A DNA stretch of 41,149 nt from a virus. Within the stretch, counting starts at the first letter, position 1, and every line of letters starts with the position of its first letter. The translations under genes and the position numbers were made by a program. The notes beneath the pieces were generated by a model. It was not told the origin of the DNA. It did not search any database and was given only the letters and a program-made list of their open reading frames with translations. Location of the stretch: IMG/VR virus record IMGVR_UViG_3300022562_000348, positions 1 through 41,149 of that record. One strand, given 5' to 3'. Below, in pieces: positions 1-41,149 of this stretch.

Positions 1-1
1 A

Positions 2-850
2 TCCATCATACAGCCTAAAGGGCATGACTTCTCTGGCCCTGTTACAGTGGCCAATATTCAGTCACTAAATTCTGCACTAGAAAAATACCCCGAGATGAAA
101 ACTGCTTTTGGTACTATCATACTCGATGAGGCACACCACGTACCTGCCACGACTTTTAAGAAGTCTATGGACAAGTTTAGTGCTAGATATAAGATAGGAC
201 TTACCGGTACGCTGGAGCGTAAGGACGGTAAGCACATCATGTTCTCGGACTATTTCGGTAATAAGGTATTCAAGCCAGCTAGGGAAAATAGTATGGAGCC
301 TTCGGTTCTTGCTATTAAGTCCAAGATCAAGATGCCTAAACTGTCTGCTCATGGCTACAGCTGGGCCAACGTGATTACTACTTTGTGTGACATGCCAGAG
401 TATAGAAACTTGATAATTACCCTAGCCAAGACAATGGTTGCAAAGGGGCATCAGGTACTGATAGTGTCTGACAGAGTGGAATTTCTAGAGGACTGCTATA
501 AGGCCACCCTACCAGGCAGCGCTTTGGTGACCTCCTCTAAGGGTAACCGAAACGAGATACACCAGTCCTTACTGGATAGAGAACTAGATATGTTGTGGGG
601 CTCAGTTGGTATATACAAGGAAGGTGTTTCGGTCAACTCGCTGAGCTGCTTAATCCTTGCGATACAAACTAACAACATACCAATGTTAGAGCAGCTGATT
701 GGTCGTGTCACTCGTATATACGACGACAGGAAGCTACCGCCGGTTATAGTAGATGTAATACTTAAAGACGGCCCGGCTGTATTACAATCAAATGCAAGAA
801 CAACACACTATGCAGAGCGCGGATATAAGATGACGCTTCTCGAAATGTGA
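2..850 (+). CDS. SF2 DEAD/DEAH-type helicase, C-terminal part (UvsW-like)
   Basis: This reading frame is open from the first bases of the window, so the gene begins upstream and only about 282 codons are seen. The visible part starts just before TVANIQSL, the usual motif Ia region of UvsW/RecG-like superfamily 2 helicases. The Walker B box LDEAHHVP and the motif III segment GLTGT follow. The second RecA-like lobe carries QVLIVSD and ends with motif VI QLIGRVTR. Such helicases use ATP to remodel branched DNA, as T4 UvsW does at stalled forks and R-loops. Its place at the head of a recombination operon (SSB, SbcCD, nuclease) fits that role. The GTG at 47 is an internal valine codon, not the start. 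The family is confident; the UvsW assignment is inferred because Walker A lies outside the window. Confidence 0.85.
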   Translation, partial: SIIQPKGHDFSGPVTVANIQSLNSALEKYPEMKTAFGTIILDEAHHVPATTFKKSMDKFSARYKIGLTGTLERKDGKHIMFSDYFGNKVFKPARENSMEPSVLAIKSKIKMPKLSAHGYSWANVITTLCDMPEYRNLIITLAKTMVAKGHQVLIVSDRVEFLEDCYKATLPGSALVTSSKGNRNEIHQSLLDRELDMLWGSVGIYKEGVSVNSLSCLILAIQTNNIPMLEQLIGRVTRIYDDRKLPPVIVDVILKDGPAVLQSNARTTHYAERGYKMTLLEM

Positions 851-852
851 CT

Positions 853-893
853 AAAAATTTTTTGTTGATTTTTTCAACTAATAGTGTTATAAT
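853..893 (+). promoter_or_regulatory. Sigma70-like promoter with A/T-tract
   Basis: The -35 box TTGATT (865-870) and the -10 box TATAAT (888-893) are separated by 17 nt. AAAAATTTTTT lies directly upstream of the -35 (853-863) and resembles an UP element. The same arrangement occurs at three other promoters (33618-33656, 36592-36631 and 36639-36679). The predicted transcription start (about 900) falls on the ATG at 899, so the message would be leaderless or nearly so. Confidence 0.7.
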
Positions 894-898
894 ACTAT

Positions 899-1264
899 AT
901 GGAAATGAGAAATGGGACAGTAACGTTTCAATACAGTTACATCGCCAGACTTTATGGCAACCCCGCTCCTAACACTATAAGAGTAATACTACGAGGGCTG
1001 GCTTCGGCTCCTCCCGGTTACTCGCAGCTACAAAACGTAGCTGAATTGCTGAACAGTAGAGCTACAAACAGAGAGAAAGCAGAATACTTTGTTTTAGCCT
1101 CAATGCGAAATCCGTTTCATATGAATACGGAGAATGACAGAACTCTTAACCTTTCCGTGGCAAATACCAAGGTTAGTACAGAGAGGATATTAAAAAACAG
1201 ATTGTTGCGATTACAGAGCAACAGAGTATATTTCTATTACGAGGATATATCACATGGCTATTAG
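899..1264 (+). CDS. Hypothetical protein
   Basis: A 121-residue protein I do not recognise. It is basic, lacks a membrane segment or signal peptide, and ends with a stretch rich in Arg, Leu, Tyr and Phe (KNRLLRLQSNRVYFYYED). It lies directly behind a strong sigma70-like promoter and overlaps the ssDNA-binding protein gene by 11 nt, which suggests translational coupling and a role in DNA metabolism. No Shine-Dalgarno sequence precedes the ATG at 899 or the in-frame ATG at 905. Both are within a few bases of the predicted transcription start, so leaderless translation is likely. Which ATG is used is uncertain. Confidence 0.6.
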   Translation: MEMRNGTVTFQYSYIARLYGNPAPNTIRVILRGLASAPPGYSQLQNVAELLNSRATNREKAEYFVLASMRNPFHMNTENDRTLNLSVANTKVSTERILKNRLLRLQSNRVYFYYEDISHGY

Positions 1265-1907
1265 TTTTAAGGACGCTCAAGGCAAGGCGAAAAAAGGTGC
1301 AGCATACTACAAGTATACCGAAGGCGAAAACGTTCTACGTTTCGTTGGTGGGCTGCTACCACGCTACAGCTACTGGATTAAGGATGAATCCGGCAAGGAT
1401 CACTCCATTGAGTGTCTAGGTTTTGACCGTGGTGAGGAAACCTTCCTAAATGCTGAGAAGGATTGGGTCCGTCATTTCTGGCCCGATAAGAAGTGCTCTT
1501 GGTCTTACGCTATTCAGGCGATTGATACCAAGACCGGCAAGCTAGTGCTTGTTCCACTGAAGAAAAAGCTATTTGAACAGATTCAAGTAGCTGCTGAGGA
1601 TCTGGGTGATCCTACCGATCTAGACGAAGGTTGGGATGTTGTGTTCAAGCGTGTCAAGACTGGCCCGATGAACTTTAACGTCGAATACACCCTGCAAGTT
1701 CTGCGCTGCAAGAAGCGTTCGCTAACTGCGGAAGAACGTGCCCTACTGGATGAGATGAAGCCTATTGATGAGCTTCTACCGCGTCCCACTGCAGAACAGC
1801 AACGCGAATATATTGAGCGTATGATTCTGAAGGAAGGTGGTGATGGTGGTAACGACGATACTCCTGAAGGCATGGGTGGTGCAGACGACGACGATATCCC
1901 TTATTGA
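1254..1907 (+). CDS. Single-stranded DNA-binding protein (gp32-like)
   Basis: A 217-residue protein predicted to coat ssDNA during replication and recombination. The N-terminus is basic (KDAQGKAKKGAAYYKY). The middle (about 20-160) has the look of a gp32-type OB-fold core, including PLKKKLFEQI and GWDVVFKRVKTGP. The last 25 residues form an acidic tail ending DDDDIPY, which closely resembles the DDDIPF tip that bacterial SSB uses to recruit partner enzymes. GAGG about 10 nt upstream supports the ATG at 1254, which lies inside the preceding gene. A strong hairpin terminator follows. The function is inferred from core features, acidic tail and gene context; the OB-fold has not been tested structurally. 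Confidence 0.75.
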   Translation: MAISFKDAQGKAKKGAAYYKYTEGENVLRFVGGLLPRYSYWIKDESGKDHSIECLGFDRGEETFLNAEKDWVRHFWPDKKCSWSYAIQAIDTKTGKLVLVPLKKKLFEQIQVAAEDLGDPTDLDEGWDVVFKRVKTGPMNFNVEYTLQVLRCKKRSLTAEERALLDEMKPIDELLPRPTAEQQREYIERMILKEGGDGGNDDTPEGMGGADDDDIPY

Positions 1908-1920
1908 TATTGTCACGATA

Positions 1921-1943
1921 AAGGCCACTTCGGTGGCCTTTTT
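1921..1943 (+). terminator. Intrinsic terminator with UUCG tetraloop
   Basis: An 8-bp stem AAGGCCAC / GTGGCCTT (1921-1928 and 1933-1940) closes on the very stable C(UUCG)G tetraloop and runs into a T-tract (1939-1943). It lies between the SSB gene and the SbcD-like gene. The next ATG (1949) starts only 5 nt after the T-tract and has no visible Shine-Dalgarno, so this element probably lets abundant SSB be made while limiting read-through to the nuclease genes. Confidence 0.85.
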
Positions 1944-1948
1944 CATCT

Positions 1949-2917
1949 ATGAGAATTTTATTTACTGCCGATGTACACATTAAGCTGGGACAGAAAGGTG
2001 TTCCAGTAGAGTGGGCGCTGAATAGGTATACCCTGCTTACTAAGGAACTCAATAGGGTCTTGGCGGAGCAGAAGTGTGATGAAATCATATTCGGCGGTGA
2101 TACATTTGATAGAGTACCCACTATGCAGGAAATCGGAGTATTCTTCGATCTGATGATAGGACTTACACCACACGTAAATAAAGTGATTTATAGTGGTAAC
2201 CACGAGGCTGTTAAAAAGGACACAACCTTCTTGTCCCACTTCAGACCGGTACTACGTAGTAATGACGTAGTGCTGATAGACGAGCACTACGTAGGAGAGC
2301 ACTATGAAATACTTCCGTACAATGAGCTTAAAAACTTTGCTAAGAAGCCTTTTAGTCCCAGCAGACCAATCCTCTTTACGCATGTACGTGGGGCAATACC
2401 TCCGCACGTAGTGCCAGAGGTTCCTCTAGAGTTGTTCGAGGGCTGGGATATTGTTGTAGCCGGTGACCTACACTCGAAAGAGAACTCTCAAGGTAATATA
2501 TACTACCCAGGTTCTCCTGTCACTACTTCGTTCCATAGGAGCGTCACTGATACATATGTGATCGTCATGGACACAGACGAAGGATCACTAGACTGGCACA
2601 AACTTAACGTTCCGTGCTTGGTTCGTAAAACTGTTACATCTGCGGAAGAAATGGTAGCTACTGAGTGGCACCATACAGTATACGAGCTAGAGGGAGATAT
2701 GCAAGAGATTGCATCCATAGGCCGAGTAGATACTCCGCTACTGGATAAGAAGATTGTTAAGCGTGACAAGGAGTCATCGCTAGACCTATCTAAAGCAACT
2801 ACTATTACCGACGAGGTTCATGCGTATCTAGTACAAAAACTAGAGCTTACCGATGAGAAAGCTAAAGCATTAATAGGCAGACTACATGACCACATTCCGG
2901 ACCTTGACGTGGAGTGA
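1949..2917 (+). CDS. SbcD/Mre11-like nuclease subunit (T4 gp47 type)
   Basis: A 322-residue calcineurin-type metallophosphoesterase. Metal-binding motifs appear in order: D8-x-H10 (FTADVH), GGDTFD (D51), GNHE (N84, H85), FTH near residue 143 and AGDLHS near 172. PGSP and TSFHR complete the core. With the adjacent SbcC-like ATPase it should form a Mre11-Rad50 type complex that resects or opens DNA ends for phage recombination and host DNA breakdown. The start codon lies directly behind the terminator at 1921-1943 with no Shine-Dalgarno. The gene overlaps the next one by 32 nt, as expected for coupled subunits. Family assignment is secure. Confidence 0.92.
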   Translation: MRILFTADVHIKLGQKGVPVEWALNRYTLLTKELNRVLAEQKCDEIIFGGDTFDRVPTMQEIGVFFDLMIGLTPHVNKVIYSGNHEAVKKDTTFLSHFRPVLRSNDVVLIDEHYVGEHYEILPYNELKNFAKKPFSPSRPILFTHVRGAIPPHVVPEVPLELFEGWDIVVAGDLHSKENSQGNIYYPGSPVTTSFHRSVTDTYVIVMDTDEGSLDWHKLNVPCLVRKTVTSAEEMVATEWHHTVYELEGDMQEIASIGRVDTPLLDKKIVKRDKESSLDLSKATTITDEVHAYLVQKLELTDEKAKALIGRLHDHIPDLDVE

Positions 2918-4688
2918 GTTTTTCTCCTACGGACCAGACAACACCCTTATTCTGGATGATGAGCCTCTGGTACAGTTAGTGGGCCTTAACGGTCACGGTA
3001 AGACCAGCATCCCTCTTATAATTGAAGAAATACTATTCAACAGTAACTCTAAGGGTACTAAGCGTAGTTCAGTAGCGAACCGAAAAGGTAGTGGTAAGTA
3101 TAAGGGCAGTATATCCTTTGAAAGTGGCGGACATGAGTACGTAGCCAGTGTGGAGCGCGGATCTACCATCAAAGTGAAACTAACCAAAGATGGTACAGAT
3201 ATAAGTGGGCACACCAGTACAAAAACTCTGGATACCATTAAGCAGATTATTGGTATGGATAGAAAAGCCTTCAGTGCACTATTCTACCAAAACAGTAAGT
3301 CCTCCTTACAATTCCTGACAGCCACGGATACCAACCGTAAGAAGTTCCTTATTGAGCTAAGAAACCTAGAGAAATATGTAGAAGTATTCGATAGGTTAAA
3401 GGACGCGCGCAAGGAGGCTGCTACAGTTCTGGGCTCGCTAAATGGTGAGCTAGATACTATTCAGTCTTGGATTGACAAGCATGCCTCAACAGATCTGACC
3501 AAACTACCAACTGTAACTGTACCGGATGATGACACTACCCAGTTAGTTACTGATAAAGCCTCGCTATCAGCACAGCTCGCCAGTATTACGGAGACCAATG
3601 CAAAGGTGCGTCTTAACAACGCTCGCCGTAGTCGCTTGGAAGCATTTGGTGTGGAGGATCTATCGCCGCTCGGTTATGATGCAAAGCCTACAGAGGATCT
3701 CGAGGCCGCTATAACAACCAAACGAGCTGAAGTAAAGATGATCCAAGCACAGATCGCTAAGTTCACTAGCCTGCCGGGTAAATGCCCTACTTGTACGCAG
3801 CCTGTTGAGCAAGCTTGGGTCAACAGCACTATAGATGCGCTGGAAACGGATATAGCAAAGTTGCTAAAAGCTCTTGCTGACGAGTCTACAGCTCTTGCGG
3901 ACATCAAAGCCAATAACCTAGCCCTTATTAAGCGTAACAACCTGATTAGGGAGTTTGAAACGCTTATGGCCTCCGTCGATACCTCGGCGCCGACCGAGCT
4001 ATTAATTGAGTCCGATTTAGAAGGACAGATCGCTACTTTGGATCGTAGAATCGCCGCTATCCGCAAAGCTGTGAAACAGGCTAGGGATGAGAACGGTAAG
4101 GCGATTGCCCACAATGCGAAGATCGACCACATAGAAGAGACATTATCGGAGTACAAAACCAAACTGGCGGAAGTAGTTGTCAAGCGAGATGCTGCTGCTT
4201 CTGATGCCGGTGATCTGGAAGTGCTTACTAAGGTATTTTCTACTACAGGATTGGTGGCTTTCATTATTGAACGCTCAGTTCAAGCTCTACAGGAGCATAC
4301 AAATGAGTACCTACAGGAACTGTCTCAAGGCAGATTTCAGCTAGATTATAGCATCGTAGGTGATAAGTTACCCGTAGTCGTATACGACAATGGTAACGAA
4401 GTAGATATTACTGATCTTAGTTCAGGAGAACTTGCAAGGGTTACAACCGCTACATTGCTAGCTATACGTAAGTTAATGCTTACAGAATCAAATGCCCCGA
4501 TGAATCTTCTGTTCCTAGATGAAACTGTTGATTCACTAGATGAAGTGGGTAGGGAAGCATTAGTAGAAATCCTTCTGCGGGAGCACGACCTAAACGTATT
4601 CATGATTAGTCATGGATTCACACATCCTCTAGTAAAGAAAATCTCCGTTATTAAAGAAAACGAGATATCAAGGCTAGAAGAGCTATAA
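2886..4688 (+). CDS. SbcC/Rad50-like ATPase subunit (T4 gp46 type)
   Basis: A 600-residue SMC-like ATPase. The Walker A loop GLNGHGKTS is near residues 33-41. Long coiled-coil arms (about 155-290 and 310-440) flank a zinc hook CPTCTQPV near residue 300. The ABC signature LSSGELARV (about 511) and Walker B LLFLDETVDSLD (about 540) form the C-terminal half of the ATPase head. The arms are short compared with bacterial SbcC (about 1050 residues) and match the compact phage gp46 form. It partners with the SbcD-like nuclease encoded just upstream, whose 3' end it overlaps. The stop codon overlaps the start of the next gene (TAATG). Confidence 0.93.
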   Translation: MTTFRTLTWSEFFSYGPDNTLILDDEPLVQLVGLNGHGKTSIPLIIEEILFNSNSKGTKRSSVANRKGSGKYKGSISFESGGHEYVASVERGSTIKVKLTKDGTDISGHTSTKTLDTIKQIIGMDRKAFSALFYQNSKSSLQFLTATDTNRKKFLIELRNLEKYVEVFDRLKDARKEAATVLGSLNGELDTIQSWIDKHASTDLTKLPTVTVPDDDTTQLVTDKASLSAQLASITETNAKVRLNNARRSRLEAFGVEDLSPLGYDAKPTEDLEAAITTKRAEVKMIQAQIAKFTSLPGKCPTCTQPVEQAWVNSTIDALETDIAKLLKALADESTALADIKANNLALIKRNNLIREFETLMASVDTSAPTELLIESDLEGQIATLDRRIAAIRKAVKQARDENGKAIAHNAKIDHIEETLSEYKTKLAEVVVKRDAAASDAGDLEVLTKVFSTTGLVAFIIERSVQALQEHTNEYLQELSQGRFQLDYSIVGDKLPVVVYDNGNEVDITDLSSGELARVTTATLLAIRKLMLTESNAPMNLLFLDETVDSLDEVGREALVEILLREHDLNVFMISHGFTHPLVKKISVIKENEISRLEEL

Positions 4689-5143
4689 TGGTTGATCCAC
4701 GAGGTAAAGGTGCTAGAGGAGAGAACTACTTTAAGGACCTATTAGTAAAACATACCGGACTCGGGTGGCGTAGAACACCCGGGTCGGGTGCTTTAGACCC
4801 ACAACATAAGCTTAAAGGTGATCTATATATTCCGGAGTATCCTCTGCGATTTTGCGTAGAGGCTAAGAACTACGCAGACGATCACTTGACCAGCGAAGTA
4901 TTAACAGGAAAGAATCCTATGCTAGTGCAGTGGTGGGCACAAGCTGTGAGACAGGGGCACCAAGTAGATAAAGAGCCGCTTCTGCTATTCAAATTTAACC
5001 GCAGTAAGCCGTTTGCAGCACTTCCGTTGCATATAGATATGCAGGTTGAGCGTGCTATGGTAATTCTAACACCAGAATACGACTTTCAGGTAGCACTGGC
5101 AGAAGAGTGGCTAACTAAGACACAAATTAAATGGAGTAAGTAA
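4688..5143 (+). CDS. PD-(D/E)XK nuclease, Holliday-junction-resolvase-like
   Basis: A 151-residue protein with the order of motifs found in Hjc/RecU-type resolvases: an early glutamate in GARGENYF (E12), a basic RRTPGSGA segment, KGD (D45) on the next strand and VEAKNY (E58, K60), forming an E...D...ExK active site. Such enzymes cut branched DNA left by recombination and replication before packaging. Neighbours in the same operon are the SbcCD pair and a flap exonuclease, which fits. The start and stop codons overlap those of both neighbours (TAATG). The nuclease fold is likely; resolvase activity as opposed to another PD-(D/E)XK role is inferred. Confidence 0.75.
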   Translation: MVDPRGKGARGENYFKDLLVKHTGLGWRRTPGSGALDPQHKLKGDLYIPEYPLRFCVEAKNYADDHLTSEVLTGKNPMLVQWWAQAVRQGHQVDKEPLLLFKFNRSKPFAALPLHIDMQVERAMVILTPEYDFQVALAEEWLTKTQIKWSK

Positions 5144-6048
5144 TGGCAGTTAGTTTTGCTAGTAAGATTACATCGCGCAGTAGTGATCGTGCGCTCGTTG
5201 TGGATGCACTTAACATATCCTTTAGATACAAGCATGCAGGCATTATGGACTTTGCGTCCAACCTGAAATCCACTATTGAGTCAATTGCTCAATCCTACGG
5301 CTGCGGCACAATTATAATCTGTGCTGATCAAGGTAGTTCATCGTATAGACTGTCCATAGATCCGGGATACAAATCAGAGCGTAAAGCTGCATATGCAGAT
5401 CAAACAGAAGATGAAGCTAGAGAGTTCCGAGAGTTCTTAGACGGGTACGAAGCAGCCCTTGAGCTACTGGCCGAGCACTATCCGCTAATTCGGTACAAGG
5501 GTGTTGAAGCGGATGACTTAGCTGCGTTTATAGTTAAATACCGCGAGGAGTTTGAGTTTGACCACATCTGGTTACTATCGTCAGATAAGGACTGGGACCT
5601 ACTAATTGGGGACCACGTATCGCGCTTCTCTACGGTCACCCGCAAGGAAACCACCGCACAGAACTGGGACGAGCACTACCCAATCCCGGTAGATGTATAC
5701 GCGGACTATAAGTGTCTGATAGGTGATAAGGGCGACTCCATTCCTGGCGTTGATAAGGTAGGCCCTAAGCGTGCTACCTCATTGCTAGAAGAGTTTGGAA
5801 GCCTTGAGCAAATTATCGACAGTATCCCAATACCGGGCAAGTACGTGTACATTAAGAACGTTAACGAGTGCAAGGATCGACTAGTACTTAATATGAAGCT
5901 AGTGGATCTGCTGCGCTACTGTACTGTTGCTATCGGAGAAGACAATATTACGGACCTTATTGAGCGAGTTAAGTACGGTATCGGAAATAACTGCTCGGCA
6001 GGTCTAGTGGCGGATCATGAAGCCGAGATGATGGATGATGATATATGA
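5143..6048 (+). CDS. 5'-3' exonuclease / flap endonuclease (T5 D15 family)
   Basis: A 301-residue FEN-type nuclease similar to the N-terminal domain of DNA polymerase I. Metal-binding acidic motifs are visible: LVVDALN (D21), GVEADDLA (about 121-128), LSSDKDWD (about 146-153) and GDKGDSIPG (about 195-203). The helix-hairpin-helix GVDKVGPKRATSLL follows directly and binds duplex DNA. The enzyme removes 5' flaps and RNA primers during phage replication. It overlaps the dUTPase gene by 4 nt (ATGA). The family is secure, while the precise substrate preference is not visible. Confidence 0.9.
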   Translation: MAVSFASKITSRSSDRALVVDALNISFRYKHAGIMDFASNLKSTIESIAQSYGCGTIIICADQGSSSYRLSIDPGYKSERKAAYADQTEDEAREFREFLDGYEAALELLAEHYPLIRYKGVEADDLAAFIVKYREEFEFDHIWLLSSDKDWDLLIGDHVSRFSTVTRKETTAQNWDEHYPIPVDVYADYKCLIGDKGDSIPGVDKVGPKRATSLLEEFGSLEQIIDSIPIPGKYVYIKNVNECKDRLVLNMKLVDLLRYCTVAIGEDNITDLIERVKYGIGNNCSAGLVADHEAEMMDDDI

Positions 6049-6476
6049 TTAGATTCTTTGTAACTGAGGAATGTTTGACCCCACAGCGAATGCGGGAAGG
6101 TGACGCGGCGTATGATCTCAGGGCTGGCAAATCTACCCTGATTCAACCGGGGGAGACAAAGGTGATCGGTACCGGTGTATACGCGGCCATCCCTAGAGGT
6201 TTTGCCGGTGCACTGGTACCCAGATCCAGTGCCATCACCACAAAAATTAAGCTGGAGAACACCGTAGGTGTTATTGACTCCAATTACAGGGGTGAAATTA
6301 AAGCAGCTGTATTTAATAGTACAGCCAACCCAATGAATATAGAATTTTGTGAGCGGTTTGTACAGCTGGTTATCGTCAGTATCTACGACGGTGAAATGAC
6401 TATTGTTAAAAGTAAGGATGACCTAGGCGATACAAGTCGCCAAGAAGCTGGCTTTGGCAGCTCTGGTAAGCAATAA
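6045..6476 (+). CDS. dut: dUTP diphosphatase
   Basis: A 143-residue trimeric-type dUTPase that converts dUTP to dUMP, keeping uracil out of phage DNA and supplying dTMP precursor. All five family motifs are visible: DAAYDLRA (20-27), PRSS (59-62), GVIDSNYRGEI (75-85), RFVQLVI (about 104-110) and the P-loop-like C-terminal RQEAGFGSSG (132-141). The length is typical. It sits between the flap exonuclease and the ribonucleotide reductase with overlapping start and stop codons, forming a small nucleotide-supply unit. Confidence 0.95.
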   Translation: MIRFFVTEECLTPQRMREGDAAYDLRAGKSTLIQPGETKVIGTGVYAAIPRGFAGALVPRSSAITTKIKLENTVGVIDSNYRGEIKAAVFNSTANPMNIEFCERFVQLVIVSIYDGEMTIVKSKDDLGDTSRQEAGFGSSGKQ

Positions 6477-8509
6477 TGAATTTAAGTGCGCGTGCTAAGA
6501 TTATCACACGTAGAACCTATAACCGTCCTCTAAATGAGGAAGGCACAGTCTTTGAAACATGGGCGCAGACTGTAGATCGTATTATTGATCATCAACGCTG
6601 GCTGTGGGAGCGCGCTCTTACACATAATACAATGCCCGACGTACCACTTCGGGATATTACCGAGGATATGACGCTTGAGTGGGTATTCTTGAACGAAGAG
6701 CAGTGGGCAGAGCTAAATGAGTTACGTAGACTTCTACTAGAGAAGAAACTAGCCGTTAGTGGACGTACCGCATGGCTTGGGGGTACTTGGGTAGCCAAGA
6801 ATCGTGAAGCAAGCCAGTTCAACTGTGCCTTCGCCAACGTTGAAACTGTATATGACGTCGTGGACGTATTCTGGCTACTACTACAAGGTTGTGGCGTAGG
6901 TTTCCGACCTGTAGCTGGTACATTGACTGGATTCCGTAGAGTCATTCCTGAACTGGAGATTATTCGTAGTAAGAACACTACTGATAAGGGACCGGAACAA
7001 AACCAGGAGCTCTGGGATCCGGATACTAAGACTTGGACCATCGTTATTGGTGATTCCGCTGAAGCTTGGGCTAAGTCTGCTGGTAAGTTAATTGCTGGTA
7101 ACTATCCAGCTAAGAAGTTGGTTATTGACTGCAGCAACATCCGTAAGGCTGGTGTTCGGCTTAAGAACTACGGTTGGATTTCCCAAGGTGATAAGGGTAT
7201 CGCCGCCGCGTATGAGAAAATCTTCAAGATTCTTAATGCTAAGGCGGACTCTCTCCTGAACGAAGTTGACATCATGGATATCATTACTCTAATGGGTACT
7301 ATCCTATCAACACGTCGTTCTGCTGAGATCTGCATTCTAGATTCTACCAATCTGATGATTGAGGAGTTTATGGATGCTAAAGTTGGTATCTGGGACGAAG
7401 GGTCCGAAACTACACACCGATCACAGAGTAACAACTCAGTTGTGTTCTGGAGTAAACCAACTAAAACCGCTCTAGCTGAACTATTCGAACGAATTAATGA
7501 GGGTGGTAATGGTGAGCCGGGTATTATCAACGGTGAAGCTATGCGTAAGCGAGCTCCATGGGCTGTAGGTCTTAACCCATGTGCTGAGATTCTTCTGCCT
7601 AATAAGGGATTCTGTAACCTAGTCAGCATACCTGTAAGCAAGTTCCGTAACGATGCTATTGGTATGTTCAAAGCGGCTAACCTGGCAGCTCGTGCTAACT
7701 ACCGTCAAACAGTGGTTGACCTACGTGACGGTGTTCTACAGGAAGCGTGGCATCTAAACAACGAGCATCTGCGTCTATGTGGTGTTTCCATTATGGGTGT
7801 TACCGGACGTCCGGATATGAACCCGTTCGAGTATCGTAGATTGAATCGTGCTGCTACTGACGGTGCATACAGTATGGCTAGAGAGCTGAAATTGCCGTAT
7901 CCAAAGAACATCACTTCCATTAAGCCGGAGGGTACTCAGTCTAAGTGTTATGATGTCGAGGGCGAGGGAATGCACGCTCCGCTTGGAGAATACATTTTCA
8001 ATAACGTCGCATTCTCTGTACACGACCCACTTTTAGACCTACTGCGCGCTGCTAACTATAATGTGTTTAACCACCCATACGATAGTACAGCTGCTCTTGT
8101 AACCTTCCCAGTACACAATAAGCATACTAGATTCACTAAAGTAGATGGTAAGCGAGTTAACGTAGAATCTGCTGTAAGTCAGCTCGAGCGTTACAAGATG
8201 CTTATGGACTCGTACTGTGATCAGAACGTATCTTGTACTATCTCATACGATCCTTCAGAGACTGAAGCGATTGTTAACTGGCTAGACCAGAATTGGGATA
8301 ACTACGTTGCGGTATCGTTCTTGTTCCGCAACGACCCAACTAAGACTGCAGCGGATCTGGGGTATCCATACCTCCCGCAAGAAGTTGTTACAAAAGAAGT
8401 GTGGGAGCAGTATGCTTCTAAGCTTCTGGATGTAGATATCGACGCAGCTAACTCCACAGAGGAGCTGCAGGACGACGGCTGTGCTAACGGCGTATGTCCT
8501 ATTAGATAA
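6476..8509 (+). CDS. Adenosylcobalamin-dependent class II ribonucleotide reductase
   Basis: A 677-residue protein resembling monomeric class II (Lactobacillus RTPR-type) reductases, which reduce ribonucleotides to deoxyribonucleotides using coenzyme B12 and need no oxygen or small subunit. Visible motifs are SGRTAWLGGT, the first redox cysteine in QFNCAFANVE (about residue 115), NPCAEI (thiyl-radical cysteine, about 368), GFCNLVS (second redox cysteine, about 379) and the C-terminal shuttle pair CANGVC (669 and 674). Length fits the monomeric class. It is the last gene of the rightward operon and is followed by a bidirectional terminator. The reductase family is certain; substrate level (di- or triphosphate) is inferred. 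Confidence 0.93.
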   Translation: MNLSARAKIITRRTYNRPLNEEGTVFETWAQTVDRIIDHQRWLWERALTHNTMPDVPLRDITEDMTLEWVFLNEEQWAELNELRRLLLEKKLAVSGRTAWLGGTWVAKNREASQFNCAFANVETVYDVVDVFWLLLQGCGVGFRPVAGTLTGFRRVIPELEIIRSKNTTDKGPEQNQELWDPDTKTWTIVIGDSAEAWAKSAGKLIAGNYPAKKLVIDCSNIRKAGVRLKNYGWISQGDKGIAAAYEKIFKILNAKADSLLNEVDIMDIITLMGTILSTRRSAEICILDSTNLMIEEFMDAKVGIWDEGSETTHRSQSNNSVVFWSKPTKTALAELFERINEGGNGEPGIINGEAMRKRAPWAVGLNPCAEILLPNKGFCNLVSIPVSKFRNDAIGMFKAANLAARANYRQTVVDLRDGVLQEAWHLNNEHLRLCGVSIMGVTGRPDMNPFEYRRLNRAATDGAYSMARELKLPYPKNITSIKPEGTQSKCYDVEGEGMHAPLGEYIFNNVAFSVHDPLLDLLRAANYNVFNHPYDSTAALVTFPVHNKHTRFTKVDGKRVNVESAVSQLERYKMLMDSYCDQNVSCTISYDPSETEAIVNWLDQNWDNYVAVSFLFRNDPTKTAADLGYPYLPQEVVTKEVWEQYASKLLDVDIDAANSTEELQDDGCANGVCPIR

Positions 8510-8510
8510 C

Positions 8511-8547
8511 AAAAAACCCACACTATGCAAATAGTGTGGGTTTTTTT
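8511..8547. terminator. Bidirectional intrinsic terminator
   Basis: A perfect 10-bp stem CCCACACTAT / ATAGTGTGGG (8517-8526 and 8531-8540) with a GCAA loop is flanked by six A on the left and seven T on the right, so it works in both directions. It separates the rightward DNA-metabolism operon from the leftward lysis/structural operon whose genes converge here. Confidence 0.93.
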
Positions 8548-8549
8548 AT

Positions 8550-8861
8550 TTACACCATAAATAGTATTACTACTGCTATGGCTAGTATGATTACTGAGAT
8601 GCTCAGTACCGCATTAATGGCTATCTGCCACCGTAGGAAGCTGTCTAGTTTATCATGTATATAGATATGGTCGGACGGGTTCTTGCCTGGAAATCCGGAT
8701 AATACTGCGTCCTTGTTTCGCTCCTCTTCGTACATATGATTAACTAGTCGCTCGTTGAGATTATCAATCTTAACCTCTGTTTTAGAGGCTAGTAGATTAA
8801 TATCGGTTAGCACGCCTATGATGCCTCTAGTGTCTGAAGATTCAGTCTTCTCGGGCTCCAT
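8550..8861 (-). CDS. Small C-tail-anchored membrane protein, XhlA-like
   Basis: A 103-residue protein with a charged N-terminal part, a probable coiled coil (about 18-45, with NLNERLVNHMYEEE) and one strong C-terminal membrane segment (about 78-102, AINAVLSISVIILAIAVVI). This layout resembles haemolysin XhlA-type proteins found in phage lysis cassettes, where they act with the holin and endolysin. GGAG 7 nt before the ATG supports the start. It overlaps the next upstream gene by 20 nt and is the last gene of the leftward operon. The lysis role is inferred from topology and position. Confidence 0.6.
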   Translation of the reverse strand: MEPEKTESSDTRGIIGVLTDINLLASKTEVKIDNLNERLVNHMYEEERNKDAVLSGFPGKNPSDHIYIHDKLDSFLRWQIAINAVLSISVIILAIAVVILFMV

Positions 8862-9249
8862 GTAGTTCTCCTAGTAGTGCCTTGTTTTCCTGAAGTAGTT
8901 TTTCCATCATTCTGCTTTGATTTATCAGTTGAGTTCTAACCACTTGTAGCTCCTCTTGCAAAGAAAGGACCCTGTTTTTAATAGCGGTAAGGTCCTCGGT
9001 TAATTTTACAGCAGATTCCAGTGCCTGAATACGTTCAGTCTCAAGTATTTTGTTTCTCTCGCGTAACGATTCAAGCTCTTCCTTGTAGACAGCGATTATA
9101 TCTACTTCGGCTCTGTCTTTTACGGTCTCTACACCGTCCTTAACGAATCTTCTGTATAGGTACCTACCACCAAGCACAAGACCTAGTAAGCCGGGTACTA
9201 TAGCAGAGTCAAAAAGTGACAGCGTAGATAGTAGTGATGGATCCGGCAT
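8842..9249 (-). CDS. Membrane-anchored coiled-coil protein in lysis cassette
   Basis: A 135-residue protein with a hydrophobic N-terminal segment (about 10-32, including AIVPGLLGLVLGGRYLY) followed by a long heptad-rich coiled coil (about 45-130, rich in Glu, Leu, Arg and Gln). A single membrane anchor plus coiled coil is reminiscent of spanins or holin-associated proteins, but a separate spanin pair already exists upstream (9652-10385). It may be an accessory lysis or membrane-tethering factor. AAGGAC supports the ATG at 9249. I do not recognise a family. Confidence 0.55.
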   Translation of the reverse strand: MPDPSLLSTLSLFDSAIVPGLLGLVLGGRYLYRRFVKDGVETVKDRAEVDIIAVYKEELESLRERNKILETERIQALESAVKLTEDLTAIKNRVLSLQEELQVVRTQLINQSRMMEKLLQENKALLGELHGARED

Positions 9250-9257
9250 AATAGTCC

Positions 9258-9773
9258 TTAGGCTACGCTAGGTGTTTGCCCGGCTCTTAGATCTGCTAGT
9301 GTAAGGCCAAATCTCATTTGAAAGTGAGGAGCGTCGGGCATGCTGCTCCAATTACCACCCCACTCAAGACCCGGGATCTGTTCAGATAGTCTGCCTACCT
9401 GGACCCAGTCGCTAGCCCCGTCATTGTTCCAATCAGTTCGCTCAACATCCCATTCTATCTTCTTACCAGATGGGTCGGTGACTGCTATATCAAACGCGAG
9501 TCCATACCCATGAAAACTATTAAATACAGTTCTGGCTTTTGTAATGATGCGCTTATTTTCGCGCTCTGTAATCGGTGCTAGTCCAGCTACCTTACGTAGA
9601 TTATTAACGATAGGTAGAGGTTTTCGCCCCTGGGCGTAGAAGGCACGCTGCTCATCTTCCGTCCGCATTGTCTGCGTGAAGATTATCCGTATTCCCTGAC
9701 TCGCTGCCAGAGCCTGCAGTTTCAGTGCCGCTTCTTTCACTTTGGGGTGTAGTAAGTCTAATGATCTTGCCAT
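9258..9773 (-). CDS. Endolysin, M15 L-alanyl-D-glutamate peptidase type
   Basis: A 171-residue zinc peptidase of the VanY/M15 family, like the T5 endolysin. The zinc ligands are H88 and D95 in SFHGYGLAFDI and H150 in DAPHFQM. The catalytic glutamate is E137 in LEWGGNW. The enzyme should cut the peptide stems of peptidoglycan at the end of infection. The N-terminus (LHPKVKEAALKLQALA) is helical and no signal peptide is present, so it depends on a holin. AGGG about 8 nt upstream supports the start, which lies inside the Rz1-like gene (122-nt overlap). The insert EWDVERTDWNNDGASDW may be a small Asp-rich cation-binding loop. Confidence 0.93.
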   Translation of the reverse strand: MARSLDLLHPKVKEAALKLQALAASQGIRIIFTQTMRTEDEQRAFYAQGRKPLPIVNNLRKVAGLAPITERENKRIITKARTVFNSFHGYGLAFDIAVTDPSGKKIEWDVERTDWNNDGASDWVQVGRLSEQIPGLEWGGNWSSMPDAPHFQMRFGLTLADLRAGQTPSVA

Positions 9774-10026
9774 TATTCAACCCTTGTATAATACTCTGCA
9801 GTTCCTCAACTCTGGAGCTACACTTTATAAAAATCACTTGATCGTCAACTCTAGCTTCCAGTACATCGTAAAAGCTAGTAAAGACGTAATCTGTACGAGG
9901 AGGCTCACATGGCTGCATTGTACTTTCTTTAGGTATATGTACTTCAAAGGCCTCGTTCGGCTTTACATTATGGTGACACCCAGCTAGGAGTACTAGTATT
10001 AATGCTGCGATCCAATTTCGTTCCAT
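9652..10026 (-). CDS. Rz1-like outer-membrane spanin lipoprotein
   Basis: A 124-residue lipoprotein. The signal sequence AALILVLLAGC ends in a good lipobox (LAGC, Cys16), predicting lipid anchoring to the outer membrane. It starts within the Rz-like gene (28-nt overlap in another frame), as o-spanin genes often do, and its 3' end overlaps the endolysin gene by 122 nt. It is longer than most Rz1 proteins; the extra C-terminal part, rich in Ser, Gly, Glu and Asn (about 95-124), is the part encoded within the overlap. With the i-spanin it should fuse inner and outer membranes after peptidoglycan is cut. Confidence 0.8.
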   Translation of the reverse strand: MERNWIAALILVLLAGCHHNVKPNEAFEVHIPKESTMQPCEPPRTDYVFTSFYDVLEARVDDQVIFIKCSSRVEELQSIIQGLNNGKIIRLTTPQSERSGTETAGSGSESGNTDNLHADNADGR

Positions 10027-10385
10027 CTCTCTGAGAACTCCTTGCTTGGAACACAGTCTTGACTGCCTGTATCCGGGTTATTGATGATAGTAGTCGGTTT
10101 AATGTTACGTATGGATCCTCGTACCTTACCTAGTTCTACTATCTGATTAGACAATGTATTGTCGATAGTAGTAAACCTATCCGCTAAGTCTTGGGAGAAC
10201 GTAACTTGAGCGTTTAACATTTCAATTTGGCCAACCGCTACTTGGTACTTAAATTCTAGGTCTTCGATAGTGTGCTGCCTAGAGATAAATCCTAGGTAGA
10301 ACACGTATAGAAGAGCTACTAACCCCCCACCAATGTATATTGCGTATTTACTTGTCAGCAGGCGGATTGCCTTGATCCAAAACAT
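9999..10385 (-). CDS. Rz-like inner-membrane spanin
   Basis: A 128-residue protein with an N-terminal signal anchor (about 15-35, IYIGGGLVALLYVFYLGFI), a periplasmic coiled coil (about 36-95) and a C-terminal segment DCVPSKEFSERWNEI typical of i-spanin tails. GGAGG 8 nt upstream sets the ATG at 10385. It overlaps the holin candidate upstream and the Rz1-like gene downstream, giving the compact order holin, Rz, Rz1, endolysin. The function is inferred from topology and from the overlapping lipoprotein gene. Confidence 0.8.
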   Translation of the reverse strand: MFWIKAIRLLTSKYAIYIGGGLVALLYVFYLGFISRQHTIEDLEFKYQVAVGQIEMLNAQVTFSQDLADRFTTIDNTLSNQIVELGKVRGSIRNIKPTTIINNPDTGSQDCVPSKEFSERWNEIGSQH

Positions 10386-10650
10386 CCTGTGTACCTCCGT
10401 ACTTTTTCTTGATAACTAAGTCACCAAGCTTGTTGCCTGTCAGTGCCCCTATAACAATAGTTGTCATCCACAGTAGTCCGTCAATATCCACTGGCACTGG
10501 CACAGTGGATACCACGGATAAAGCATACATAACATAAACAGTTACTACTGCAGCGTTGCAGATAGTGAACCAGAACTTAGAAGAGCTATACTGCTTGTTC
10601 TCTTTAGAGTATAGTATGTCATGTATAAATTGTTTTATAGGAGAGCCCAT
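10348..10650 (-). CDS. Putative holin
   Basis: A 100-residue protein with two hydrophobic segments (about 27-48, FWFTICNAAVVTVYVMYALS, and about 56-73, IDGLLWMTTIVIGALTGNKL). The N-terminus and C-terminus are charged (KKKYGGTQ). Two-helix membrane proteins next to spanins and endolysin are usually holins, which time lysis by making inner-membrane holes. It overlaps the fibre gene by 16 nt and the Rz gene by 38 nt. No sequence family is recognised with certainty. Confidence 0.68.
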   Translation of the reverse strand: MGSPIKQFIHDILYSKENKQYSSSKFWFTICNAAVVTVYVMYALSVVSTVPVPVDIDGLLWMTTIVIGALTGNKLGDLVIKKKYGGTQDVLDQGNPPADK

Positions 10651-12245
10651 CCTACTGTTCCTCCGATATATCTTAACCCGATTGTGACCACATTCACATC
10701 ATTAAATGATAGATCCTCCGAAAGCCCCATAATCAGGCTACTGTTGCGAAGAATAGTGAATGTAGAACCAGTCTTGTTGGTAAAGAAGCATGTATCACCA
10801 TTACTTGGGGCTACTGGTAGGGTCTGGTTAGATGCTACAGTGACCAAGTTGTGTGTTCCTGCGGCTACAGTCGCAGCGGCAGTTCTAGTTACAACACTAA
10901 TGCCCTGAACATTAAGGCCTGCGACATTAAGGCTACCAAACGTTGCTACATCAGCGTACATACCACCACCAACCTGCAGACTGTACGCTCCTTGATCGGT
11001 AGTGTTGATTAAGCACTCACCGTTCCCATTGACGTATGGTATGTAGCTAGAACCTGTAGTACCTACGTGGTACCCATCCAAACGATCTGCATTAAGATTG
11101 GTTACTAGACCAGTATCGGTGATGCCACCTATATATGTGGTGGTTAGAGCATTTACGGTAAGAGCACCTGTATCGGATAAGAACATCAGGGTAGTGCCAC
11201 CACCGGAATTTGCAGCAGCGCTATTATGGGTTCCACCCTTATACCATGCAAATGCACTAGGAGTTCTATTATAGAAGGTGTTTGCTTGTGTACCAATACC
11301 GTAAGTATTACTCCACAGCTCCATGACTTGTCTGTGGTTAGTACTGAACGTAAGTTTATAACTACCCTGAATAGCAGAGTCCGCATCCGTACGTACAAAC
11401 GAGGTAGCCTGTAACGAGTCCAGCAGATCGGCATTTAAACCGCTGCCCGACCCGTGGTTGGCGGAGGTCCACACCCTACCAGACCCTGCACCGTTCTCGG
11501 AAGTGTGTACCTCACCTATAGCATTGGTAATGTATAGTCTGGAGTCGGTCCCAGTTTTCTTACCGATAGAGCCTTGAAGAGTTGTGCCATCAGACTCGTA
11601 GATGCTAATTAGTGCAATGTTTGCGTTACCTGCGCCGGAACCTACTAATTTTGTACTACCAGATAGTGCCGCGTTCACAAATGAGAAGTCACTAAGGGCT
11701 GTTACCCAGCTCATCTGTGTTCCGTCGTTTGTAAGGACGGAGTCCGCTACTAATGCAGGTATATCTGTAGCTAGATCGGGGATCACTTCCCAAGTGGATC
11801 CATTATAAATAATAGAATCACCAGCTACATATGGAGTACCACTAATAGTTACGTCATTAGGTGAAATAACCCATCTATCCCCAGCTATAGGGCTAACAGG
11901 GTACGATGTGCTGTTCCATACACCACGGTAGGTAATATTCTGACCCTGTAGCGCATAGTGCTTAGCAGAGTACTCGGTAGTTCCTGGAACGTACACACCC
12001 GGTGTATGAGCTGCCCACTGACTTGCGAGAGTCTCCGAGTCAGAGGCATTAGATTCGGAGGTTGCAGCCGCAGCAGCTGATGAAGCTGCATTGGTCTCTG
12101 ACACAGCGGCAGCGGCCGCCGACGCTGTGGCTAGATCCGTATAAGTAGCAAAACTCGAACTGATGGTATTCATTTCTGCTACCATCAGGTTTAGTTTTGC
12201 GATGTAGTCAACCTGACCACTATAAAAGCTAGCAAATACTGTCAT
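10635..12245 (-). CDS. Tail fibre protein
   Basis: A 536-residue protein. After a short N-terminal domain comes an Ala/Ser-rich coiled-coil stretch (about 38-75, with SAAAAAVSETNAASS-like repeats) typical of lambda Stf-like side fibres. A carbohydrate-binding-module-like segment follows (about 100-155, GVWNSTSYPVSPIAGDRW). Two NAD-x-LD fibre repeats (LNADLLDSLQA and LNADRLDGYHV) lie in the second half. The C-terminus is a beta-rich domain that probably forms the receptor-binding tip or its base. It lies at the end of the tail gene block, next to lysis genes, the usual place for fibres. The receptor is unknown. Confidence 0.82.
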   Translation of the reverse strand: MTVFASFYSGQVDYIAKLNLMVAEMNTISSSFATYTDLATASAAAAAVSETNAASSAAAAATSESNASDSETLASQWAAHTPGVYVPGTTEYSAKHYALQGQNITYRGVWNSTSYPVSPIAGDRWVISPNDVTISGTPYVAGDSIIYNGSTWEVIPDLATDIPALVADSVLTNDGTQMSWVTALSDFSFVNAALSGSTKLVGSGAGNANIALISIYESDGTTLQGSIGKKTGTDSRLYITNAIGEVHTSENGAGSGRVWTSANHGSGSGLNADLLDSLQATSFVRTDADSAIQGSYKLTFSTNHRQVMELWSNTYGIGTQANTFYNRTPSAFAWYKGGTHNSAAANSGGGTTLMFLSDTGALTVNALTTTYIGGITDTGLVTNLNADRLDGYHVGTTGSSYIPYVNGNGECLINTTDQGAYSLQVGGGMYADVATFGSLNVAGLNVQGISVVTRTAAATVAAGTHNLVTVASNQTLPVAPSNGDTCFFTNKTGSTFTILRNSSLIMGLSEDLSFNDVNVVTIGLRYIGGTVGWALL

Positions 12246-13078
12246 TAGATTTCCTCAAAGGTCAGGGAGCTGTTGTAGTACCCAAGATACGATGTACTAG
12301 CTTCAAAAGCATTGGTGCTCTTTACTACTGCTGTATAATCGACCTCTTGGAATGTAGTTGTTAGTGGAGAGGATGCGTCCACTTGGAATAGTGATAGAAC
12401 AATGGGTAGCTTCTTATTAATGAAGCGTAGCAACATAAGCCGATCACCCTCGTCCATCAAGCTCATATCAAACGAGAATTTTCTAAATGAGACACCTGCT
12501 GTGGTTCGCAGACTTCCATCTTCCGTTCTATACGTAGTATTAGTATCAGCAAACGTTAGAGTTAGGCCTTTACTTGCGTCCCTAGCTGGTTCGATGTACA
12601 CCCCCGCATAAACATAAGATAGATTTATCTCAGTAAGGGTAGGGTCTGTAATAGTTATATCGATATAATACACAGATTCATACGCTTGGTCAAACCACCC
12701 CGGTATAGCAAACTTATTGGTGAATATAGAACCTAGTGGGTCCACACCCCATACCAGTGTACCGAATGGTACTATCGGCGCGACTTCCGTCTTAGCTATA
12801 GTTGCCATTACTGTACCACCGGAGTCTAGCAACTCGTAAGTAACTGAGGAGGTAGCGGTTAAGTTTGATGGACCAAGTATGACCGCTGAGATCGCTGTAT
12901 CGGTGCCTAGTGTCAGTCGTAGTTTAACTGTATTAGCAGTTGGGTAAGATCGACTGTACCTACCCTTATTGTAATTAGTGATATTTGATGCAGGAAGAGC
13001 CGCTACTTCTGTACCAGTTATAACCGATACGAAGGCGTCCTTAGCCAAATTATCCACTACGAATCTTAAATTAGACAT
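12245..13078 (-). CDS. Tail tip/baseplate-associated protein
   Basis: A 277-residue beta-rich protein between two fibre genes. It has an N-terminal part with ASNITNYNKGRYSRS, a discoidin/galactose-binding-like middle (SAVILGPSNLTATSSVTYELLD) and a C-terminal part, RKFSFDMSLMDEGDRLMLLRFI, that resembles a domain seen in tail-tip proteins of long-tailed phages. Start and stop codons overlap those of both neighbours (TAATG type). A structural role at the distal tail is inferred from position; the exact family is not recognised. Confidence 0.6.
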   Translation of the reverse strand: MSNLRFVVDNLAKDAFVSVITGTEVAALPASNITNYNKGRYSRSYPTANTVKLRLTLGTDTAISAVILGPSNLTATSSVTYELLDSGGTVMATIAKTEVAPIVPFGTLVWGVDPLGSIFTNKFAIPGWFDQAYESVYYIDITITDPTLTEINLSYVYAGVYIEPARDASKGLTLTFADTNTTYRTEDGSLRTTAGVSFRKFSFDMSLMDEGDRLMLLRFINKKLPIVLSLFQVDASSPLTTTFQEVDYTAVVKSTNAFEASTSYLGYYNSSLTFEEI

Positions 13079-14211
13079 TATGCAATACTTCCTTTCACAA
13101 CCATAAATCGTATGGTTACTGCTTCGGCCAATGCAGAGCTATGTACGTTTTTGAGAGCTATTACGGCCGCTCCCGCTCCATTTGAGCACCAGACATTGTA
13201 GTAACCTGTGTTGGCTATGCCACTAGCGTTCAGACTGACTAACAATATATCTCCAGCACTGGATATATAACTATTATTGAACGTAAATAGTACAGTACTT
13301 CCTGCAGCCAAGCTGGCTGCATGCATAGTTATGTGTCCGGACGGCTTGTCTAAAGTTACCGCAGTGGACTTGCTAGTAGTCTGCGTTACTGTACCTCCTG
13401 TACCAGACCCATACCCGATGCGACCAGTTCTGGCTACAATATCTCCCGTATAATCAATAGTAAGGTGATTAACAAGAGAAATATTATCATCAGCCGCCCC
13501 AGATGTGGTAGACGTGTAAAATGCCATGCTACCCGGACTGGTAGTTATCAGTGAAGCGTACCCAGATGTTTTAAACTTCCAGTTAGTGCCGTTATAATAT
13601 AGGTTTCCACCAAGAGCTCCCCAGCTAGTTGAACCGATCAGAGATCCCACAGTACTAATGTCTAGCCCGTATAGCTGTATACCCCCGGTACCCCAGTTGG
13701 ACGGTGTTACACCAACACCAACGTTATTCCCGAACTGAGCATCACCATTATAGGATAGTTTCAGTGGGGTGGACTGCAGGGCCCCGTCACTTCTCTGTAT
13801 CCACTGTAGGTGGCATGTTGCAGACGTACTACCAGTGGAGTTAAGGGCCACTGCTAGTCCGTATGTGGCCCCCTGCCCAAATAGTACTCGTCCGGCATTA
13901 GTAGTGCCTGAACTGGTTTTAAATTCTGCGGCGTACTGTGCTACCGAAGTTTCAGTAGCCTTATTGAATACAGACCCCCCACTAAAGGTAGCCAGACTGC
14001 TAGCTGTAATAGTGGATGCAGTTGCTGATGTCACAGATACTGCATTAGCATATAGAGTACCAGACCCTAGGTTGATATCACCGGAACTAAAGGTCAGTGT
14101 ACCTGACATGGTATCACCGGCCTTCAGTAGGTAATCAGAAGAACCAGGAACTGCATACTCAGTAACATTGTCTGCCTGCATAGCGGCAGTTCGAGCATTC
14201 TTTGTTGTCAT
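13078..14211 (-). CDS. Tail fibre-like protein
   Basis: A 377-residue protein, rich in Ser, Thr, Gly and Ala. LLKAGDTMSGTLTF near residue 28 is the common phage tail-collar/fibre repeat motif. The middle is beta-rich (GNNVGVGVTPSNW and YYNGTNWKFKT). The C-terminal part (about 260-377, GRIGYGSGTGGTVTQTTSKS and the following DKPSGHITM) is a module found at the ends of many phage fibre and tail proteins. It overlaps the tail-tip gene upstream by 4 nt. It is probably a second fibre or tip protein for host binding. Confidence 0.75.
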   Translation of the reverse strand: MTTKNARTAAMQADNVTEYAVPGSSDYLLKAGDTMSGTLTFSSGDINLGSGTLYANAVSVTSATASTITASSLATFSGGSVFNKATETSVAQYAAEFKTSSGTTNAGRVLFGQGATYGLAVALNSTGSTSATCHLQWIQRSDGALQSTPLKLSYNGDAQFGNNVGVGVTPSNWGTGGIQLYGLDISTVGSLIGSTSWGALGGNLYYNGTNWKFKTSGYASLITTSPGSMAFYTSTTSGAADDNISLVNHLTIDYTGDIVARTGRIGYGSGTGGTVTQTTSKSTAVTLDKPSGHITMHAASLAAGSTVLFTFNNSYISSAGDILLVSLNASGIANTGYYNVWCSNGAGAAVIALKNVHSSALAEAVTIRFMVVKGSIA

Positions 14212-15932
14212 ACTAGTAGATCCAGAGTAAACGTACCTTTAGTTACGTTCTGGTACTTGCCAATTACTATAGCCTTAACACCTGCATCGAAATCATATCT
14301 GGGGTATGCAAGGTATATACAGTCTCCTAGCTTTAGGGACCATACTACCGGAGTAGTACCTATAGATAATAGCATGGAGCGTCGACATAGTCTATTAGCT
14401 CGCCTAGAGGCTTCTTCAGCGGCTCTAGTTAATTCGATCAGACTGGTACCTTCCGGAGTGGACGGTGAGTCTGGTAGATTGTAGTTGGTATCGACCGGGG
14501 TATCTGGCTCTCCGGTCAGTTCGTTAAACTCTCTTTGTAGAATCTCTTTCTGCGGGCCTGGGACCATGAAAGCTAGTTCGTTGGCCGGAGTAAAGTTTCT
14601 AGCGTAACCTATGGTTACATTGTTAACGCTTGGAGACTCAATTCCTTTTACCTTAAACTCCTTATCTATAATGTCGGAGACATCTAGCGTAAAGGTTGCA
14701 GTGCCGTCCTCAGGTAAACCTATCAGCAGTAAGGAGAACTTAGAGTCGTCCGTGATGATAAGTTCGGTAGATAGTGACTCAGATAGGGTGTTAACTATGT
14801 TGATTATGTTATCTGAGCTAGACCCATAATAGCATACTTCTACTAGGTTAGCATTTCCAGTTCCATCTGAAACGGCCGTACTTACTAAGTACGTATATAA
14901 AGTAGCTAGATCGAAATCCGTTACGCCCAGCCTATTTTGAATTATACCATAGTTAGTTAGGAGATTCAATAATAAATTTGGAAGGTCAGATACATATACG
15001 TATGTACTAGTAGCTGTGGATATGGAAGCCGTTGCACCAGTTACTGTAAAGGTGTTTGCTTCGTATATCTCTGCGCCGCGGACGTCGCAAGTTATATTAC
15101 CATACGCAGGTGCCGTGATCCTAATAACGCCCTCACTTAAGAAAACGTCGTAGGATGCTGGTGGGAGTGTTATGCCATTATCTCGTACGGCGACGACCTC
15201 AGCAATCTGTCCGTCGTGGATCATGAAATAGTTACCCGATACTGTATCATCAGCGTATACCCAGTCTACGTTTAGTGGGGATATATTAAAGCAATCTCCG
15301 AAACATACTGGTAGAGGTTTATCACGTTCTTGGTACCTAGAGTTTCCACTGGGCATAGGAGTGCCCGAGTGACGATCCTTGTACAGTTCATCGAGCGTTC
15401 TGACCGCTCCTGTGGCAGTAACGTTTATAGGCTGGTTAAATAGCTGTAGTCGGTCCTTAAATCTTACTGTTAGTGTGTTGGCATCGTACACAGAAATATC
15501 GTCTACGATACCAAAGAAAATTTGTCTAAAATCTGGTCGCTCCCAAGTGCTGTCGCCCAAGTATAGGCGCACTATCTGGTTGCGGAATATGTGATAGTTA
15601 GAACCATCACGAATTAAATAATCGAGTACGCCTTCTGCATTGTCAATGTTAATACTACCCCAGTTGAATGAGAAGCTACCCTTAAATATATCTAGTGACT
15701 GAGCGAAGTCAAATCCGCCTATAACCGCAGGGCGGTACCAAGTGTTATTAGGAGTACCTCCTCCACTGACGTATGAGCCGTCAGTGTAGGAGGATCCTGT
15801 TGTATACTCTAAACTTGAGAAGTATAGAGTCTTGGTAGAGGTGGAGACCACATCGTAATACTCCAGCTCTACCAGTAACACTCTATGGGCATATTCACTC
15901 AGCAGCCAGTTCTGGTACTGCTGATCGGTCAT
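14208..15932 (-). CDS. Tail tip / baseplate hub protein
   Basis: A 574-residue protein directly downstream of the tape measure gene, the usual location of distal tail and hub proteins. It begins with a beta-rich domain (HRVLLVELEYYDVVS, SSLEYTTGSSYTDGSY) and later contains RQIFFGIVDDISVYDANTLT, similar in style to tail-tip proteins that form the ring around the tape measure's exit. The C-terminal part (LGDCIYLAYPRYDF) looks like a gp27/hub-type fold. AGGATCG upstream of the ATG supports the start. The identification rests on position and style, not on a specific motif. Confidence 0.65.
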   Translation of the reverse strand: MTDQQYQNWLLSEYAHRVLLVELEYYDVVSTSTKTLYFSSLEYTTGSSYTDGSYVSGGGTPNNTWYRPAVIGGFDFAQSLDIFKGSFSFNWGSINIDNAEGVLDYLIRDGSNYHIFRNQIVRLYLGDSTWERPDFRQIFFGIVDDISVYDANTLTVRFKDRLQLFNQPINVTATGAVRTLDELYKDRHSGTPMPSGNSRYQERDKPLPVCFGDCFNISPLNVDWVYADDTVSGNYFMIHDGQIAEVVAVRDNGITLPPASYDVFLSEGVIRITAPAYGNITCDVRGAEIYEANTFTVTGATASISTATSTYVYVSDLPNLLLNLLTNYGIIQNRLGVTDFDLATLYTYLVSTAVSDGTGNANLVEVCYYGSSSDNIINIVNTLSESLSTELIITDDSKFSLLLIGLPEDGTATFTLDVSDIIDKEFKVKGIESPSVNNVTIGYARNFTPANELAFMVPGPQKEILQREFNELTGEPDTPVDTNYNLPDSPSTPEGTSLIELTRAAEEASRRANRLCRRSMLLSIGTTPVVWSLKLGDCIYLAYPRYDFDAGVKAIVIGKYQNVTKGTFTLDLLV

Positions 15933-18900
15933 TATACGATCCTGTTAACTTTACCCGCTTGCTCAACACGTTGAGCGCTTCTTTCGGAAGTATCTTCGTT
16001 ACTCTTGACAATACGGTTAGTAGACTCCATACTGCTGTTAGCAACTGTACCGGCAATCATTCTAGAATTATCAGTAGCCTCTCGACGTAGCTGGCTAACT
16101 TCTTCTCTCAGACGTCTAACTTCGGCTGCTAGCACGATTGAGCTATCACCTGGGTTAGATAGAGAGTCCATTAGTTCGGCGTTCTCAGCGGCTGTAAGAA
16201 TACGCTCACCTTTGTGAATCTTAGCGATCATATCCTTAGGCACATACGAAGTACCTACATCATAGCTTCCTTCGATAGGTGCATAGTTACCACTAGCGAT
16301 AGCCTGCTGCACAACAACCGATAGGGAGCTAGAGAAGCTTTCTGCTACAGAACTCCAGAATCCTAGATCTGTTAGCGTAGTAACGGAGTCAGACAGCTGC
16401 ATAGCGGAGGTGATTAAATCATCTCCCACTGCTGCTCGTTGTGCATCAAGCACGTCACGAATAGCAGTAAGCTCTAGTAGCTGTTCATTTAGAATCTCGT
16501 TTCTAGCTGTATCAATCTGTTGCTGAATATCAATTGCAGATCCTTGAATACCTAGAGACTCTAGAGTACTTGTAACTGCATTGTAGATATCAGTGTAACC
16601 CTGTCCGGACGCATAGCCCTCGCGACCTAGTTGTAGAAGCGTATCCGCAGACCCTAGAATTGCATCCTGAGCTGTAGAAACTTCTTCCGCGGTATAAGAT
16701 CCTGCATCTGCAAGAATGGCCGCGTAGTCGGCAAACTGCTGGTTAGCCGCAGCTAGCTGATCTTCTTTAGATAGAATGGAGTTGTCAGAGAACTGAAGAT
16801 TGTTTAGATAATCAGTTACAGACAATGCAAAGTCTAGATTGGCCTGCATCTGCTCTACTTGCGCAGAATAGTAGGTTTCTAGAGCACCCTGCACATCCTC
16901 AGCTGCAGATAGGATGTTATTGGAGTCACCTAGCTGTTGAGCTAGTGCTAGTCTATCCTTAGCTTCATCTAGTGAGGCCTTGTATAGTCCCTGTAGATAA
17001 GCCCCGCCATCACCAAGTTGCTGGTAGATGTTACCCATCTGCTCTTCAACGGAATATACACCCTTATTTAGGTTGTTCCACAGATCCTCTAGCTCTTTAG
17101 TCTTGTCTAGACGTAGCTCGAACATCTGCTTTTCTCCATCTACAAGTTCGTACTGTGCATCCGCTAGTGCGGATAGTGCTTCAGCTTGAGATTGAGTTAA
17201 GGTGGTGAAATCGGCGTTAGCTATAACACTTTCAACCATTTGGAAGTTATCTAAGAACCACTGAGTGGTCATAGTTGCACCACCAGTTAGCATCGCATTG
17301 ATTTCTGTACCGTACTGACGGTATATTTCTGCGATAGCTAGATTGGTCTTATCAACTGTCTCTCTAACTATAGCTGTCTCTTCAATGCCACGCTGCTGGT
17401 CCCTACGGATATCTAGATCCTTCTTAGCTTCCTGCAGAGTAGCTACTCGCATACGCTCCAGCGATTCGTTGAACTGCGCAAGAACCTGCATAGGATCTTG
17501 TAGCTCTCCGTACTGAGCGTACGACATGTCTAGCTGTTGTTGAAATGAGTTCAGGCCTTGCTGATAATAGGAAAGAATACGTGCGTACCAAGCATCATTA
17601 CTATATCTCCAACCCTGGTCACCATACTGTCTAGCATCGGCTAGGTTTTGTGCTCTATTTGCACTCTGTAGATCAATAGAATCTTGTAGTTCTTGTATTC
17701 GTCTCTCATAGTACTGACGCTGCTGAGTTACTTGTAGATATAGAGGGTTAGCTGCCGCTGCTGCGTCCGCCGCCTCTTGATACTTACCAGCATAGTCACT
17801 GTACGCCCCAGAGATAACGTTCTGACTGCGGATATCGTACTTCTCCAGAATACTCTGGTTAATATCTCGTAGATCGCTAAGTAGCTCAAGCATCTTAGCG
17901 TAGTTATCTTCCGCAGAGCTGCGGGCAGAGCTGCTACCACTAGAGCTGGAACTACTTCCACCAGAACTACGCACAGGAGTCTTTGCCTTAGATGGGAAGA
18001 ACCCAGACAGTCCAGAAGTGGCGCTGTTAACAAACTTTGGCACATCAACCGACATGAACTCTTTAAATGCTGGATCGTTAAATACAAGCTTAATACCATT
18101 AATCCAGTTGCTGATATCAACGGATGCTTGACCTAGAAAGCTAGTTACTGCATCGCTACCGGCCTGTGCTAGTGCTGTACCGCCAGATACACCTGCCACT
18201 GCACCACCTGCTGCAATAGGGGCGGCCATACCACCGGCCGCGGAAGCAGCTCCGGTTAGCAGAGTAGTGGTCAGCTGGCTACTGATAGCCTCGGAGATCA
18301 TGTTGGTGACAGGATCAAGAACCAGTCGTTCCATAAGGGACTGATTAATCTGATCCGAGAAGTAGTCACCGAAGGTTGCGAATCCAGAATCTTCTAGGAA
18401 TGCTGCGGGATCTTCGAAGTACGACTTCATTGCAGAAGCAATATTGCTTGGATCTAGCGTATCCAGTGAGTATACTATATCTGTAATACCCTCGGATACA
18501 GCAGACATATCGAAGTCTGTATCGGTAGTGGTTAAAAGCTCCATTACGCTGGTTGTAAAGTCCTTATTGAACTGTAGGTAAGCCTGTCTCATTAGGCGAC
18601 CAGCTTTATTCACATTAGCTGCCAGAGTGGACATCGCCTCGATGAATTGAGGGTTTTCCATAACGGCTGTAAACGCATTTATCTTGTTTTCAACTTCTGT
18701 AAAGTCTAGATCGGCTAAATCATTATTGAATCCCATAGTAGAGTCTAGTATAGGAGTGATAATGTTATCCGCTATCATCTGTCCGATAGGTTGAGCCACT
18801 AGAGCGTCGAACATACCGTTCATTATATCATCTACAAGTACCTGACCAATCTGTCTACCGCCTGTGCTTTGAAGCATAGAGCGGTCGTCCATGGTGGCTG

Positions 18901-21900
18901 CATTCATCAGAGATCCTGAGAATGAGTTGGCATCCAATCCGGTCAGTTGCTTGAAGAAAGCTTCCGAAGCTTCCTTGGCTGCCACAAAGGATGGACCTAG
19001 GTTTAGCATCTGTGCACGCAGAGAACCGCCAGAATCGTTAGTGTCGTCTAGACCTTGGATAAGTCTATAGAAACCATCCGAAGTGCTACCCATAGATCTT
19101 ATAACTTCAGGGGTTAATCCCAAAGCGTTAGACAGCGCCTCTACAGGCACACTCTGATCTAGCTGTAGTCGGGTCCCGATGTAGTTGGCACGAAGTTTTT
19201 CGGCCTCAGGGATTAGATTGTCGGCGAAGAACTGTAGCTTCTCGTTGAAGGCATCTAGGCCACCAGCTGCTTCAATTAGTGAGAATCGGGTTTCTTCAGT
19301 AGAGAACGCTGTGGTGGTTTCCTGACCAAGCATAACCGCGAACTGTGTAGTCTTCTGGAACGCTTCTGTTACGTTTTCTGTGAATGTAATGAAATCTTCG
19401 GAGGTTCTGCGTAGCTGTTCACTAATAGTAGTCACAAATTCGGAGTCGCGCAGGAAGTTTAGATTACCGTCTACTGTGTCAAACATAGCCTGACGGAACT
19501 CTTCAGTTATACCCAGCTTCTCACGTACGTCCGGTAGTCGTTCCCAGATTGCAAACATCTGTACAACTCTGTCTGTCATCTCCATGATAGGACCTAGCTC
19601 TTCACCACTAACACCACGAATTGCGTTACCCCAAATGGATCTACGACCTTCAGCCTGTCCGTATATAGGGTCATGTCTAGTACCAGTTAGGCTGCTGTCG
19701 CCAATCTGATAGTCCTCAGAGGTGTATCCAATTATCTCGTTGGTGCGGGTAGATATCACTTTGCTAACTTCTGGACTAGCCAACGCATCAATAACACTAG
19801 CTGTAGTATTTTTGATCCAGTCATTTATGGTTACAACCGCATCACGCTTGTCGTGAATGTTTCGCTCTACTTTCTCTGTACGTAGGTTAGCATTGATCTG
19901 TGCATACTCGCTCTCATTAATACCTAGAGCGGATATCAGCATATCTTGAATGCCAAGAGTGGTTCGTCCAACGGCTCTGTTAATAGCCACACCATCTGTC
20001 TTCTGAGTACGGAAGTCGTTAAGTCCCATATTCACGCCAAACCTGGATTGAGTGAAAGAGTCGTCCTCAAATACACCAGGATCTGGATTGTGAGTGGCAA
20101 AGAAGCTCATGCGTGGCTTGTCTTTCATATCGTAGTATGCTAGAACAAGTGCTGCTGCAAAAGCAGCCCACGGACCAAACGCAGCCATCGATTCCATAGC
20201 AGCTGCACTGGTTCCACCCATAGCTAGTGTGGCTGCGCCGACACCTGCTACAGAACCAGCAGCGCCGGCGGTTGTGCTGGTGTATTCATTCTTACCTAGT
20301 TTAGACCCCAGATAGTAGCCTGCAAATGCTCCGCCAGCTTGCGCTAGTGTCATACCACCGGAGATACCTGAATTAGAGTTTGATACATCGCCCATAAGCA
20401 GGCTCGGATCTCCTTGGTAACCTCCAGAGTACTGCATACCAATACCGTATTCGGCCATGGAGCTATTGTTAAATAGTTCCCCAACGTATGTTATGGCCTC
20501 GCCAGTAAATGCGACACCTTTGCTTATGATATCAGCAAAGTTCTTGAACTGCTGGTACATTCCAATACCACGATCTACCATATCAATACCTGTCTTAGCT
20601 GCACTGTTGTTCTTAGCCAGAGCAGTAATTATAGACTTGGTATTGCTGTAGCTAGCTTCGCGGACATCGTCAACCGCGGTAGTAGTACCCTCAGCTGCTG
20701 CCAGTTGGTCTTCTACCATACGAGTCATTTCTCTATCGGATAGACTCTCTATAGTGCTTGGTACCGGTGGACCCATCAGGTCCTTATTAGTATTACGGTC
20801 TAGAGCGTCTATTAGTCGATCTGTGGTAGACTTGTACTCCTCATGTATTTCACGCTGTGCTATTACGCTGTCAATAGTTGCAGTAGTTTGGTTCTCTACA
20901 GCTTCGCGAAGGATATCGTTAGTATCCTTAGGTACTCCGAATATAGCTTCTGTGATTGCCTTCTTCAGACCAAAAGCTAGTTGCTCATATAGAGCGTCTC
21001 GGATAACCTTACCCATGTTTTCAAAGATATCGCGAATGTCTCCCTTACCATTTCTAAGAATGCCAATAAGAGTATCTACACCTGTGTTGATTGTATCGAA
21101 GATTGCATCCACCGCTGCAGCAACATAGGAGTGAGAGTTAAATACCTCGTCAAACTTATCGCCAAATGCTACAGCCATTCCCACGCCGAAGTCCTCTGCA
21201 GATCGTAGGGCGACAGAGTCTTTCACTAGATGTTCACGCAGGGCGTCGAAGGCCTGTCTAGCATTATTGATGTTCTGAGCTAGTAGGTCTCCTCGAATAG
21301 CAGCCAGCTCTACGGCTGCTGCAAATCGATCACCGTCCGTAGTAGCTGTAGCTAGGTTGGTGCTAGCTCTCTGTAGATCTTCTGCCATTGAGTACACTGT
21401 CGCCTCGATTCCAGAAGCTACGAACTCACTGGCAGCGACTGCTAGTGTTTTTCCGGTTGTGTCTGCGTCTGCAGCCAGTTGCTCAAATATACCCTGTGTC
21501 AACTTAAATACGTTATTGTTAAAGGCCGCTTTCTTAGCCAGTCTTTCTGCGCTGTCTTCCACCTTGGCACTAAGGTTAGCAATCTTGGTAACCTCTTCAG
21601 TTTGAGCACGTAGGCGCTCTATGGTACTGTTAGCCTCTGCTTCAGCCTTGGGTGTTAGTTGACCCTTTTCTCTCAGGGTGCTAAGGATGGTCTCCTGTCT
21701 TAGTATCTCGTCGTTGATATCCCGTAGATCGTCATTTAGCTTAACTTGTCTTTCAAGAGACTTTAGCTGTTCAGCTGCGGCTAGGTCTCCCATACCGGAT
21801 CTAAGTGCTAAGTCTTCTTTAGCGTACCCAATGCTGCGCTGTTCTATCGCAAGCTGTGCATCACGAACTTTGTTGCTATCCTCTAGTAGACCTAGTCGGT

Positions 21901-24900
21901 ATGATAGTAGATCATTTAGATCACGCATGTCCCGCTTAGCAACCGCGGCAGCATCTTTCTCCTGAACGTCTTTACGATATTCCACATCGGAGATTTTCTT
22001 CAGCAGCTCGAATCTGGATGTAAGTTCATCCGCAGATGAGATACCTAGAGATACCTTAGCCTCACGTCGCTTATCTAGAATGTCTAGTTGCTCCTTTAGT
22101 CCAGATAGCTCCTTATTTAGCTTCTCTACCGGAGAGGTACCCTTTGTTGGGGCAACTTTCTCGAAGAACTTCGGCATAGCCTCAGATAGCGCTTTTAGCT
22201 TAGTTATGATGGTATCTATATCGCCACCACCTTCTTTAGCTAGTTCGGCTAGTACCTCTGCAACGCCTAGGTTAGCTCCAACACCAGCTTCCTGCATGGC
22301 CATAAGAACACCACGTAGTTCGGTAGTCTTACCGGATAGAGACTCATAAGCGCGCTGTTGCTCGCCTGTTCTGTTTGCAGCTTCCGCTGACGCATCCCCT
22401 AGGATACTCATATCGTATACCAAGTCTACTAGTTCGTTCTTGGTTACTCCAGAGAACTCACCTAGCTTCATGATACTGTTGGAGATATCAGCGTATCGCT
22501 GCTTATCTCGAGTAATGGATGCAGTTAGTGCTTTGCTAATAGACTCTGCTTTACCCTGTGTAGCGTTGAACTCTACACTTCGGCTAGTTGCATCTGCTAG
22601 CGCAGCGGACCAACCAGATAGTCGTTGAGCGTTGGCTGCTAGACTAGAAGTGGTCTTATCAGTAGATAGCTTCATGCCAAAGAACTCGTCCTTGGTCATT
22701 TCAATCGAGGACAGGAACTTGGCGAAAGCTGCTGGGCTTTCGTTCTCTACCACCTTAGCTAGATCTTGGAAGCCGCGTAGTGATGCTTGTTGAGCTTCCA
22801 CTGTAGCCACTAGGTTATCTGCGGCTGATCGACTAGCAGCGTTCTTGTTAACTGCGTCTGCGTATGCTTTCTCAGCTCGCTGGAACTCTCCAGCTGCATC
22901 ATATACATTCTTAGAGGTTACCAGTACAGTATCGCCAGAGATCTGGTACTGTTTAGCAATCTCTCCGATGCCTTGAGCTAGTTGATCCTGTTGCTCTTTA
23001 AGTCTGTTGTTAGCAGCTAGTGCTGATTTAGCAATAGCGTCTAGTCTAGCAGCCTGTCTGACTGCCTCGCTAGAAGTGGACTTTTCGATACCGGCCAGTC
23101 TATTCTCTAGAGAAGCTGACTGAGCGGCGATATCCTTTGCACTCTTACCTGCTGACTCATTAAGCTCTTCTGCCTTCTTAGAAGCTTCAGACACTAATCC
23201 AACAAACCGTAGCATGTCCTGCCCGAATATCATCAGAACAGTGGACCCGATTAGGAATAGTGGGTGGGACATTATAGCTGTAAGTCCGGTAGCTAGTCCA
23301 GTTGCGGCCCCTTTGGCTGTTACCATACCGGCAGACATGGCGTTGAGACCATTAGCTACACCACCAGCCATAGTACCTGCTAGGCGGTATAGTGTTTTGC
23401 TAGAGTTAGCAGCTGCTGCGTTAAGGTTTAGTAGCCCTTTGGTTAGCGGGTTTGTTTTTCCACCCACAGCGGATTGAGCCGCACGAACAGCATTGTAGCT
23501 TTCGGATAGCCCTGCTAGTCCTGCTCCAAGTCTTCCTCTAGCCAGTTGCTCACCAGCCTTTGCGGCGGTGCTAGCTGCTTCAGCCCTAGTTACTGCTAGT
23601 TTTCTATAGGCGTTATTTAGAGACTCCTTCTCTAGCAGATTTAGCCGTTCCTGTTGAGCTACGCGTTTGTCGTCAATAGCTTTCATAGACGCATTAGCTG
23701 CAGCCAGCTGATCAGTTACTACAATCTCTTGATGAAGAATAGAATTCATGCTCTTAGCAATCTCTAGTCTTTCAGTGTTAGTAACCTTGATCTTCTTTTC
23801 AAGACCGTCTACTGTTCTAAGTAGGCTAGCATCATCCTTTAGCTCACCCAGTGTCTTTGCATCTAGTATCTTGCTTACGTATTTAGGGGCCTTGCCTGGC
23901 GCTAATTCCTTTAGAGCTTCTGCTTGTAGCTTTAGTGCTGCCAGCTGAGCTGCTTCCTGTTCGGCGATAATTAACTTACGTGCAGCAGCTGCTTCTTCAT
24001 ACACAGCGGTTTGTCGAGCCATTTCTCGCTCGATAGCCTTAGTTTCCTTTGTTACGCTGGCTACCGCTGCTTCGGCTGCAAGGGCAGCCTCTTGCTGTGC
24101 CTTCTTCTTAAAGTTCTCCATTATAGGGATAGCTTTATTGAATAGGCCTGCTGTTATACCACCTAGAAGTGTAATGATGGCACCCGGTGTATCTGCTAGT
24201 GCCTTAGCTAGAGGACCTGCTAGTACGTTAACGAACTCTAGAATATCCTGCATAGCCATTTGCAGTGATGCGGTAAGTTGGCTAAATGGATTGCTGATAT
24301 CTTGATCGGCAAGAGCTCCCCACTTAGTACGAAGCTCGTCTAGAACAGCAGCGCTATAAGCTGCCTGTTTTTGGAAAGAAGACAGGTTGGCAGCAGATAC
24401 TTTATGCTCCTCGCCGTACTTCTTGTATGCGTCAGTAGCTTTAGTAATAATACCTAGTTCGTCCAATAGTTCCGGTTCCAGCTTTGTGACACCGCGTACT
24501 AGACGACTCATAGAGTCATTAATGTCTCTACCAAGCGCGATAGATACTGATTTAGCACCAACAGCTAGCTCTTTCATCTGCATAGCGGAAAGTCCGGCAG
24601 CAGATCCCATAGCAGCAAACTTAGCTGCGTCAGGCAGAGCGATAGATGCGTCTGTTAGTTTTACCATATCTCCAGCTAGAGATCTGATATTTACACCAGT
24701 GGTTTCGGTAAGAGTATTCATGCTCTTGAACATATTGGTAATGTTCATAGCTTCTCTTAGCGCGTTGAACGCTGTGCTTACAGCGAATATGTTAGCAGCA
24801 AATGTGGCGTATAGGTGTACTAAACCTCCTAGCCCTTGCGCTTGACGTGCGAAGTCCCTGGTATTACCGTTAGGGGTTGTACCAGTAGTTCCTCGACCTA

Positions 24901-25099
24901 GTCCTTTGCCTCCTCGGCCACCACCACTTCCGCCACCAAAAGTACCCCCGCCGATTTGAGAGTCTAGGCGACTTGACGACAGACGGTTAGATTTTTTGTT
25001 AATCTCCGTCAGTTCTTTGTTTATACCTCTGGCTTGTTTATGTACCTCCGATAGATTTCCCTCGGCTGTAATTTTAAATTTAACGTCATTTGTAGCCAT
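15932..25099 (-). CDS. Tape measure protein, exceptionally long
   Basis: A 3055-residue tape measure protein, which sets tail length and is ejected ahead of DNA. The N-terminus (KFKITAEGNLSEVHKQARGI) is followed by a Gly-rich linker (about 48-75) and long alpha-helical coiled coils rich in Ala, Glu, Lys and Gln. Hydrophobic, potentially membrane-inserting stretches occur near residues 560-625 (LFLIGSTVLMIFG), 1590-1660 (AAFGPWAAFAAALVLAYY) and 2280-2310. A Ser-rich linker is near residue 2390. At about 1.5 angstrom per residue the tail would be roughly 450 nm. Its ATG overlaps the stop of the chaperone GT reading frame (TAATG) with an AAGG ribosome-binding site, the standard G-GT-TMP order. 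Confidence 0.95.
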   Translation of the reverse strand: MATNDVKFKITAEGNLSEVHKQARGINKELTEINKKSNRLSSSRLDSQIGGGTFGGGSGGGRGGKGLGRGTTGTTPNGNTRDFARQAQGLGGLVHLYATFAANIFAVSTAFNALREAMNITNMFKSMNTLTETTGVNIRSLAGDMVKLTDASIALPDAAKFAAMGSAAGLSAMQMKELAVGAKSVSIALGRDINDSMSRLVRGVTKLEPELLDELGIITKATDAYKKYGEEHKVSAANLSSFQKQAAYSAAVLDELRTKWGALADQDISNPFSQLTASLQMAMQDILEFVNVLAGPLAKALADTPGAIITLLGGITAGLFNKAIPIMENFKKKAQQEAALAAEAAVASVTKETKAIEREMARQTAVYEEAAAARKLIIAEQEAAQLAALKLQAEALKELAPGKAPKYVSKILDAKTLGELKDDASLLRTVDGLEKKIKVTNTERLEIAKSMNSILHQEIVVTDQLAAANASMKAIDDKRVAQQERLNLLEKESLNNAYRKLAVTRAEAASTAAKAGEQLARGRLGAGLAGLSESYNAVRAAQSAVGGKTNPLTKGLLNLNAAAANSSKTLYRLAGTMAGGVANGLNAMSAGMVTAKGAATGLATGLTAIMSHPLFLIGSTVLMIFGQDMLRFVGLVSEASKKAEELNESAGKSAKDIAAQSASLENRLAGIEKSTSSEAVRQAARLDAIAKSALAANNRLKEQQDQLAQGIGEIAKQYQISGDTVLVTSKNVYDAAGEFQRAEKAYADAVNKNAASRSAADNLVATVEAQQASLRGFQDLAKVVENESPAAFAKFLSSIEMTKDEFFGMKLSTDKTTSSLAANAQRLSGWSAALADATSRSVEFNATQGKAESISKALTASITRDKQRYADISNSIMKLGEFSGVTKNELVDLVYDMSILGDASAEAANRTGEQQRAYESLSGKTTELRGVLMAMQEAGVGANLGVAEVLAELAKEGGGDIDTIITKLKALSEAMPKFFEKVAPTKGTSPVEKLNKELSGLKEQLDILDKRREAKVSLGISSADELTSRFELLKKISDVEYRKDVQEKDAAAVAKRDMRDLNDLLSYRLGLLEDSNKVRDAQLAIEQRSIGYAKEDLALRSGMGDLAAAEQLKSLERQVKLNDDLRDINDEILRQETILSTLREKGQLTPKAEAEANSTIERLRAQTEEVTKIANLSAKVEDSAERLAKKAAFNNNVFKLTQGIFEQLAADADTTGKTLAVAASEFVASGIEATVYSMAEDLQRASTNLATATTDGDRFAAAVELAAIRGDLLAQNINNARQAFDALREHLVKDSVALRSAEDFGVGMAVAFGDKFDEVFNSHSYVAAAVDAIFDTINTGVDTLIGILRNGKGDIRDIFENMGKVIRDALYEQLAFGLKKAITEAIFGVPKDTNDILREAVENQTTATIDSVIAQREIHEEYKSTTDRLIDALDRNTNKDLMGPPVPSTIESLSDREMTRMVEDQLAAAEGTTTAVDDVREASYSNTKSIITALAKNNSAAKTGIDMVDRGIGMYQQFKNFADIISKGVAFTGEAITYVGELFNNSSMAEYGIGMQYSGGYQGDPSLLMGDVSNSNSGISGGMTLAQAGGAFAGYYLGSKLGKNEYTSTTAGAAGSVAGVGAATLAMGGTSAAAMESMAAFGPWAAFAAALVLAYYDMKDKPRMSFFATHNPDPGVFEDDSFTQSRFGVNMGLNDFRTQKTDGVAINRAVGRTTLGIQDMLISALGINESEYAQINANLRTEKVERNIHDKRDAVVTINDWIKNTTASVIDALASPEVSKVISTRTNEIIGYTSEDYQIGDSSLTGTRHDPIYGQAEGRRSIWGNAIRGVSGEELGPIMEMTDRVVQMFAIWERLPDVREKLGITEEFRQAMFDTVDGNLNFLRDSEFVTTISEQLRRTSEDFITFTENVTEAFQKTTQFAVMLGQETTTAFSTEETRFSLIEAAGGLDAFNEKLQFFADNLIPEAEKLRANYIGTRLQLDQSVPVEALSNALGLTPEVIRSMGSTSDGFYRLIQGLDDTNDSGGSLRAQMLNLGPSFVAAKEASEAFFKQLTGLDANSFSGSLMNAATMDDRSMLQSTGGRQIGQVLVDDIMNGMFDALVAQPIGQMIADNIITPILDSTMGFNNDLADLDFTEVENKINAFTAVMENPQFIEAMSTLAANVNKAGRLMRQAYLQFNKDFTTSVMELLTTTDTDFDMSAVSEGITDIVYSLDTLDPSNIASAMKSYFEDPAAFLEDSGFATFGDYFSDQINQSLMERLVLDPVTNMISEAISSQLTTTLLTGAASAAGGMAAPIAAGGAVAGVSGGTALAQAGSDAVTSFLGQASVDISNWINGIKLVFNDPAFKEFMSVDVPKFVNSATSGLSGFFPSKAKTPVRSSGGSSSSSSGSSSARSSAEDNYAKMLELLSDLRDINQSILEKYDIRSQNVISGAYSDYAGKYQEAADAAAAANPLYLQVTQQRQYYERRIQELQDSIDLQSANRAQNLADARQYGDQGWRYSNDAWYARILSYYQQGLNSFQQQLDMSYAQYGELQDPMQVLAQFNESLERMRVATLQEAKKDLDIRRDQQRGIEETAIVRETVDKTNLAIAEIYRQYGTEINAMLTGGATMTTQWFLDNFQMVESVIANADFTTLTQSQAEALSALADAQYELVDGEKQMFELRLDKTKELEDLWNNLNKGVYSVEEQMGNIYQQLGDGGAYLQGLYKASLDEAKDRLALAQQLGDSNNILSAAEDVQGALETYYSAQVEQMQANLDFALSVTDYLNNLQFSDNSILSKEDQLAAANQQFADYAAILADAGSYTAEEVSTAQDAILGSADTLLQLGREGYASGQGYTDIYNAVTSTLESLGIQGSAIDIQQQIDTARNEILNEQLLELTAIRDVLDAQRAAVGDDLITSAMQLSDSVTTLTDLGFWSSVAESFSSSLSVVVQQAIASGNYAPIEGSYDVGTSYVPKDMIAKIHKGERILTAAENAELMDSLSNPGDSSIVLAAEVRRLREEVSQLRREATDNSRMIAGTVANSSMESTNRIVKSNEDTSERSAQRVEQAGKVNRIV

Positions 25100-25907
25100 T
25101 AAGGTGCCTTTTTAGCTTTAGCGGCATCTTTCCGCTTCTTTGCTTTGAAAGATCGATCCACCTCTAGTGAATCAAACAGGGTTATGATCCTGTAATAGAA
25201 CTTGCGTTCCTCCGGAGTAGTTATTCCGTAGAGCTCAAAAAGAAAGCCGAGCTCTCCAATAGACCTACCAAGGTAGGTACCAGAGAACTCGGCGATCTTC
25301 ATAGGTAATCCTGAGTGGATCTCCACTGCTAGTTGTACTTCCGCAGGTAGATCATCTATCCCGATCGGAATGTCCTCTGCCACGGGTTGGGTACCCAGTG
25401 CGTCACACATCTCAAAGTATTGCTCTTTAGATACGCCGGATTCTTTAAACTTGCAGTATGAGTCCAGCAGCTCGTGTATTACTTCGAACTGCTCTTCGTA
25501 AAATTTTGTAGGTCACCAGTAGTTTCAGTAATAAAGGTGTCGAACTCGGCTGAGTTTTTCATCAGTACAAGTGCGTTATCTTCATCGTACGCTACGGTAG
25601 CCTCTAGGTCTTGCCCACCTATATCAATAGGCATTAGGTCTGCCAGATACTTCAGCTTTAGTCCTTCCCAGCCACGTAGAATGGAACTAACGTATAGGGA
25701 TAGGAATAGATCTTCGTCTAGATCCTCAACCGGCTGTCTGGTCTTACGATCGAAACGCTGTTTGGTGGCTTTCTTGCGCAGCTTAACCATTTCCTCACGG
25801 GATAGGTAACGAACGCTAACGATAAAGCCGGGGTAACCTGGTACTTCAACTTGGGTGTCCTTGGTAGGAGCAACAACGGAAGCCAGACTTAGTTTAATAT
25901 CACTCAT
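25099..25907 (-). CDS. Tail assembly chaperone, frameshifted long form (gpGT-like)
   Basis: The long form is the first 136 residues of the short chaperone followed, after a -1 shift at A AAT TTT, by 133 residues in the overlapping frame, about 269 in total. The added domain starts YEEQFEVIHELL and ends KKRKDAAKAKKAP, with a basic Lys/Ala-rich tail. In lambda the T domain recruits tail tube protein to the tape measure. The T frame is open from the slippery site to its stop at 25099. The ATG at 25410 in this frame has no ribosome-binding site, so it is not an independent gene. Confidence 0.83.
25479..25907 (-). CDS. Tail assembly chaperone, short form (gpG-like)
   Basis: A 142-residue protein placed between the tail tube gene and the tape measure, the conserved place for the lambda gpG-type chaperone that coats the tape measure during tail assembly. 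It starts MSDIKLSLASVVAPTKDTQV, includes a basic patch (REEMVKLRKKATKQR) and ends TKSSSK shortly after the slippery site. It is the major product; a minority of ribosomes shift frame at 25500-25506 to make the longer GT form. AGG before the ATG supports the start. Confidence 0.85.
   Translation of the reverse strand: MSDIKLSLASVVAPTKDTQVEVPGYPGFIVSVRYLSREEMVKLRKKATKQRFDRKTRQPVEDLDEDLFLSLYVSSILRGWEGLKLKYLADLMPIDIGGQDLEATVAYDEDNALVLMKNSAEFDTFITETTGDLQNFTKSSSK
25500..25506 (-). other. -1 programmed frameshift slippery heptamer
   Basis: On the minus strand the heptamer is A AAT TTT, written in the zero frame, a canonical X XXY YYZ site. It sits six codons before the stop of the short chaperone. 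Slippage by -1 joins ...DLQNF to YEEQF. Downstream, AGCAG can pair with CTGCT about 20 nt later and might act as a weak stimulator. Confidence 0.85.
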
Positions 25908-25926
25908 ATTATGCCTCTAGATAAGT

Positions 25927-25946
25927 GGGAGGCCCGTAGGCCTCCC
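25927..25946 (-). terminator. Strong hairpin after tail tube gene
   Basis: An 8-bp perfect stem GGGAGGCC / GGCCTCCC. On the transcribed strand the loop is UACG closed by C-G, an extra-stable UNCG tetraloop. No T-tract follows, so it is more likely an attenuator or mRNA 3'-end stabiliser between the abundant tail tube protein and the chaperone genes than a full terminator. Confidence 0.6.
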
Positions 25947-25959
25947 GAATCACTCAGAA

Positions 25960-27345
25960 TTAAGCAGTCACGTATTGGACTGTTAGTTCGTTAGTTTCGT
26001 TGATGTCGAATGCAGTAGTATCTCCGGTACCAGTAGAAGCCTGAGCGGTGAAGTTAATAGTTGTAGAAACAACGTCCTGAACTTCCACGTTAGGAATCTG
26101 AAGCATGGCTGCCGGCATACTGAAGTTGACATATGGGAATGTTCCACCCGCTGCACCTAGCTTCAGTTCCGCCTTGAAGGTGTTATCTGGAGCAAGAGTA
26201 GAGTGAGCAGTTAGTTCCTCTAGTAGTTCAGATGCGTACTTGGTACCACCGTCACCAGCTGCCGCAACCTTTAGGTAAGCAGTAATGTTACCGGAGATCG
26301 CGCGGGTACCAGTGTAGTAACCAATAGGCTTGTTAACCACACCTAGAACTTCTGGAGTCAGATACTGAATGTTGTTACTAATAGTAATCTGTCCGCCAGT
26401 TAGAGCTAGAGTGTAAGCCTGAGTAGCAGTGGAGGTTACACCATCAGTGTAGATGTTGTAGCCAGTTAGGGTTACAGTACTTAGCTTGTTGGTAATGAAG
26501 TCCGCAGTTGACTTCCAAGTGTTAGCCGCTTGGATAGCTTGTAGGGCTGCTACATAGCCAGTGTCACTTAGGCGGATAAGTTCAGTACCTTGACCAGTCC
26601 AGCTGATAGAAGCGATTTCATCAATACCGAAGCTTACGTCAGCTTGGTTAACCGCGCAGTTCTCAACGAAGTAGATAGAGTTATCAACCTTGAAGATCAG
26701 TGCGAAGCGAGCTAGCTGGTGAGCGTTAGAGTTGGCGAAAGAAGCTACAGCTGTTGATGCGGCTTCGGTCCAAGTGCTAGAAGCATATAGATCTGCTGCA
26801 CCAGCGATAGCGTTCCATAGTAGCGCTTCTGGGGCTGTAGTACGAGCAATCTTCACAATGGAAGGCTGTACAGTGGTCGGTCCACCTGGATCAGATGCGA
26901 TAACGTAGCTTACGTCGTTACCAGCGATCGCGGTAACATAAGCAGAGGTAACGTCATATGCAGCTGGAGTTGCACCGCTAACGCTGATCAGATCGCCCAC
27001 TTGTAGTGTATGACCTGCGGCGGTTAGCGTAGCTACTGTACCAGAATAAGTACCTGCGGTTGCTGAAACAGTAGTTGCTGTAACAGCATAAGGACGAACA
27101 TAAGTACCAAAGCTCCAATCCACTGGGTTAATAGCGGTGTTGAAGGAACGCTGACCACGAGTAGGAGTTGATCCCGCCTCGTTCAGAGTGATGGTCTCTT
27201 GCTCAGTACCTTGGGAGTAGCTGAAGTCCCCAAGCACTTGAAGTTCCCAAGTGTTGGCTGGACTGATAGCTGCAGTAGATACGGTGTCTTTAGTCAGAGT
27301 AGTGAAAAAGACTTTCGTATTACGCAGCAGATTAATTTGAGGCAT
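25960..27345 (-). CDS. Major tail tube protein
   Basis: A beta-rich, 461-residue protein in the position of the major tail protein, directly before the G/GT chaperones. It is longer than lambda-type tube proteins (about 250 residues) and seems to carry an insertion near residues 85-170, containing SGTVATLTAAGHTLQVGDLI and SYVIASDPGG, that could decorate the tube surface or provide a second tube-like lobe, as in T5 pb6. I chose the ATG at 27345 over the in-frame TTG at 27360, because GGAG lies 9 nt upstream of it. A strong hairpin follows the gene. Confidence 0.8.
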   Translation of the reverse strand: MPQINLLRNTKVFFTTLTKDTVSTAAISPANTWELQVLGDFSYSQGTEQETITLNEAGSTPTRGQRSFNTAINPVDWSFGTYVRPYAVTATTVSATAGTYSGTVATLTAAGHTLQVGDLISVSGATPAAYDVTSAYVTAIAGNDVSYVIASDPGGPTTVQPSIVKIARTTAPEALLWNAIAGAADLYASSTWTEAASTAVASFANSNAHQLARFALIFKVDNSIYFVENCAVNQADVSFGIDEIASISWTGQGTELIRLSDTGYVAALQAIQAANTWKSTADFITNKLSTVTLTGYNIYTDGVTSTATQAYTLALTGGQITISNNIQYLTPEVLGVVNKPIGYYTGTRAISGNITAYLKVAAAGDGGTKYASELLEELTAHSTLAPDNTFKAELKLGAAGGTFPYVNFSMPAAMLQIPNVEVQDVVSTTINFTAQASTGTGDTTAFDINETNELTVQYVTA

Positions 27346-27365
27346 GTATATTAGCTCCAATCTCT

Positions 27366-27408
27366 GTAAGGCTAGTCTGGAAGACTATTATCAACCTTGC
27401 TAGCTTAC
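27366..27408 (-). terminator. Possible stem-loop before tail tube gene
   Basis: GTAAGGCTAG (27366-27375) can pair with CTAGCTTAC (27400-27408) with one bulged base, leaving a loop of about 24 nt. It spans the stop codon of the preceding gene and most of the 59-nt gap to the tail tube gene. It has no T-tract, so it may be an mRNA processing or stability element. Confidence 0.3.
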
Positions 27409-27839
27409 AAAACTTGATATCTAACCACGAGGGATACATCTGCTATGCCTAGAGGATCTAGTAATCCCTCGTCGGTTTTAATGGAAGTTATATTGACTTC
27501 CTCTGTGTGTCGGGTACCGTCATCGAAGTACAACTCTTGGTTGGCATCTACTACGGTTTCTATGTCTGCTAGAACATTTTCAAGGGCGTCCAAGCTGTTT
27601 TCATCTTGTACATACACCTTGACGTTTATACTCAGGAATCCCCACTTAAATTGAGCTGGAAGATATTCCCTTGTCTCCCCAGCAGCTACTACGCAAACAT
27701 ATGGATAGTCATTAACTTCGTCCCAGAACTTTAGTTTTGGGATCACATTACCGTATAAGTTAGATTTATACGTTCCTGTTCCATCAACCTCTTTTAACTT
27801 CTCTACTAGTGCGTTTACAATTCCTGATCTAGCACTCAT
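27405..27839 (-). CDS. Tail terminator / tail completion protein
   Basis: A 144-residue protein with the size, position and style of the lambda gpU / HK97 gp11-like tail terminator or tail completion family. It starts with a helix (SGIVNALVEKLKEVDG) and has alternating strands including YPYVCVVAAGE and INVKVYVQDENSLDALENVL, ending ADVSLVVRYQVL. Such proteins cap the tail and join it to the head. It lies one base after the stop of the neck protein gene and directly before the tail tube gene. No catalytic motif is expected. Confidence 0.68.
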   Translation of the reverse strand: MSARSGIVNALVEKLKEVDGTGTYKSNLYGNVIPKLKFWDEVNDYPYVCVVAAGETREYLPAQFKWGFLSINVKVYVQDENSLDALENVLADIETVVDANQELYFDDGTRHTEEVNITSIKTDEGLLDPLGIADVSLVVRYQVL

Positions 27840-27840
27840 A

Positions 27841-29535
27841 TTATTCCCTTATAACCTGTAGTTTGTTCAGGACGTAGGGGCGGAGTAGTTGCCTAATCGA
27901 CCCTTCAATTAGTGTTCTTGGATCCCGTCCTAATTTACCTTGTGCGAATCCAGGCTCAAATGTTTGGTAGGGGTACTTCATGTACGTATAGTACACCTGA
28001 ATCATACCCTCCCTAGTAGCAGATACGTTGGTTGCTTCCGTCGACATAGCAAACCTACCAGTCCGGTAGTTAAGTACGTCAGTAGCACTCCCTCTACCCA
28101 TATTTTTGGCTACCTGTTCCGGTAGTCTACCTAGAATGTTCTTTAGGTTAAGTAGAGATATGAATCTACCCTTTAGGTCTCTAGCTGGCATCACCCGCGG
28201 TTTTGAGGCAGATGCCTTCAACTTAGCCACCGCTTGGTTAACAGCCTTATCTGTTTCGGCTTTCTTTTTCTTTATGGCCGACGATAGATTACCAGTTTTT
28301 AGAGATTTAGGTTTACCTGACTTAGTAGTCTTTGATCTTACGGACGCGGGCTTAGTTTTACCGTACTGTAGTTCTTCGTACAGTTGTCTCTCTAATATTT
28401 GTTTTATACTAGGAGAACCTTGAATATTGGCGAAGGACCGAAATACTATACTATCCGGGTTTTCCAGCTCTTTTATAAACGAAGCCCAAAAGTTTGGATC
28501 CTCCATTCTATTAGCCAGCACCTTCTCGACAGTACGTCCAAGCTCTTGGTTCTTTGCAGCTAGTTGTGGGTAGACTCTAGCTACGGCTTTCTTAGCTACT
28601 TCACCCATCGATCTGATGGTACCCTTCTTAGCTTCCGTACTAACAGCCATTGTGGCCTTGAAGTGGTCTGACTTACTAAATCTAGCGAAGTCTATAGTTA
28701 GGTCAATAACCCCTAATAGTATCTCTGCATCCACGCCAAGTAGGTCAGCTATGTTAGCGCTGTTCTTATTCAGGTCTTCCATGAATTGTGCGAACTGAGC
28801 AGACTCTATAGCTAAACTATTGTACTCCTTAGTACCACGCATCTTGTTGAAGATAAGAGTCTTATACGCGCTGGTTACGTTGCTGTAACGTAAATCGTCG
28901 CCGTGTGCTGTTCCGTGTCCGACGTCGAATCCTAGGCGCAGCTTTAGGAACTCCTCATCTGTCTGAGCTACAGGAACTCCGTTTTCTTGTAGGAAATACT
29001 TAAGTTCCGTGTATGCATGCTTAGACGGGTATATAAGTCCCACCATTAGCTCCCTTGCTTTTGCAAAGGATGGTACTACGTAGTACTGAACTCCTGCGGA
29101 GGTGGTGGTATCTACCACGGATAATCTTTTCTTGAAGTTTACGTTAACTGTGTGGAACAGCTTAACTTTAAGTCCTATAGCCTGTTCTGTAGGTAAGATT
29201 CCTGCAGTTATCAAGGAGTCTATCATTAAATCAGTCTGCTGCTGGAGTGACGTTTCATCATACGATATCCAGTGAGGGGCTGTGCTGTTCTGTATACGAT
29301 AGTATTCCGGTAGTGTTAGTCCCGACCCTTTGGCCGTATCCTCATCCGCCTCATCTTGTAGCAGCTTTTTCAGGGCCTTAGCCTGAGTCATAGATTCTTT
29401 ATCACTAAGACTCCATCTACCCTGTTTGGATAGAGATCCTGTAGCTCCAAGAGGGGCAGAGTACCCTTTCTTCTTTAGGGACCTATGGATATCCAGCATG
29501 TAACTGGCTATGCGCTTTAGGTATTCTGCAGACAT
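27841..29535 (-). CDS. Neck/head closure protein with large N-terminal extension
   Basis: A 564-residue protein in the slot normally held by a small (100-180 residue) HK97 gp10-like neck protein. The C-terminal 130 residues (YRTGRFAMSTEATNVSATRE and YMKYPYQTFEPGFAQGKLGR) have the style of that small protein. The first 390 residues are mainly helical and I do not recognise them; they begin EYLKRIASYMLDIHRSLKKKGY and include GFDVGHGTAHGDDLRYSNV. A Lys/Ser/Ala-rich linker (about 393-450) joins the halves. It may combine head completion with a virion-internal or surface function. The structural role is inferred from position. Confidence 0.55.
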   Translation of the reverse strand: MSAEYLKRIASYMLDIHRSLKKKGYSAPLGATGSLSKQGRWSLSDKESMTQAKALKKLLQDEADEDTAKGSGLTLPEYYRIQNSTAPHWISYDETSLQQQTDLMIDSLITAGILPTEQAIGLKVKLFHTVNVNFKKRLSVVDTTTSAGVQYYVVPSFAKARELMVGLIYPSKHAYTELKYFLQENGVPVAQTDEEFLKLRLGFDVGHGTAHGDDLRYSNVTSAYKTLIFNKMRGTKEYNSLAIESAQFAQFMEDLNKNSANIADLLGVDAEILLGVIDLTIDFARFSKSDHFKATMAVSTEAKKGTIRSMGEVAKKAVARVYPQLAAKNQELGRTVEKVLANRMEDPNFWASFIKELENPDSIVFRSFANIQGSPSIKQILERQLYEELQYGKTKPASVRSKTTKSGKPKSLKTGNLSSAIKKKKAETDKAVNQAVAKLKASASKPRVMPARDLKGRFISLLNLKNILGRLPEQVAKNMGRGSATDVLNYRTGRFAMSTEATNVSATREGMIQVYYTYMKYPYQTFEPGFAQGKLGRDPRTLIEGSIRQLLRPYVLNKLQVIRE

Positions 29536-30083
29536 TAAATGGTCCTATATAGATCTAGGACTCGCTTAATGTGAGCGGGGAAGTCAGCTGACAGTACATA
29601 CTCAATGGAAACGAATCCGTTTACCTTTTTAGGGTTGTTCTCGGACTTAGCGTAGTACATAATGGTATCAAATACGGCTAGCTTAAGGTCTGCAGGAAGT
29701 GTTTCGTAACCACCTCGATACTGCAGCTTTAGTCCGTTGACTGAAGCTACTGACGGCATTATAATGACAAACACCACATCAAGGGCATAGTCAATTACAA
29801 AGTCGGTTCCTTCAGTAAGTGGTGTATATGTTACACCGTAATCTGGGGAGTACTCAAAACTGAGTACATCTCTAATGGGGTACTCCCGAACGAACAGTTG
29901 CGGGTACTCTCCATTAAAGATCATAGTATCGGCTTCATCGTAGAAGTCGATAAAGGTGCGTCCGCAATAGGCTTTAATAAGGGAACTAACTGTCTCAATA
30001 AGCTGAGTCAGGCGCTCATCCTGTTCCTCACTACGGATGCTAGCATACGTTTTATATTCTTCTAATGTAACTAGATCGGTCAT
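29535..30083 (-). CDS. Head-tail connector (gp6-like adaptor)
   Basis: A 182-residue protein with the N-terminal signature of the HK97 gp6/SPP1 gp15 adaptor family: LVTLEEYKTYASI, then helices with LIETVSSLIKAYCGRTF, then a beta part (REYPIRDVLSFEYSPDYG) and YRGGYETLPADLKLAVFDTI near residue 125. The adaptor forms a ring below the portal. It follows the capsid gene and precedes the neck protein gene, which it abuts. The family is likely from motifs and order. Confidence 0.82.
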   Translation of the reverse strand: MTDLVTLEEYKTYASIRSEEQDERLTQLIETVSSLIKAYCGRTFIDFYDEADTMIFNGEYPQLFVREYPIRDVLSFEYSPDYGVTYTPLTEGTDFVIDYALDVVFVIIMPSVASVNGLKLQYRGGYETLPADLKLAVFDTIMYYAKSENNPKKVNGFVSIEYVLSADFPAHIKRVLDLYRTI

Positions 30084-30100
30084 ATAGTTCTCTTATTAAA

Positions 30101-30121
30101 GCCGGGGGCGAACCCCCCGGC
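30101..30121 (-). terminator. GC-rich hairpin after capsid gene
   Basis: On the minus strand GCCGGGGG pairs with CCCCCGGC around a GTTCG loop (effectively a UUCG-type loop), followed by TTTAATAAG. It lies between the capsid gene stop and the connector gene and probably reduces transcription past the capsid gene or protects its 3' end. Confidence 0.68.
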
Positions 30122-30138
30122 AGTAAATCAAAAAGGTA

Positions 30139-32040
30139 TTATGCTACCCACTTGAATGTAGCAACACCAGAACCGTTAGCGGTTGTGATTTGCTGGAATG
30201 CCATACGTTGAGAAGCAACTAGCACTCGGCGCTGTTCCTGAACAATGTAGTCAGATTCAACGCGTAGGCCAACTTGTTCACCACGCATGAAGTTAGACTT
30301 GTTAAGACAAATCGCACCGTACTTGGTTGCTGCCTTGGCTTCGAATTCGCCGGAAACAACAACTGGAGTACCTGCAACATAACCGATTTGACCGGTTAGT
30401 AGAGTAGCGCGGTCGCTACCAACTTTGTCAACAGTCTGGAAGGTAGTATCGTCTAGTAGATCGTAATAGATCTCAGTAGATACAACGTAGATCAGATCGG
30501 AAGGATCTAGACCCCAAACACCTAGCTTACGACGAAGTGCGGTTAGAGTAGCTACGGAAGCTGCTGTGGTAACAGAAGCGGTAGTACCAGTAGCATCACC
30601 AATCTTCGCAACACCGTTAAGAGGATCGGAACCAGCACCTTGGCCACGTAGGTGAGCCTGATCGATAGCACGAGCCATACGACGAACCACAGCGTCACGA
30701 ATAATCGGCGCTAGAGCTAGTACGGAGTCTTCATCTTCTTCGTTGGTGATGAATTCCTTGGTTGCTAGCTTGTAGGTTTGTAGTAGGACGTCGTTTAGCT
30801 GGTGAACTTGCGCAGTACCTGAAGAAGCGGTAGTACCGTAATCAGTTGCTGCAACCCAGTTTGCCACGCCTGCTTCAGGGTTGATTGGGAAACGCATGGT
30901 AGGAGTAGGCATTGTAATGGTCTTGAATAGCGGCGCTACTACTAGACGACGACGAATGTCTGCCTGCATGTTGTTGGAAACGGTGTGTTCCCACTCGCCA
31001 GCACCTGCACCACCATAGTGAGGACCAGCTTTTTCGATAAGAGACTTACCATACTTGGTGTCTTCTACTCGACGGCTAAGTGTCTTAGCAAGGATAATCG
31101 CGGATTCCTTTTCCTGAATGGAAATAGGGTCCTGATTACCATTATTGCGATCGCCAAAGCCAGCCTTAGATTTTAGAAGAGCTTCGATCTCTGCACGCTG
31201 TTCAGCGATCTGCTCTGCAAGGCCTTCGGTTAGTCCTTTGACTTGTGCGTCAAGACCATCCTTCATTGCCTTCTCAAGACGGGCTTCAACTTCGCCCACT
31301 AGCTTCTCAGCGCTAGATTGAAGTACTTGAATATCTGCTGCCTTGCGAGTTTCAGCTTCCTTAGCTGCTTTCTCGGCTTGCAGACGTTCTTCTTCTTTTT
31401 GATCTAGAGCGCTCTTAACCAGTGCGGCTAGTTCTTCTTTAGTCATATTAAATTCATCCTGGGCATTACCATTTGCTCCGTCATCCTTTTTAGTTGAGTC
31501 GTCAGATGGTAAAAATTGTTTCTTAAAGGCTTGGAACTCTTCAGTCGTTCCAAAGCACTTGGAAACACTGAATAGAGATTCTTGGTTAGCCGGAACCGAG
31601 ACCACAGAAATCTCGTGTAGTTCGATATCTTTTACAACGAAGACGTCAGCGTCTTTGTCGTAGGACATGTCTTTGATTCGTCCTCCAATAGAGAAAGCGC
31701 GTAGCACTCCTGCTTTAACGAACTCATATACGTCTGTAGCAGACTTCATGATTTGGGCTTTTACTTTTAGGCCCTTTTCGTCAACAGCAAGCTCGGTTAC
31801 TCTCCCTACTGGGCGAGAGTGATCGTGGAAAGCCAGAACGATAGGATTCTTCTGATAGTTATTCAGACCCCCGTTCTTAGTCCAGGCCTCAACCTGAATC
31901 ACGTCTCCATGACGATCCTCGTCCTTAGTGTTCGCGTAACCTTCGATGGTGATATAATCTTCACCATCTTCTGCTTTAGTGGCTTTTTCTACTGTGAATA
32001 ACGAATCGATTCGAAAGTCTTTTAGACCCTCAATTTTCAT
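30139..32040 (-). CDS. Prohead protease-scaffold-major capsid fusion
   Basis: A 633-residue polyprotein. Residues 1-160 form an S78 (HK97 prohead) protease with FHDHSRPVG (H72 or H74), FSIGG (S117) and LHEISVVSVPAN (E143), matching the expected His, Ser and Glu. Residues 165-290 are a charged coiled coil, like the scaffolding delta domain. Residues 291-633 form an HK97-fold major capsid protein (TPTMRFPINPEAGVANWV and DPLNGVAKIG). An internal ATG at 31446 (M199), with AGGA upstream, could give a protease-free scaffold-capsid product of 435 residues. The fusion places one protease on each capsid subunit unless the internal start is used. A GC-rich hairpin follows. Confidence 0.9.
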   Translation of the reverse strand: MKIEGLKDFRIDSLFTVEKATKAEDGEDYITIEGYANTKDEDRHGDVIQVEAWTKNGGLNNYQKNPIVLAFHDHSRPVGRVTELAVDEKGLKVKAQIMKSATDVYEFVKAGVLRAFSIGGRIKDMSYDKDADVFVVKDIELHEISVVSVPANQESLFSVSKCFGTTEEFQAFKKQFLPSDDSTKKDDGANGNAQDEFNMTKEELAALVKSALDQKEEERLQAEKAAKEAETRKAADIQVLQSSAEKLVGEVEARLEKAMKDGLDAQVKGLTEGLAEQIAEQRAEIEALLKSKAGFGDRNNGNQDPISIQEKESAIILAKTLSRRVEDTKYGKSLIEKAGPHYGGAGAGEWEHTVSNNMQADIRRRLVVAPLFKTITMPTPTMRFPINPEAGVANWVAATDYGTTASSGTAQVHQLNDVLLQTYKLATKEFITNEEDEDSVLALAPIIRDAVVRRMARAIDQAHLRGQGAGSDPLNGVAKIGDATGTTASVTTAASVATLTALRRKLGVWGLDPSDLIYVVSTEIYYDLLDDTTFQTVDKVGSDRATLLTGQIGYVAGTPVVVSGEFEAKAATKYGAICLNKSNFMRGEQVGLRVESDYIVQEQRRVLVASQRMAFQQITTANGSGVATFKWVA

Positions 32041-33235
32041 CAGTTACTCCAATTGTTTTCGTAGGAGGCTTACCTCCAGAAGATGGATCAGCTGCGCTAC
32101 CAGCAATGTTAGCTGGGATTCGAAGGTCATCATGACCCGCCTTAGGCTCAAGGCGCATAGCGCTACGAGCTTCGTTCGGTGCCATAACTCCGCCGTTAAC
32201 CAGAGTAGTAAAGTAAGCGGAAGCTTCCTTCATTTCCGGTTGTAGTGCAGATACATTAGGTACTACAGGTTCAATGTCAAACCCAAAGAAACCTTCAACT
32301 GCTGACGCCACCATGGTTACCACTGGGTAGATAGTTTCAAGGTAGAATAGTCTTAAGTTAGGACTAATGTTTGCGTTGTTGCCACCCCTAAGCAGAATGT
32401 AGGGAACACCTAGAGCTAGCAGTATCGCTTCTTCTTTCTTGTTGATAGAGTTTTCAAAGTCCAATTCAGAGAAACTCTTATCGATTAAATTCTGTACTTC
32501 AAGTCCACCATCTAGAATAAGAGGACGTCGACCACCCGCGGTAGGGCTGTATCGTTGCGTCCATGAAGCTAGTAGGCGTTCTTTTGTCTTCTCACCAAGA
32601 GGGTTCTTAGATGTGATAACTAGTCCAGGAATAGTTCCATGCTGGAAGAATTTGTTCTGGAAGTCCTGCATCTTCTTAAGAGTATCGATGCTCTGCAGAG
32701 CAGCGCTTAGGCGGCTCTGGCCACGATAAATGCTCTCTGCAGAGTTATCAGATATGTGGATAATTTCCTCCGGCAAGAACTTAGTTCTACCAGCATACAT
32801 GTAGTGATCGACAAAGGTCTTCTCATCTGTCATGATCTGCACTGACTGGGCTGGTAGCTGATATAGGTACACCCCGTCATAGTAGATAAAGATATTACCG
32901 TCTAGGAAGAAATCCACAAAACAGTTTCGCCAAAATTTATTGACGCTCTGGTAAGGATTTGGTCTAACGTTAAGAAGCTCTAGCAGCTTCTTTTGTTTCA
33001 TTTTTGTAGTACCTACGATGATTCTATCTTTCACATCGTAAGTAAAGGAGGCACATCCGTTGACGCACCTATCGACACCATTTCGCACTGCTTCCAGTTT
33101 CTTGTAAGCGTCGGTGTAGTATGCTACATGTTCGGTAGTGCCAATATCGTGACCTTGTTCGTCACGAATAATCACCTGTGCGGGGTTGTCCTTATTAGTC
33201 AGAGCTCCCCACAGGCGGCTCATATATCCTGCCAT
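32030..33235 (-). CDS. Portal protein
   Basis: An HK97-family portal protein that forms the dodecameric DNA gate at one capsid vertex. Family features are an early PNPYQSVNKFWRNCFVDFFL helix, GNIFIYYDGVYLYQLPAQSV, HISDNSAESIYRGQSRLSAA and ILLALGVPYILLRGGNNANIS in the stem region. I prefer the ATG at 33235 (MAGYMSRLW), which leaves 401 residues. The longer frame to 33304 adds 23 basic residues with no ribosome-binding site and lies within the HNH gene. The gene still overlaps the HNH gene by about 41 nt and the capsid fusion gene by 11 nt. The true start is uncertain. Confidence 0.9.
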   Translation of the reverse strand: MAGYMSRLWGALTNKDNPAQVIIRDEQGHDIGTTEHVAYYTDAYKKLEAVRNGVDRCVNGCASFTYDVKDRIIVGTTKMKQKKLLELLNVRPNPYQSVNKFWRNCFVDFFLDGNIFIYYDGVYLYQLPAQSVQIMTDEKTFVDHYMYAGRTKFLPEEIIHISDNSAESIYRGQSRLSAALQSIDTLKKMQDFQNKFFQHGTIPGLVITSKNPLGEKTKERLLASWTQRYSPTAGGRRPLILDGGLEVQNLIDKSFSELDFENSINKKEEAILLALGVPYILLRGGNNANISPNLRLFYLETIYPVVTMVASAVEGFFGFDIEPVVPNVSALQPEMKEASAYFTTLVNGGVMAPNEARSAMRLEPKAGHDDLRIPANIAGSAADPSSGGKPPTKTIGVTDEN

Positions 33236-33608
33236 ATTTATCTGCCTGCTTCGCAATCCATCGTGCCTGTTTCGCGGCAGTAGTTGGAGCGGGTTTCGGG
33301 CCATACACGCTATGTAGTTTTACATGATGCTGATTGCACAAGGTGACAACCATGTCATATAACTCCACTTTGTGAGCGTCTATAAACTCGTCCCTTACTG
33401 CAAGCACATCCTCGTCAGTTTCTAACGGATAGCCTTTAGATTTTGCCCACTTTTCAAATAGTATAGTGAGCGAATGGAAGTGGTGCAGTTCTAAATCTTC
33501 TCCAGCACCACATACAACGCATTCATCAGCCTTTTCGTAGGCTTTCTTTGCACGGTCACGAACCCATTTCACTGGGTCTCGCTTCCTAGCTCCTGTGTTT
33601 TTTGCCAT
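33195..33608 (-). CDS. HNH endonuclease
   Basis: A 137-residue HNH nuclease with a zinc-binding pair (C30 and C33, in ECVVCG), the LELHHFH core (H42, H43) and LCNQHHVKLHS (C91, H94, H95, H99). HNH proteins next to the large terminase are known to work with it when concatemers are cut during packaging, as HK97 gp74 does. Here it lies between large terminase and portal, behind its own promoter. The ATG has no Shine-Dalgarno and starts only a few bases after the predicted transcription start, so translation is probably leaderless. Confidence 0.88.
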   Translation of the reverse strand: MAKNTGARKRDPVKWVRDRAKKAYEKADECVVCGAGEDLELHHFHSLTILFEKWAKSKGYPLETDEDVLAVRDEFIDAHKVELYDMVVTLCNQHHVKLHSVYGPKPAPTTAAKQARWIAKQADKYGRIYEPPVGSSD

Positions 33609-33617
33609 ATTTTAAGT

Positions 33618-33656
33618 ATTATAACGCAAATGAAAAATAATTTCAACAAAATTTTT
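33618..33656 (-). promoter_or_regulatory. Sigma70-like promoter for HNH-portal-capsid operon
   Basis: Read on the minus strand, AAAAATTTT (33656-33648) precedes TTGAAA (33646-33641), a 17-nt spacer and TATAAT (33623-33618). The ATG of the HNH gene is 9 nt beyond the -10 box. The composition matches the promoters at 853-893 and in the 36592-36679 divergent region. Confidence 0.72.
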
Positions 33657-33675
33657 CAGACCGAAAATACGACCA

Positions 33676-33695
33676 GAGACGCGATTAAACGTCTC
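33676..33695 (-). terminator. Weak inverted repeat at end of large terminase gene
   Basis: GAGACG (33676-33681) and CGTCTC (33690-33695) form a 6-bp stem around the terminase stop codon. There is no clear T-tract, so this is at most a weak terminator or processing site before the promoter at 33618-33656. Confidence 0.3.
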
Positions 33696-35007
33696 CAGTT
33701 CCCTTAGTCCACGTATACATGGAGTACCGCATAGCATCGGCCATGTGGCTATAGATATCGTGCTTAGGCTTTTCCTTAACAGCATTACCGATAGTTTCCG
33801 CCCACGAATACTGATCTAGCATCGCAAGTGTATTTCCACACTTACTAGCGACAAACAACTTGCCTTGCTCCACAATTGACTGGCAGAATGAAATTCCGTC
33901 CAGTATGGATTTGTTAGCAGGTGTACAGGTTAGGTCGTGTTCATATGCTAAGTCGTACTGAGTCTGAGCAGCCGCGGAGTCGATGTAGATCATCTCAACA
34001 TCATATCCACAGTCAGCTAAGTACGAGTTTAGTTCTTTGATTCGTTCTGCGTGTCGAGCGGTGTTGGCTTCCGCTTGCTGGTACTCGTCGAGGATATAAT
34101 AGCACTCAGTACTAGGGGAGAAACCAATAACGATGTAAGCTGTAGGGTCCCTAAAGCCAGGGTCCAGCCCAGCAAATACCTCCAAGTCGTTAGGCAGTTC
34201 ATAGTCATCGTCGAAGACGTTGACGTCCGCGTCAAAGTGGTAGATCTGGCCTTGGAAGGATACGAATGAAGCTTCATACTCTTGCTTGAATTCCGCGTTG
34301 GACATTGAGCGACGAGCTTCCATAACGTCCGCCTCACCCATCCTATTGTTCTCACGATAGTCAGAGTGAACAGAACACCATTCAGGAAAGTCTTCGCCGA
34401 ATCCCCGGTTGTAATAGTGGGAGAACCAGTTGTTTCGACCACGAGGGGTTGAAATAAACACGGCTTTCGAACCAGGACGATCTAGTGTAGGACGCAGCGC
34501 AACCTGGAAAGCTAGGTCGCCTTCAGGGTGTAGCGCAGCCTCATCGAATAAGATCATGTTATAGGAGCGTCCAACGCAAGCATCTACTTGGTTGACAGAA
34601 CCCATACGAATAGTTGATCCATTAATAAGTTCAATAACTCGATCTTTAGCGTTATCTTTACGCACCTCTACATCGTATTTGCGAAGTAGGTCTCGTTGCT
34701 GTTTGAACGAGATTTCAGATAGGTTATAGTTAGGAGACATAATCAGTACGTTATGGTCAGGTATAAGTGACATAAGGTGAGCGATTACGTTCGCTATATA
34801 GGTTTTTCCGGTACGTCGTGATAACGCACCAACTACGAATCGATACTTAGGATTATTAAGGGCGTTGATTACAGCTATCTGAGGCCGTAACGGCTCAACT
34901 TCCTCCATTGCTAAGTACTTTTCGACAGGTAGCTTAATAAATCGTTCGTCGATGTCCCTCTGCTCTATAAACTCAGAAGGAACATCGCTGCGACTGATAG
35001 TAAGCAT
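33685..35007 (-). CDS. terL: Terminase large subunit
   Basis: A 440-residue packaging motor protein. The ATPase domain has Walker A SRRTGKTY (63-70), Walker B MILFDEAA (151-158) and coupling motif FISTPRG (184-190). The RNase H-like nuclease domain starts at FAGLDPGFRDP (D282), with IYIDSAA (D343) and DAMRYSMY near the C-terminus supplying further metal ligands. It pumps DNA into the prohead and cuts concatemers. It is separated from the small terminase by one unusual gene (35039-36070). The family is secure; the packaging mode (cos or headful) cannot be told here. Confidence 0.95.
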   Translation of the reverse strand: MLTISRSDVPSEFIEQRDIDERFIKLPVEKYLAMEEVEPLRPQIAVINALNNPKYRFVVGALSRRTGKTYIANVIAHLMSLIPDHNVLIMSPNYNLSEISFKQQRDLLRKYDVEVRKDNAKDRVIELINGSTIRMGSVNQVDACVGRSYNMILFDEAALHPEGDLAFQVALRPTLDRPGSKAVFISTPRGRNNWFSHYYNRGFGEDFPEWCSVHSDYRENNRMGEADVMEARRSMSNAEFKQEYEASFVSFQGQIYHFDADVNVFDDDYELPNDLEVFAGLDPGFRDPTAYIVIGFSPSTECYYILDEYQQAEANTARHAERIKELNSYLADCGYDVEMIYIDSAAAQTQYDLAYEHDLTCTPANKSILDGISFCQSIVEQGKLFVASKCGNTLAMLDQYSWAETIGNAVKEKPKHDIYSHMADAMRYSMYTWTKGTGDV

Positions 35008-35038
35008 ATACTAATACCCCACATAGTCAAATTAATGA

Positions 35039-36070
35039 CTAAATATTTAAACATAGCTCTTTCCACGAACCATACTGTTCGAGGTTATGACCATACCACA
35101 CAGTCTCTCCAGCAATGCCCCAACGCCAATCCCAGTCGTACGTAGGTTGTAGCAACATCACGCGACGGCCGCGAAGCAGGGCAATATGCACTATAGAAGT
35201 GTCAACAGAGATAACAGTGTGGCATTTGTCGATCAAGTCGATAGTATCCTGCCAAGATTTGATCGCAGGGTTATCGCCGAACTGTAGGCTCAAACTACCC
35301 ATCTCCAACATAGCACGGCGCAGTGATGGGTATGAGCGGTTAATATCGTTCTGATGCTTTGGGTTACCTTTCCAGCACACGCCTATTTCATCCCCGAGAG
35401 GAATATCTTGCACAGGGCAAGGACGAGGACCAAAAAGCATAGGTAAAGACCCCATTGGTATATAGTACTCGGCATCAGAATCAGTGGAAGCAGTAATAGT
35501 GTTAGGAAATAGTCCATGCAGTTCAGCAGGCACTAAGTAGTCATACGAAGGTATACACTCTAAGTAACGAGAGAACATAAAGTCGTCACCAACCCCCTGT
35601 TCAGCTATAACCATTACTTTGCCAGTGCCTTCCCAACGTTTACGTCCACCGAGGTTTGGGAGCGCGACAGGTTTGTTCTTAGTGAAGCGAGTCTCGTACT
35701 GAGAAAAGGCAAACTCCCATCCAGCACCATCAGCAGAAGCAATCTTCATGTATTGCAAAGCACGGTTGAACTTAGCCTCAGAATAGCCAAGATCTACAGC
35801 GCGATTATACCATTCAATCGCTTCATCGGGGCGTCCGATTAGTTGCTTATACAAACCTATGTTGCTATGAGCCATGTCGAACGTAGGATCTGCTCTCACG
35901 CTTCGCATAGTATAGTCATAAGCCAGCTCAGGACGCCCCAATGCAATGCATGCAGCACCTGCGTCTAGTAGAGCATACTTGTCATCCGGAAAACGGGCAA
36001 GATGCTTGTCAAACTCGCGCAGGGCGTGGTGGTATTTACCTTCTCTAAAGTACTTTTGTGCTCGATTCAT
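35039..36070 (-). CDS. TPR protein with glycosyltransferase-like domain
   Basis: A 343-residue protein. Residues 1-110 hold about three tetratricopeptide repeats (KYFREGKYHHALREFDKHLA, then PELAYDYTMRSVRADPTF and PDEAIEWYNRAVDLGYSEAK). Residues 130-343 resemble the GT-B glycosyltransferase region of bacterial TPR proteins related to the GT41 (OGT/SPINDLY) or GT9 families: VCWKGNPKHQND-NRS, LIDKCHTVISVDTSIVHIAL and YDWDWRWG, which mark the nucleotide-sugar side. It lies between the small and large terminase genes and overlaps the former by 4 nt (ATGA). A glycosylation role for phage or host proteins is possible but unproven. The domain reading is fairly confident; acceptor and sugar are unknown. 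Confidence 0.7.
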   Translation of the reverse strand: MNRAQKYFREGKYHHALREFDKHLARFPDDKYALLDAGAACIALGRPELAYDYTMRSVRADPTFDMAHSNIGLYKQLIGRPDEAIEWYNRAVDLGYSEAKFNRALQYMKIASADGAGWEFAFSQYETRFTKNKPVALPNLGGRKRWEGTGKVMVIAEQGVGDDFMFSRYLECIPSYDYLVPAELHGLFPNTITASTDSDAEYYIPMGSLPMLFGPRPCPVQDIPLGDEIGVCWKGNPKHQNDINRSYPSLRRAMLEMGSLSLQFGDNPAIKSWQDTIDLIDKCHTVISVDTSIVHIALLRGRRVMLLQPTYDWDWRWGIAGETVWYGHNLEQYGSWKELCLNI

Positions 36071-36543
36071 TTTGTCGCTAAGATTTTGCGTACAAGGTCG
36101 CCGTAGTTACCTTGTGGTCCCTCATTAATTTGAATATTGGTCTGAGTCTTAATGTTATCAGACTTAGCCCGTGCCTCTTCTAGTTTCGCCATCGCAGCAA
36201 GCTCATCCATACGCATCTTATGAGCCATTTGTAGTAGGTCAGCAATGTCTTTACCAGATCCAAGTTCCGCTTCGTCCAACTCTGCTAACTTAGAGGCGAT
36301 AATAGTGTCCATTGCCGCTGCGATGTTATTTCTGTTTCTATAGCCTGTATCTAGGTACACCGTATCTATATACCGCTTCACCTCGGCCTGACTTAGCACA
36401 CGAGCGACTACGTCGCGAGCAATGCCAGTGGCCTGAATTACAGCGTCAATATTGCCGCACTTCAAATAGGAATTAGCGATAAGAAGATTCTCCGGTGCGA
36501 TTTCAACTACCTCAGCGGGAGAGGCACGAACAACGCTATTCAT
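36067..36543 (-). CDS. terS: Terminase small subunit
   Basis: A 158-residue protein with an N-terminal helix-turn-helix-like region (AVIQATGIARDVVARVLSQ), a helical middle and a C-terminal part (NIQINEGPQGNYGDLVRKIL) common in small terminases. It recognises viral DNA and regulates the large subunit. I chose the ATG at 36543 because AAGGAG lies 7 nt upstream. An in-frame ATG at 36585, 14 codons further, lies exactly at the predicted transcription start of the promoter at 36592-36631, so a longer leaderless form (172 residues) may also exist. An ATG at 36603 lies upstream of the predicted start and is unlikely. Confidence 0.78.
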   Translation of the reverse strand: MNSVVRASPAEVVEIAPENLLIANSYLKCGNIDAVIQATGIARDVVARVLSQAEVKRYIDTVYLDTGYRNRNNIAAAMDTIIASKLAELDEAELGSGKDIADLLQMAHKMRMDELAAMAKLEEARAKSDNIKTQTNIQINEGPQGNYGDLVRKILATK

Positions 36544-36591
36544 AGAATACTCCTTTTGCAGCACCAAATAATTTTGGTACGTCATAGTCGA

Positions 36592-36631
36592 AGTATAACA
36601 CATTCACTACCCAAAATCAATAAAATTTTTT
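36592..36631 (-). promoter_or_regulatory. Leftward late-operon promoter
   Basis: On the minus strand AAAAAATTTT (36631-36622) is followed by TTGATT (36620-36615), a 17-nt spacer and TATACT (36597-36592). It drives the small terminase operon. Six nt after the -10 box an ATG (36585) occurs. It is divergent from the promoter at 36639-36679, with the two A/T-tracts almost touching. Confidence 0.75.
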
Positions 36632-36638
36632 CGACCCC

Positions 36639-36679
36639 AAAAATTCTCACTTGATTCTTCTAGTCTGTTTTGCTATAAT
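36639..36679 (+). promoter_or_regulatory. Rightward promoter for KOW-repeat genes
   Basis: AAAAATT (36639-36645), TTGATT (36651-36656), a 17-nt spacer and TATAAT (36674-36679). An ATG at 36686 lies 6 nt after the -10 box and opens an 8-codon frame (MFNGGAIK) that ends at the start codon of the next gene. Confidence 0.78.
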
Positions 36680-36685
36680 ATTTAT

Positions 36686-36712
36686 ATGTTCAATGGAGGA
36701 GCAATCAAATGA
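36686..36712 (+). CDS. Possible leaderless leader peptide
   Basis: A putative 8-codon frame, MFNGGAIK followed by TGA. Its ATG lies exactly at the predicted transcription start, its body contains the GGAGG ribosome-binding site of the next gene, and its stop overlaps that gene's start (ATGA). It could couple leaderless initiation to re-initiation at 36709. It is very short and may be chance. Confidence 0.3.
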   Translation: MFNGGAIK

Positions 36713-36972
36713 AACTTAAAGTTGGTGATAAAGTTGTAACGCACAGCGGACGCAAGGGCGTCGTTGTTGAGGAAAATAAGGGCGAGATCGTATATCGGTT
36801 CATTGTGGAGCTGGAAGCCGTACGTCTTGTAAATGGAAAGAAGAAAATTATCCCGAATGAGAAGGTAAAAGAGTCATTTACCGAGGATGGTAGGTACATG
36901 GCTAGCGGTCCTAGCATGGCCGACATTGCAAGAATTATTGAAGACGAAGTGGAAACGCAGGAGCCGTTCTAA
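36709..36972 (+). CDS. KOW/SH3-like single-repeat protein
   Basis: An 87-residue protein whose first 80 residues form one copy of the repeat found four times in the next gene: LKVGDKVVTHSGRKGVVVEE, a beta-rich middle, then TEDGRYM...DIARII. The opening KVGDxVxxxxGxxGxV is typical of KOW/SH3-like beta barrels that bind nucleic acids or proteins. GGAGG 9 nt upstream of the ATG fits. It overlaps the next gene by one base (TAATG). The function is unknown; similar small barrels are common in phage early or accessory regions. Confidence 0.7.
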   Translation: MKLKVGDKVVTHSGRKGVVVEENKGEIVYRFIVELEAVRLVNGKKKIIPNEKVKESFTEDGRYMASGPSMADIARIIEDEVETQEPF

Positions 36973-37949
36973 TGGATATGCTTAAGTATAAAGCAGGCGA
37001 TCAAGTTGTGCTGCGCAACGGAGTAGTTGCAACTCTTACAAGTGTGTCCCCGGGAGCCGGCCTATACCCGGTCCGAGCTTCTCTGCCGAAGAAGGCTGCC
37101 GATTCCGAAGGAGTGCACACCATTCTCCTAACAAAGGAGGGTAAGTACTGGCATGATGATCTTACTCCCAACAAGTACGATGTTGTTGGGGAAGCACCAC
37201 AGGTACCTGTCTACGAAATCGGAGATGAGGTGCAGTGCATCAACAATGAAATTGGTGTAGTAGATCGTTTTCGTGAGGCCGAAGACTATCCTATGATGGT
37301 AAAGTTCAAGGATGTCAATGGCCAGTACACTGAACGCTCCTATACACGTACTGGGAGGTATATCAACGATAAAGAGGAAAGTCCTCGAGACATTGTTGGT
37401 AAGGCAATTAAGCCCTCTTCACCATCGGTACCATACAAAGTGGGGGATCGAGTACGTCTTCGCAACGGTGACGAAGGGACTGTTGTAACAATCCGCAACG
37501 GGGACAACTATGCCTTCCCGGTGGTTGTGAACAGTGGCGATGACCAGTACTCCTACACGGTAGATGGCTTCTATTTTAGCAGTGGTACGTCTGCGCTAGA
37601 CATTATCAGTGTAATCGACGATCCTAAGTCGCTGACTGCGAAGATCGGAGACCTGGTTATCCTTCGCAATGGACGCCGGGGTCGCGTTACTCGGATGCGC
37701 AATGATGCCATGTACCCATTTCTGGTGAAGTTTCTGGACGATGAGTCCATCGAAACATACACAGGACGTCTGAAATACATGTCAGATGGGGAAACTCACC
37801 ACATGGACATCATTGCGGTCGAGCCTCTTGTGGAAGATCAGGAAGATGACTTCGATGCGGATGATTGGTTCGAAGTTGAGGATGAAACGACCCCAGAAAT
37901 CGACAATATGCCTGATTATGAAGAAAATGCAGTAATTGACCCATTTTAA
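36972..37949 (+). CDS. Tandem four-repeat KOW/SH3-like protein
   Basis: A 325-residue protein with four tandem copies of one domain of about 60-68 residues (about 6-73, 81-143, 155-214 and 224-283). Each begins K/EIGDxVxLRNGxxGxV, continues YPFxVxF and ends YTxxGxYxxD...DII. A strongly acidic tail (286-325, EDQEDDFDADDWFEVEDE) follows. Together with the preceding gene, five copies lie in a row, so the array probably grew by duplication. The acidic tail hints at DNA mimicry or protein binding. No catalytic residues are seen and no known function is assigned. Confidence 0.72.
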   Translation: MDMLKYKAGDQVVLRNGVVATLTSVSPGAGLYPVRASLPKKAADSEGVHTILLTKEGKYWHDDLTPNKYDVVGEAPQVPVYEIGDEVQCINNEIGVVDRFREAEDYPMMVKFKDVNGQYTERSYTRTGRYINDKEESPRDIVGKAIKPSSPSVPYKVGDRVRLRNGDEGTVVTIRNGDNYAFPVVVNSGDDQYSYTVDGFYFSSGTSALDIISVIDDPKSLTAKIGDLVILRNGRRGRVTRMRNDAMYPFLVKFLDDESIETYTGRLKYMSDGETHHMDIIAVEPLVEDQEDDFDADDWFEVEDETTPEIDNMPDYEENAVIDPF

Positions 37950-37990
37950 TGGGTTTTAGCCCCTTTTTCGAGAGAAATTGGGGCTTTTTT
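37939..37990 (+). terminator. Tandem intrinsic terminators
   Basis: The first hairpin ACCCATT / AATGGGT (37939-37954) overlaps the stop codon and is followed by T's. The second, AGCCCC / GGGGCT (37958-37963 and 37980-37985), extends inwards by further pairs (TTTC / GAAA) and runs into six T's. This ends the KOW-repeat operon and marks the border to a compositionally different region. Confidence 0.85.
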
Positions 37991-38044
37991 GTTGGTTTTT
38001 GCACTTTTTCTACCACAGCATTTGTGCCTATTATTCAGCCTCCG

Positions 38045-38092
38045 CTACCTTGGCACCGTGTAGGTTTTGGTTGTTTTTACCAAAGTTTTACG
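38045..38092 (+). repeat. 48-bp direct repeat, copy 1
   Basis: It begins CTACCTTGGCACCGT, then AGGTTTT, and ends ACCAAAGTTTTACG. It is 63 bp from copy 2, with 38 of 48 positions identical. The first 24 and last 14 positions are conserved while the central 10 differ, which suggests two protein-binding blocks. Confidence 0.75.
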
Positions 38093-38107
38093 TTATATCA
38101 ATCTCTA

Positions 38108-38155
38108 CTACCTCGGCACCGTAAAGGTTTTCATGAAATTAACCAAAGTTTTACG
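38108..38155 (+). repeat. 48-bp direct repeat, copy 2
   Basis: It begins CTACCTCGGCACCGT, then AAAGGTTTT, and ends ACCAAAGTTTTACG (14 of 14 identical to copy 1). It has the same length and spacing between its two conserved blocks as copy 1. It lies upstream of the palindrome at 38206-38225. Confidence 0.75.
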
Positions 38156-38182
38156 CGAAGGTGGGCACAGAGAGCCTGGCGT

Positions 38183-38225
38183 TTGTCAAGGTCTGATAAC
38201 CGCCCTATGTGATTTAAATCACATA
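38183..38225 (+). promoter_or_regulatory. Candidate promoter overlapped by a CRP-like palindrome
   Basis: TTGTCA (38183-38188) and TATGTG (38206-38211) are 17 nt apart. The -10 is the left end of a perfect 20-bp palindrome (TATGTGATTTAAATCACATA, 38206-38225) whose core fits the CRP half-sites TGTGA-N6-TCACA exactly. A regulator bound there would block the promoter, or might act on the promoter at 38281-38309. Confidence 0.5.
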
Positions 38226-38280
38226 TCCAGTCTTTTTGTGCAACTGGGGACGGGCGGTCCGATTTTTCCGACGAACGGTC

Positions 38281-38309
38281 TTGCATCTGGAGGCAGGCGA
38301 GCGTATTAT
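38281..38309 (+). promoter_or_regulatory. Sigma70-like promoter, leaderless type
   Basis: TTGCAT (38281-38286), 17 nt and TATTAT (38304-38309). The ATG of the next gene (38316) lies 6 nt beyond, at the predicted +1. It closely resembles the promoter at 39895-39922. Confidence 0.65.
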
Positions 38310-38315
38310 AAACAC

Positions 38316-38570
38316 ATGGACAACGCACTACGGATGACTGAGATGACCAACTATCACGAACTGCTGATGCAAGCGATTTATACTACTTGCCTGGACATGC
38401 ACGTGACTGCTGGTGCTAGCATGCGAAACGACTATGCGCGTCGCATGCAACCGGAATTCGCTAATGACGTTTCGTTTGACTACGCGCTGGAGCGCACGCA
38501 TGTTGGGCACGCTGGCGGCATGAAAAAAGGCCCGACGTTCCCGAAAATTCCGGTTGCGCTCTGCTACTGA
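38316..38570 (+). CDS. Small hypothetical protein, first of the right module
   Basis: An 84-residue protein beginning MDNALRMTEMTNYHELL and ending PKIPVALCY. It has a probable helical N-terminal half and a basic middle (MRNDYARRM), with no membrane segment. No Shine-Dalgarno is present and the ATG sits at the predicted transcription start, so translation is likely leaderless. The in-frame frame upstream (from 38067) reads through repeats and is not credible. The codon use (CTG, GCG) differs from the left part of the window. The function is unknown. Confidence 0.6.
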   Translation: MDNALRMTEMTNYHELLMQAIYTTCLDMHVTAGASMRNDYARRMQPEFANDVSFDYALERTHVGHAGGMKKGPTFPKIPVALCY

Positions 38571-38582
38571 TTACTGTATTAT
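38554..38582 (+). promoter_or_regulatory. Sigma70-like promoter
   Basis: TTGCGC (38554-38559), 17 nt and TATTAT (38577-38582). It lies at the 3' end of the preceding gene and drives the gene at 38609, which, unlike the leaderless genes, has AAAGGAG upstream. Confidence 0.6.
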
Positions 38583-38608
38583 CTAACTTCGTTCAAAGGA
38601 GAAACACC

Positions 38609-38962
38609 ATGACTGCCAAGGCTACCAACTACACTGCCGAGCAAACCACCGCGATGGTTGCTGCTTACTCTGCTGCTGAAACTGAAGCGGATCGCGCTGC
38701 TGTCGTGGCTGCACAGGCCAAACTGCTGGGCAAATCTGAAGCGTCGATCCGCGCCAAGCTGTCGCGGGAGGGCGTGTATATCAAGAAGGAGGCGAAGCGG
38801 AAGGATGGCACGCCTGTCCAGAAGAAAGACGAGTTTGCCACTGCCATCGGCAAGATCCTTCGCCTGTCGGAAGGCGATACCGATTCGCTGGCGAAAGCCA
38901 ATCGCAAGGCGCTGGAAAGCATCTTCGATGCACTGGCGAACAGCAAGCCGATCAGCGAATAA
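38609..38962 (+). CDS. Probable small DNA-binding protein
   Basis: A 117-residue protein, Ala-, Lys- and Glu-rich, beginning TAKATNYTAEQTTAMVAAY. The segment about 35-60 (AKLLGKSEASIRAKLSREGVYIK) has the look of a helix-turn-helix and matches a type of small phage protein I associate with DNA or RNA binding. The C-terminus is helical (SLAKANRKALESIFDALANS). AAAGGAG at 38595-38601 fits the ATG. It is followed by a promoter with a large inverted repeat. A regulatory role is plausible but unproven. Confidence 0.6.
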   Translation: MTAKATNYTAEQTTAMVAAYSAAETEADRAAVVAAQAKLLGKSEASIRAKLSREGVYIKKEAKRKDGTPVQKKDEFATAIGKILRLSEGDTDSLAKANRKALESIFDALANSKPISE

Positions 38963-38966
38963 AGGC

Positions 38967-39008
38967 TTGACTTCTGGTACGCTTCCGCTACAATAGAAGC
39001 GTACCAGA
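38967..39008 (+). promoter_or_regulatory. Promoter nested in a 13-bp inverted repeat
   Basis: TTGACT (38967-38972), 16 nt and TACAAT (38989-38994). The -10 box lies in the 10-nt loop of a perfect inverted repeat, TCTGGTACGCTTC (38973-38985) and GAAGCGTACCAGA (38996-39008). It could be a dimeric operator that represses the promoter, or a hairpin acting as an upstream terminator. The gene at 39031 follows. Confidence 0.6.
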
Positions 39009-39030
39009 TAACTTTTCTTCGGAGCCGATC

Positions 39031-39330
39031 ATGAGCCAGACCATCGCCCAACGTAAAACCCTTCGCCGCTACGCCTCGCACAATGGCACGAAAATCGTGA
39101 CCGAATATGCGAGCGGCAAGAAAGACGTGCAACGCGCTACGCTGGCGCAGCGTATCGGCTACCTTATCGGGAGGATCTTTCGCAATGCTGAACATGCAAA
39201 CATGGGTTCTGTTGCTACTTCTCACGACGCTTGGAATAAGCGTTGCGGAATGGCTGACGATTCGCTCCGCGCAGATTGCAGCGGAATCACGGTTGAATTC
39301 CTCGACTGCGAACACATTGAACTGAACTGA
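39031..39330 (+). CDS. Small hypothetical protein
   Basis: A 99-residue protein, basic at its N-terminus (QRKTLRRYASHNGTKI), with a hydrophobic short segment (RIGYLIGRIF). The second half (HANMGSVATSHDAWNKRCGM ... EFLDCEHIELN) is read in a frame that overlaps another possible gene (39185-39325). CGGAG (39020-39024) lies upstream of the ATG. The promoter with an inverted repeat at 38967-39008 drives it. No recognised family. Confidence 0.5.
   Translation: MSQTIAQRKTLRRYASHNGTKIVTEYASGKKDVQRATLAQRIGYLIGRIFRNAEHANMGSVATSHDAWNKRCGMADDSLRADCSGITVEFLDCEHIELN
39185..39325 (+). CDS. Possible embedded small membrane protein
   Basis: A 46-residue frame within the preceding gene in another frame. It begins MLNMQTWVLLLLLTTLGISV, has one clear membrane segment and ends NSSTANTLN. 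GGGAGG (39169-39174) lies 10 nt before the ATG, a better site than that of the host gene. Both frames stop within 5 nt. It may be a real overlapping gene, for example a membrane peptide, or a chance frame. Confidence 0.45.
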   Translation: MLNMQTWVLLLLLTTLGISVAEWLTIRSAQIAAESRLNSSTANTLN

Positions 39331-39344
39331 GGAGGCGCCGCACC

Positions 39345-39701
39345 ATGTCGCACATTGTTATGGATGCAGAAGACGTGAGGCGGCGCGCTCGCGCTGCTAT
39401 CGAATTCATTGAACTGGCCCAACTGCAACACTTCGCCAACCTACTGCGCGAGGTAGCAGCGGAGCGCGTTGGCTGGCCTTGGGCACGGCGTGCGCGTGGC
39501 TACGATGAAGCATTCAGGCTTTGCACGGTTGATGGCAACATGGAATACACCATGCGCGCTATTGTGCGGGAAGGGCTTTGGCGTAAGGATCTTATCCGGG
39601 CAGAAAGGTTGCTTATGCTTGGGGAATATGGCGATCCGGTCACTGTCTCGGCCGAAGACATTTACATTCTGGATGATGAATTTATTGAACTAGATCAATG
39701 A
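39345..39701 (+). CDS. Hypothetical protein
   Basis: A 118-residue protein with a basic, helical N-terminal half (DAEDVRRRARAAIEFIELAQ, then REVAAERVGWPWARRARGYD) and an acidic C-terminus (VSAEDIYILDDEFIELDQ). GGAGG (39331-39335) 9 nt upstream of the ATG supports the start. It lies directly behind the overlapping pair. No known motif and no membrane segment. It is followed by a hairpin-rich non-coding stretch. Confidence 0.55.
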   Translation: MSHIVMDAEDVRRRARAAIEFIELAQLQHFANLLREVAAERVGWPWARRARGYDEAFRLCTVDGNMEYTMRAIVREGLWRKDLIRAERLLMLGEYGDPVTVSAEDIYILDDEFIELDQ

Positions 39702-39702
39702 C

Positions 39703-39801
39703 TTAGCCTGGCCCAAACCCCTGTATAATCAAGGACTTACAGGGGTCCGGGCGGGGTGCACCATTTTGGTGCACCCGCGCCGCGCGGGCACGCTCTCCCA
39801 C
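39703..39801 (-). ncRNA. Candidate small leftward RNA or tiny ORF
   Basis: A transcript from the minus-strand promoter at 39808-39835 would start near 39801 and could fold into GGGTGCACC and CCCCTGTA...TACAGGGG hairpins; the latter is followed by GTTTGG, a poor terminator. A GTG at 39801 lies exactly at the predicted start and opens a 32-codon frame ending at 39703. Which, if either, is real cannot be decided from sequence alone. Confidence 0.3.
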
Positions 39802-39818
39802 AATTACATTATACAGGG
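39718..39818. repeat. Hairpin-dense region with inverted TATAAT repeats
   Basis: CCCCTGTA (39718-39725) pairs with TACAGGGG (39738-39745). GGGTGCACC (39754-39762) pairs with GGTGCACCC (39768-39776) around a 5-nt loop; GGTGCACC, itself a palindrome, thus occurs twice. CCCTGTATAAT (39719-39729) recurs inverted as ATTATACAGGG (39808-39818), so two -10-like boxes face each other. It may be an sRNA gene, a repressor site cluster or an origin-like element. Confidence 0.6.
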
Positions 39819-39835
39819 CTGGGCGCAAATTGCAA
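39808..39835 (-). promoter_or_regulatory. Leftward promoter in hairpin region
   Basis: On the minus strand, TTGCAA (39835-39830), 16 nt and TATAAT (39813-39808). Its transcript would converge with any from the TATAAT at 39724-39729 on the plus strand, which has only a poor -35 (TTAGCC). Confidence 0.5.
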
Positions 39836-39894
39836 CTACCGTTCGTCGGAAGCAGGTCTGTTACAATTTCTTACATTTCCTGGCGCAAAAAGGC

Positions 39895-39922
39895 TTGCAT
39901 TCGGCTGTGAAACGCCTATAAT
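39895..39922 (+). promoter_or_regulatory. Sigma70-like promoter, leaderless type
   Basis: TTGCAT (39895-39900), 16 nt and TATAAT (39917-39922), then AAGCAC and ATG at 39929. It corresponds closely to the promoter at 38281-38309, which is followed by AAACAC and ATG. Confidence 0.72.
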
Positions 39923-39928
39923 AAGCAC

Positions 39929-40144
39929 ATGGACACGAACAAAGCACTCTCTTGGATCTCGGCGGCAGGCGGCATGCTTGGCGCGGCGCTATGCTCTAGC
40001 GGGCATATGGCAATCGGATACCCGTTTTTCTTTGTGGGTTCTGTTGCTGGCGTCGTAGCACTGCGGCATAATATGCCAATGCTTCTGCAATTTCTGTTTT
40101 TTACTGCATGCAATGCCTACGGCATTCTGAATTTTACGCTCTGA
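39929..40144 (+). CDS. Small membrane protein
   Basis: A 71-residue, mostly hydrophobic protein with two or three membrane segments (about 8-25, AAGGMLGAALCSSG; about 30-45, YPFFFVGSVAGVVAL; about 50-68, MLLQFLFFTACNAYGI). It lacks a signal peptide or lipobox. No ribosome-binding site precedes the ATG, which lies at the predicted transcription start. A role in the host membrane early in infection (superinfection exclusion or transport) is possible, without specific evidence. The stop codon overlaps the next gene's ribosome-binding site. Confidence 0.65.
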   Translation: MDTNKALSWISAAGGMLGAALCSSGHMAIGYPFFFVGSVAGVVALRHNMPMLLQFLFFTACNAYGILNFTL

Positions 40145-40154
40145 GGGTATTACA

Positions 40155-40628
40155 ATGGCAATCAAGCGCGTTTCTATTTTCGACATGGATGGAACTATCG
40201 TGGATAGTTCCCACCGCTATCGCACTGTCATGACTCCCGAAGGAGAGCGTATTGATTTGGGATACTGGCGTGCAAATGAGCATAAAGCAATGGACGATGG
40301 TTTGCTTCCGCTTGCAGAGCAATACCGCAAGGATCTTAATGATCCAGAATGTTACGTTGTCATCGCAACGGCACGCGAAATGCATGATGCGGATTGGCGC
40401 TTTGTTCGCGAAATTTTGGGCGAGCCTGACTATCTGATCTCGCGTCCGCACGGTTCCGCGATTAGCGGCAAGGCTTTGAAAATCGGTGGCCTCGCAAAAT
40501 TCGCTAACTTGCTGAACTTCAAAAATGCCGAATGGGTTTTTTACGAAGATAACGTAGAATACTTGAAAGCGGTGTGCGATCGTTTTAATATCCGCGGCGT
40601 ATATATTCCGTCGGTCCAAGGTCACTAA
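40155..40628 (+). CDS. HAD-superfamily phosphatase
   Basis: A 157-residue HAD phosphatase. Motif I is FDMDGTIVD (the first D is the nucleophile), motif II is in VVIATAREM (T), the motif III lysine is probably in GKALKIGGLAKF, and motif IV is YEDNVEYL. The size fits a minimal HAD with a very small cap, such as the T4 PseT 3'-phosphatase domain or a deoxynucleotidase. GAGGG (40143-40147) fits the ATG. It is followed, about 15 nt on, by an exonuclease gene, so the two may act on nucleotides or damaged RNA/DNA ends. The substrate is uncertain. Confidence 0.8.
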   Translation: MAIKRVSIFDMDGTIVDSSHRYRTVMTPEGERIDLGYWRANEHKAMDDGLLPLAEQYRKDLNDPECYVVIATAREMHDADWRFVREILGEPDYLISRPHGSAISGKALKIGGLAKFANLLNFKNAEWVFYEDNVEYLKAVCDRFNIRGVYIPSVQGH

Positions 40629-40643
40629 TAGGGGATTATGAAA

Positions 40644-41149
40644 ATGGCTCAAAAACAATTCTTTCTGATTATCGACACTGAAACGACCATTAAAGATACG
40701 GTCGCGGATTTTGGCGCGATTGTTGTGGATCGCAAAGGCGTTATTCACAAAGAATGCAGCGTTATGGTCGCGGGTCATTTTGGTACGTTTGACCTGTTCT
40801 ATGACAACAGCAACGATTCTCTGTGGGGCCGTCGTGGTCTGGAGATGCGCACGGCAAACTATATGCGCATGCTGGAAGAGGGCACGCGACAAATGGCAAG
40901 CGTTGCCGCCATCAATCGCTGGCTTGAAAAGGTCGCCGCGCTGTATCCGGGAATTGAATTGACCGCTTATAATCTGGCATTCGATGCGGGTAAAATGGCG
41001 AATACCGGAATTGACGTTAGCATGTTCCCGAAGCGGTTTTGCTTGTGGCACAAAGCATTTGCCATGTTCGCGCACACCAAAAAATATCGCGAATTCATTC
41101 TGGCGAATCACTTGTTTAATCCGCCGACCGAAAAAGGCAATATGTCTTT
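40644..41149 (+). CDS. DEDD 3'-5' exonuclease, cut by window end
   Basis: The frame is open to the window's end, so the gene is incomplete (about 168 codons seen). Motif I is FLIIDTETT near residue 11, motif II is TAYNLAFDAGKM near residue 117, where D122 is expected to bind metal; motif III lies beyond the window. It belongs to the DnaQ-like DEDD family, which degrades or proofreads DNA or RNA from the 3' end. I chose the ATG at 40644 (MAQKQFF), 9 nt after GGGG (40631-40634); the ATG at 40638 is too close to it. It follows the HAD phosphatase closely. Family likely; role unknown. Confidence 0.82.
   Translation, partial: MAQKQFFLIIDTETTIKDTVADFGAIVVDRKGVIHKECSVMVAGHFGTFDLFYDNSNDSLWGRRGLEMRTANYMRMLEEGTRQMASVAAINRWLEKVAALYPGIELTAYNLAFDAGKMANTGIDVSMFPKRFCLWHKAFAMFAHTKKYREFILANHLFNPPTEKGNMS

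What the first reader, a model, noticed from the sequence alone, without database searches (positions are those of the whole stretch)
35039..36070. TPR-glycosyltransferase-like gene between small and large terminase
TerS and TerL are usually adjacent, but here a TPR protein with a GT41/GT9-like C-terminal domain (VISVDTSIVHIAL, YDWDWRWG) lies between them in the same operon. It may glycosylate a virion or host protein, or have lost catalysis and serve as a packaging scaffold.
Basis: partly seen in the sequence, partly recalled or inferred. Interest (0 to 1): 0.7.

Follow-up and report, generated by a model that had tools for sequence, protein, structure and literature searches.

The report
Conserved sugar-adding enzyme between phage terminases
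In a large group of uncultured T5-like phages the two genes of the DNA-packaging motor are split by a gene for a protein-binding sugar-transferring enzyme, often followed by a methyl-transferring enzyme, which probably decorates virus-particle proteins with sugar; no cultured T5-like phage examined carries it.

Summary
A 343-aa gene (36070..35039, minus strand) lies between TerS and TerL of a partial T5-like phage. It has TPR helices and a compact two-lobe glycosyltransferase domain; the AlphaFold2 model on 104 relatives has pLDDT 94 and pTM 0.90. The glycosyltransferase half is GT9/heptosyltransferase-like by sequence: its only credible PDB sequence matches are WaaC and WaaF, over the donor-binding D-T-x-x-H loop, and the putative catalytic Asp (D162) is invariant in all 104.

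It is not a one-off. The same gene occupies the same TerS-TerL junction in 48 IMG/VR contigs, mostly with overlapping frames; dN/dS is about 0.07-0.25 in close pairs, and an FkbM-type methyltransferase follows it in 20. It was not found in cultured T5-like phages. In unrelated phages its relatives sit beside tail, RCC1-repeat, capsid, 2OG-Fe(II) oxygenase and sulfotransferase genes.

Best reading: a late-expressed protein glycosyltransferase, like bacterial FlmG, whose TPR captures a virion protein. A catalytically dead packaging scaffold is unlikely. Acceptor and sugar are unknown. I found no description of the cassette in the papers searched, but TPR glycosyltransferases themselves are a known kind.

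The parts
35039..36070 (-). TPR-glycosyltransferase gene, 343 aa
   Evidence: ORF; TPR and GT9-like matches; model pLDDT 94.4; same gene between TerS and TerL in 48 contigs
35684..36070 (-). TPR superhelix, residues 1-129 (eight helices)
   Evidence: Pfam TPR; helices 2-129 in the model
35396..35653 (-). first (N) lobe of the GT domain, about residues 140-225, minimal Rossmann-like lobe
   Evidence: model
35042..35395 (-). second (C) lobe of the GT domain, about residues 226-343
   Evidence: model; profile match to WaaC/WaaF
35585..35602 (-). motif EQGVGD, residues 157-162; D162 is the putative catalytic base
   Evidence: E157, G159, G161, D162 invariant in 104 sequences; opposite WaaF D13 in a weak alignment
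35333..35374 (-). motif WKGNPKHQNDINRS, residues 233-246
   Evidence: G235, N241, R245 invariant in 30 T5-like relatives
35186..35206 (-). donor-binding loop VDTSIVH, residues 289-295
   Evidence: aligned with WaaC D261-H266; D290, S292 and H295 invariant, T291 nearly so, in the T5-like set
36067..36603 (-). small terminase subunit (start more likely 36543)
   Evidence: phrog_3802 E 5.5e-35; ribosome-binding site; aligned with T5-like TerS
33685..35007 (-). large terminase subunit
   Evidence: Terminase_6N; 46-47% to Demerecviridae TerL
33195..33608 (-). HNH-type gene downstream of TerL
   Evidence: phrog_3497 E 6e-33; weak HNH endonuclease PHROG hits
32030..33304 (-). portal protein
   Evidence: PF04860 E 1.6e-48
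30139..32040 (-). fused prohead protease and major capsid protein
   Evidence: PF04586 residues 21-159 and PF05065 residues 354-616

Best explanation
The gene encodes an active, soluble protein glycosyltransferase made late in infection with the packaging and head proteins. Its N-terminal TPR superhelix captures a protein acceptor, most likely a virion protein such as capsid, decoration or tail. Its C-terminal GT9/heptosyltransferase-like domain transfers a sugar from a host nucleotide-sugar, with D162 as base and the R245 and D290-H295 region holding the donor. In many relatives an FkbM-type methyltransferase encoded next to it then methylates the product. Shown here: gene, fold, motif conservation, conserved cassette, purifying selection in relatives. 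Inferred: catalysis, donor, acceptor, and that the acceptor is a virion protein.
For: High-confidence model with TPR helices and two Rossmann-like lobes. GT9-like sequence with the WaaC/WaaF donor loop and putative base kept. The window keeps 23 of 27 GT columns that are invariant in its 29 T5-like relatives, but only 4 of 7 TPR columns. Conserved TerS-GT-(MT)-TerL cassette with overlapping frames in 48 contigs. dN/dS about 0.07-0.25. FkbM methyltransferase partner and natural TPR-GT-FkbM fusions. In unrelated phages, neighbours are RCC1, tail, capsid, 2OG-Fe(II) oxygenase and sulfotransferase genes. Precedents: FlmG, whose TPR binds flagellin and whose GT-B domain modifies it (PMC7591256); TibC, a WaaC-like protein heptosyltransferase (PMC4358343).
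Against: No acceptor, donor or glycan has been shown. The window protein itself is below the Pfam GT9 cut-off (14.6 of 22 bits) and has D284H, G298L, F315W and N332Q at otherwise invariant sites. Its first lobe is short. The nearest genes are packaging genes, not tail genes. Nucleotide-sugar genes are rare in these records, so the donor must come from the host.
Confidence: 0.6

Rival explanations
1. It is active but modifies the host surface: as a GT9 relative it adds a sugar to LPS or another envelope glycan, blocking superinfection or late adsorption to debris.
For: GT9 heptosyltransferases act on LPS, and the sequence link is to WaaC/WaaF. Other cargo at this junction in relatives includes GT2 and aldolase-type genes.
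Against: The TPR arm is the usual sign of a protein acceptor; the gene is in the late packaging operon, translationally coupled to TerS; relatives elsewhere sit beside virion and protein-modifying genes.
Confidence: 0.17
2. It is a packaging or assembly factor: the TPR binds TerS, TerL or portal, and the GT domain is a structural remnant or modifies the motor itself.
For: Fixed position and translational coupling between TerS and TerL in 48 contigs; TPRs are protein-binding; one GT per genome in the seven positive records searched.
Against: Sister phages with directly overlapping TerS and TerL do without it; catalytic-type motifs are the best-conserved part; FkbM methyltransferase partner; relatives far from terminases in other phages.
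Confidence: 0.1
3. It is cargo without a fixed link to virions: the TerS-TerL junction is a permissive insertion hotspot and this gene serves some other intracellular role, for example glycosylating a host protein or phage DNA.
For: In related phages the junction holds other cargo: GT2 plus metallophosphoesterase, aldolase, 2OG-Fe(II) oxygenase, GIY-YIG-like, lysis-like and membrane ORFs.
Against: GT presence is clustered on the TerL tree (minimum 3 changes), so it is largely inherited rather than shuffled. A DNA acceptor is unlikely for a TPR enzyme expressed late; base-modification genes were not searched for.
Confidence: 0.12

Closest known systems
FlmG, Caulobacter flagellin O-glycosyltransferase (PMC7591256)
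   Same: N-terminal TPR and C-terminal GT-B-type domain; single soluble enzyme; in FlmG the TPR alone binds the acceptor protein
   Different: FlmG is bacterial, 596 aa, and transfers pseudaminic acid to flagellins; direct sequence relation to FlmG was not tested; acceptor and sugar here unknown
GT9 heptosyltransferases WaaC and WaaF
   Same: D-T-x-x-H donor loop and GxGD base motif; PF01075 matches in 35 of 104 relatives
   Different: no TPR in WaaC/WaaF; they act on LPS; the window protein is below the GT9 cut-off and its first lobe is much shorter
TibC/BAHT autotransporter heptosyltransferases (PMC4358343)
   Same: WaaC-like GT-B domain that modifies protein, with a catalytic Asp
   Different: TibC is an iron-binding dodecamer without a TPR and modifies autotransporters
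OGT and SPINDLY (GT41)
   Same: TPR superhelix joined to a GT-B domain; best Foldseek PDB hits
   Different: the match is mostly the TPR (full-length rmsd 12-14 A); the GT-half sequence profile does not find them
T5-like phages (Demerecviridae) My1, 234P1, PG07
   Same: TerS, TerL and portal in the same order, with protease and capsid after them
   Different: TerS and TerL overlap (My1, 234P1) or are separated by one 39-aa ORF (PG07); no glycosyltransferase between them; protease and capsid are separate genes

Membership tests
GT9 (PF01075) | score over the curated Pfam cut-off | tested here: not met
   14.6 bits against 22 for the window protein; 35 of 104 relatives match at E<=0.01, best 2e-7. 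I therefore call it GT9-like, not GT9.
GT9 (PF01075) | donor loop D-T-x-x-x-H (WaaC D261-H266) | tested here: met
   VDTSIVH 289-295 aligned to it
GT9 (PF01075) | N-terminal catalytic Asp in a G-x-G-D motif (WaaF D13) | tested here: inconclusive
   D162 invariant in 104 sequences and opposite WaaF D13, but only in a sub-threshold second alignment; no structural superposition was possible
GT-B fold | two Rossmann-like lobes facing each other | tested here: inconclusive
   AlphaFold2 pLDDT 94.4, pTM 0.90, two alpha/beta lobes after the TPR; similar to phage models annotated GT9 (TMq 0.56) and TPR protein (TMq 0.75-0.76); GT half not searched on its own against the PDB
GT41 (OGT, SPINDLY) | TPR plus GT-B architecture | tested here: met
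GT41 (OGT, SPINDLY) | GT41-type catalytic domain sequence | tested here: inconclusive
   GT-half profile finds WaaC/WaaF and no OGT at E<=1; absence of a match is not proof
FlmG-type protein glycosyltransferase | TPR binds the acceptor protein and the GT domain glycosylates it | not testable with these tools
   needs binding and activity assays
TibC/BAHT | iron-binding dodecamer acting on autotransporters | not tested
   no assembly or metal-site analysis done
T5-like phage (Demerecviridae relatives) | T5-like TerS, TerL and gene order TerS-TerL-portal-protease-capsid | tested here: met
   TerL 46% to Demerecviridae, TerS 32-37%, same order but for the insert and the protease-capsid fusion

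The most novel reading that the evidence does not exclude
A clade of uncultured T5-like phages carries its own protein-glycosylation system, a TPR glycosyltransferase with or without an FkbM methyl-capping enzyme, kept by selection inside the packaging operon and acting on the virion or even on TerS, TerL or portal, so that particle assembly and glycan decoration are coupled.
Probability: 0.4. Interest if true: 0.75.

Novelty: new variant of a known kind. Interest (0 to 1): 0.6.

Why it matters
Virion glycosylation is known in few phages (own knowledge). A conserved, compact enzyme at a fixed site in many T5-like genomes, present in one set of relatives and absent in their sisters, makes acceptor, sugar and benefit (evasion, adsorption, capsid stability) testable by comparison. 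It also shows that the TerS-TerL junction, which in cultured T5-like phages is closed by overlapping frames, is open to cargo.

Tried and rejected
Single-sequence scans of viral contigs with the window protein or its TerL found almost nothing; alignments were needed. The first AlphaFold run with 7 sequences gave a poor GT half (pLDDT 63); 104 sequences solved it. Donor-synthesis genes: NTP_transferase in 0 of 12 T5-like records and GDP_Man_Dehyd in 2 of 12, so the donor is probably the host's. GT41 membership was considered and not adopted. Placement of the window on the TerL tree is unsure because of its long branch. T5 itself was not in the collection under the accession tried. Papers on phage TPR glycosyltransferases or on this locus: none found; preprints and most subscription papers are not held.

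Full report
What is there. The window is a 41-kb virus record, a piece of an uncultured T5-like siphovirus. Its late genes run on the minus strand: TerS (36603 or more likely 36543..36067), the gene in question (36070..35039, 343 aa), TerL (35007..33685), an HNH-type gene, portal, and a fused protease-capsid gene. The gene overlaps the TerS stop by 4 nt and ends 31 nt before TerL. TerL is 46% identical to Demerecviridae TerL. A second contig carries the same virus at 99.94% over 11.5 kb.

Is the insert unusual? In Pectobacterium phage My1 and Vibrio phage 234P1 the TerS and TerL frames overlap; in Vibrio phage PG07 only a 39-aa annotated ORF, overlapping TerL, lies between. The phage collection holds 1,039 records with a related TerL, yet tblastn with the window protein or with another T5-like member (L082) finds only one and three phage records with any similar protein, none of them identified as T5-like. 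In 80 environmental T5-like TerL loci the TerS-TerL distance, where both genes are on the contig, ranges from -1 nt to 4.5 kb, so this junction is an insertion hotspot. Besides the TPR-glycosyltransferase it holds, in other phages, a metallophosphoesterase plus GT2, a class II aldolase, a 2OG-Fe(II) oxygenase, a GIY-YIG-like ORF, a GDSL-like protein, or lysis-like and membrane ORFs (GIY-YIG and lysis/membrane by eye).

How conserved is it? An alignment-based scan and neighbourhood analysis found TerS-[TPR-GT]-TerL in 48 distinct contigs, the window included (52 loci less four duplicate contigs; some of the rest are near copies, and in 7 partial ones the TerS side is cut off), about 32 clusters at 80% identity. 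Frames mostly overlap by a few to some tens of nt. In 20 contigs an FkbM methyltransferase (PF05050, E 2.4e-23 for L014) lies between the GT and TerL. Seven of eight searched T5-like records (up to 112 kb) carry exactly one copy; the eighth, from the group with overlapping TerS and TerL, has none. Close pairs give dN/dS of about 0.07-0.25. On the TerL tree GT presence needs at least 3 changes and methyltransferase presence 9, so the GT looks largely inherited while the methyltransferase comes and goes; the window's own branch is long and its place unsure.

Fold and chemistry. With 104 relatives AlphaFold2 gives pLDDT 94.4 and pTM 0.90: eight TPR helices (2-129) followed by two Rossmann-like lobes, the first one minimal. 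Foldseek's best PDB hits are SPINDLY and OGT, mostly through the TPR; the best viral models are phage TPR and GT9-annotated proteins. By sequence the GT half is GT9-like: its profile finds WaaC and WaaF at E 0.008-0.0097, aligned over WaaC D261-H266, with WaaF D13 opposite D162 in a weak second alignment, and PF01075 is the only glycosyltransferase family among the 25 most-matched in 104 relatives. E157, G159, G161 and D162 are invariant in 104 sequences. The window keeps 23 of 27 GT columns that are invariant in 29 T5-like relatives, including D162, R245, D290 and H295, but only 4 of 7 such TPR columns. That pattern fits an active enzyme whose acceptor-binding arm has diverged better than a dead scaffold.

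What it probably acts on. In unrelated phages relatives of the enzyme sit near RCC1-repeat proteins (40 of 106 non-T5 loci by a motif count, near copies not removed), tail and tail-fibre proteins, capsid proteins (SU10_MCP, Gp23), 2OG-Fe(II) oxygenases, sulfotransferases and GT25. In L002 a TPR-GT-FkbM fusion lies between portal-like and scaffold/capsid-like genes (those names are by inspection). With the TPR arm this points to a virion protein acceptor. FlmG gives the working model: its TPR alone binds flagellin and its GT-B domain glycosylates it (PMC7591256). TibC shows that a WaaC-like domain can heptosylate protein (PMC4358343). The donor is probably the host's, since nucleotide-sugar genes are rare in these records.

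Verdict. Observation confirmed; interpretation partly supported. Gene, overall fold and conserved cassette are solid; catalysis is likely; acceptor, sugar and benefit are open. I rate it a new variant of a known kind: TPR glycosyltransferases are known in bacteria and appear singly in phages, but a selected TerS-GT(-methyltransferase)-TerL cassette in T5-like phages was not found described in the library searched.

Noticed in passing
window 30139-32040 (-): Prohead protease and major capsid protein are one 633-aa ORF here and in many related environmental contigs, but two genes in My1, 234P1 and PG07.
   Followed up: partly
L060, L061, L066, L073 (TerS-TerL gap): Another branch carries a metallophosphoesterase plus a GT2-type glycosyltransferase and other ORFs at the same TerS-TerL junction.
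   Followed up: partly
L017, L020, L026, L036 and others (TerS-TerL gap): A third branch has 2-4.5 kb of small secreted, membrane and lysis-like ORFs between TerS and TerL.
   Followed up: partly
L252:5956-8275: Two tandem TPR-glycosyltransferase copies between TerS and TerL.
   Followed up: no
L265:1470-4285: TerS and the TPR-glycosyltransferase run straight into portal, without TerL between.
   Followed up: no
L002:4395-6611, L097:5743-8415: TPR-glycosyltransferase and FkbM methyltransferase fused in one protein; in L002 it sits between portal-like and scaffold/capsid-like genes.
   Followed up: partly
L007:3723-10919 (Marine virus AG-345-E08): A distant relative lies in a cluster of RCC1-repeat proteins, 2OG-Fe(II) oxygenase-like, glycosyltransferase-like and sulfotransferase-like genes, by inspection.
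   Followed up: partly
window 38001-40000: GC rises to 0.53 against 0.44-0.48 elsewhere, with only short ORFs.
   Followed up: no
window 36709-37949 (+): Two ORFs (87 and 325 aa) on the opposite strand with repeated small GDxVxxxxGxxG units by eye; only weak YajC, MSSS and Tudor-like hits.
   Followed up: no

Follow-up and report, generated by a model that had tools for sequence, protein, structure and literature searches.

The question raised by this locus is whether the ATG codons that lie where transcription should begin, a few nucleotides past several promoters, belong to genes expressed without the usual ribosome-binding leader. The window, that is, the whole stretch of 41149 bases that was analysed, represents part of the genome of an uncultured T5-like phage: genes 47-5143 keep the T5 order D10, 125, D11, D12, D13, D14, and the window shows the T5-type order of terminase and replication genes by which Demerecviridae are recognised. 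Its terL shares 46% identity with the terL of Pectobacterium phage My1 and resembles those of many Vibrio T5-like phages too; L002, an overlapping contig, carries a terL identical to it, and a search of positions 14000-36600 against cultured phages found no closely related DNA. The structural-gene region contains an ORF of 3055 aa (15932-25099). Nine terL relatives occur in genome assemblies (seven gammaproteobacterial MAGs, six of them Gammaproteobacteria, Porticoccaceae or Halieaceae bins by title, with some bins counted twice; one assembly labelled Bacteroidetes; one labelled Parcubacteria). These matches fit Gram-negative, gammaproteobacterial hosts, a hint only, since the evidence is from binning and phage contigs are binned unreliably.

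The earlier note had placed an ATG 5 or 6 nt after the -10 box of a sigma70-type promoter at five positions, and the measured spacings agree: 5 nt at 899, and 6 nt at 36585 (minus strand), 36686, 38316 and 39929. The promoters are TTGATT-17-TATAAT with an extended -10 (865..893, +; scan score 14.0), preceding a T5.125-like gene (899..1264, +; phrog_4258, function unassigned); TTGATT-17-TATACT with an extended -10 (36592..36620, -; 12.9), preceding terS (36067..36585, -); TTGATT-17-TATAAT, again with an extended -10 (36651..36679, +; 14.0); TTGCAT-17-TATTAT (38281..38309, +; 10.0), preceding an 84-aa gene (38316..38570, +) for which no relatives were found among the relative loci compared; and TTGCAT-16-TATAAT (39895..39922, +; 11.3), preceding a 71-aa gene (39929..40144, +). 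The coordinates and 9-nt spacing given for the ATG of an HNH endonuclease-like gene (33195..33608, -) were reproduced as well, its promoter being TTGAAA-17-TATAAT (33618..33646, -; scan score 15.1, also recovered by the consensus scan). The Shine-Dalgarno (SD) sequence is absent, as had been claimed, at 899, 33608 and 39929, where the anti-SD duplex energy is close to zero or above it (+0.7, +1.2 and -0.3, compared with -3 to -12 at most other gene starts of the window); further near-zero values belong to two doubtful calls (27360 and 33304) and to 36070, a gene overlapping the terS stop. An SD is likewise absent at 38316, where a weak apparent pairing (-3.5) sits inside the -10 region, upstream of +1. 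Judged by the predicted +1, the starts at 899, 38316 and 39929 have no leader able to carry an SD and are leaderless candidates; at 33608 the start codon lies a few nucleotides past the predicted +1, and the expected leader of about 2-3 nt contains no SD.

Since these genes begin where their mRNA should begin, several genes of this phage and of many uncultured relatives probably lack a ribosome-binding leader. Sigma70-type RNA polymerase would initiate on the A of the AUG at 899, 38316 and 39929, and 2-3 nt ahead of the AUG at 33608, and the ribosome would initiate on the 5'-terminal AUG without an SD. We put the probability that the sites are genuine leaderless or near-leaderless transcription units at roughly three in four, and infer the RNA 5' ends, the translation and any advantage from promoters, spacing, conservation and AUG preference, all read from the sequence.

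The recurrent leaderless design proposed earlier stands, both in the window and as a class in uncultured relatives, with the exception of three positions. At 36585 the 5'-terminal ATG of terS shares its reading frame with a second, SD-led ATG at 36543 (AAAGGAG, anti-SD -8.2). The +1 ATG at 36686 opens an 8-codon ORF (MFNGGAIK, 36686..36712, +) whose TGA overlaps the SD-led ATG 36709 (anti-SD -9.3) of a small gene (36709..36972, +) showing a weak YajC-like match below the cut-off, and no relatives among the relative loci compared. By predicted +1, 36585/36543 and 36686/36709 are pairs of a 5'-upstream AUG (5'-uAUG) and an SD-led start on one mRNA: the same promoter geometry would give terS two in-frame starts, and the short upstream ORF ending on ATG 36709 could couple translation. 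In E. coli, 5'-uAUGs on SD-led mRNAs bind 70S ribosomes and affect some downstream genes (PMC4965119), behaviour that fits both pairs. The third position is the GTG at 39801, which does lie 6 nt past the -10 of TTGCAA-16-TATAAT (39808..39835, -; scan score 12.4); as a gene start it was excluded, because a strongly folded RNA begins there (39703..39801, -; dG -58.9 kcal/mol, z -5.3). No known RNA family was found in the window.

The relatives are the real test, and the set comprised 79 terL relatives besides L002 (54-57% identical) and 59 D11 loci, all on uncultured contigs. Among 175 strong promoters of the terL set, an ATG with a long ORF was found at offsets 5, 6 and 7 from the -10 in 4, 11 and 27 cases, and at 8-12 in one, a peak made up mostly of terS and the HNH gene. 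Twelve longer records gave 23 starts at offsets 5-7, from several gene families, against 2 at 0-4 and 5 at 8-16, and the called genes of ten records (20 at offsets 5-7) gave a two-humped histogram, with few starts at 8-16 and then the SD-led leaders. The preference is for AUG: offsets 5-7 across 248 promoters held ATG 64 times, GTG twice and TTG six times, with no peak for GTG or TTG. Pattern searches returned 34 matches vs 3 with a reversed-pattern control and, in a second search, 55 vs 10. Cases in which the ATG overlaps the -10 (TATAATG, a peak at offset -2) were rejected as leaderless, being at least partly in-frame extensions of a start 9 nt on, and were left out of these counts. In codons 2-6 the leaderless ORFs contain 53% A, compared with 39% in SD-led genes, a richness that plausibly keeps the 5' end open; CA-rich starts were dropped as a feature, C showing no enrichment and the bias being toward A. 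The pattern in the relatives is far beyond chance; what had been noted is real, wider than first claimed, and would represent a leaderless minority start class, beside ordinary SD-led genes, in a large uncultured T5-like lineage. In T5 itself no gene-length ORF starting at offset 5-7 was found, and a lower threshold in T5-like isolates gave ten ATGs at these offsets, eight opening ORFs of <30 aa and two opening putative ORFs of 47-48 aa.

Comparison of the spacing among relatives, the check proposed in the earlier note, supported conservation for terS (6-7 nt) and showed drift for the 899 and HNH genes. In marine terS the ATG lies 6-7 nt past the -10 in 23/23 distinct contexts, with varying letters between the two, and 22 of the 23 have no other Met before the conserved terS domain. 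SD-led terS was found in all seven cultured phages compared (T5, Ceto, My1, pVp-1, Slocum, JSF10 and PR1). A wider search yielded 31 records leaderless by rule, 12 SD-led and 8 unassigned, counts that are not independent because many of the records are near relatives. The states on the terS tree can be explained by three changes, such as one gain plus two losses; the window is basal within the leaderless clade, its exact place being unsure because of long branches. Two contigs inside this clade (L056, L066) have an SD-bearing terS, and these are likely reversals.

The start at 899 is less sure, given the further in-frame ATG at 905 and an unconserved N-terminus. In relatives, T5.125-like genes also begin close to a strong -10 (offsets -2 to +11), and the gene has an SD in T5 and in Vibrio phage D254. 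The HNH start at 33608 is supported by conservation of its first residues in Ceto and T5. In relatives the HNH gene is leaderless, has a short leader without an SD, or is SD-led; in G022 its offset is 9, as in the window. Eight HNH genes (L022, L036, L048, L058, L063, L064, L076, L195), with the ATG 13-15 nt past the -10, a leader of ~6-9 nt and no SD, form an in-between class. Two further observations concern the T5.125 frame. In L004 (35058; T5 75658) and L143 (5646) it aligns from an SD-preceded ATT, 66 nt before the annotated start, which may be an AUU start codon; and in L092, L099, L101 and L110 the 125-like ATG upstream of D11 shares bases with a consensus -10 (TATAATG) or adjoins it, which rules out that promoter as the source of the start codon.

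The composition of the window shifts from ~38 kb, and position 40155 has a relative of T5-like deoxynucleoside monophosphatase (dmp-like HAD) genes; the right end past ~38 kb is therefore probably the terminal-repeat, pre-early region, although a long terminal repeat itself was not seen in this fragment. Near the composition step lie two 58-nt direct repeats, 76% alike (38035-38155). Gene 38609 has relatives in many uncultured phages, with the terL family of the window in 14/14 of the long records tested. At the 39929 locus the promoter and the ATGGACAC start recur in relatives ahead of other genes: L279 and L280 start as TACTAT-TAGCAC-ATGGACAC, L282 as TATAAT-TCTCTAC-ATGGACAC, and the HAD gene of L219, L232 and L252 shares its reading frame with the +1 ATG. 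As the same start stands before different genes, it looks portable between them.

Other elements of the pre-early region were also observed. Strong antisense promoters (TTGACA-TATAAT or TAAAAT) occur on the minus strand of L201, L203, L207, L213, L220, L248, L250, L263 and L273; the antisense pre-early promoters of relatives, and 39703-39835 of the window, have long near-perfect hairpins within ~5 nt downstream, several per locus, possibly an array of hairpin small RNAs. The 14-mer TTCCGACGAACGGT immediately precedes the -35 at 38266-38279 (+) and 39838-39851 (-), and the two promoters that it flanks, at 38281 and 39835, face each other; it could be a regulator site.

The alternative that survives best, unlikely in our view, is that an ATG at +1 is a by-product of transcription, arisen by drift from a preference for A at +1 and T at +2, the starts downstream being those translated. 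Of the 48 annotated T5 promoters, 29 have AT at +1/+2, as ATA or ATT, and ATA and ATC are likewise common at offset 6 in the relatives; SD-led starts follow 36585 and 36686, and short ORFs opened by +1 ATGs occur in pre-early loci. This T5-family preference inflates the occurrence of ATG at +1: five of the eight intergenic promoter candidates in the window have an ATG at offset 5-6 vs ~0.3 expected, with p ~2e-6 at a naive base rate and ~1.5e-3 allowing for the T5 AT bias, both values post hoc. However, none of the 48 annotated T5 promoters has ATG at +1, gene-length ORFs in relatives begin at +1 ATGs much more often than at neighbouring offsets, and an SD-led alternative before the conserved domain is absent in terS and other genes. 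It is quite improbable that transcripts start farther upstream and that the genes are translated from within a leader independently of an SD, as internal cistrons or by 70S scanning: gene 47-850 does end 49 nt before 899, and at the equivalent place in T5 there are two long-leadered promoters, but the repeated occurrence of a precise 5-7 nt spacing among relatives would be left unexplained, and a terminator-like hairpin (37953-37985) separates 38316 from upstream genes. That the sites were picked by eye among many promoter-like matches is hardly credible, for although the list was made post hoc and the consensus scan of 32000-41149 found 14 sites vs 13.1 expected from shuffles, no excess, so that single promoter calls are weak, the intergenic proportion given above argues against chance, the design is repeated in relatives at terS and at the 39929 locus, and the 33608 offset recurs in G022.

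If the sites are leaderless or nearly so, AUG would occupy the +1 site at which T5 promoters have AUA or AUU, which means that a T5-type promoter could acquire the design by a single base change. A tentative extension, which we consider doubtful as yet, is that the uncultured lineage keeps a second start class in genes of packaging, nuclease and pre-early function, with gain and loss occurring separately in each gene, and that expression of these genes departs from that of SD-led genes when infection alters ribosomes or initiation factors; the earlier suggestion that the design permits translation under such changes is speculative. A phage-encoded initiator tRNA as a general helper was dropped, since there are no tRNA genes in the window or G007 and no CAT-anticodon tRNA in G021, fragments that could hide some. 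Leaderless genes in phages are usually regarded as single oddities. If a lineage-wide class is conserved, gene callers may mis-set starts in T5-like phages, the +1 geometry would be under selection, and AUA to AUG would be a simple route between SD-led and leaderless expression at T5-type promoters. No published account of leaderless genes in Demerecviridae or T5-type phages was found in the open literature, most subscription papers being outside it.

In temperate phages, leaderless mRNAs of the lambda cI type arise from individual repressor-type genes. The present candidates resemble lambda cI and further leaderless phage transcripts in the 5'-end AUG, the absence of an SD, the sigma70 promoter and the Gram-negative phage (PMC3160421, PMC9031893); in contrast, several unrelated genes (packaging, nuclease, pre-early) across a T5-like lineage are concerned here. 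Leaderless genes are rare in enterobacteria, and 70S ribosomes bind a 5'-terminal AUG (reviewed in PMC9031893). In the E. coli 5'-uAUG mRNAs a 5'-terminal AUG precedes an SD-led start, the arrangement predicted at 36585 and 36686, but those mRNAs come from host genes (PMC4965119), and the two terS starts are in frame. Host-wide leaderless expression systems likewise have the -10 motif only a few bases ahead of the start, whereas here the predicted leaderless genes are a minority class with full -35/-10 promoters among genes that are mostly SD-led. The T5 early promoters share the strong sigma70 signals and the AT at +1/+2; they differ in that AUA or AUU stands at +1 and an SD leader usually follows, where the window and its relatives have AUG.
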